32,748 bases of DNA from a virus (IMGVR_UViG_3300037340_000075:1-32748), one strand, 5' to 3'; positions 1-32,748 are shown, counted from the stretch's first letter. The notes: generated by a model not told the origin, from the sequence alone. A program made the numbers and translations.

Positions 1-29
1 TGAATGATGATATACCGGAAGAAGATCAA

Positions 30-218
30 ATGTTAAAACGCTGTGAGCATGATTGGATGGATATGTACCATGCTTCAGGTATGGATAAAAAAACTCCTAA
101 GATAGAGATAGTTCGTTTTTTTTGTAAAAAGTGTCTGACTATTAGAAAGAAAACAATAGATATTTCCGACCAACTTTTAATGCCTGATACTAAGGAACTA
201 TATGGAGATTACGAATGA
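30..218 (+). CDS. Small zinc-ribbon-like protein, possibly 5'-truncated
   Basis: A 62-residue basic protein with a C-x-H pair near the N terminus (CEHDW) and a CKKC pair about 25 residues later, followed by RKK. This spacing suggests a small zinc-binding fold; no function is recognised. The frame stays open upstream to the window edge (NDDIPEEDQ before this Met), so the gene may begin outside the window. The GGAAGAAG just before position 30 could serve as a ribosome site for the Met used here. Its stop overlaps the next start as ATGA, so it belongs to the glycosyltransferase operon. Confidence 0.6.
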   Translation: MLKRCEHDWMDMYHASGMDKKTPKIEIVRFFCKKCLTIRKKTIDISDQLLMPDTKELYGDYE

Positions 219-862
219 GTGTCGCTATCCTGACAGCCAATCTAGGTAACTTTGATACGCCTGTTGACCCAGTTAAGCAGGATGTAGTCTCTAGGTTTCA
301 TCGCTGGACTGACGATAATTTTCCGCCGATTACAGGACTTACGCCAAGACTCCAGTACCGTATACCTAAATACTTCGGCTGGCAGATGTTTTCAGGTTAC
401 GACTACTACATCTGGCTGGATGGTACGATGTCGTTTGACGACCCAGCTAGCGTGGCTTGGTACTTAGAACAGCTGGACGAAAAGGATATAGGTTTATTTA
501 AGCATCCTGATAGGCATAGCATCCGCCAAGAGGTTGAGCATATTGAAGAACACTTGCAAAAAGGTAAGCCGTATATTACCAGTCGGTATAAGAACGGCTT
601 ACATCAGGAGCAGTTAGCGGTTATCGAGAAGGACAAGACTTATCGAGATGACAGGCTGTTTGCTTCAACGGCTTTTATCTACCGTAACAATGCTAGGATT
701 CAGAGCATGATGCAGGATTGGTGGTTTTACCAGTCTCGCTACTTTACCTGCGACCAAGTAGTATTGCCTTGGCTGTTGGATGCTTGGGGCGTTAAGTACA
801 AAGTGTTGGAAGAAGAACTTTATAAAACTAAACATCTGGTGAGGGTGAGTACCCATAAATGA
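215..862 (+). CDS. Glycosyltransferase, TOD1/DUF616-like
   Basis: A 215-residue protein that begins like a nucleotide-sugar-dependent transferase (MSVAILTANLG) and carries YDYYIWLDGTMSF at about residues 62-74. This looks like the central motif of the TOD1/MUCI70 (DUF616) glycosyltransferase-like family, where the aspartate binds the metal-sugar-nucleotide. Later segments (GLFKHPDRHSI, the HQEQLA region, and a C-terminal CDQVVLPWLL) fit the same family. It is cytoplasmic, with no signal or membrane segment. It starts by ATGA overlap with the gene before and ends in ATGA overlap with the UDP-arabinopyranose-mutase-like gene. The substrate cannot be read from the sequence. A family match from memory is good; donor and acceptor are unknown. 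Confidence 0.8.
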   Translation: MSVAILTANLGNFDTPVDPVKQDVVSRFHRWTDDNFPPITGLTPRLQYRIPKYFGWQMFSGYDYYIWLDGTMSFDDPASVAWYLEQLDEKDIGLFKHPDRHSIRQEVEHIEEHLQKGKPYITSRYKNGLHQEQLAVIEKDKTYRDDRLFASTAFIYRNNARIQSMMQDWWFYQSRYFTCDQVVLPWLLDAWGVKYKVLEEELYKTKHLVRVSTHK

Positions 863-1737
863 AAAATATAGCTGTTGTGATACCGACAATACGACCTGAG
901 TCCATGAAGAAGTTTAAGGAAGCTTGGTTTGGGTTATTTATTGACCATCAAGTAGAACTAATTATTGTTGAAGATGGCAAAATGCCTACAGTATATGATG
1001 GGTGGAAACTGGATAAAATAAGTTCTGCTCAAATGGTTATGGGGCAATACTCTGAATGTTTAACTAATCTTAATGCTGGTATCCGTAATTTAGGCTTTGC
1101 TTATGTGGCTAGATATCTACCAGAGGTCGAATACATTATTACCCTAGACGATGACGAAGTGCCGATTGGCGACCCAATTCAAGACCATATAGATGCTTTA
1201 AATAAGCGTGTACCGATAAGCTGGCTGTCTACAGCCGTCGATGACTACACTCGTGGTTTCCCTTATGGAGTTCGCGAGGAAGCTGAAGTAGTCTTATCTC
1301 ATGGAGTTTGGGAAGGTGTAGCCGATTGGGATGCACCAACCCAGCTAGTTAAAGGTTCGCATCAGCCAATTGAGTTCTACCGAGGAGCAATTCCAAAAGG
1401 TATCTATTACCCGATGTGTTCCATGAATCTAGCTTTCAAGCGCAAGATGCTACCGTATATCTTCCATGCCCCCTGGGCACTGGGTATCAACCGCTTTGAC
1501 GATATCTTCACTGGCATTACCAGCAAACGAGTTATAGACAAAAAAGGCTGGGCTGCGGTTACGGGCTACGCGCGGGTGCATCATGAGCGCGCCAGCAATA
1601 CTTTTACTAACCTCAAGCATGAAGCGCCAGGCATTGAACTACTGGAGACTTTCTGGAAAGGCGATGAATCGCACCCTTACTTTAAGATTTACAAGGAGAA
1701 GCTGAAAACATGGCAAAAGTTTATAAAGACGACTTAA
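859..1737 (+). CDS. UDP-arabinopyranose mutase-like protein (GT75/RGP family)
   Basis: A 292-residue protein matching the reversibly glycosylated polypeptide/UDP-L-arabinopyranose mutase family. This enzyme interconverts UDP-arabinopyranose and UDP-arabinofuranose. Visible family motifs are, in order: an N-terminal VVIPTIRP strand, the acidic TLDDDEVP (plant DDDC-P) at about residues 95-102, the RGFPYGVREEAE segment that holds the arginine glycosylated in plant enzymes, SHGVWEG, DWDAPTQLVK, PMCSMNLAFKR, and a C-terminal RASNTFTNLKHEAPG. It is shorter than plant RGPs (about 360 residues) but keeps all these blocks. Some bacteria and viruses have family members whose true donor is unproved, so the exact sugar is inferred. 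It overlaps neighbours on both sides inside the sugar operon. Confidence 0.85.
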   Translation: MKNIAVVIPTIRPESMKKFKEAWFGLFIDHQVELIIVEDGKMPTVYDGWKLDKISSAQMVMGQYSECLTNLNAGIRNLGFAYVARYLPEVEYIITLDDDEVPIGDPIQDHIDALNKRVPISWLSTAVDDYTRGFPYGVREEAEVVLSHGVWEGVADWDAPTQLVKGSHQPIEFYRGAIPKGIYYPMCSMNLAFKRKMLPYIFHAPWALGINRFDDIFTGITSKRVIDKKGWAAVTGYARVHHERASNTFTNLKHEAPGIELLETFWKGDESHPYFKIYKEKLKTWQKFIKTT

Positions 1738-2411
1738 CGGTTATCTATCTGACGGCTAATCAGTTGCCTGAAGATTGGACTTATTATCAGCAGAGTATAT
1801 TACTGGAGGCTACCCGTAATTTCCCTATGATAACTGTCTCTCGAAAGCCTTCAAATATGCCAAACGTAATAAGGGATAATGGTGAACGCTCTCATCTCAA
1901 TATGTATAAGCAGATGCTTAGGGCTGCGAAGATAGCTAAGACTCCGTATATAGCTCCAGCCGAAGATGATGTGCTTTATCACTCGACGCACTTTACAGAT
2001 TTTAGACCACCCCTAGATGCTTTTGCTTATGATATGCACCGCTGGCGATTGTTCACTTGGCAGGATGACCCTTGGTATAACTGGACTAATCGGGTAAGTA
2101 ACTGTGCTGGTATTCTGCCTAGAGAGCTATTCATTGAAGCCTGGGAAGAACGACTCGCTAAGTTCCCTGGTGATTCTATGCCAATTCATCGAGTCAGTGA
2201 AGTTGGCAGAAACAACCAAGAAGAATGGATGGGTGTTACCAAGCGCAAGCGGGCTGACTACTTTGGGGAGTTTGCAGTAGTTCATGTTAATCATCTTAGC
2301 GGTACAGATTCAACTGGTACTGAGAAACGGATGGGTCCAATTCGGGCTATAGATATTCCGTACTGGGGCAAAGCTAAGGATATAGTCAGGAAATTCAATG
2401 AAACAGTATGA
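1710..2411 (+). CDS. Putative glycosyltransferase, single-domain paralogue of the next gene's C-terminal half
   Basis: A 233-residue cytoplasmic protein with an acidic PAEDDVLYHSTHF motif at about residues 87-99. The same motif occurs in the C-terminal half of the adjacent 540-residue protein (CEHDVLYHQSHF). Both are followed by an aromatic-rich stretch (MHRWRLFTW here, NQNFWRVRN there) and a Cys-containing SNCAGILPRE/SGLCCYREH segment. A nucleotide-sugar-dependent transferase with ED-D as metal ligand is the likeliest role. The coding start lies 28 nt inside the upstream gene, with AAGGAGAAGC upstream as ribosome site. The end overlaps the next start by 14 nt. The donor is unknown. Confidence 0.7.
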   Translation: MAKVYKDDLTVIYLTANQLPEDWTYYQQSILLEATRNFPMITVSRKPSNMPNVIRDNGERSHLNMYKQMLRAAKIAKTPYIAPAEDDVLYHSTHFTDFRPPLDAFAYDMHRWRLFTWQDDPWYNWTNRVSNCAGILPRELFIEAWEERLAKFPGDSMPIHRVSEVGRNNQEEWMGVTKRKRADYFGEFAVVHVNHLSGTDSTGTEKRMGPIRAIDIPYWGKAKDIVRKFNETV

Positions 2412-4020
2412 TTTGTCAATCCTGATACCAGCCCGCAATGAGATGTTTATATCTAATACTGTTAAAGATATCCTCAAAAACAAGCGTGGTAACACTGAAG
2501 TTATAGTTGGCTTGGATGGACTGTGGGCTGAACCAGGTATCGAAGATCACCCCGATGTTAGGATTGTTTATGTCTCAGAGTCTATCGGGCAACGAGCCAT
2601 GACTAACAAGCTCTGTAAGCTATCTACAGCTAAGTATGTAGCCAAGTGTGATGCTCACTGTGCCTTTGACGAGGGCTTTGATGAGAAACTGCTGAAAGCT
2701 ATTGAGGGACACGATGACTGGACAGTTACACCTGCTTTGAAGAATCTATGGGCGTTTGACTGGAAATGCCCGAAATGCGGTAGCCGTTGGTTTCAAGGAC
2801 CAACACCAACTCAATGTATGGTTCACACCGACCCAGCTAAGAATAGCTCACCACTTAAACCGAATCCGGTTTGTGATAATACAGAAGGTTTTACTCGGCG
2901 GATGGTTTGGCAACCGAACCCCAAACGTCCCACTAGTCGGTCTTTCCGCTTTGATAAAACTATGCACTTTCAATACTGGCGGGAGTTTAACAAGCGTCCT
3001 GAAGGTCAGGGCGAAGTTACGCCCAGTCTGAGTTTGCAGGGTTCATTCTTTATGATGACCCGTAAGAAGTATATAGAACTGGATATCTGCGATGAGAAGC
3101 ATGGCAGCTGGGGTCAGCAAGGTACTGAGGTAGCTTGTAAGACGTGGCTATCCGGCGGACAGGTAATGTGCGTACAGGGTACTTGGTATGCTCATATGTT
3201 CAGGACTCAAGGACTGGACTTTGGCTTTCCTTATCCGAATAGTGGTATGGCTCAGGAAGTAGCTCGGCAGTATTCTAGGCATCTGTGGCTGGACAATACT
3301 TGGGATAAGGCTATCTATCCGTTGGAGTGGCTGCTGGCTAAGTTCGCGCCAGTTCCTGATTGGCATACTGAGGCAACTAAAGGCATTATCTATTACACTG
3401 ACAGCCGATTAGACTCTGGTATAGCCGAGCCAGTCCGCAAACAGCTTAAAACCGCTGGGCTGCCGATTGTTTCAGCTTCACTCAAGCCTCTGGATTTTGG
3501 CAAGAATATTCATTTAGACTTAGAACGCGGTACGCTGACTTACTTTAAACAGATAGTGGCTGCTTTGGAAGCCAGTACGGCAGATATTGTGTTCTTCTGC
3601 GAGCATGATGTTTTGTATCACCAGAGCCATTTTGACTTCACGCCAATTGATAAGGATATGTTCTATTATAATCAGAACTTTTGGCGGGTGCGTAATGATG
3701 GCTTTGCGGTTCACTGGAACGCTAATCAAGTCTCTGGATTGTGTTGTTACCGAGAACATGCTCTGGCTTATTACAAGGCTCGACTGGCAGTTGTAGAGGC
3801 TGGCGAGTTTGACCGCAGTTATGAGCCTGGTGGCAGAGACAAGACTAAATATAAAGTCTGGAAGTCAGCTTTTCCTAATATAGATATTCGCCATGATGGA
3901 ACTTTAACTAAAAGCAAATGGTCATTAGCTGATTTTCGGGACAAGTCTACGGCGCAAGGTTGGCAAGAGAGTACAATAGAGAAGATTCCTGGCTGGGATA
4001 ATCTGGAAAGGATTATATGA
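2398..4020 (+). CDS. Two-domain glycosyltransferase; N-terminal half polypeptide-GalNAc-transferase-like (GT2/GT27 type)
   Basis: A 540-residue protein. Residues 1-300 are a GT-A fold transferase. They start with LSILIPARNE, then EVIVGLDG, and then CDAHCAF at about residues 81-87. That motif has the D-x-H-C signature typical of animal polypeptide GalNAc-transferases rather than the usual DxD. Further on, a GSFFMMTRKKYIELD...WGQQGTE...CGG-like (LSGGQVMCVQG)...HMFR block resembles the GT27 acceptor-side block (GG-FAI-R--F--LG...WGGEN-E...CGG...GH-FR). A CPKCG Cys insertion near residue 122 looks zinc-binding. Residues ~315-540 form a second domain paralogous to the preceding gene (CEHDVLYHQSHF). 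A peptide acceptor, possibly the Ser-rich protein downstream, is inferred from these motifs. The start overlaps the upstream gene and the end overlaps the dehydrogenase gene by ATGA. Confidence 0.8.
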   Translation: MKQYDLSILIPARNEMFISNTVKDILKNKRGNTEVIVGLDGLWAEPGIEDHPDVRIVYVSESIGQRAMTNKLCKLSTAKYVAKCDAHCAFDEGFDEKLLKAIEGHDDWTVTPALKNLWAFDWKCPKCGSRWFQGPTPTQCMVHTDPAKNSSPLKPNPVCDNTEGFTRRMVWQPNPKRPTSRSFRFDKTMHFQYWREFNKRPEGQGEVTPSLSLQGSFFMMTRKKYIELDICDEKHGSWGQQGTEVACKTWLSGGQVMCVQGTWYAHMFRTQGLDFGFPYPNSGMAQEVARQYSRHLWLDNTWDKAIYPLEWLLAKFAPVPDWHTEATKGIIYYTDSRLDSGIAEPVRKQLKTAGLPIVSASLKPLDFGKNIHLDLERGTLTYFKQIVAALEASTADIVFFCEHDVLYHQSHFDFTPIDKDMFYYNQNFWRVRNDGFAVHWNANQVSGLCCYREHALAYYKARLAVVEAGEFDRSYEPGGRDKTKYKVWKSAFPNIDIRHDGTLTKSKWSLADFRDKSTAQGWQESTIEKIPGWDNLERII

Positions 4021-4814
4021 ACGAACTAACTGGAGTAATTGGCGAAGGCTGGGTAGGCAAGTCGATGATAGAGCTGTTTCCAGAAGCTATTATTTATGAT
4101 GAGCCAGCTTTAAAAGAAAGAGCTTTAAATCCTGACGCAGCTATTCGAGCTGGCAGGGCGGCTATAAGGGCTTGTGATGTCTCGTTTATTTGCGTGCCAA
4201 CGCCGAATCATGATAAAGGCGAGTTAGATACTTCAATAGTTGAAGAAGTTGTAGACTGGTGTGATTCTGATTTAATAGTTATCCGCTCGACAGTTAATCC
4301 TGGAACAGTAGATAGGCTGACAGCTCAGACTGGCAAGCATATAGTCATGCAACCTGAGTATCTCGGTGAAACGCCTCAACACCCTATGCTTGACCCGAAC
4401 ACTCGACAGTTCATGGTGATTGGCGGTGAGCCGAAAGACAGGCGCAAGCTTATTGATTTATATACAACAGTCTATAGTGCCAATATTGGTATCCGTCAGG
4501 TTTCAGCTTTAGAGGCTGAAGTCATTAAATTGTCTGAAAACCGAGCTATTGCTTTCAAGGTCGCTCAAGCTCAGGAACTTTATGATGTTTGCCAAGCAGC
4601 TGGCATAGACTACTACACGATTCGTGATGCAGTCTATGGTGATGACCCGCGATTTAATATGTGGTGGACGTTCATCTACCCTGACAAACGGGGCTTTAAT
4701 TCCAAGTGTATCCCTAAAGATGTTTATGCTTGGGCAGCATGGGCGGAGAGTCTGGGTTACGACCCAGAACTGACAAATGATTTATTGAGAGTTAATGAAA
4801 AGCTAATTAAGTAG
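4017..4814 (+). CDS. UDP-glucose/GDP-mannose 6-dehydrogenase-like protein, short form
   Basis: A 265-residue NAD-dependent nucleotide-sugar dehydrogenase. The Rossmann motif is GVIGEGWVGKS at residues 6-16. FICVPTPNHDKGELD matches the family VPTP---D-G--D block. VIRSTVNPGT and MQPEYLGE follow. The central helix EVIKLSENRAIAFKVAQAQE keeps the catalytic Lys and Asn. GFNSKCIPKD aligns with the family GFGGSCFPKD, so the catalytic Cys is present although the glycines are changed. The usual C-terminal UDP-binding domain is absent (full enzymes are about 400-450 residues). The expected product is UDP-glucuronate (or another UDP/GDP-uronate), a precursor of UDP-xylose and UDP-arabinose, which would fit the neighbouring arabinose mutase. 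It is the last gene of the sugar operon. Confidence 0.85.
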   Translation: MNELTGVIGEGWVGKSMIELFPEAIIYDEPALKERALNPDAAIRAGRAAIRACDVSFICVPTPNHDKGELDTSIVEEVVDWCDSDLIVIRSTVNPGTVDRLTAQTGKHIVMQPEYLGETPQHPMLDPNTRQFMVIGGEPKDRRKLIDLYTTVYSANIGIRQVSALEAEVIKLSENRAIAFKVAQAQELYDVCQAAGIDYYTIRDAVYGDDPRFNMWWTFIYPDKRGFNSKCIPKDVYAWAAWAESLGYDPELTNDLLRVNEKLIK

Positions 4815-4820
4815 TACAAT
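4792..4820 (+). promoter_or_regulatory. Putative leaderless promoter (-10 TACAAT)
   Basis: TACAAT at 4815-4820 lies exactly 6 nt before the ATG at 4827, with a weak TTAATG 17 nt upstream. No Shine-Dalgarno sequence fits in the gap. This is the spacing of actinobacterial leaderless transcripts (TANNNT, 6-7 nt, start codon). It would uncouple the virion proteins from the sugar operon. Confidence 0.5.
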
Positions 4821-4826
4821 TAGCTT

Positions 4827-5633
4827 ATGGCATTTGATGCTCACAAAAACTTTGGTTACTCGACTGTTTTAACTGCCCCTAGTCCTGCTACTAGTGGTAC
4901 ATCTTTGGTGGTTCAATCAGGCGATGGAGCTAAATTTCCAGTTACGCCTTTTAATGCTACTGTCTTTCCTGTAGGCGTTCAACCAACTACCTCAAACTCT
5001 GAGATAGTTCGGGTTACTACTGTTTCAACTGATACTCTTACGATTGTTCGAGGAGCAACGTCTGGCGGTGGGTTGAACGGAGAGCCCAATAACCAAAACC
5101 GCTCAATAATAATTGGTGACCAGATAGAAGCTGGTATTTCAGCCAGAAGTTTAACCGATATAGAGTCAGGCGGTCTATTAACTTCCAGTGCCTTGGCTAC
5201 TAACGCTGTAGCAGCAGCTAATCTAGCTACTACTGCTATCACTCTAGGCTACGCACAGATTACCTCAAACTTTACTACCTCAAACTCTACAGCTACACAA
5301 GTTACTAGTCTTACACTAAGCGTTACAATTCCTGCTGGCGGTAGATATATAAAGATAACTGCATTTAGTACGACAGTTTCTAACACCACATCGGTTCACA
5401 CTACCGTTGTAACTATTTGGGACGGTACAGTTGGCAGTGGAACGCAACTATCGGAGTCTGCTATATCGGTGGGCTCGAATAACGCAAATTATCCAATAAC
5501 AACTATCGCAGTCGTCCAGCCAGCCGCCGGTAGCAAAACCTATAATGTAGGATTAAATACTGACGGTTCTGGTACTGGCACATATGGGGCTGCCGCTACC
5601 TATCCAGCCTTTTTATTAGTAGAGTGCATATAG
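4827..5633 (+). CDS. Virion/tail-fibre-like protein
   Basis: A 268-residue secreted-like but signal-less protein rich in Ser, Thr and Gly, typical of phage fibres. Residues ~15-110 contain the phage structural motif SGTSLVVQSGDGAKFP...PFNATVFP...SEIVRVTTVSTDTLTIVRG...RSIIIGDQI, common at the start of actinophage minor tail or fibre proteins. The C-terminal ~130 residues, beginning LGYAQITS and ending TDGSGTG...YPAFLLV, resemble the C-terminal domain of the protein at 19830-20807, so this is a shared fibre or head domain. It sits between the sugar operon and the Ser-rich protein, separated from the latter by only 8 nt. The function is inferred as virion decoration or receptor contact. Confidence 0.7.
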   Translation: MAFDAHKNFGYSTVLTAPSPATSGTSLVVQSGDGAKFPVTPFNATVFPVGVQPTTSNSEIVRVTTVSTDTLTIVRGATSGGGLNGEPNNQNRSIIIGDQIEAGISARSLTDIESGGLLTSSALATNAVAAANLATTAITLGYAQITSNFTTSNSTATQVTSLTLSVTIPAGGRYIKITAFSTTVSNTTSVHTTVVTIWDGTVGSGTQLSESAISVGSNNANYPITTIAVVQPAAGSKTYNVGLNTDGSGTGTYGAAATYPAFLLVECI

Positions 5634-5641
5634 GAGTCTAA

Positions 5642-8413
5642 ATGTTTGGCGCTAACTACTTTGCCAAAGTCTATTTTGGACAAGGTTATTATCCTGGTAT
5701 TCAATTTGACGCTAAATCTAACTCTGGGTATCAGGCAGCTTCATCGGATTATACTTGGACTCATGTTACTGGAGTTGGCGCTAGTCAAGTTTTAATTGTT
5801 AGTGTTGGGCTTCTTAGTGTAGCTAATAGTGTTACAAGTGTTACATATAATGGGACTAACCTAACTAAAGTTCGCTCAGATGTTAGTGCTTCAACGACTG
5901 TAAGAACTGAGATTTGGTATTTGGATGCTCCGACTCAAGGCTCACATACAGTTGAAGTAAAGCTTACTACTGCATCTGTGAGTGGAGCGGTTGCTTCTTC
6001 ATATAATAACGTAGATCAAGTAACTACTATTGATGCTCAGAATGGCGGTACGGCTGTTACTGGCGCTGGAGGCGGTTCAAGCTCCATCAATGCTACTACG
6101 TTGGCGAATGGAGATTATGCCGTAGACGCTATAGCGACTCCTGATACTTCAATAAATGCAGCCAATCCTCCTCAAACCGAAACAGGGAATATAACTGGCG
6201 CTGTAGGTAGTGTTGGACAATCTTTACAGGTTCCTAATGTTATCGGTGGAGTAGCAGTAACAATGGCATGGAATAATATTGCTGCCGTAACTACTTGGAC
6301 AGCAAGTATGGTACTGTTGCGCCCTGTTGGAGTAGACACGAGTAGCCCGAGCGCCAGTCGAAGTCCTTCTGCCTCTGTTAGCCCAAGCTCATCAGTTTCC
6401 AGCAGCCAAAGTCCATCAGCTAGTCGAAGTCCTTCTGCCTCTGTTAGCCCAAGCTCATCAGTTTCCAGCAGCCAAAGTCCATCAGCTAGTCGAAGTCCTT
6501 CTGCTTCGCTTAGCCCGTCTAGCTCATCTAGTTCTTCACAAAGCCCAAGTGCTTCGGTTTCACCTTCTGCTAGTTTAAGCCCAAGTTCTTCGGCTTCTAG
6601 CAGTCAGAGTCCCAGTGCCAGCTTGAGTCCTAGTTCGAGTATTTCTTCATCTGTTAGTCCTAGTGCTTCACAGAGCCCATCAGCCAGCATTTCGCCTTCG
6701 TCAAGCATTAGCTCAAGTGTCAGCCCTTCAGCCTCATTGAGCCCAAGTTCATCAGCCTCTAGTAGTGAGAGCCCGAGTTCTAGTTTATCTCCTTCTGCCA
6801 GTGTTAGCCCTTCACCTTCTATTAGTCCAAGTTCATCTTATAGCCCGAGCGCTAGTTATTCACCTAGCGCTAGTGTGTCTCCAAGTAGTAGCTTATCACC
6901 AAGTTCAAGTCCAAGTCCGTCGGCTGGAGGGGTTTCGCCCTCAGCCAGCCAGAGTCCGTCAGCTTCTTTAAGTCCTTCGGTATCATTGAGTCCTAGTTCG
7001 AGTATAAGTTCATCTATCTCACCGTCTGCTTCACAGAGCCCAAGTTCATCAATATCTTCAAGTATCTCACCTTCGGCAAGCTTATCTCCAAGCGCCAGTG
7101 TCAGTCCTTCTAGCTCGAGTAGTTCTAGTAAAAGTCCAAGTGCTTCACTAAGCCCTAGCTCGAGTATATCTTCCTCAGTTAGTCCATCTGCTTCTTTAAG
7201 CCCGTCATCATCAATTAGTTCGTCAGTCTCTCCAAGCGCCTCTTTATCTCCGAGTAGTTCGTCATCATCTTCTGAGTCTCCATCAGCTAGCTTGAGTCCT
7301 AGTTCTTCGATTAGTTCGAGTATAAGTCCGAGTGCCAGTATGTCTCCAAGTAGCTCAATCTCGTCTAGTATCAGTCCTAGCGCTAGTTTAAGCCCGAGTT
7401 CAAGTATTAGTTCGTCAATCAGCCCAAGTGCTTCATTGAGTCCGAGTAGTTCGATTTCTTCTAGCATTTCACCTTCAGCCAGTCTATCTCCCAGTTCTAG
7501 TATTTCTTCTTCGATTTCGCCTTCAGCTTCGCTTAGTCCCAGTGCATCACTCAGCCCAAGTAGCTCAATATCTTCTAGTATTAGCCCGAGTGCTTCTATT
7601 AGTCCAAGTAGTTCTGCTTCAAGCAGTCAAAGCCCTAGTGCCAGCTTAAGTCCTTCAGCTTCGGTCAGTCCATCGGCATCTGTTAGCCCGAGTAGTTCGC
7701 AATCTCCAAGTACAAGCTTAAGTCCGTCAGCTAGTGTTAGCCCGAGCTCATCAGTTTCCAGTAGTTACAGTCCAAGTGCTTCTATATCTCCATCAGCTAG
7801 CTTGAGCCCAAGCACATCATCATCGCCAAGTCTTTCACCGTCAGCCAGTACTTCACCAAGTTCTAGTGAAAGCCCGAGTGCTAGTATGAGCCCTTCTGCT
7901 TCGCGTTCGCCGAGTTCGAGTGCCAGTGCGTCACAGAGCCCGAGTGCCAGTTATAGCCCGTCAGCTAGTGTTAGCCCGAGTGCCAGTCGAAGTCCATCAG
8001 CTTCAGTTAGTCCGAGTTCGAGTGCCAGCTCATCTTATTCACCAAGTGCCTCTCTTAGCCCCAGCGCCTCGCGTTCGCCGAGTAGTAGTGCTTCAGCTTC
8101 AGGTAGCCCCAGCGCCTCTGTTAGCCCAAGTGCTAGCTACAGCCCTTCATCATCTGTATCGTCCTCAATCTCACCTTCGGCTTCTGTAAGTCCAAGCGCT
8201 TCCCAGAGTCCGTCAGCTAGTTACAGCCCCAGCGCCTCTGTTAGCCCAAGTAGTTCAGTTTCTAGTAGTGTTAGCCCATCAGCCAGTATCTCACCCTCCA
8301 GTTCGCCATCGCCAAGTCTGGCAGTTGAGCCGATAGAAGGACAGCCAACTAACACTCCTAAAATGATACTGCGTATAGACAATGGGCTTGATGTAGTAGA
8401 CTTATATTATTAG
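5642..8413 (+). CDS. Giant Ser/Pro/Ala-repeat (mucin-like) virion surface protein
   Basis: A 923-residue protein. Residues ~15-230 form a predicted beta-sandwich domain ([10 protein letters not shown]...[12 protein letters not shown]...[18 protein letters not shown]), a type common in phage and environmental bacterial surface proteins. Residues ~234-893 are almost entirely SPSASx hexads, with x being R, V, L, Q, I, Y, E, K, M, G or T, broken by SSSx tetrads. The last ~30 residues are non-repetitive ([16 protein letters not shown]). There is no signal peptide, LPXTG anchor or membrane helix, so it is a virion rather than a cell-wall protein. The AGGAG at 5632-5636 sets the start. The density of Ser and Pro is what O-glycosylated stalks look like, and the glycosyltransferase operon lies just upstream. 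Glycosylation itself is inferred. A fibre or head-fibre stalk is the alternative to a decoy coat. Confidence 0.75.
6341..8320 (+). repeat. Ser-Pro-Ser-Ala-Ser coding repeat array
   Basis: About 1980 bp encode ~660 residues of SPSASx/SPSSSx hexads with SSSx tetrads between. The protein repeat is very regular, but Ser is written with a mixture of AGT, AGC, TCT, TCA, TCG and TCC, so neighbouring units seldom match at DNA level. Long antisense open frames inside it (for example 6856-7467 on the minus strand) are by-products of this composition. Confidence 0.95.
6356..6487 (+). repeat. Perfect 66-bp tandem duplication within the Ser array
   Basis: The 66-bp unit at 6356-6421 is repeated without a change at 6422-6487, and a third partial copy starts at 6488 before diverging at the Ser codons. 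Each unit encodes 22 residues (three hexads plus one tetrad). This marks a recent expansion at the N-terminal edge of the array. Confidence 0.9.
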
Positions 8414-8415
8414 AT

Positions 8416-9921
8416 ATGGAATACGAATTATTTGAAAAACAAGATGCTTTCGTTTTTGATGACCATAGATTTGGTGGTTATGGCGGTGGGTTCGGTAACG
8501 GTAAGACTCTAGCCGGAGCGATTAAAACTTATAACCATTGCATGCAGAAAGATGCCTTTTTCCTGATTGGTCGTCGCCATGCTACTGATTTATCTGATTC
8601 TACCCAGCGAGACTTTCTTAATCTTTTCGGGCAGATGGGCAAGTTTTCACCTAAAAACGGTTCGTTTAAGTTCTATAAAGACGGTGTGCAGTTCTCGGAA
8701 GTGATCTTCCGTCATTTAGACGATTTGCAGTCTTTAACCAACATGAACTTATCTGGTTTCTGGATTGACCAAGCCGAGGAAGTTTCTGAGGAAGTTTTTG
8801 ACTTTTTGGTAGGGCGTATTCGCCGTCCGGTACACAGGCGCGAGGGCTTTATTACCTATAACCCGAACGGGCATGACTGGATATGGCGACGTTTCTTAAA
8901 GAAGATCGGCAAAGACGGTAAGGTTTTACCTAATGCCAGTGATTTCTTCGCAGTTACAGCTTCGACCTTAGAGAATAGGCAGAACTTACCGGAAGATTAC
9001 GTTAAGGGTCTATTGTCTATGCCGAAAGAGTGGGTCAAGCGTTTCGTGGAAGGTTCGCATGATGTTTTCGCCGGACAGATATTTGATGAGTTTAATCCGC
9101 ATCTTCACGTTTTACCGCAACCGTTTCAGATTCCTAATACTTGGGAACGTTTTAGAATGATAGATCATGGTCAGAATAACCCGACAGCTTGCTTATGGGG
9201 AGCTGTAGACTTTGACGGCAATATTTTTATCTACCAAGAGTATTATCGAGAGAAAGATGTGGTTTCGCACCACGTCAAGCTTATAAATGAGATGAGTAAA
9301 ATCCGAACCACAACCGGTGATACCCTGCTTGACACTTATGCTTATACGGTTATCGACCCCTCGACTCATGCTAAAACACTAGAGAAAGACGGTTATCGGT
9401 TCAGTGTGGCTGATGAATATGCTGATGCTGGGATTAACACTATTGCTGCCCAGAATGATGTCATTGCTGGTATTAACCGAGTTAAAGAATATCTGACTAT
9501 CAATCCAACACGCTTTCATGCTTTCTTGCGCGACCCTGACGGTGAACCTTTGATGGGTGCGCCTCGCCTGTATATCTTTCCGCAATGCGAGAATCTAATT
9601 GAGGAGATTGGACAGTATAAGTGGAAAGCTTATAGTGGCATGCAACTTGGTAATCCAGATCGGGATGAGATTAAAGAAGCGCCAGTTAAGCGTAAAGACC
9701 ATGCTGTAGATGCTTTGCGTTACGGCATTATGTCCAGACCGCAGTCGCCGTTTCATGCTGCTCAAACTGAACCTTGGGTTTTCCAGCACCCTATTGAGTT
9801 AGCCCGTCGAGCTGCAAAGTTAGGTATGACACCAGATGAATTTCGGGAAGGACGCTTTAGCCGAACTTCAATCCGACATAGTGAGTCTGGTATTAAACAC
9901 AGTGAAGGTTTGAAGAAATAG
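8416..9921 (+). CDS. terL: Terminase large subunit
   Basis: A 501-residue DNA-packaging motor. The N-terminal ATPase shows Walker A GGFGNGKT at about residues 25-32 and Walker B LSGFWIDQAEEV at about 113-124, followed by the coupling-type FITYNPNGHDWIW segment. The C-terminal RNase H-like nuclease starts at MIDHGQNNPTA (first Asp), continues with VIDPSTHAKT (second acidic residue) and ends with the RKDHAVDALRYG block that carries the last metal ligand. The length is normal for the family. It starts 2 nt after the Ser-rich gene stop and has no strong ribosome site of its own, so it may be translationally coupled. No small terminase was recognised next to it. Confidence 0.93.
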   Translation: MEYELFEKQDAFVFDDHRFGGYGGGFGNGKTLAGAIKTYNHCMQKDAFFLIGRRHATDLSDSTQRDFLNLFGQMGKFSPKNGSFKFYKDGVQFSEVIFRHLDDLQSLTNMNLSGFWIDQAEEVSEEVFDFLVGRIRRPVHRREGFITYNPNGHDWIWRRFLKKIGKDGKVLPNASDFFAVTASTLENRQNLPEDYVKGLLSMPKEWVKRFVEGSHDVFAGQIFDEFNPHLHVLPQPFQIPNTWERFRMIDHGQNNPTACLWGAVDFDGNIFIYQEYYREKDVVSHHVKLINEMSKIRTTTGDTLLDTYAYTVIDPSTHAKTLEKDGYRFSVADEYADAGINTIAAQNDVIAGINRVKEYLTINPTRFHAFLRDPDGEPLMGAPRLYIFPQCENLIEEIGQYKWKAYSGMQLGNPDRDEIKEAPVKRKDHAVDALRYGIMSRPQSPFHAAQTEPWVFQHPIELARRAAKLGMTPDEFREGRFSRTSIRHSESGIKHSEGLKK

Positions 9922-9922
9922 T

Positions 9923-9941
9923 GATATTATAGTGCTAGAGG
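9923..9941 (+). promoter_or_regulatory. Possible extended -10 promoter with a very short leader
   Basis: TATTAT at 9925-9930 stands close behind a TG at 9922-9923, giving a TGA-TATTAT-like extended -10. The predicted start of transcription, about 7 nt downstream, coincides with the Shine-Dalgarno AGAGG at 9937-9941. The same layout recurs at 15977-15997. It overlaps the terL stop region. Confidence 0.4.
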
Positions 9942-9946
9942 TAAGC

Positions 9947-10261
9947 ATGGCTGAATCATCTTTTATAGACCCGAACAGAGTCAAGAAGCTTAATGATAAA
10001 GTTTATGAGCGTGGTTCAGTTGACCGCGAACATCTACTGGAATTTTTAGAAAACATCAAGACTAATGATGGTAAAACTATTATTGCTGAAGTTAAAGCTT
10101 GGCTGACGATACTCCATAATGACCCAAAGTATGACAAGGTTCATTTTCCGCAAGGAGATATTGACTCGGTTATTTCCGACCTTGATTCTTACGGACATGT
10201 ATCGACTCAAACGATTCTGGAATTTAAGCAAGAACATTCTAAGGTTGTACCAGCGTCATGA
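9947..10261 (+). CDS. Hypothetical phage protein between terminase and portal
   Basis: A 104-residue soluble, charged protein (MAESSFIDPNRVKKLNDKV), mostly helical in appearance, with no recognised motif. The ATG at 9947 is chosen over an in-frame GTG at 9932 because AGAGG at 9937-9941 is correctly spaced for it. Its place after terL and before the portal makes a packaging or head role possible. A small terminase is conceivable, but no helix-turn-helix is obvious. Its stop overlaps the next ATG (ATGA). Confidence 0.75.
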   Translation: MAESSFIDPNRVKKLNDKVYERGSVDREHLLEFLENIKTNDGKTIIAEVKAWLTILHNDPKYDKVHFPQGDIDSVISDLDSYGHVSTQTILEFKQEHSKVVPAS

Positions 10262-10542
10262 TTATATTTTTACTTACTATTATCGCTGTTGAATTGACTG
10301 GAGCTTGTGTGTGGGCAGCCCTGCAATGGCATAAGATAGATGCTTACTTAACTTGGAATACTCGTTATGAGAGTCTGGATTATGAGCGAGAGATTACTAC
10401 ACCGAAGCTAAAGAAGCCAAAAGCTGAACCCAGTATAACCACCAAAAACGGTAAAACTATTGTGCCGACAGACGATTTAGTGGATTTAAGTGATTTAGAT
10501 TTTGAAACGGCAGTTAAAGCCGTAGAAGAATTAGGTACATAA
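10258..10542 (+). CDS. Small membrane-anchored protein, unknown
   Basis: A 94-residue protein with an N-terminal hydrophobic helix (IIFLLTIIAVELTGACVWAAL, about residues 2-22), then a polar tail with a Lys/Pro stretch (TPKLKKPKAEP) and an acidic end (DDLVDLSDLDFETA). It could be an N-terminally anchored cytoplasmic-tail protein; no family is recognised. It is coupled to both neighbours, by ATGA at its start and TAATG into the portal gene at its end. Confidence 0.7.
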   Translation: MIIFLLTIIAVELTGACVWAALQWHKIDAYLTWNTRYESLDYEREITTPKLKKPKAEPSITTKNGKTIVPTDDLVDLSDLDFETAVKAVEELGT

Positions 10543-13103
10543 TGGCTGCTGAGGATACCAAGTTACAGATTCAAAATGATACTGCCGACCAGCAAGCTAT
10601 TGATGAGACTAATAAGATTTGGGAATACCAGAAACAAGCTCGTCGGCGTGATGAGTTTGAGTGGTTCACTAACGACGTTTACTACAACAACAATCAGTAT
10701 TACAAATACAATACTGGTACTCGACGAGTTCAAAATGTCTCGGCTGAGGCAATGAATGACCGCGTAGTTATCAATAAGGTTAAGCAACAGGTTCGCGGGA
10801 TTGTAAACTTTTTAAATGCTGAACATCCGGACATCGGTATTCGTCCTGGCGACCAAGCTGATGATGCTTATTTGCGAGCCAAGAAGAACAAGAACCTAGC
10901 AGACTACTGGTATCGTCATCTAAAGATGAACAAAATGGCTAAGAAGGTTTCGTTAGATGGCGCTAAATACGGTTTAGGCTGGGCAAAAGTGCTTTGGAAT
11001 AATGACGCTCTAGCACCGACCAGACCGTTTATGGATAATGAAGGTAACGAAAAAGCCGAAACTTACGGTGAGTTATTAGTAGAGCGTTGCGACCCATTTG
11101 AAGTTTATCCCGACCCGATGGCACAGAATATCTCAGATATGCGCTACATTACTCATGCGCCAGTCCGGACGATTGCCGAGCTGAAAGCTAACCCGCTGTA
11201 TAAAAACCAAGACCAGATTACGCCCGATACTCGTTTAGCAGCTTCGTTATTTAAGCAAGCCGAGCTAAGACTGGCTATCTCTAATGCTAATACTTATCAA
11301 CTGGGACAGTCTAATGACATGGACACCGTTGTAGTCTTAGAGGTCTTTCGTAAGATTTACGATAAAGAAGCTAAGAAATGGGACATCTGGGTTACTACCC
11401 GAACTGAAGGCGGAGTTTTGCTTAGGAACGAGAAGTGGATTTTAGACTGTTATCCGTTCGAATGTTTCCAGACAGATATTGCCGGTAGGCTAACCGACTC
11501 TAAGGGAGTTATCCATGACATCAAAGAGCCTAACCGAGCTTTGAACGAGATGGTTTCTCAGGTTCACGAATCAGCTAAGATTATGGGCAAGCTTAACTGG
11601 CTGTTACCTCGAGGTTCTAATGTCAATGTTATAAACGACACCACCGGACAGTTCATTGAATATGATGTAACGCCTGGCGGTGCGCCGAAACAAGCTGAAG
11701 CTATCAACTTACCGGTATATATAATGCAGCATATCCAGCAACTTGTAGCCTTTATGGAAGATATTTCCGGTATGCATGCTTCATTTAACGGTAAAGCGCC
11801 GTTTGCTCAAGCCTCTGGCGATTTGGTAGAAACGCTGTCAGCGGGCGACCAGAACAACCTGACTATGCTTCGGGATAACTATGATGACTTCTTTGTAGCT
11901 TTGTTTAAGTTAATGTTTAAAACCGCTAAGGTTAATATCCAAGTTACCAAGACTTTCCCAACTATGAGCAATAACGAGTTTGGTGAGCAACGCTGGGACG
12001 AGATTAAGCCAAACGAGATTTCGACTAATGATGATGTGGCTATCTCTACAGGTACAGCGATGCCTTACTCGATTGCCGACAAGCAACAGATGTACATGAA
12101 TCTCTGGAAAGAAAAAGCTATTACTGACCCAGATGTGTTATTCAGGCTTCTGGAAATGCCGGATATTGATGCAGCGATGGGTGATGACGAAGCAGATATT
12201 GAACGTCAGCTTAATGAAATCCGTCAGATCATTAAAGGTAAAGTACCTGATCTTCCGGAAATCTTCGAGAATCACGCTGTCCATATTTCCACTATAGATA
12301 AGTTCGGTAAAGGTGATGGCTGGACTAAGTTGAGCCCTACCCAGAAACAGAACTTACGCGACCATCGCGCTAAACATATTGAGTTCTCGATTCAGTTAGC
12401 CCAGATTCAGTCAGCTCTAAATGTTGAACCAATCAAGCGTTCTGAAACCCTGATGATTCGACCTACTTCACTTAATGAGGTTTCCCCAATCGAGCGTACT
12501 CAATTCTGGCAGAAGTTTGGAGTCCAATCTGATGCTGCTGAAATTCAACTGCGAGGCGGTCTATATATTCAAGACCCAGCTCAAGCTGAAATGCAAGCCA
12601 TGAACGAAGATATTGAAATGATGGATATGCGGGCGGTGCAAGTATCGTGGGGAGATAACCATATTGTTCATCTGGAAACCCACAGTCCAGTACTTGACCA
12701 ATTACTACAAGCTCAAAAAACTGGACAGCCAGTTTCAGATACAGTTATTCAACTGGTACAGGGACATATTAAAGACCACATTCAAGCTATGGAAGCTATT
12801 CAGAGCGCACCAGGACTTGTACCGAACGACCAAATCAGTATGCCTAACCAGCCTAATCTAAGAGATACTGGTCCGCCAGGGCAAATGCCTCAAGCTGGCA
12901 CACAGCCTCAAGGCAAGACTTCTGGTCCGCCAGGCAAGAGTAATCAGCAAGCTCCGATGCAGCAACCGAAACAGGCACAAGATGAGGTAGCACCAGTTAC
13001 TAAACCGCTTAAAAAGGTTGCGCCTAAAGGCAAATTGGTGCAGAATAAAACTGTAAAGCCTAAAGGCTCAATTAAACTAGGAGGAAAGAACAATGCCAGC
13101 TAA
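10542..13103 (+). CDS. Portal protein, P22-like podovirus type
   Basis: An 853-residue portal, forming the dodecameric DNA gate at the capsid vertex. The N-terminal part (NEWF-like FEWFTNDVYYNNNQYY, then VINKVKQQVRGIVNFLNAEHPDIGIRPG) and the central CDPFEVYPDP...DMRYI and PFECFQTDIAGRLTDSKG blocks are characteristic of P22-type portals, which are long (P22 itself ~725 residues). The region LVETLSAGDQNNLTMLRDNYDD fits the portal crown-core helix area. The C-terminal ~130 residues are a Pro/Gln/Lys-rich low-complexity barrel-like tail (GPPGQMPQAG...KPLKKVAPKGK). The start overlaps the previous stop as TAATG. Confidence 0.9.
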   Translation: MAAEDTKLQIQNDTADQQAIDETNKIWEYQKQARRRDEFEWFTNDVYYNNNQYYKYNTGTRRVQNVSAEAMNDRVVINKVKQQVRGIVNFLNAEHPDIGIRPGDQADDAYLRAKKNKNLADYWYRHLKMNKMAKKVSLDGAKYGLGWAKVLWNNDALAPTRPFMDNEGNEKAETYGELLVERCDPFEVYPDPMAQNISDMRYITHAPVRTIAELKANPLYKNQDQITPDTRLAASLFKQAELRLAISNANTYQLGQSNDMDTVVVLEVFRKIYDKEAKKWDIWVTTRTEGGVLLRNEKWILDCYPFECFQTDIAGRLTDSKGVIHDIKEPNRALNEMVSQVHESAKIMGKLNWLLPRGSNVNVINDTTGQFIEYDVTPGGAPKQAEAINLPVYIMQHIQQLVAFMEDISGMHASFNGKAPFAQASGDLVETLSAGDQNNLTMLRDNYDDFFVALFKLMFKTAKVNIQVTKTFPTMSNNEFGEQRWDEIKPNEISTNDDVAISTGTAMPYSIADKQQMYMNLWKEKAITDPDVLFRLLEMPDIDAAMGDDEADIERQLNEIRQIIKGKVPDLPEIFENHAVHISTIDKFGKGDGWTKLSPTQKQNLRDHRAKHIEFSIQLAQIQSALNVEPIKRSETLMIRPTSLNEVSPIERTQFWQKFGVQSDAAEIQLRGGLYIQDPAQAEMQAMNEDIEMMDMRAVQVSWGDNHIVHLETHSPVLDQLLQAQKTGQPVSDTVIQLVQGHIKDHIQAMEAIQSAPGLVPNDQISMPNQPNLRDTGPPGQMPQAGTQPQGKTSGPPGKSNQQAPMQQPKQAQDEVAPVTKPLKKVAPKGKLVQNKTVKPKGSIKLGGKNNAS

Positions 13104-13362
13104 AAAAGAAGCAACCGTTCAACCTTTAGATAGTGTCGACCAAGCTCCAGCCGAGCCAGTTACAGGCGCTACTATGAAGTGTTGGAACTGTGCAAACCAG
13201 GGAACTAAAAGTCGACTTGATAGTGAAGGGGTTTGTCCAACCTGTGGTTTTGATATCAAGACAGTATATAACGGAGACATAGAAACTGTTAGGGCTCAAA
13301 TACGCAAAGATAAAGAAGCGTCAAATCTAGCCAAGCTTCAACAAAGTTTCCAGAAAGGATAA
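13093..13362 (+). CDS. Small zinc-ribbon protein
   Basis: An 89-residue protein with two Cys pairs (CWNC and, 19 residues on, CPTC), a classical four-Cys zinc ribbon, between a Pro/Ala-rich N terminus and a helical basic C terminus. It begins inside the last codons of the portal gene and has a strong AGGAGG at 13080-13085. The role is unknown; it is one of several tiny zinc-binding proteins in this phage. Confidence 0.8.
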   Translation: MPAKKEATVQPLDSVDQAPAEPVTGATMKCWNCANQGTKSRLDSEGVCPTCGFDIKTVYNGDIETVRAQIRKDKEASNLAKLQQSFQKG

Positions 13363-13365
13363 TCT

Positions 13366-13647
13366 ATGACAACTCCATCAACTCCAATTCGTAAAAGTGC
13401 AGACGTAGAAACTAACTCTGCTGGTCAAGTTAAGGGCGGTAATAACGCCAACTCACCAGCTCGTCAGAGTGCTGCACCGTTCGGTTCAGTAGATAAATCA
13501 GTCTACAAGCGTCCATCGGTCGGGATAACTCCTGGCGGTGTACCTGTCAATGACGATGATGCCGGTAAAGGTACTGGCAATGTTCGTTCTGGTGATAGTT
13601 CAGGTGGTATTAAAGCTTGGGAAGCCCGCAAAGATGGCGCAGACTGA
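13366..13647 (+). CDS. Hypothetical low-complexity protein
   Basis: A 93-residue protein rich in Gly, Ser, Asn and Asp, without predicted hydrophobic segments (for example SVGITPGGVPVNDDDAGKG). It looks disordered. It follows the zinc-ribbon gene by 3 nt, with AAAGGATAA as ribosome site, and precedes the scaffold promoter. It is possibly a minor head protein; no family is recognised. Confidence 0.7.
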   Translation: MTTPSTPIRKSADVETNSAGQVKGGNNANSPARQSAAPFGSVDKSVYKRPSVGITPGGVPVNDDDAGKGTGNVRSGDSSGGIKAWEARKDGAD

Positions 13648-13648
13648 G

Positions 13649-13677
13649 TTGACTACCCGTTAATTCTAGTGTATATA
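13649..13677 (+). promoter_or_regulatory. Sigma70-type promoter upstream of the scaffold
   Basis: TTGACT at 13649-13654 and TATATA at 13672-13677 are separated by 17 nt. The transcript would start near 13684, inside the 80-bp gap before the scaffold gene. A small GAGGG/CCCTC hairpin (13694-13706) lies in its leader. Confidence 0.55.
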
Positions 13678-13727
13678 TTAAATTGTTAATTATTGAGGGC
13701 ATCCCTCGTTAAAAAATGGAGGTCGTT

Positions 13728-14444
13728 ATGGCTGAAGAAGCTACAACAACCGGCGATAGTGCTACCCCGCCAGTAGCAGCAACTCCAGTTGCTACCCCGC
13801 CAGTGGAAACCCCACCGGCAACTCCACCAACTACACCAAGCGGGAGTGAACCCGAAAACAACACTGGTGATGACGCACCGGCAACGGTTCCGTCAGATAG
13901 ATTGAGAGAGGAAACTGAGAAACGTAGGAAAGTCGAGGAAGAAAACGAACGCTTACAGCAGGAGTTAGATGCCTCAAAGCAGACTACGACAACTCAGGAT
14001 GATGTCGAGCTTGAACCTGACACTGAGAAACTTTTAGATTCTTATGTCAAGAAGCATGGCTTCGTCAGTCAGAAAGAGTTAGAAGCTGAACGGCTTAACA
14101 TCCAAGTTCAGCAGGATATTAAGGAATTAACATCCACTCCGCCTGATACCGGCATACCATTCAACTACAAAGATGTTATGGATTTTGCCAAAGATAACAA
14201 TTTGCCTATAACTTCCAGAGCAGCCTTACAGGCAGCTTATCGGGAGCTGAATCACGACAAGATTGTTGAAGCTGAACGCCAGAGAGCTATAGACGGCTAT
14301 AAGAAAGCCGGTAGCAGTGGTGCGGAACAGCCAGGTTCTAGTGGGGCTACAGAGCCTTCAGAGCCGGAGATTGATCCGAAGATTAGCGGTAAGGAACGGA
14401 CGCGAGAGCGAATCCGTTTAGCTAAACAGAAACTCAATCTTTAG
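13728..14444 (+). CDS. Capsid scaffolding protein (putative)
   Basis: A 238-residue acidic protein immediately upstream of the capsid gene, the standard place for a scaffold. Residues 1-45 are Pro/Thr/Ala-rich and disordered. Residues ~55-90 are a charged coiled coil (RLREETEKRRKVEEENERL). The C terminus is a short basic helix (SGKERTRERIRLAKQKLNL), as in scaffolds that bind coat through a C-terminal helix-turn-helix. The ATG at 13728 is preferred to the one at 13716 because GGAGG at 13717-13721 serves it. It is separated from the capsid gene by a terminator. Confidence 0.75.
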   Translation: MAEEATTTGDSATPPVAATPVATPPVETPPATPPTTPSGSEPENNTGDDAPATVPSDRLREETEKRRKVEEENERLQQELDASKQTTTTQDDVELEPDTEKLLDSYVKKHGFVSQKELEAERLNIQVQQDIKELTSTPPDTGIPFNYKDVMDFAKDNNLPITSRAALQAAYRELNHDKIVEAERQRAIDGYKKAGSSGAEQPGSSGATEPSEPEIDPKISGKERTRERIRLAKQKLNL

Positions 14445-14466
14445 TAATTTTTTGTAATAAATATGG

Positions 14467-14496
14467 ACGGTGAACCTTTCGGGGTTTGCCGTTTTT
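14467..14496 (+). terminator. Rho-independent terminator between scaffold and capsid
   Basis: A 10-bp stem (ACGGTGAACC with GGTTTGCCGT, two G-T wobbles) closes a TTTCGG loop and is followed by five Ts. It ends about 20 nt before the capsid ATG, so either readthrough or a start very close to the gene must supply capsid mRNA. Confidence 0.75.
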
Positions 14497-14516
14497 AATT
14501 GAGAGGATTTAATATT

Positions 14517-15785
14517 ATGGCAGGAGCTAATGAAGCCACCGCGTCCGCCATTTTGAAGGAAGTCTATCCTGGAGCTATCGAAGACGAGCTGAACAACGAA
14601 GTTGCCTTATGGGCAATTTTGGACAAAGAGAAAGTCGTTTTAGATGGTCAAGGTCAACACGTGGTTCGCCCATTTCGTGTTGGTCGTAACCAGGGCTTTG
14701 GTGCTAGAAATGACACCGACACTCTTCCACAGCCAGGGAATCAAACCCTAGCGAACGCAAAGATTAACATGTCGTCTAACTACTTAGTTGGACAAATTAC
14801 CGGACGTGTTATTCGTACTTCTTACGGTAGTGAAGCAGCTTTTGAGAACGCACTTGAGGAGGAAATTCGTTTTTCTCTAACAGACGTTCCTAACGAAATT
14901 GGACGACAGCTCTTTAACGGAGCAGGTCAGTTGACTACGCTTAACGGCGCAGTTGGCGGTTCAGCTTCAATAGTTGTTAATAACTTGCAGTATATAGCTG
15001 TAGGTATGTACCTTGAATTTTGGAAAACTGACGGAACTAACGAGACATCTAATGATGCTGGCTTACCAACAGGTCAAGTCGGTACATTAGTAACCGCAGT
15101 TACGCCAGCTACTAATACGGTAACTGTAACCACTGCCCAAACTCTAACTACAGGAGATACTGTAGCCCGAGCTGGGAACAACACTGGTTTTACGACCACT
15201 AAAGAATTGAGCGGACTGGACACTATCATCGATGATGGTACTGACTACTCTGGTCGTTTGTACTTCGGCGCAAACCGAGCTACATATCCGATTCTTTATG
15301 GCAACCGCTTCAATGCAGCAGCAGCATTAACTGAAAACTTAATGCAGCAAGCCTTTGACGCAGCTCGCCAGGTTGGTGGCGGAATCATTGATCTAATCAT
15401 CACTGATTACGCAACTCGCCGAACCTATTCAAATCTTTTAGTTTCCCTAAAGCGATACCCGTTAGAAGGAGTTCAGGCTCCTAAGTACGGCGCTGGTTTG
15501 GATGTCTCACAAGACCTTCGAACTCAGATGGGTGAAGGTTTGAGCTTCTCTGGAGCTTCAGTGATTCCATCAAGACAAGCACCTCCAAAAAAGATGTTTA
15601 TGCTTGATACGGATAGCTTTAAGCTGTTCCAGCAAAGCGAAATCGAGTGGGTCATGAATGGGGACAGTATTTTGCACCCGTTACTGGTCAACTCACAGGA
15701 TGCTTACAAGTTTAGCCTCTACTACGATGCTCAACTTTATTGTGAAGCACCGAACAGGAACGCAAAAATTGTATCAACTTTCTAG
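14517..15785 (+). CDS. Major capsid protein
   Basis: A 422-residue coat protein of probable HK97 fold. An N-terminal helical segment (ATASAILKEVYPGAIEDELNN) is followed by the extended-loop-like PFRVGRNQGFGARND...LPQPGNQ region and the spine segment SSNYLVGQITGRVIRTS...FENALEEEIRF. The middle (residues ~140-240) holds a Thr/Val/Gly-rich beta insertion (VGTLVTAVTPATNTVTVTT). The C-terminal half contains DLIITDYATRRTYSNLL and ends AKIVSTF. The ATG at 14517 is chosen over a TTG at 14499 because GAGAGGA at 14501-14507 precedes it. It is framed by terminators on both sides. Confidence 0.88.
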   Translation: MAGANEATASAILKEVYPGAIEDELNNEVALWAILDKEKVVLDGQGQHVVRPFRVGRNQGFGARNDTDTLPQPGNQTLANAKINMSSNYLVGQITGRVIRTSYGSEAAFENALEEEIRFSLTDVPNEIGRQLFNGAGQLTTLNGAVGGSASIVVNNLQYIAVGMYLEFWKTDGTNETSNDAGLPTGQVGTLVTAVTPATNTVTVTTAQTLTTGDTVARAGNNTGFTTTKELSGLDTIIDDGTDYSGRLYFGANRATYPILYGNRFNAAAALTENLMQQAFDAARQVGGGIIDLIITDYATRRTYSNLLVSLKRYPLEGVQAPKYGAGLDVSQDLRTQMGEGLSFSGASVIPSRQAPPKKMFMLDTDSFKLFQQSEIEWVMNGDSILHPLLVNSQDAYKFSLYYDAQLYCEAPNRNAKIVSTF

Positions 15786-15793
15786 CGTTTTGT

Positions 15794-15807
15794 CAAGGGC
15801 AACCTTG
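15794..15807 (+). other. Small GCAA-tetraloop hairpin after the capsid stop
   Basis: CAAGG-GCAA-CCTTG forms a 5-bp stem with a GNRA tetraloop 9 nt after the capsid stop and just before the terminator. It may protect the 3' end of the capsid mRNA. Confidence 0.4.
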
Positions 15808-15816
15808 TAAGAATGA

Positions 15817-15839
15817 CCCCTGTTACGGCAGGGGTTTTT
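15817..15839 (+). terminator. Rho-independent terminator after capsid
   Basis: A CCCCTG/CAGGGG stem closing a TTACGG loop, followed by five Ts, 31 nt after the capsid stop. Confidence 0.85.
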
Positions 15840-15976
15840 CTTTATATATTGACTATTTTTCTCTACCGCTGCGCCTGAAACCCTCTGGGCTGAGATAGCT
15901 AAGTGCGTAGTCAGATGCGCTAACTGCCATAGAATAATGACTTACAATAGACGTATGGAGCTAAAAGCTACAAAAC
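15840..15976 (+). other. Intergenic spacer between terminator and connector promoter
   Basis: No convincing gene is present. The minus strand has a tRNA-like string near 15895-15930 but cannot fold as a tRNA. TTGACT at 15848-15853 lacks a matching -10. Confidence 0.5.
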
Positions 15977-15997
15977 TGCTATAATTACTATTAGAGG
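15977..15997 (+). promoter_or_regulatory. Extended -10 promoter for the connector/tail operon
   Basis: TGCTATAAT (TG at 15977-15978, TATAAT at 15980-15985) is a perfect extended -10. The expected start lies at ~15992, directly before the Shine-Dalgarno AGAGG (15993-15997) of the gene at 16004, giving a leader of only ~12 nt. It follows the capsid terminator. Confidence 0.65.
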
Positions 15998-16003
15998 TAA
16001 CAT

Positions 16004-16426
16004 ATGAGCGCACCAGGACTTGCCCAAGCCAACTATGTCGAAGGGAAAATCAAGAGCCTAGGTATTCAGGATATTCAACTACTCTTTGATGAACAGTTAA
16101 AGATGTGGGTAGTCTGTCAAGTCCAGAAACGTGGTGGTCTACTATTACCGCGAACTTACGCTGAGGGTGGTATTAGACCGCATATCCTCTGGTACTGTAA
16201 AACTCTAGATGGTCATTTTAGACTACCTAACGATAACGATATTATGGATATAGTGGTAACGGCTCAGAGGGCTAAAACTACCTTCAAACATGGCGGTGAG
16301 GCTTTAGCTGATGATCTGGATGCTCAGTCAGCCGAGAAAGACCGCAAGCATAAGCAGAAGTTTCATGATAAGATTCATAGGATAGCCCCTCAGATGAAAA
16401 AGGCTTTGAAAGAAGGTAACATATGA
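16004..16426 (+). CDS. Conserved-type head protein, unknown
   Basis: A 140-residue soluble protein. The N-terminal half appears alpha/beta (QDIQLLFDEQLKMWVVCQV). The C-terminal ~45 residues form a charged helix rich in Lys, His and Asp (SAEKDRKHKQKFHDKIHRI). It sits between capsid and adaptor, where head-completion or decoration proteins are found. No motif defines the role. It ends in ATGA overlap with the adaptor gene. Confidence 0.7.
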   Translation: MSAPGLAQANYVEGKIKSLGIQDIQLLFDEQLKMWVVCQVQKRGGLLLPRTYAEGGIRPHILWYCKTLDGHFRLPNDNDIMDIVVTAQRAKTTFKHGGEALADDLDAQSAEKDRKHKQKFHDKIHRIAPQMKKALKEGNI

Positions 16427-17112
16427 CCTTAACACTTAATACACCGACACTCGGTCAAGTTCGCCAGCGAGTCCGTTTCTTTATTGATGAACCAGTTCAA
16501 GCTAACTATACTGACGCTAATCTTAATATGGCGATCAATATTGCCCAGCAAGAGGTGGCTACCGATATCTCTCTAGTCGATGAAAAGTATTTCGTTAATA
16601 CTACACCGACAGTTATTACTTCACAGTCTGGCGTTCGGTTCTACGTTCTGGCTAACGATTGCTGGAAAGTAACCCGTATTGAAGATGCCACTACAGGGCT
16701 GAGACTGGAGTTCACTGACTTTGCTGACCAGAACAACTTCTTTGTTGACTCCGTACCCCCATTAGTAGCCCAGAACCAGATTGGTTTTGGAGTATCAATA
16801 GTCGGCAACTCACTGGCTATTAGTCCGACACCGACCACCAGTGGTCTGCAAGCTCAATACTGGTATGTCCCAATTTTGCCGGACATGGTACAAGACAGTG
16901 ATATCTCAGCTATTCCTTACCCGTTTATTGACCTGCTAGCTATTCGGGGAGCGATTGACGCTTTTATTAATGATGAAGATGACAGCTCGGCTCTGGAACG
17001 CCGTTACTCTATGAGATACAACCAGTTGATTCGAGCTACCCGAGACCGTCAGCAACAGAGTCCCCGTAGCGTAACCCGCATGGCAGCTCCTACCTCACAT
17101 AACAGGTTGTAA
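16423..17112 (+). CDS. Head-tail adaptor (connector) protein, putative
   Basis: A 229-residue protein with an N-terminal helical part (LGQVRQRVRFFIDEP...YTDANLNMAINIAQQEVATDI), a beta-rich middle with an aromatic segment (FYVLANDCWKVTRIED) and a C-terminal helix pair (FIDLLAIRGAIDAFIND...LERRYSMRYNQLIRATRDR). This arrangement is typical of the adaptors that bind under the portal of podoviruses. Its position directly before the nozzle protein supports this. The ribosome site AAGGTAAC lies within the end of the previous gene. Confidence 0.7.
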   Translation: MTLTLNTPTLGQVRQRVRFFIDEPVQANYTDANLNMAINIAQQEVATDISLVDEKYFVNTTPTVITSQSGVRFYVLANDCWKVTRIEDATTGLRLEFTDFADQNNFFVDSVPPLVAQNQIGFGVSIVGNSLAISPTPTTSGLQAQYWYVPILPDMVQDSDISAIPYPFIDLLAIRGAIDAFINDEDDSSALERRYSMRYNQLIRATRDRQQQSPRSVTRMAAPTSHNRL

Positions 17113-17113
17113 T

Positions 17114-18880
17114 ATGGCAGTTACCAAAGCTTCCAACCTATCTTCGGTTCAACTGAACTCTCCCCGTCAGAAGTTATTGTACGACATGCCTTATTTTGGA
17201 GATTTGGATACAACTACCGACCCAACGCTTTTAGTCGATGAGAACAGCCCAGATAACCTAAATGTTGTTCATGACTCTATTCGGGCTATTCAGTCCCGTA
17301 AGGGTTACATTAAACTACTGTCTACGCTACTGCCCAGTTTTGTCGGCGGAATGTACTCGCTGTATCAGTCAACAGGGACAAAACAACTGGTTTACGGCTC
17401 AGCAGCAAATCTGTATTGGTACAACAATGCCGGAGCTTCTAACCTGATAGTCGGTACACCGGCAACTTTTACAGCTAATCAGCAGTGGGATTTTGACGAG
17501 TATCAAGACAGTGTTTACGGTGGTAACGGCGTTGACGGGCTGATAGCCTACAACGGTACGTCCTACACCTTAGCTAATTCCGGTATCACGCCACAGTTTG
17601 TTAAGAATGTTAAAAACCGTATGTACTGCGCTAACCGTAATTCCTCGACTCTGTACTTCTCTGATGCCGGTAATCCTAAGTCTTTTCCGGTTAATAACTT
17701 TATCCAGATCAACACTAATGACGGACAGAACATTACTGGTATTAGTAATATCCTAGACAACGTAGTTATCTTTAAAGATGATTCAGTCTGGGTGCTGACT
17801 GGTGAGCCTTTAGGTGTCGGCAATGATACGACTATCGGTAACTTACAGCTTCGTCAAGCTAACTCATCAGTCGGCTGTTCAGCCTTCCGGACTATCTGCT
17901 TAGTAGAGGGTGTTTTGGTGTTTATGCACCACACTGGTATTTACATGCTTCAGAACTACACCGTAACTTTAATCAGCCCCTTGCTTCAAGATACTTTCTT
18001 AAATGGTATGAACGAGAGCTTTGTCAATCTTTCTTGGGCGGTTTACTCTAATCAGGAGAAGAAGTACATTCTAGGCTATCCCAGTTCAGCTTCAGCTACA
18101 CCGGATAGTGCTATAGTTTATGACTACTTAACTAAGAGTTATACTAAGTTTGACCACTTGCCAGGCAGTTGTGCAGTTAATTTTAAGTTCTCTGGGACTA
18201 ATGAGACGATTGTTATGGGCGACCCTAACAAGGGTAATATCTATGAACTGTTCCAAGGTAACGCTGATATAGCTGGCGACACCGGTATAGCTACAGCTAC
18301 CAGCTCGACTTCACTGACCGATAACACTAAAGGCTGGACAGCTCACATGTTTATAGATGCCAGGGTTAAGATTGTTAGCGGTACGGCAGCCGGTAGCGTT
18401 GGTGTCGTAACCGAGAATACCAACGACAGCTTGACTGTGGCTTCGTGGTCAGCCGGAACGCCGGATACTACCAGTGTTTATGATATTGGTTACTTTGATT
18501 CATGGTGGAAAACTAGAAACCTTGATATGCAGATGGTAGCCTATACCAAAAAATTCAGGTTCTTTAACTTGTTCTTAGATACCGAACTTTATCCTATTCA
18601 GTTCGGCTACTCGGTAGACTTTAATCAGCTAGGTTTCCAAAAATCGCTTAATCTTACCTCTAATGCTGTCGTATGGGGTCAAGCTGGTATAACATGGGGT
18701 CAAGCTGGCGTTTTGTGGGGCTCCCAAGCTTCCGAGTACGCCCAGGCTAATATTGGCTCTACCGGACACTATATCCAGTTTATCTTTGGCAATAATCGGT
18801 CTAATCAGCCTTGGCGGGCGATTCATGCCTCAATTAGTTATAAGCTGAAGAAAGTCCGAGCTAATATAGTAACCACATGA
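17114..18880 (+). CDS. Tail nozzle/hub protein, P22 gp10-like
   Basis: A 588-residue beta-propeller-type protein. It starts with the characteristic MPYFGDLDTTTDPTLL...VVHDSIRAIQSRKGY lead and continues with repeated propeller-like blades (LVYGSAANLYWY, YCANRNSSTLYFSD, VVIFKDDSVWVLTGEP, YDYLTKSYTKFDHLPG). Residues ~385-450 insert a small Ser/Thr-rich phage domain (TSSTSLTDNTKGW...IVSGTAAGSVGVV). The end has tandem WGQAG motifs (about 518-535). Such proteins form the nozzle below the adaptor. The family assignment is from motif style, not a search. Confidence 0.78.
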   Translation: MAVTKASNLSSVQLNSPRQKLLYDMPYFGDLDTTTDPTLLVDENSPDNLNVVHDSIRAIQSRKGYIKLLSTLLPSFVGGMYSLYQSTGTKQLVYGSAANLYWYNNAGASNLIVGTPATFTANQQWDFDEYQDSVYGGNGVDGLIAYNGTSYTLANSGITPQFVKNVKNRMYCANRNSSTLYFSDAGNPKSFPVNNFIQINTNDGQNITGISNILDNVVIFKDDSVWVLTGEPLGVGNDTTIGNLQLRQANSSVGCSAFRTICLVEGVLVFMHHTGIYMLQNYTVTLISPLLQDTFLNGMNESFVNLSWAVYSNQEKKYILGYPSSASATPDSAIVYDYLTKSYTKFDHLPGSCAVNFKFSGTNETIVMGDPNKGNIYELFQGNADIAGDTGIATATSSTSLTDNTKGWTAHMFIDARVKIVSGTAAGSVGVVTENTNDSLTVASWSAGTPDTTSVYDIGYFDSWWKTRNLDMQMVAYTKKFRFFNLFLDTELYPIQFGYSVDFNQLGFQKSLNLTSNAVVWGQAGITWGQAGVLWGSQASEYAQANIGSTGHYIQFIFGNNRSNQPWRAIHASISYKLKKVRANIVTT

Positions 18881-19329
18881 GCAACGTAGAACCAACCGTT
18901 GACCCGACTGGTACACTGAGTCCTACTGACATAAACTCTAAAGCCTTGACTACTCTAACGACTGAGTTTAATCGTTCACAAGCTTTACTGGATTCACTTA
19001 ACCAGACTCCGAAGATTATCGCTAAAGGTACTGGCACTATAACTTGGGACGGAACGGCTAACTTTAGCGCAACTTTCCAGACCAATCTAAATGTTGAGAC
19101 TGATTATACCTATTTGGTTTATTTCAGTCGCAGTGACCAAGCTGGAAATTTGTACAAAACTTCCTTTTTTCAGTTAGATAACAGCGGTAATTTACAGTGG
19201 ACTATGAACGCTCTGACCAATAAGGGAATATTAACAATCGGTTTTAACTCTTATCAGGTTGGCAGTCCGATAGTTTTTACCATCAGCTACTTTATAATTC
19301 AGCAACCAGCTAACATAACTACAAGCTAA
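18877..19329 (+). CDS. Small tail-fibre/knob-like protein A
   Basis: A 150-residue protein with an N-terminal helix (INSKALTTLTTEFNRSQALLDSLNQT) for trimer or anchor contact and a beta-rich C-terminal domain (KGTGTITWDGTANFSATF...FTISYFIIQQP). The next gene has the same plan (helix, then GTITF..., ending FYYIFN), so the two are probably diverged tandem copies of a virion surface protein. It is coupled by ATGA to the nozzle gene and by TAATG to the next. Confidence 0.7.
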   Translation: MSNVEPTVDPTGTLSPTDINSKALTTLTTEFNRSQALLDSLNQTPKIIAKGTGTITWDGTANFSATFQTNLNVETDYTYLVYFSRSDQAGNLYKTSFFQLDNSGNLQWTMNALTNKGILTIGFNSYQVGSPIVFTISYFIIQQPANITTS

Positions 19330-19784
19330 TGGCAGAGATTGATCTTACAGCCTATGATCTAACGACTGATAGTGGACAGTCAGATGCTATTAGCAGCTTG
19401 ACTGATGAAATGAATAGCAGTACCGAGGCTTCTGAACTATTGAATTACTTTAATATTGCAACCTATGGAACGATTACCTTTACTTATCCGCCTTATGGTA
19501 AAGGTTATAATCTTTTGACAAACTCGGCTGTTCATGGATTAGGCTATCCGCCAGCTTTTATAGGCTTCTGGCTGGATACCGATGAGGGCAATCAAGGTTA
19601 TATTGATTTACCGAGTGGTGGTTTTCAGGCTTCACCTTTTGTGCCTAACCCTATTTATGATATGTTTGTTGACTCTCAGAACATTTACGCCTCAGTTATG
19701 CTGTATGCTAATTTTCCTAATACTACTGGCGGTGGTTCATTGACTTTTTTCTACTATATCTTTAATTTGCCAATGCCTTCTTGA
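19329..19784 (+). CDS. Small tail-fibre/knob-like protein B
   Basis: A 151-residue protein with the same architecture as the preceding one. The N-terminal helix is SDAISSLTDEMNSSTEASELLNY, then a beta domain starts YGTITFTYPPYGKG and ends in FFYYIFNLPMPS. It is rich in Tyr, Phe and Pro and has no membrane segment. It is a probable virion surface component; receptor contact is inferred. Confidence 0.7.
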   Translation: MAEIDLTAYDLTTDSGQSDAISSLTDEMNSSTEASELLNYFNIATYGTITFTYPPYGKGYNLLTNSAVHGLGYPPAFIGFWLDTDEGNQGYIDLPSGGFQASPFVPNPIYDMFVDSQNIYASVMLYANFPNTTGGGSLTFFYYIFNLPMPS

Positions 19785-19809
19785 TAAATTCCTTAGTATA
19801 CACCATAAT
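19781..19809 (+). promoter_or_regulatory. Sigma70-type promoter for the fibre gene
   Basis: TTGATA at 19781-19786 and CATAAT at 19804-19809 are 17 nt apart. Transcription would start near 19816, just before the ribosome site AAGGAG at 19819-19824. Confidence 0.55.
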
Positions 19810-19829
19810 TACAATCATAAGGAGCATTT

Positions 19830-20807
19830 ATGTCTCTAACATTACCTTACCCGAACGTACCGACTGACGGGCAGCCACTGGAAGCGACCACTGTTTTAGC
19901 TAACCAAAACGCTATCGTAGCAGCTATTCAGAGTTTTGACGGTTCGCAGATTAGTTCTAAGTCTGTAGTCGAGTCAGCTTTAGCCGATTCTATCAACCCG
20001 CAGTTGCGAGGGTCAGAAACTTTAAGTAACTTTGTTTATAGCGGTTGTGGCTGGTCAGTTGCTTCCGGACTAAACGGTTCAGCCTCCGGCGGTACGATTT
20101 ATGTCAATGGTTATCGGACAATCGTAGCAGCCGTTGGTTCTAATACTTTTACAGCTAATTCAGACACTTATATTTATGTAGATTACTTGGGCAATATTAC
20201 CTATAACCCTGTGGCTAACAACGCTGCTTCGCCGTCAGCCGTTGCTAACGCCATACTGATAGCTATTGTTACGACTGGCGCTTCGGCGATTCTCAGTATT
20301 AACCAGGGTGGCGTTACCCAGACTGTGCCAGTGGCTTCCAGTGTTTATTACTCGGTTTCCGATTCACTGGGCAATCTTATTTATCCAACTAACCCGACGC
20401 TTAAAACCATAGGTTACAGGCAGATAACCAGCACTCTTGATACCGGCAGCGCTTCACCAGTTATAGCGCCTGGGCTCAGTGCAGCTTGTATTGTCCCAGG
20501 TGGCAGCAATGTTGAGGTTAGCTTTATGTGTGGCGCTGTAGCTAACTCTAGCGCTAACCGTAGTTCTTTTATTTATATATTAGATGGTGGGACTATTACC
20601 AGTCTATCCGGTTCTACTCAAGTTCAAGCTGCTACCGTCAGTAACGCCAACGCTGCTGCTAATGAAGGCTGTTATGTAACCGTTATATTATCTCCGACTC
20701 GTGGCTTTCACTTATATAGCATTGGTTATCAGACAGATGGAGCTGGAGTTGTTTACATAAATGCTAGCAGTAATGCTCCAGCCTTTATATCGGTAAAGCT
20801 GGTATAA
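19830..20807 (+). CDS. Tail-fibre / receptor-binding-type protein
   Basis: A 325-residue protein. The N-terminal part (PYPNVPTDGQPLEATTVLANQNAIVAAIQSFDGSQISSKSV) is the usual phage fibre attachment lead. A middle domain follows (GWSVASGLNGSASGGTIYVNGYRTIVA...TYIYVDYLGNITYN). The C-terminal ~130 residues (IGYRQITS...SFIYILDGG...YQTDGAGVVYI...PAFISVKLV) are shared with the protein at 4827-5633. The terminal domain is the likely receptor or carbohydrate contact. The Shine-Dalgarno AAGGAG is 5 nt from the ATG. Confidence 0.75.
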   Translation: MSLTLPYPNVPTDGQPLEATTVLANQNAIVAAIQSFDGSQISSKSVVESALADSINPQLRGSETLSNFVYSGCGWSVASGLNGSASGGTIYVNGYRTIVAAVGSNTFTANSDTYIYVDYLGNITYNPVANNAASPSAVANAILIAIVTTGASAILSINQGGVTQTVPVASSVYYSVSDSLGNLIYPTNPTLKTIGYRQITSTLDTGSASPVIAPGLSAACIVPGGSNVEVSFMCGAVANSSANRSSFIYILDGGTITSLSGSTQVQAATVSNANAAANEGCYVTVILSPTRGFHLYSIGYQTDGAGVVYINASSNAPAFISVKLV

Positions 20808-20808
20808 T

Positions 20809-21570
20809 ATGGCGCCTCCATCACTAGCTGATTATCAAGGAGCTGCCAATGCTATTTATGACCCTCAGCAAGCCTCTGATACGATTGCCCTGCAAAATAC
20901 CTACCAGACAACTGTTAATACCTTAGAGGCTTCTAAAGGACAGATAAATACAGATTACCAGTCGGCTATTACTAATCTGCAAAATACCGTTCAGTCTAAT
21001 ACTGGCAAGATTGACCAGCTTTATGCTGAGAAATTAGGTGGTAACTTCTCCGGACTGGAAGGTAACGATATGGGACAGATGTTCGCTAAAGCCGACCAAC
21101 AGCAAGCGACCATTGAATCTACCAGAGCCAACAAGTTAGCGACTATTTCTACTGGAGAAGCTAACGCCCAGATTACTATGCAGAGCAGTATTGACGCTCT
21201 AACTCCGAAGTATCAGGCATTAAAGGCTACTTATGCTCAATCTAACTACGCTGCTGCCGTTAAGGAATATAACACTACAGCATATCAGCAAGAGGAGCTA
21301 GGCTTACGGCAGGAATCTATTGATAAAGTTTCACAGTCAACTGTCAACCAAGATGCTTTGGCTCAGTTAAACTCAATATATCAAAGTAAATTTACAGCTA
21401 AGGGTGCTCAAGGAAAAGACAGTTATGTCTCTCCAACAACTTATAATAATCTTTTGGCTGCTTATCAGGCAGCAGGAGGTACGGCTACTCAATTTAAGGA
21501 TGCGTTCTCTGGCTATGCTAATCCTAACCAAAAGACGCTTTATCCCTCTGATGTTTATAATGGGTTATAG
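20809..21570 (+). CDS. Coiled-coil internal virion protein (putative)
   Basis: A 253-residue Gln/Ala/Thr-rich protein, nearly all helical (QNTYQTTVNTLEASKGQINTD... and similar), without membrane segments. Its location between the fibre gene and the 1363-residue protein is where podoviruses keep internal or ejection proteins. An unusual TATAAT (20803-20808) directly touches the ATG and overlaps the previous stop codon. Confidence 0.7.
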   Translation: MAPPSLADYQGAANAIYDPQQASDTIALQNTYQTTVNTLEASKGQINTDYQSAITNLQNTVQSNTGKIDQLYAEKLGGNFSGLEGNDMGQMFAKADQQQATIESTRANKLATISTGEANAQITMQSSIDALTPKYQALKATYAQSNYAAAVKEYNTTAYQQEELGLRQESIDKVSQSTVNQDALAQLNSIYQSKFTAKGAQGKDSYVSPTTYNNLLAAYQAAGGTATQFKDAFSGYANPNQKTLYPSDVYNGL

Positions 21571-21572
21571 TC

Positions 21573-24500
21573 ATGGGTATAATTAACCTTGACAATGCTG
21601 ACGAAAACGCCACTAATGCTTTAAATAAATCATTATCATATCAAGCTTCTTTAAGAACTCAACAAGCCCAGCAACCTAAAGAAGCACCACCACCGCCAGC
21701 CGGTCCGACAGATTTCAAGGGCAGAATAGCTAAAGTCGGTGTTGGCGAGGTAATGAAAGCTAAATTAGCTGTTCAGATGGAAGTTGCTGCTCGTACGCAT
21801 AATACTCAAGCTTTCAAGAACGCTAATCAGAAGAATCAGCAAAATAACGCTAGTCAGGTCAATACTGAGAACCAGCTTAAAACTCAGGGCAATCCAGTAG
21901 AGAAAACCGTAGCTAAAGTTGGTCAGGGAATTGTTCACGCTGGCGAGAATCCTGGGCAGACTGTACAATCTGTTGCTAAAACAGTAGCCCAACCTTTTAA
22001 TGCTTTAGCTCATACAGGTGAAACTATAGCCACGTCGCCTTTTCGGGATAAGATGGCTCAAGATGTAGCTACTGCTGCTAATAATGCCTCTACTGCACTT
22101 AACAGTGCTTATCATTCAGGTAAGATTTCTCTAGAGGAATATAACCAAAAGATGAAAACACTTGGTCAAGTTTATGATGCGTCAGATAAAATAACCAAGT
22201 CTAATCTTTCTGATCTTAAAGAGTATGGCAACCCAGTAAAAGCTGCTGCTAATGCTGTCCAAGTTGGCAGTTACTTCTTGGGTGCAGGTGAAACAGCAGA
22301 CATATTTAAGGGTCTAAGTCCTCTAGTTAAAGGCATATTCCAGAACGCCTTTATTGGGGTAGTTGGTAATGAGGCTCAGTATGTTGCTACCAGCAATAAG
22401 ATTACTAAAGGTGGTGCAGAGAAGTCTGGACTTGAAGGTGGAGCTTTTGGAGTTGGCGCTGCTCTTGTCGGCGGTGTGGCTGGCAAGTTCGCTCAGGGCG
22501 CTAAAGCTTATCTAGGTAAATCTGACCAAGCTACTAAAGACGTAGCTACTAATGTTAAAACAAACGCCCTTATAAACAGTGCCAAGTCAACCAAAGCTAA
22601 TGTTGGAGATATAGCGGTTAATAAGACAGCTAAAGATGCTAATGCTACCGAGAAAGTTGGTCAGGCTGCCGTCTTTAAGACTAAAGGTGATTCCGAAGCT
22701 GCTCAGACGGCTGCTGCTAATGCTGCACCCAAGAATAAACTGCTAGGTACTGGTGGTACACAAGCTGAAGGCAAAGGCTTTACCATGAGCGCTACTACTG
22801 ATGCAGCCAAAGCTAAGGTTAGCGGACAATTGCAAAAGATTAATCAGCAACTTAGCGATCATGCTACAGGCAAAAAGGCTTTATATCCCGATCAGGTTAA
22901 ATCTCTGGTTCAGCAAAAGAGCGATTTACTCGACCAAGCTAACGGCAAAGTACCTGATTCTCCAACTATGAAAGGTGATGCAGCTACCCAGAAGTTCAAT
23001 AGCTTAGAAGCTAGTTACCACAATGAATCAGCTAATGCTAGTCGCCTACCTAAAGACCAGCAAGCTGCTGCGGTCAGTGCCGTTAATGCTAAACATGACC
23101 AAGCTCTAAGTGATCTAAAGAAACAGTATTCTCAGTCAGCAGCAGTTACTCCTAAAGAAAATCCCAGTTTATCTCAAAAGGTTTCGCGCCCTCCGTCAGA
23201 CAAGTCACCTCAAACGACTGGCGGAGGCGCACTTAAGAATACTAATAAACCGCCAGCTAAAGGTTTGGGCGGTTTAGTAAATAAGGCAGCCAGCAAGTTA
23301 CATGTCTCTGGTAAGGTTAATCCCGAACAGGATTTATTAAACAAAGGACATACTGATGCAGCTCAAGTAGTCAGGGATATATCTGCTAATCGAGACTTAG
23401 GCAATTACCGAGGCGAACGCGCCCAAGCTATTTTTGACAAAAACGCTGCTGGGGATGAACAAAACTACACTACGTTTGCTTCTCAGCATGAAGCTAGTCC
23501 AAATGCTTCAGTCGCTCATCAGCATTTTACTTCAACCTTGCAGGATACGGGTCAACGCGGTGTTAAGGCTGGAGCTTTAAGTAGCGCTAGGGGCGATACT
23601 TATGTTCCTCGTTATGCTAAATTTCAAGATACCACCAAATCTGCCAGTATTGGCGGTCTACAGAAAACTGGAGGCTTCAGCAAGGGTCGTGTTCAGGCTG
23701 GTGAGTTTGGACTAGCTGGCGACAAATACAAGACTTATGCCGAGTTTAAGGCATCAGTCGAAAATAACGGTGGTAAAACCTCCAATGCTACTACTGGACA
23801 GGTGCTTGGACATACTGTTGCTTCTCGTGAGAAAGCTATCGCTAATGCTGACGGATTAGCTAAACTGGAAAAAACTTCTATGGCAGACGGCAAGCCAGCT
23901 ATTGCTACTTACGACCAGTCTAAAGGCTTGCCAGCTAAATTGTCTGGCTATGACATTAATCTGTTACCAGGTCGAGCCGTACATCCTGATTTAGCCCCAG
24001 CTATTAAGTCTTTTGTCCAAAACCCTAAAGCTAATTTACTGACTAAAGCTAATGCTATTACTAAGCGTTTAGTAACCTTAAACGGTACGGTTCACGACCT
24101 AAACTACGCCCGATCAGCTATGGGTGAACAAGGTTTAGCCCGAACAGTTAAAGGTTTCCATCCTATAAATATAGTTCAAAAAGGTATAGATAGCCCAGCT
24201 TATCATGCCGACACTGAGCGCATGATTAAAAATGGTATGGTAACTAGCCGAACTGGGCTTACTAACATCTTTGACGAATCCAACAGTGTGCTTAACCAGA
24301 AAGTTACTGGCGCTCTGGGTAAAACCAGAGGGGCTATGGACAGAGTTACCTTTGGCATAGGAGATAACTTAGGACGGTCTACTTATCTTAAAGTTGAAAA
24401 ACAGCTTACTGGTAAAATAGGGGCGCACGATGCTGGTCAGCAAGCTGCCGATATTGCTAACCGAGTAATGTTTACAGAGCGCGAGGGACAGCAATCTGCC

Positions 24501-25664
24501 GAGGCTAAATCAGTCGGTAAAGTAGCTTTGTTTGCTAAGAATTACTTCCAAAGCACTATTCAGAAGGCTACTACAGCACTGGGCATCAGCAAGAACACAG
24601 CCCTATCTAGTGCAGCTCAACGAGCTGGACAAGTTCAGGCTGCTAAAGCCTTGGCTAAAAGCTTTACTTATCTATTTGCAGCAGCTCAGGCAATCAACTA
24701 CCACGCTACCGGACACTCGACGTTCTCTAATCAAGGTTCTAAACTTAGCCCAATATTTTACACCGATAAAACTACTGGCAAGTCCTACCATATTACTAAC
24801 TGGTTTGGGCAAGTCGGTGAATTACTTAATATAGGTGAGCTAAAACCGTCATCAGTTACTAACAAATTATCGCCAGCTATTCAGGAAGCCAGTCGGTTGC
24901 TTCAGGGCTTTACCTCTGGCGCTCCTGACCCTTACACCGGACAGACTGTTATCAATAACAAAGCCAGTGGTCCGCGTCAAGCTGGAGAAGCTGCTGCGAA
25001 CATTCTTAATAACCTGATAACCCCAGCTGGAGTTAATACTTCACAGCTAAACCAAAAGTTTGGTAAAGGCGGTCAACCAGGCAAAGTAACTGGCGCTCAG
25101 TTCTTTGGCTTTGGAACTTCTACCGCCGAACAGAATCCAATGGCGCAAGATATTGCTAATCGTTACTATGCCACTCTGCCAGCTAATGCTGGGGCTAATA
25201 AGAGCCAGCAGTTATCTACTCTAGAAGCAGCCGCCCGAAATGATATAGCGCATGGTAATAAGAACAGCGCTAATGTTCAATCTGTCCAGAAACAGTTATC
25301 GCCAGCCGCTTTCACTAAGTTTCAAAAAGGTGCAGCTAATAGTCAGGTTCAGTCTAACTTCGACAATCTCCCAACTGCCGATAAACTACAGATTGTCCAG
25401 AAATACTCAGCAGCCCAGATTAAATCTGAAGGCTTGGACTTAACCAGTCTAGGCAAAGCTCTAGTCGGCAGTAGCCAGAAGGCAGTTATTCAAGGCTTGG
25501 AAGCTAAAGGTTATAGCCCTAATCAGATTAGTTCACTGCTTCAGAAAGTCGGCATCGGTTCTCAGCAGTTGCAGCAGTTCAAAGCCCAAGCTAAAGCTCA
25601 AGCTAGTGCAACAGCTAGAAAAAGTCGAGCTGAGCCTAAGTTTGTAAATCCGTTATTAAAGTAA
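21573..25664 (+). CDS. Large internal virion / DNA-ejection protein
   Basis: A 1363-residue protein, the largest in the window. The N-terminal ~120 residues are Gln/Ala-rich with a KEAPPPPAGP linker. Residues ~220-310 include hydrophobic Gly-rich segments (VGSYFLGAGETADIF, GGAFGVGAALVGGVAGKFA) that could insert into a membrane. Residues ~340-600 are Lys/Ala/Gln-rich and disordered. Residues ~800-1060 look like the large polyvalent/internal-core type helical domain (YARSAMGEQGLARTVKGF...ANRVMFTEREGQQSAEAKS...FAKNYFQSTIQ). The C terminus is helical and basic. I see no lysozyme or protease motif. Role inferred from size, position and composition: packaged in the head and ejected with DNA. Confidence 0.7.
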   Translation: MGIINLDNADENATNALNKSLSYQASLRTQQAQQPKEAPPPPAGPTDFKGRIAKVGVGEVMKAKLAVQMEVAARTHNTQAFKNANQKNQQNNASQVNTENQLKTQGNPVEKTVAKVGQGIVHAGENPGQTVQSVAKTVAQPFNALAHTGETIATSPFRDKMAQDVATAANNASTALNSAYHSGKISLEEYNQKMKTLGQVYDASDKITKSNLSDLKEYGNPVKAAANAVQVGSYFLGAGETADIFKGLSPLVKGIFQNAFIGVVGNEAQYVATSNKITKGGAEKSGLEGGAFGVGAALVGGVAGKFAQGAKAYLGKSDQATKDVATNVKTNALINSAKSTKANVGDIAVNKTAKDANATEKVGQAAVFKTKGDSEAAQTAAANAAPKNKLLGTGGTQAEGKGFTMSATTDAAKAKVSGQLQKINQQLSDHATGKKALYPDQVKSLVQQKSDLLDQANGKVPDSPTMKGDAATQKFNSLEASYHNESANASRLPKDQQAAAVSAVNAKHDQALSDLKKQYSQSAAVTPKENPSLSQKVSRPPSDKSPQTTGGGALKNTNKPPAKGLGGLVNKAASKLHVSGKVNPEQDLLNKGHTDAAQVVRDISANRDLGNYRGERAQAIFDKNAAGDEQNYTTFASQHEASPNASVAHQHFTSTLQDTGQRGVKAGALSSARGDTYVPRYAKFQDTTKSASIGGLQKTGGFSKGRVQAGEFGLAGDKYKTYAEFKASVENNGGKTSNATTGQVLGHTVASREKAIANADGLAKLEKTSMADGKPAIATYDQSKGLPAKLSGYDINLLPGRAVHPDLAPAIKSFVQNPKANLLTKANAITKRLVTLNGTVHDLNYARSAMGEQGLARTVKGFHPINIVQKGIDSPAYHADTERMIKNGMVTSRTGLTNIFDESNSVLNQKVTGALGKTRGAMDRVTFGIGDNLGRSTYLKVEKQLTGKIGAHDAGQQAADIANRVMFTEREGQQSAEAKSVGKVALFAKNYFQSTIQKATTALGISKNTALSSAAQRAGQVQAAKALAKSFTYLFAAAQAINYHATGHSTFSNQGSKLSPIFYTDKTTGKSYHITNWFGQVGELLNIGELKPSSVTNKLSPAIQEASRLLQGFTSGAPDPYTGQTVINNKASGPRQAGEAAANILNNLITPAGVNTSQLNQKFGKGGQPGKVTGAQFFGFGTSTAEQNPMAQDIANRYYATLPANAGANKSQQLSTLEAAARNDIAHGNKNSANVQSVQKQLSPAAFTKFQKGAANSQVQSNFDNLPTADKLQIVQKYSAAQIKSEGLDLTSLGKALVGSSQKAVIQGLEAKGYSPNQISSLLQKVGIGSQQLQQFKAQAKAQASATARKSRAEPKFVNPLLK

Positions 25665-25691
25665 TAGAATAAGCATAAAGGAGATTCTAAT

Positions 25692-25952
25692 ATGGCAAAT
25701 ACACCAACCGGAACTAAAACTACGGGAAGTTTTCAAGGTAAGTCAAATGCTCTAGGCAAAGGCGGACGAGCTGCCCAGCTTAAATCGCAAGGCGTACCAG
25801 GCGCAGTTATTGGCAAGATAGCTAGAAGTAAAGGTGCTGCTCCAGGCGGACCTAACTATAAGGGTGGAACTACCAGCGTTAAAAAGAGCGCTGCTAATAT
25901 CAAGGCTAACTTGAACAGTCGAGGCAAACGAAAGACTTCAGTTAATTTTTAG
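25692..25952 (+). CDS. Small very basic protein, unknown
   Basis: An 86-residue Gly/Lys/Arg/Ser-rich protein (SQGVPGAVIGKIARSKGAA, end NSRGKRKTSVNF) without acidic patches. It could bind DNA or RNA or be a minor virion protein. The strong AAAGGAG at ~25678-25684 precedes the ATG. It is the last gene before the late-operon terminator. Confidence 0.75.
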   Translation: MANTPTGTKTTGSFQGKSNALGKGGRAAQLKSQGVPGAVIGKIARSKGAAPGGPNYKGGTTSVKKSAANIKANLNSRGKRKTSVNF

Positions 25953-25979
25953 TCAAGCTTATGGTATAACGTAATTAGG

Positions 25980-26007
25980 CTGCGCCTCCGTCCAGGCGCA
26001 GTTTTTT
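25980..26007 (+). terminator. Rho-independent terminator ending the structural operon
   Basis: A perfect 8-bp stem CTGCGCCT/AGGCGCAG with a 6-nt loop, followed by six Ts. Confidence 0.92.
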
Positions 26008-26024
26008 ATTTTGATAACATGTTC

Positions 26025-26030
26025 TATAAT
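26025..26030 (+). promoter_or_regulatory. Leaderless -10 box for the lysis cassette
   Basis: TATAAT at 26025-26030 is exactly 6 nt upstream of the ATG at 26037, with no Shine-Dalgarno sequence between. It lies right after the structural-operon terminator. No clear -35 is seen. Confidence 0.6.
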
Positions 26031-26036
26031 GCAGTT

Positions 26037-26348
26037 ATGTTTATAGTGCATATTTGGTGGTGGCTACAACGATTATTTGGGGCTAGTAATACATCAGGAG
26101 TTGCTTACGGTTTTTGGTCAGGCTCAGTAAGTGATATTAGCGAAGTAGCTTTATTTGGGGCTTTAATAGGGTTATATCGACACCATAACTGTACAGTTAA
26201 GGGCTGCCCTCGTATTGGACACCATAAAGTAGAAGGTACTAATTATAAAACTTGTCATCGTCATGCTACTGTAAGTCATCACAAAAAGCTACAGCAAGAC
26301 CATAAAGATAAGTTCCCTAAACAGCACGAATTGTTGGGTAAGAAATAA
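26037..26348 (+). CDS. Small membrane protein with HHNC...CHRH motif, lysis cassette
   Basis: A 103-residue protein. There is an aromatic N terminus (MFIVHIWWWLQRLFG), a hydrophobic segment (SEVALFGALIGLY) and then a cytoplasmic tail with HHNCTVKGCPRIGHHKVEGT and CHRH, a probable zinc site. I recall this tail from small membrane proteins near actinophage lysis genes; no function is established to my knowledge. The start at 26037 is preferred to the ATG at 26019, because the latter lies upstream of the -10 box. TAATG-type coupling joins it to the next gene. Confidence 0.7.
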   Translation: MFIVHIWWWLQRLFGASNTSGVAYGFWSGSVSDISEVALFGALIGLYRHHNCTVKGCPRIGHHKVEGTNYKTCHRHATVSHHKKLQQDHKDKFPKQHELLGKK

Positions 26349-26764
26349 TGGGTAATAGTACAGTCAACGCCTTAATAACCAGCGGTGTAGTAGCTATTCT
26401 AGCAAGCTGTGTGGCTGGGCTGCTTTGGATTATCAAGTTTTTATTTACTAGACTTATTCCTCGACTCGATAAAGGCAATGAAGTTATGGAGGGGCTAGTT
26501 GAGGCAACTAAACTTAATACCAGGGCTGTTAAGTCGGCTGATGATTCTCGGCGGATTGTAAGAACAAGAGACACCAAAATAGCTGAACAGTTGATAAAAA
26601 CAACCAAAGAATCACACGACACCATGATTAAAGCAGTGCAAGATATACCGACCCAGATTATTAAGTCGGCAGCCCTAACTGCCAAAGCCATACACGAAAC
26701 ACCGCCAAGTCAGAAAATTGATAAACAAGAGGTAAATACTCAAATCGTGAACGGAAAGAAATGA
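26348..26764 (+). CDS. N-terminally anchored coiled-coil membrane protein
   Basis: A 138-residue protein with one transmembrane helix (ALITSGVVAILASCVAGLLWIIKFLF within residues 8-33) and a long charged helical tail (VEATKLNTRAVKSADDSRRIVRTRDTKIAEQ). It could be a second holin-type or spanin-like lysis protein, though actinophages normally need no spanin for an outer membrane. Its stop overlaps the endolysin ATG (ATGA). Confidence 0.7.
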   Translation: MGNSTVNALITSGVVAILASCVAGLLWIIKFLFTRLIPRLDKGNEVMEGLVEATKLNTRAVKSADDSRRIVRTRDTKIAEQLIKTTKESHDTMIKAVQDIPTQIIKSAALTAKAIHETPPSQKIDKQEVNTQIVNGKK

Positions 26765-27402
26765 ACTACCAGCAATTAGTGCAACCAAATCTAAGCGTAG
26801 TCGGTGTACCCGAAGAATGTCTAGCTTATGTAAGAGCGGTTTTTGGTGCTACTTTCGAGTATCCTACCGCTATCTCTAACTGGCAAAACGCTCAATATCC
26901 GCACCCTAATGAGCAACCGCCAGCAAATGTTTCTGTTCCTGTCTGGTTTTCGTACAATGGTCCAGACGGACATGTAGCTGTATCTACTCCACAAGGTGTT
27001 TACTCAACCAGCGCTGTAGGTGATAAAGTTTTTGGCAGTGTCGCCGAATTAGTTCAGTGGATGGGCGAAGGTATGGTTTATTTAGGCTGGAGTGAAGATG
27101 TAGATAAATTAAGAGTGGTTCAACCACAAGGAGATAATAATATGTTAGACGAAGCAGGAATAGTAAGTGATTTTCAGGGCTATCTTGGTAGAAGCCCAAA
27201 TCAGAATGAAATTAACGGCTGGCTTGGTAAAGACTATCATCTTTTACAGCAAACCTTGTTAGCCAATAACGGCGTTCAGCAGAACGCTATAGCCAACTTT
27301 GCGAATGTTCAAGCCCAGGTAGCTACTTTGCAAGCCCAAGTTACAGCTCTAGGCAATCCTACGGCGCTTGGCGACGGTGTTTACATAGTGAAAGGAGCAT
27401 AA
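26761..27402 (+). CDS. Endolysin, CHAP/NlpC-like cysteine peptidase
   Basis: A 213-residue peptidoglycan hydrolase. The N-terminal ~120 residues form a papain-like amidase/endopeptidase. The catalytic Cys lies in VPEECLAYVRAVFGA (about residue 20) and the His in DGHVAVSTPQGVYST (about residue 71), followed by the typical YLGWSEDVDKLRVV end. Residues ~125-170 (EAGIVSDFQGYLGRSPNQNEINGW) resemble the DUF4214-like helical module found on some phage lysins. The last part is a short Gln-rich coiled coil. It has no signal peptide, so it needs the holin. It lies between two membrane proteins in the lysis cassette. Confidence 0.85.
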   Translation: MNYQQLVQPNLSVVGVPEECLAYVRAVFGATFEYPTAISNWQNAQYPHPNEQPPANVSVPVWFSYNGPDGHVAVSTPQGVYSTSAVGDKVFGSVAELVQWMGEGMVYLGWSEDVDKLRVVQPQGDNNMLDEAGIVSDFQGYLGRSPNQNEINGWLGKDYHLLQQTLLANNGVQQNAIANFANVQAQVATLQAQVTALGNPTALGDGVYIVKGA

Positions 27403-27403
27403 G

Positions 27404-27472
27404 ATGAGTTTGACAGCAATTGTTTTAATACTAGCAGCTATAGCTCTAGTAATCTTTATTGTACGCAGGTGA
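27404..27472 (+). CDS. 22-residue single-helix membrane microprotein
   Basis: A tiny gene between endolysin and holin. It has an excellent ribosome site (AAAGGAG at 27390-27396, 7 nt spacer). The product is one continuous hydrophobic helix (SLTAIVLILAAIALVIFIV) ending in two arginines, which sets an N-out orientation. A holin modulator or small pore former is plausible from position. Its TGA stop also forms the TG-A of the holin promoter. Confidence 0.7.
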   Translation: MSLTAIVLILAAIALVIFIVRR

Positions 27473-27478
27473 TATAAT
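27470..27478 (+). promoter_or_regulatory. Extended -10 promoter for the holin
   Basis: TGATATAAT: a perfect TATAAT at 27473-27478 with TG at -15/-14. The start would lie at ~27485, just before AAAGGAA (27488-27494). It overlaps the stop codon of the microprotein gene. Confidence 0.6.
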
Positions 27479-27499
27479 TAAGCTAAGAAAGGAAACAAT

Positions 27500-27772
27500 A
27501 TGCCTACAAAAGCACAAGTATGGGACGTAGTATTACGTTCCGGCAAGACGTTTATAGCAGTCTTTGTAGCTACCTTGACAGCTAGTGGTGTTAATGTAAC
27601 CCACCTAGCTGTCACTAAACAGTTAGCTCTGTCAGCTTTAGCTGCCGCTGCAACTGCCGTATTGAACACTGGTATCGGTGTCCATAATGCAGTCGCCAGT
27701 AACTCGCCGACTGTTCCAGACGCACCAGTTGCGCCTACAGAACCACCAGCAGATGTCTTACCACCAGCTTAG
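27500..27772 (+). CDS. Holin, actinophage r1t-like type
   Basis: A 90-residue protein with two hydrophobic helices (GKTFIAVFVATLTASGVNV and LALSALAAAATAVLNTGIGV) and a Pro-rich C-terminal tail (VPDAPVAPTEPPADVLPPA). The N-terminal VWDVVLRSGKTFIAVF lead is typical of r1t-type holins of Gram-positive phages. It permeabilises the membrane to release the endolysin two genes upstream. Confidence 0.8.
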   Translation: MPTKAQVWDVVLRSGKTFIAVFVATLTASGVNVTHLAVTKQLALSALAAAATAVLNTGIGVHNAVASNSPTVPDAPVAPTEPPADVLPPA

Positions 27773-27807
27773 TTGATTTTCCTTATGGTTAGGTGTAAAC
27801 CTAGAGT

Positions 27808-28056
27808 ATGCCTAACCCTTTCGAACATTCACCAGTTAGAGAAGTCATTTATGAAGTTGCTCTAGCTACTTACGATAAGTTAAAAGTTATACCTAAGATT
27901 GGACATTTTTTGTTAGACCAGATGAGAAACCCCACACCTAGCGAACACCACTTTGAACATAGACCTGATATTATAGATGACCTCAAGCCACCTTATGACT
28001 CCGAAGGTAGATATATAGATTTTTATGATGTAGAGGGACACCATGACCAAATCTGA
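27808..28056 (+). CDS. Hypothetical acidic/His-rich small protein
   Basis: An 82-residue soluble protein with a helical N-terminal half (SPVREVIYEVALATYDKLK) and a charged tail with several His and Asp (SEHHFEHRPDIIDDL...DVEGHHDQI). No Shine-Dalgarno sequence is visible. TTGATT (27773) and TAAACC (27796), 17 nt apart, leave only 6 nt before the ATG, so a leaderless start is possible. Confidence 0.65.
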   Translation: MPNPFEHSPVREVIYEVALATYDKLKVIPKIGHFLLDQMRNPTPSEHHFEHRPDIIDDLKPPYDSEGRYIDFYDVEGHHDQI

Positions 28057-28114
28057 AATCAAGTTTTGTAATGTCTGTAAGCACAGACACCTAAAAGGAG
28101 ATGATTGCGAATGA
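28043..28114 (+). CDS. 23-residue zinc-knuckle-like microprotein
   Basis: Starts inside the previous gene and ends in an ATGA overlap with the next. The product MTKSEIKFCNVCKHRHLKGD has C-x2-C, then H-x-H, with another Cys near its end, so it could bind one zinc. It is supported by close packing only; no family is recognised. Confidence 0.5.
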   Translation: MTKSEIKFCNVCKHRHLKGDDCE

Positions 28115-28224
28115 CACGCTCCAACTTTGACAAACGAATTACTTGGGTAGTTGAAATACCAGCTAAAGCATTGGAGTGTATTGTAACTGTAATAAAACAT
28201 GCTTTCAGGAAACAAGATGACTGA
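28111..28224 (+). CDS. 37-residue hypothetical microprotein
   Basis: AAAGGAG at 28094-28100 lies about 10 nt before the ATG. The product begins MTRSNFDKRITWVVEIPAKA and continues as an amphipathic helix (LECIVTVIKHAFRK). The end overlaps the WhiB start by a few bases. Unknown function. Confidence 0.5.
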   Translation: MTRSNFDKRITWVVEIPAKALECIVTVIKHAFRKQDD

Positions 28225-28564
28225 CTTTCTAGGCGATTTACCAACTCGAAGCTGGCGTGGAGCCTGTGACGGTATGTCACCAGACGTATTTTTCGTAGAC
28301 GGCAAAGAACACGAAGCTAATCTAGCTCGTAAAGCTGCTCAAGCTGTCTGTAAAACTGAGTGTGAGTACAGGGTAGAGTGTTTAGACGAAGGTTTTATGT
28401 ACCATGAACGTTACGGGATTCGTGGAGGGCTTTGTGAACGCCAGCTAAGAATAGCTAATCACTTACATTTGCGTGAAGTTGCAACCGAAACAATTATAGA
28501 AATGGCAGATAATGGAACAGCCCCCTTTGGTAGAGCAGGGAGACCTGCTAGACGTAGTGTTTGA
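28217..28564 (+). CDS. whiB: WhiB-like iron-sulfur transcription regulator
   Basis: A 115-residue member of the actinobacteria- and actinophage-restricted WhiB family, which binds a 4Fe-4S cluster and sigma-A. The N-terminal WRGACDGMSPDVFF holds the first Cys and the aromatic signature. AVCKTECEYRVEC holds the other three, spaced C-x3-C-x5-C rather than the usual C-x2-C-x5-C. The sigma-binding G-V/I-W-G-G turn is GIRGG here, with Arg for Trp. The C terminus is RAGRPARRSV, an AT-hook-like GRP-R tail. Start 28217 is preferred to 28199 because AGGA at 28207-28210 serves it. It could redirect or block host transcription, as reported for the mycobacteriophage TM4 WhiB. It is strong evidence for an actinobacterial host. 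Confidence 0.9.
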   Translation: MTDFLGDLPTRSWRGACDGMSPDVFFVDGKEHEANLARKAAQAVCKTECEYRVECLDEGFMYHERYGIRGGLCERQLRIANHLHLREVATETIIEMADNGTAPFGRAGRPARRSV

Positions 28565-28751
28565 AAACCCTCACCACGAATGGGTAGACTCACCTTTTGT
28601 CTGGGAGATTCTAAGGCGTGAGATTAGAGGCTACCCAGGTTCAATGGAATCTGTGGAACAACAAGAAGAATTAAGACGTAAGTTGTTTAAGGAAGATTAT
28701 GGACGAGAATACGGAACAGATAATCAATATCAGAGACCAAGAACTGTTTAA
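28512..28751 (+). CDS. Small hypothetical protein overlapping whiB
   Basis: A 79-residue acidic protein with an aromatic/acidic N-terminal half (ENPHHEWVDSPFVWEILRREI) and a charged helical C terminus. It begins 53 nt inside whiB in another frame. Beyond whiB it is the only sizeable frame in this stretch, which supports it. No clear ribosome site is seen and no family is recognised. Confidence 0.55.
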   Translation: MEQPPLVEQGDLLDVVFENPHHEWVDSPFVWEILRREIRGYPGSMESVEQQEELRRKLFKEDYGREYGTDNQYQRPRTV

Positions 28752-28848
28752 TCACATTGAGGAAGTCTTAACCACTGAACCAGACCCTAAAAGAGTCGCT
28801 TGGATATTGGAGAAGTTAATAGAAATCGATAAAGTGAGTGAGTCCTAG
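28699..28848 (+). CDS. 49-residue acidic microprotein
   Basis: Starts inside the previous gene after AAGGA (5-nt spacer). The product is a helical acidic protein (MDENTEQIINIRDQELF ... RVAWILEKLIEIDKVSES). It is the last rightward gene before the convergent leftward genes. Unknown function. Confidence 0.55.
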   Translation: MDENTEQIINIRDQELFNHIEEVLTTEPDPKRVAWILEKLIEIDKVSES

Positions 28849-28871
28849 CAACTACAGCCCAAATAATTATT

Positions 28872-29120
28872 TTAAAGTTCTAAATTATCTAAAAGATATT
28901 GTAATGTATCTGCTATTTGGTTTAATCGGCTTGTGACTGTAGAGACTGGAGGTAGGTCTTTTTGTACATCAGGGACATGATTTACAACAGGGTCTAGTCT
29001 TAAGGCTAGGGCTGCGGTACTCTCTTCAACTCTATTAAGAGATTGAAGAAGTGGAACCACTTTCGCAGCGGAAGTTTGGTTTGCTGTTCCAATAAGTGAG
29101 TTCTGTGGTTTTGTATCCAT
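28872..29120 (-). CDS. Hypothetical coiled-coil protein
   Basis: An 82-residue Leu/Asn/Thr-rich protein with heptad-like segments (VVPLLQSLNRVEESTAALAL and SRLNQIADTLQYLLDNLEL). A strong AGGAAGGA precedes the ATG. It is the last leftward gene, converging on the rightward operon with only ~20 bp between stops. No obvious terminator is visible in that gap. Confidence 0.7.
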   Translation of the reverse strand: MDTKPQNSLIGTANQTSAAKVVPLLQSLNRVEESTAALALRLDPVVNHVPDVQKDLPPVSTVTSRLNQIADTLQYLLDNLEL

Positions 29121-29170
29121 ACAAATTCCTTCCTAAACTTGGGCTGTAGATGTTAAGGTACGTTACTTTT

Positions 29171-29179
29171 ATTTTACCA
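29171..29179 (-). promoter_or_regulatory. Extended -10 on the minus strand
   Basis: On the minus strand this reads TGGTAAAAT, an extended -10, about 50 nt upstream of the coiled-coil gene start. No clear -35 is seen. Confidence 0.35.
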
Positions 29180-29209
29180 TAGGGTCAGATTCTAATAGTT
29201 CGTAACCCA

Positions 29210-29794
29210 TTATCCCCAACACCCCTGTGAAGCACTCCAAGGACTTGTGCCACTTGAATTATATATTTGTAGGGCTCTAGCGTCCTGTATGGCAGGAGGA
29301 GCATATTTAGCTTTAGCATAGCCTCCATAATTAGCCCATGTAGCGTCTTCTATCTGAAAAGCTCCGCTAGCTGAAGTTGTGGGATTTTGGGCAGAATAAT
29401 TGTTAGAACTTTCACAGTTTCTTATAGCTAGAAGTATTGCTGGTAGACCTACAGAGGCTTGAATTGCGGGGGCTGGGGGCGGTGGAGGCGGAGCAGGTAC
29501 ACTTTTAGCACTTAGGGTAGAAAAGCTAGCAGGGGGACTGTATGAGGCTAGAACAGCTACCGTAGGAGTAGGCTTAGGCAAAAGAATATCCCCTCCTAGT
29601 CGAGTCACCTGTACGGGAATAACTCTTTGAGAGGGGATAATCACCAAACTTGGAGGGTTGGCATGTCTATATATACCAGACGGTTTGTTAAAAGTCCACA
29701 TCACGCCTATTAAACAAATAAAAATCAGACTGAGGGTTTGTAAGATTAAAGTTTCACTGTAGGGTAGCCTTAATAGTTGGCTTAGTCGTTGCAA
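29210..29794 (-). CDS. Membrane-anchored Rpf-like transglycosylase
   Basis: A 194-residue protein. The N terminus is basic and hydrophobic (ILQTLSLIFICLIGVMWTF, about residues 17-35, anchor or signal). A Pro-rich linker follows (VPAPPPPPPAPAIQA). The C-terminal ~75 residues are a lysozyme-like domain with IRNCESSNNYSA, where Glu is the catalytic residue of resuscitation-promoting factors, then SASGAFQIEDATWANYGG, KYAPPAIQDARALQIY and a final Cys (SQGCW) that would pair with the first Cys. It cleaves glycan strands of peptidoglycan outside the membrane. No ATG fits upstream of the anchor, so a TTG is used here (CTG or ATT alternatives) and the start is uncertain. It lies away from the lysis cassette. 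Confidence 0.75.
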   Translation of the reverse strand: MQRLSQLLRLPYSETLILQTLSLIFICLIGVMWTFNKPSGIYRHANPPSLVIIPSQRVIPVQVTRLGGDILLPKPTPTVAVLASYSPPASFSTLSAKSVPAPPPPPPAPAIQASVGLPAILLAIRNCESSNNYSAQNPTTSASGAFQIEDATWANYGGYAKAKYAPPAIQDARALQIYNSSGTSPWSASQGCWG

Positions 29795-29800
29795 AATCAG

Positions 29801-29834
29801 GCTGGCTCATGGACCCTTCGGGTCGACAGCCAGC
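29801..29834. other. Strong bipartite hairpin upstream of the Rpf-like gene
   Basis: Outer stem GCTGGCT/AGCCAGC (29801-29807 with 29828-29834) and inner stem GACCC/GGGTC (29812-29816 with 29820-29824) closing a 3-nt loop. It sits where the ribosome site of the Rpf-like gene should be and contains the ATGA overlap of two tiny frames, so it may control translation or end transcription. Confidence 0.6.
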
Positions 29835-29884
29835 ACTATTGTGTCCTTGTTTGACCATTTTAAGGTAGCAAACTGGTAATTCAT
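29807..29884 (-). CDS. 25-residue ORF between HNH and Rpf-like genes
   Basis: The ATG follows the HNH stop by 1 nt with AAGG 5 nt upstream. The product starts MNYQFATLKWSNKD and ends VDPKGP. Its TGA overlaps another ATG (29810) that opens an 18-codon frame running across the Rpf-like start. It may be a leader peptide that couples translation into the Rpf-like gene. There is no similarity support. Confidence 0.4.
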   Translation of the reverse strand: MNYQFATLKWSNKDTIVLAVDPKGP

Positions 29885-29885
29885 G

Positions 29886-30191
29886 TCAACCTTGCAACTC
29901 TTTGATTACATTGTTTAAGTGCGGATATTCTTGGAGTAAAGTCTCTAAACTACGACTACCTTTAAGGCTGTTGCAGAATGTACAGCAGGGCATTAATTTA
30001 GTGTCTTTATGCCGAGATCGGGGGATAACGTGATCTATGGTCAGCTGGTCTAAATCTATGCGGACTAAACAACGTGGACTAATCCTAAGGTAACACAGCC
30101 AGTACCCCCATTCGTCTGGTGGATTATCTCTAATCCAGTCATGGCGTTTGGCTATCCAGGCTTGAGTACGTTTAGTGTGTTTTCTGATCAT
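29886..30191 (-). CDS. HNH endonuclease
   Basis: A 101-residue HNH-fold nuclease. The core QLTIDHVIPRSRHKDTKLMP supplies the metal-binding His, and CCTFCNSLKGSRS supplies the zinc CxxC-type pair plus Asn. The upstream WGYWLCYLRISPRC provides the other Cys. The size fits free-standing phage HNH proteins (homing or packaging-associated). A GGAC-type ribosome site precedes the ATG. Confidence 0.85.
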   Translation of the reverse strand: MIRKHTKRTQAWIAKRHDWIRDNPPDEWGYWLCYLRISPRCLVRIDLDQLTIDHVIPRSRHKDTKLMPCCTFCNSLKGSRSLETLLQEYPHLNNVIKELQG

Positions 30192-30260
30192 TATTATTTA
30201 GTCCTACTTTTAGGTTGTTTATGCTTTTTCCTATTCGGCTTGATTAAGTGGAGTTTAACA

Positions 30261-30452
30261 CTAGCATCCAGTCTGTTTTAGCCAGCGAGTTTTCCATTGT
30301 TGTTTAGCCACTTTGCTTAGCTTTGGCCCATAGTTACGGTTTCCCCAACAAATAGGACAGTGTTTGTAAGGTGGCGAGGAATTACATAAAGGGCAAAAGC
30401 CAAACCGTAACTGCCATAAACCACCCCAGTATTTTAGGTAATGTTTGCTCAT
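30261..30452 (-). CDS. Small zinc-ribbon protein
   Basis: A 63-residue basic protein with CPLC and CPIC pairs (residues ~20-36) flanked by Trp/Tyr-rich segments (YLKYWGGLWQLRF) and a Lys/Trp-rich end. It is a probable nucleic-acid-binding zinc ribbon, coupled by ATGA to the gene before it. The ~70 bp after it hold a Lys/Arg-rich frame without a normal start. Confidence 0.7.
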   Translation of the reverse strand: MSKHYLKYWGGLWQLRFGFCPLCNSSPPYKHCPICWGNRNYGPKLSKVAKQQWKTRWLKQTGC

Positions 30453-30706
30453 GGTTTTGCCTCTGGTTCTTCATTTATCTCTAGGACTGTATAGCGGGTT
30501 TTATCTGGCTGGTAACTTTGTGTTTTGGTTGGTGGCGATAGCTTCTCCGCTTTTGATAATGCCTCATCTATGCTTTTAGCCAAAACAGATACTTTTCTAA
30601 GGTGTACCCACCTATGGTTTTCGGTGTACCCATGTCCTCGCCATGCAAATACTTTAATATCTTGCTGTATGATAAATCTACTTGCTATTTGATTATTATT
30701 GGGCAT
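30449..30706 (-). CDS. Hypothetical protein
   Basis: An 85-residue soluble protein with an alpha/beta look (FIIQQDIKVFAWRGHGYTEN, then KSIDEALSKAEKL) and an acidic Pro-rich end. AGGA 8 nt upstream of the ATG is present. Unknown. Confidence 0.65.
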   Translation of the reverse strand: MPNNNQIASRFIIQQDIKVFAWRGHGYTENHRWVHLRKVSVLAKSIDEALSKAEKLSPPTKTQSYQPDKTRYTVLEINEEPEAKP

Positions 30707-30950
30707 GGCTAAATCCTACATGAATATCTTTGTCTTTTAAGTAAGGTAGTTTCTGTTTAATGTAGGTGCGGGTTTTTTCAACATAGAGTTCAGCATCTTC
30801 TTCGGGGATTATATATTTAGCGTCTAGTACATCAAAGAAAACTGCCACTGGCTTATATTTAGCCCAACTTTTAACTTGCTGTTTGACTTTAGGCATACGC
30901 TCGCCCTCGTCTAAATAAAGGCTGCCATACGCTACACTATCTTTAGCCAT
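30696..30950 (-). CDS. Hypothetical protein
   Basis: An 84-residue soluble charged protein (MAKDSVAYGSLYLDEGERMP ... VFFDVLDAKYIIPEEDAELY). The ATG at 30950 is chosen over one at 30995 because AAAAGGA, located within the end of the upstream gene, serves it. That same end sequence is repeated at 31726-31747. Unknown function. Confidence 0.7.
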   Translation of the reverse strand: MAKDSVAYGSLYLDEGERMPKVKQQVKSWAKYKPVAVFFDVLDAKYIIPEEDAELYVEKTRTYIKQKLPYLKDKDIHVGFSHAQ

Positions 30951-30951
30951 C

Positions 30952-30973
30952 TTATTTAATCCTTTTCTTTGGG
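30952..30973 (-). repeat. 22-bp direct repeat, copy 1 (gene end plus ribosome site)
   Basis: Identical to 31726-31747. On the minus strand it carries codons for PKKRIK, the stop, and the AAAAGGA ribosome site of the following gene. Confidence 0.9.
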
Positions 30974-31725
30974 TTGGCTTCTTTAAGCAGTTCAAGTAGT
31001 TTGTCGGCCATTACTGACCAGATTTTATGTCCTTTAGTTCTATAAGCATGAGCATAAGCAGCATCAGCAGCAGCAGCAGCAGCAGCATGAGCATGAGCAG
31101 CAGCAGCAGCATGAGCAGCAGCAGCAGCATGAGCATGAGCATCAGCAGCATAAGCAGCAGCATGAGCAGCAGCAGCAGCAGCAGCAGCATGAGCAGCAGC
31201 AGCAGCAGCAGCATGAGCATGAGCATCATGAGCAGCATTAGCAGCAGCATAAGCATAAGTAGTAGCAAACTTAGACTTTGGTACATCTTTACCGTCTATC
31301 ACTTCCTGATAGAGCTTAACTACTTTAGTAATAGCTTTTTTGCCATCTGGTCTAGCGTACTGCCAGACCCCATACTTTTTATCTTTAAGCAACCAGACTA
31401 CAAACTTAGGCCAGACTAGCGATAAGTCTGCACCAACTTCAATAGCCTCTAAAAACTTTAAGGGAAACTGTTTAGCTTCGCCGTTGCTCAATCCCTCAAA
31501 TATTCTATCCTCTAGCCTAGCGATAATTCTGGGTATGCCAAGCTCGGTTTCATACTTAACGTGGTCTGAACCCTCAATCGTGCAGCCAACAGCACAACCC
31601 TTACCATTTTGCCAATAGATGCCGTGAACTATCTCATCAGCTTTATAGTGAGCCTTAACTCGCTTTACATACTTATTCTTGACTGAAATCTTATCTTTGT
31701 ACGCTAACATTTTAACCTCGCTCAT
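30952..31725 (-). CDS. Phage protein with Ala/His repeat tract
   Basis: A 257-residue protein. Residues 1-155 form a folded domain (LAYKDKISVKNKYVKRVKAHYKADE...GKGCAVGCTIEGSDHVKYETELGIP), a type I recall only as uncharacterised phage or metagenomic proteins. Residues 157-228 are a run of Ala interrupted by His, Tyr, Asp and Asn. The last ~30 residues are helical (KIWSVMADKLLELLKEA) and end NPKKRIK. The tract would form a long helix and its His could bind metal. The ending is shared with the pentapeptide-repeat protein upstream. Confidence 0.75.
   Translation of the reverse strand: MSEVKMLAYKDKISVKNKYVKRVKAHYKADEIVHGIYWQNGKGCAVGCTIEGSDHVKYETELGIPRIIARLEDRIFEGLSNGEAKQFPLKFLEAIEVGADLSLVWPKFVVWLLKDKKYGVWQYARPDGKKAITKVVKLYQEVIDGKDVPKSKFATTYAYAAANAAHDAHAHAAAAAAAHAAAAAAAAHAAAYAADAHAHAAAAAHAAAAAHAHAAAAAAADAAYAHAYRTKGHKIWSVMADKLLELLKEANPKKRIK
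31042..31257 (-). repeat. Triplet-repeat tract encoding Ala/His
   Basis: About 72 codons, all ending in T: mostly GCT (Ala), interrupted by CAT, TAT, GAT and one AAT. It is a microsatellite-like, in-frame triplet array. Confidence 0.9.
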
Positions 31726-31747
31726 TTATTTAATCCTTTTCTTTGGG
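31726..31747 (-). repeat. 22-bp direct repeat, copy 2 (gene end plus ribosome site)
   Basis: Perfect copy of 30952-30973, at the end of the pentapeptide-repeat gene and directly before the ATG of the Ala/His protein. Confidence 0.9.
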
Positions 31748-32355
31748 AAGATAGTTTTTCCATTCCAAGGGCATTTAGGACACTCTTTTTTATGTAGGGC
31801 GTTCCACCCCTTATCAGTAGTAGGTATTTCACCAAGAACAGGAGCTAAGAGTTTAAGTCTAAGCTTTACTTCGTCTTTGGGCTTCTCTTTTTTAATGTAG
31901 TTGATTCTAGCTCTGAGGGGCTCGGTTAGTTGTTCTACTAATATTTCGTGGTGTAAGTGCCACCAGAAGTCTGTTTTGTCGCTGTCTAAGTTCTTGGCAC
32001 CATACAAGTCGGCACCACGCAAGTTGGCACCATACAAGTTGGCACCACACAAGTTGGCATCACGCAAGTCGGCACCACGCAAGTTGGCACCACACAAGTT
32101 GGCATCACGCAAGTCGGCATCATACAAGTTGGCATCACGCAAGTCGGCATCACGCAAGTCGGCATCATACAAGTTGGCACCACCCAAGTCGGCACCACCC
32201 AAGTTGGCACCACGCAAGTTGGCACCATACAAGTAGGCATCACACCCTACTGCTTTAACTAATGTTTTCTTAACCGTATTATCTTTACAGGCATACTTAA
32301 ACAGCACAGTACCTGTCCATGACTTAATCTCGATTGTTATTTCTTTACTTACCAT
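31726..32355 (-). CDS. Pentapeptide-repeat protein
   Basis: A 209-residue protein. Residues 1-38 are a small N-terminal region (ITIEIKSWTGTVLFKYACKD). Residues ~40-120 are about 16 A(N/D)LxG/D pentapeptide repeats, forming a right-handed beta-helix. Residues ~125-175 are a helical domain (DFWWHLHHEILVEQLTEPL...). A CPKC pair lies near the end, followed by FPKKRIK. Some pentapeptide proteins (Qnr, MfpA) mimic DNA and inhibit gyrase, but nothing here shows that role. AGGAGG upstream sets the start. It is TAATG-coupled to the upstream gene. Confidence 0.85.
   Translation of the reverse strand: MVSKEITIEIKSWTGTVLFKYACKDNTVKKTLVKAVGCDAYLYGANLRGANLGGADLGGANLYDADLRDADLRDANLYDADLRDANLCGANLRGADLRDANLCGANLYGANLRGADLYGAKNLDSDKTDFWWHLHHEILVEQLTEPLRARINYIKKEKPKDEVKLRLKLLAPVLGEIPTTDKGWNALHKKECPKCPWNGKTIFPKKRIK
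31996..32235 (-). repeat. 16 x 15-bp pentapeptide-coding repeat
   Basis: Sixteen consecutive 15-bp units with eleven invariant positions. All differences fall at four positions and all change the amino acid (Asn/Asp, Gly/Asp, and Arg/Tyr/Cys/Gly). There are no spacers, so it is not a CRISPR array. Confidence 0.95.
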
Positions 32356-32486
32356 TAGAACCTCCTGCTTAATTTAACTAATCTATAAACCACAGTATCC
32401 CCCACCACTAACAGAGCTATAACTAAATAAGGTTTTATACTTAGGGCTAGGATTATAGCGAACTGTACAGTTGTTAGTTTAATCAT
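32355..32486 (-). CDS. Small single-helix membrane protein
   Basis: A 43-residue protein (MIKLTTVQFAIILALSIKPY, then LVIALLVVGDTVVYRLVKL) with one or two hydrophobic segments and a basic end. The ATG at 32486 is preferred to a longer frame because GGAAGGAGAG lies just before it and the upstream zinc-binding gene occupies the rest. Unknown function. Confidence 0.65.
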   Translation of the reverse strand: MIKLTTVQFAIILALSIKPYLVIALLVVGDTVVYRLVKLSRRF

Positions 32487-32487
32487 C

Positions 32488-32637
32488 CTATCTCTCCTTC
32501 CTATGGTTAAGGGCTTTACTGTAGCAAGCGTGTACACCCTCTAGCTTATTATCTTTAACTACAAACCGTATTTTATTCCCACAGTAACTACATTTAGCGA
32601 AATGGTTATAGCCTGGGACTAATACTAATTTTCTCAT
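32488..32637 (-). CDS. 49-residue zinc-binding microprotein
   Basis: The product MRKLVLVPGYNHFAKCSYCG has a CSYC pair and a further HAC 20 residues later, suggesting a zinc ribbon. It ends KALNHRKER. The start overlaps the stop of the next upstream gene as ATGA, and its stop lies 1 nt before the membrane protein ATG. Confidence 0.6.
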   Translation of the reverse strand: MRKLVLVPGYNHFAKCSYCGNKIRFVVKDNKLEGVHACYSKALNHRKER

Positions 32638-32748
32638 AGCATCGGCTTAGGTTTAAGTTCTATTCTGTGGCAGATAGTACACTCTACAGTCTTATCAGCA
32701 AAGCCATCGTGAATTACAACACAGTCGTGTATATGTATAAATATAGAG
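32634..32748 (-). CDS. Partial zinc-binding small protein, runs off the window
   Basis: The frame is open from the window end for 37 codons without an ATG, so the 5' part lies outside. The visible part contains HDCVVIHDGF and VECTICHRIELKPK, a C-H-C-x2-C-H pattern fit for zinc. It is coupled to the next gene by ATGA. Confidence 0.5.
   Translation of the reverse strand, partial: SIFIHIHDCVVIHDGFADKTVECTICHRIELKPKPML

Follow-up and report, generated by a model that had tools for sequence, protein, structure and literature searches.

The SRRPs of Gram-positive bacteria, such as GspB, Fap1 and PsrP, are proteins with very long alternating (S-x)n tracts, an LPXTG anchor and a specialised signal peptide. 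Their acceptor gene lies beside a Gtf cluster, the initiator is GtfA/GtfB (GT4-type) and the translocon is the accessory Sec system (SecA2/SecY2). Glycosylation takes place in the cytoplasm before export, according to two reports (PMC7948813, PMC5578698). Polypeptide GalNAc-transferases (ppGalNAcTs, CAZy GT27) are described from metazoans and apicomplexans and most of them carry a ricin-type C-terminal lectin domain. In phages, the mycobacteriophages Che8, Corndog and Myrna encode transferases that act on virion proteins; this glycosylation falls on capsid and tail-tube proteins, and no dedicated repeat protein is described in the sources consulted (PMC12363180, PMC12619734). Here, we compare with these systems a locus of an uncultured virus, and the likeness to the mycobacteriophages is one that we propose from the genes alone.

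The DNA analysed is a 32.7-kb viral record (IMGVR_UViG_3300037340_000075; the whole stretch of 32,748 nucleotides is referred to as the window), whose late genes include those for a terminase and a P22/SU10-like portal. The features relevant to this work are:

215..862, + strand: TOD1/MUCI70-like putative glycosyltransferase (GT_A), 215 aa; Pfam PF04765, 5.7e-7, over the cut-off
859..1737, + strand: reversibly glycosylated polypeptide (RGP) / UDP-arabinopyranose mutase-like protein, 292 aa; PF03214, 3.1e-36
1710..2411, + strand: divergent glycosyltransferase of predicted GT-A fold (GT_C), 233 aa; no Pfam family over the cut-off
2398..4020, + strand: putative two-domain glycosyltransferase (GT2), 540 aa; PF00535, 6.6e-10; GALNT1 profile match, 1e-11
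4017..4814, + strand: short UDP-glucose 6-dehydrogenase-like protein without the C-terminal domain, 265 aa; PF00984, 1.2e-15; PF03721, 5.2e-12; phrog_9148, 5.1e-29
4827..5633, + strand: tail-fibre-like protein, 268 aa; phrog_8469 (tail fibre), 1.1e-7
5642..8413, + strand: alternating-serine repeat protein, 923 aa, the proposed glycan acceptor; ORF with (S-x)n tract
6344..8311, + strand: (Ser-x)n tract of SPSASx / SPSSSxSSSx units (90 counted in the sequence)
8416..9921, + strand: terminase large subunit, directly 3' of the repeat gene; PF04466, 4.3e-15; phrog_2, 8.6e-33
28199..28564, + strand: WhiB-like protein (host indicator); PF02467, 7.1e-11

Each of the five sugar ORFs overlaps the next, and the coordinates and overlaps given in a first-pass annotation of this DNA all agree with the ORFs. 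The gaps that follow measure 12 bp to the tail-fibre-like gene, 8 bp to the repeat gene and 2 bp to the terminase gene. Because overlaps and short gaps continue from 215 to the terminase at 8416, the sugar, tail-fibre-like, repeat and terminase genes look like one operon. The same annotation had described a glycosyltransferase operon directly upstream of the repeat protein; the sugar genes do belong to the same run of genes, but two of the five encode nucleotide-sugar enzymes (the mutase and the dehydrogenase) rather than transferases, and the tail-fibre-like gene intervenes. The N-terminal 108 aa of the tail-fibre-like protein share 61% identity with a protein annotated as tail fibre (MW202566), and it is from the neighbouring genes alone that we infer a place for the repeat protein in the virion.

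The key enzyme of the block is the 540-aa protein. A profile built from 32 of its homologues had GALNT1 and relatives as best PDB matches (1e-11), and its AlphaFold model (pLDDT 91.8) matched every listed ppGalNAcT/GALNT with Z of 22-26.4 and rmsd of 2.4-3.1 over about 250-269 aligned residues, whereas the other glycosyltransferases listed reached Z of 19.2 at most. By sequence and predicted structure, the N-domain is closest to the animal polypeptide GalNAc-transferases, and the likeness to their motifs seen in the first reading of this gene is real. Residues D40, D85, H87, W238-G239 and H266 are invariant in the 32 aligned sequences; in the alignment to GALNT1, D85 and H87 supply the DxH metal motif of GT27 and H266 the catalytic-loop His (H359 in GALNT2). 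In common with GT27, the predicted enzyme thus has the GT-A fold (Z 22-26), DxH, WG....E....W..GG and H-x-FR, but it is prokaryotic and viral, and it departs from that family in two features. A second GT-A-like domain stands in place of the lectin domain, with no lectin family returned by a Pfam search of the protein, and the residue equivalent to the Glu of WGGEN (E334) is not Glu, since the window has WGQQG and the position varies across the enzyme family. We take E334 to be a GalNAc contact in the human enzymes. As this Glu is not kept and the alignment shows a Cys-rich insert in the family, the sugar cannot be called GalNAc, and we classify the enzyme as GALNT-like on its sequence and model.

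The C-domain of the same enzyme (residues 326-540) matches GT_C in a tblastn search of GT_C against the C-domains of GT2 homologues. The model of GT_C is itself GT-A-like (pLDDT 88), with best structural matches mostly to GT-A enzymes and Z up to 13.3, so that the C-domain resembles the divergent GT-A enzyme of the adjacent gene at 1710-2411. In a number of relatives the N- and C-domains are encoded as separate genes. Homologues of GT_C conserve an AEDDVLYH motif, and their alignment offered no stretch conserved enough for a collection-wide scan.

Pfam assigned all sugar-block proteins but GT_C to sugar-enzyme families, no GT4 family was found among the five proteins encoded to the right of the window's left end, and two of the assigned families are those of the plant RGP/UDP-arabinopyranose mutases and of TOD1/MUCI70, although the proteins of the window are phage proteins in one operon with a GALNT-like enzyme. 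The RGP assignment reaches 125.7 bits against a cut-off of 23.8, and the best PDB match is the UDP-arabinopyranose mutase 8cid (2e-13), with the DDD and RGxPxxxRE regions aligned. GT_A has a homologue of 57% identity at the syntenic place in a related phage record (G001), and homologues of it stand beside GT2 in 6/40 viral loci. The dehydrogenase shows a catalytic-type Cys in FNSKCIPKD. Taken by their families, the genes beside the 540-aa enzyme point to UDP-GlcA/UDP-Ara chemistry; no genes for the steps from UDP-GlcA to UDP-arabinopyranose were seen in the window. The term mucin-type, used in the first-pass annotation, is therefore not established in its chemical sense, given both these neighbours and the change from WGGEN to WGQQG.

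The repeat tract covers aa 235-890 of its ORF, and the 656 residues counted there (388 Ser, 95 Pro) bear out the Ser/Pro repeat of about 660 residues reported earlier. Alternation of the (S-x) type continues through two unbroken runs of 194 and 458 residues with one short break between them, a feature shared with the SRRPs. Identical peptide units of the tract agree in 61% of their nucleotides, against 60% expected with independently drawn synonymous codons; with agreement so close to chance, the pattern cannot stem from recent DNA slippage and is held by selection at the amino-acid level. A search with the whole protein gave no confirmed relative, low-complexity filtering being the probable cause. 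Between the repeat proteins of the window and of a related phage locus (L002), the sole match found was about 29 C-terminal aa, though the enzymes of the two are 47-65% identical. The heads of these proteins thus vary in sequence while the Ser tract and the enzymes persist, and at other loci they include LamG and glycine-rich domains.

The enzyme and the Ser tracts also go together in other viruses. A scan with the 540-aa enzyme alone returned 45 viral loci, 40 after removal of near-duplicates, and 33 of the 40 carry a second, paralogous GT2. An alternating-Ser ORF was present within the fetched stretch (within 10 kb) in 29/40 and within 200 bp of a transferase in 19/40. Relatives found by their terminase and lacking the enzyme had none (0/27; Fisher p=5e-10, for a test set and a control set whose members are not independent in phylogeny). 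The first-pass annotation had proposed that related phages keeping the Ser-repeat gene without the transferases, or the reverse, would speak against a link, and the near relatives have both or neither. Two of them have terminases 81% identical to that of the window: one (L002/G001) keeps a GT_A-RGP-GT_C-GT2 block with repeat ORFs on both sides of the transferases, and the other (L003/G002) has, as have G006 and G007, neither enzymes nor repeats across the nearly complete records read, two small genes alone lying directly 5' of the terminase in G002.

In the reverse direction, the enzyme family was present in 17 of 25 records found by their Ser tracts (alternation over 100 aa or more), and another GT2 in 3 more. 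Records without this enzyme family were mostly fragments; two longer ones (L262, 84 kb; L326, 45 kb) have other GT2s only and a third (L319, 190 kb) a weak GT2 only. These records sample the repeat proteins rather than enumerate them, given the tract criterion and the two pattern scans used: a first degenerate DNA pattern was too loose, as most of its 120 stretches held no in-frame Ser tract, and an AGY-only pattern, chosen for greater specificity, likewise gave mostly stretches that held no tract under the criterion used. A locus with an SRSPSR tract (L210) and similar ones were left out, their repeats being of a different kind. Eleven of the 40 GT2 loci had no repeat ORF, several of them being incomplete at the ends, and such absences are weak because many of these metagenomic contigs are incomplete. 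Co-occurrence, adjacency and joint presence or absence in close relatives support the view that enzymes and Ser-repeat protein come and go together as a module, and the link proposed earlier between them holds.

These data bear on two other explanations for the sugar genes. Their transferases could modify the host envelope polysaccharide (superinfection exclusion) or phage DNA, the Ser-repeat gene being a mere neighbour in a variable fibre region. Phage transferases with host serotype or phage DNA as targets are known (reviewed in PMC12619734), a polysaccharide could be the product of the sugar genes and the fold neighbours include polysaccharide synthases; still, we consider this unlikely, as the tract recurs close to the transferases in loci that differ in their terminases and disappears with the enzymes in close relatives, the closest fold is that of peptide-acting GALNTs, and the overlapping genes run in an apparent single operon into the fibre and terminase genes. 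It is very improbable that the transferases glycosylate virion proteins generally, for instance the capsid, and that the tract is an unmodified flexible stalk: although mycobacteriophages are known to glycosylate their virions with enzymes that they encode (Freeman 2023, as cited in PMC12363180 and PMC12619734), the enzyme family tracks Ser tracts and not capsid lineages, and in cells, where most of the genomes concerned show no phrog_2 terminase, its homologues are paired with Ser-tract proteins.

Those homologues were found by searching 84,980 species genomes, in which the enzyme occurs at 43 cellular loci, nearly all of them in Patescibacteria, with Ser-tract ORFs in 27/43. Thus, the earlier description of a single phage was right about the pairing but too narrow, for the pairing extends to Patescibacteria, where Tat genes often flank it. 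TatC was present in 11/43 cellular loci (about 0.8 expected), while no viral locus had it. Of 16 enzyme-positive genomes, 14 have one copy of TatC. TatC and the enzyme share a contig, about 6-16 kb apart, in 11 of the 16, and one further genome (G045) has other cluster transferases on its TatC contig. By comparison, TatC was over the cut-off in 13/145 genomes of a phylum sample (Fisher p about 2e-12).

That the system is purely viral, all Patescibacteria loci being phage contigs that were misbinned or integrated and TatC lying near them by chance, is quite unlikely on these results. In favour of this reading, the enzyme is uncommon in the phylum (4/287 sampled genomes) and tail-fibre-like domains occur in cellular loci, the N-domain of the window's own tail-fibre-like protein being found in L336, L351-L353 and L355; one genome (G142), the sole near case of the 16, has its terminase and the enzyme about 14 kb apart and no TatC, as expected of a phage contig. 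Against it, the loci contain TatC, and also TatA in L328, some of the contigs reach 240-917 kb, and a phrog_2 terminase was detected in only 2/16 enzyme-positive genomes, in one of them weakly and on another contig.

Against Tat export of the cellular repeat proteins, no recognisable twin-arginine signal was found on them, nor any obvious signal peptide at their N-termini. About nine cellular loci share a conserved membrane protein of about 210 aa, with a DRR-x-FLK twin-arginine motif in two (L339, L362), which might anchor or carry them.

Set against the SRRPs, the cellular version has, like them, a transferase cluster beside the acceptor gene and a translocon gene nearby. That gene is TatC, in a search that covered Tat genes, where the SRRPs have SecA2/SecY2; the organisms are Patescibacteria and their phages. 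No LPXTG cell-wall anchor or specialised signal peptide was found at the ends of the window's repeat protein, where both were looked for. Judged from its genes, the system would work like the SRRPs, but its GALNT-like initiating enzyme and its lack of their signal and anchor place it outside that group.

In a tree of N-domains, the enzymes of the window and of L002 group with those of two Saccharibacteria (support 97/99), and the tree requires at least nine changes, each well supported, between viral and cellular labels. An actinobacterial host, suggested by WhiB and a resuscitation-factor-like transglycosylase, was set aside, as WhiB occurs in 52/100 genomes of the order to which the Saccharimonadales locus L328 belongs. 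The nesting of the enzyme, an RGP/mutase 75% identical in L328 and the presence of WhiB in half of the genomes sampled from that order make Saccharibacteria, by homology, the probable host.

We propose, with a probability of roughly three in four, that the locus is a mobile protein O-glycosylation module that places glycans on Ser tracts, giving a virion fibre stalk in phages and surface glycoproteins in Patescibacteria. The 540-aa enzyme would recognise the alternating-Ser tract in the cytoplasm and add a first sugar to many serines, most likely through its ppGalNAcT-like N-domain, after which the C-domain, GT_C and the TOD1/MUCI70-like enzyme would lengthen the glycan. Donors (UDP-GlcA, UDP-arabinose) would be made or converted by the dehydrogenase and the mutase-like protein, with the host supplying the steps between UDP-GlcA and UDP-arabinopyranose. 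The product would be a stiff, sugar-covered fibre stalk in the virion of a podovirus-like phage, whereas in Patescibacteria the surface glycoproteins would be exported, probably with the help of the adjoining Tat translocon. Phages may do without Tat because lysis frees the virion and no export is needed. The module would have been exchanged repeatedly between phages and Patescibacteria.

The 540-aa enzyme and its GT2 paralogue were found in none of the isolate phages of INPHARED, and our search of the literature on serine-rich glycosylation in phages or Patescibacteria returned no description of the enzyme/Ser-repeat pairing. The first-pass remark that no described phage was known to have this combination is consistent with both searches, yet the pairing is not peculiar to one phage, as it recurs in dozens of unrelated uncultured phages and in Patescibacteria. 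From the sequences, Patescibacteria and their viruses seem to have in common a protein-glycosylation system that is new to the literature searched. The wider proposal, of a prokaryotic O-glycosylation and display system with a GALNT-like initiator, an adjoining sole Tat translocon that is perhaps dedicated to it, and phages that repeatedly acquire or pass on the module, so that their fibres bear the glycans of their episymbiont hosts, stands at about even odds. If true, GALNT-like peptide glycosyltransferases would have a place in bacteria and phages, serine-repeat glycoproteins would be made by a second system, built separately from that of Gram-positive bacteria, and the enzymes may serve for making artificial mucins. 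It would also suggest why the few Tat-bearing Patescibacteria have Tat, provide a candidate surface-glycoprotein pathway for a phylum in which little is understood of how cells attach to their hosts, and mean that phages share the glycoprotein machinery of their hosts.

A conserved family of membrane proteins of about 210 residues adjoins the cellular loci that carry homologues of the GALNT-like enzyme, nearly all of them from Patescibacteria. Its members include the two below, with homologues in L331, L340, L341, L349, L357, L358 and L366.

L339:6273-6908, ~210-aa membrane protein
L362:1818-2423, ~210-aa membrane protein

Two members of the family contain the twin-arginine motif DRRxFLK, and its C-terminal domain is also matched by the viral loci L037 and L038. 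TatC is encoded about 6-16 kb from the GALNT-like enzyme in most enzyme-bearing genomes (11 loci among L328-L370; genomes G033-G045); among the 145 genomes sampled from the phylum, only 13 had a TatC over the cut-off. The N-terminal domain (~115 aa, 4827-5180) of the window's tail-fibre-like protein shares 51-65% identity with stretches in L336, L351-L353 and L355, and therefore fibre heads are common to phage and cellular loci too.

Further window features are as follows.

21573-25664, 1363-aa protein, late region
28199-28564, phage-encoded WhiB-like protein
29210-29794, minus strand, transglycosylase-like protein, resuscitation-factor type (PF06737)
30952-31725, minus strand, low-complexity ORF with long Ala/His repeat tract (HAAAAAAHAHAA...; repeats 31045-31255)
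31726-32355, minus strand, pentapeptide-repeat protein with 15-bp tandem repeat array

WhiB is commonly regarded as actinobacterial, and about half of the sampled genomes in the order of the Saccharimonadales locus have it. The transglycosylase-like protein has a hydrophobic N-terminal segment and is possibly related to lysis. The 1363-aa protein, for which Pfam gave no match, could be an ejection or internal virion protein.

Locus L262 (record G023, 84 kb) encodes a long Ser-tract protein together with several GT2 genes outside the GALNT-like family; these may be a second type of enzyme that serves the same acceptor.
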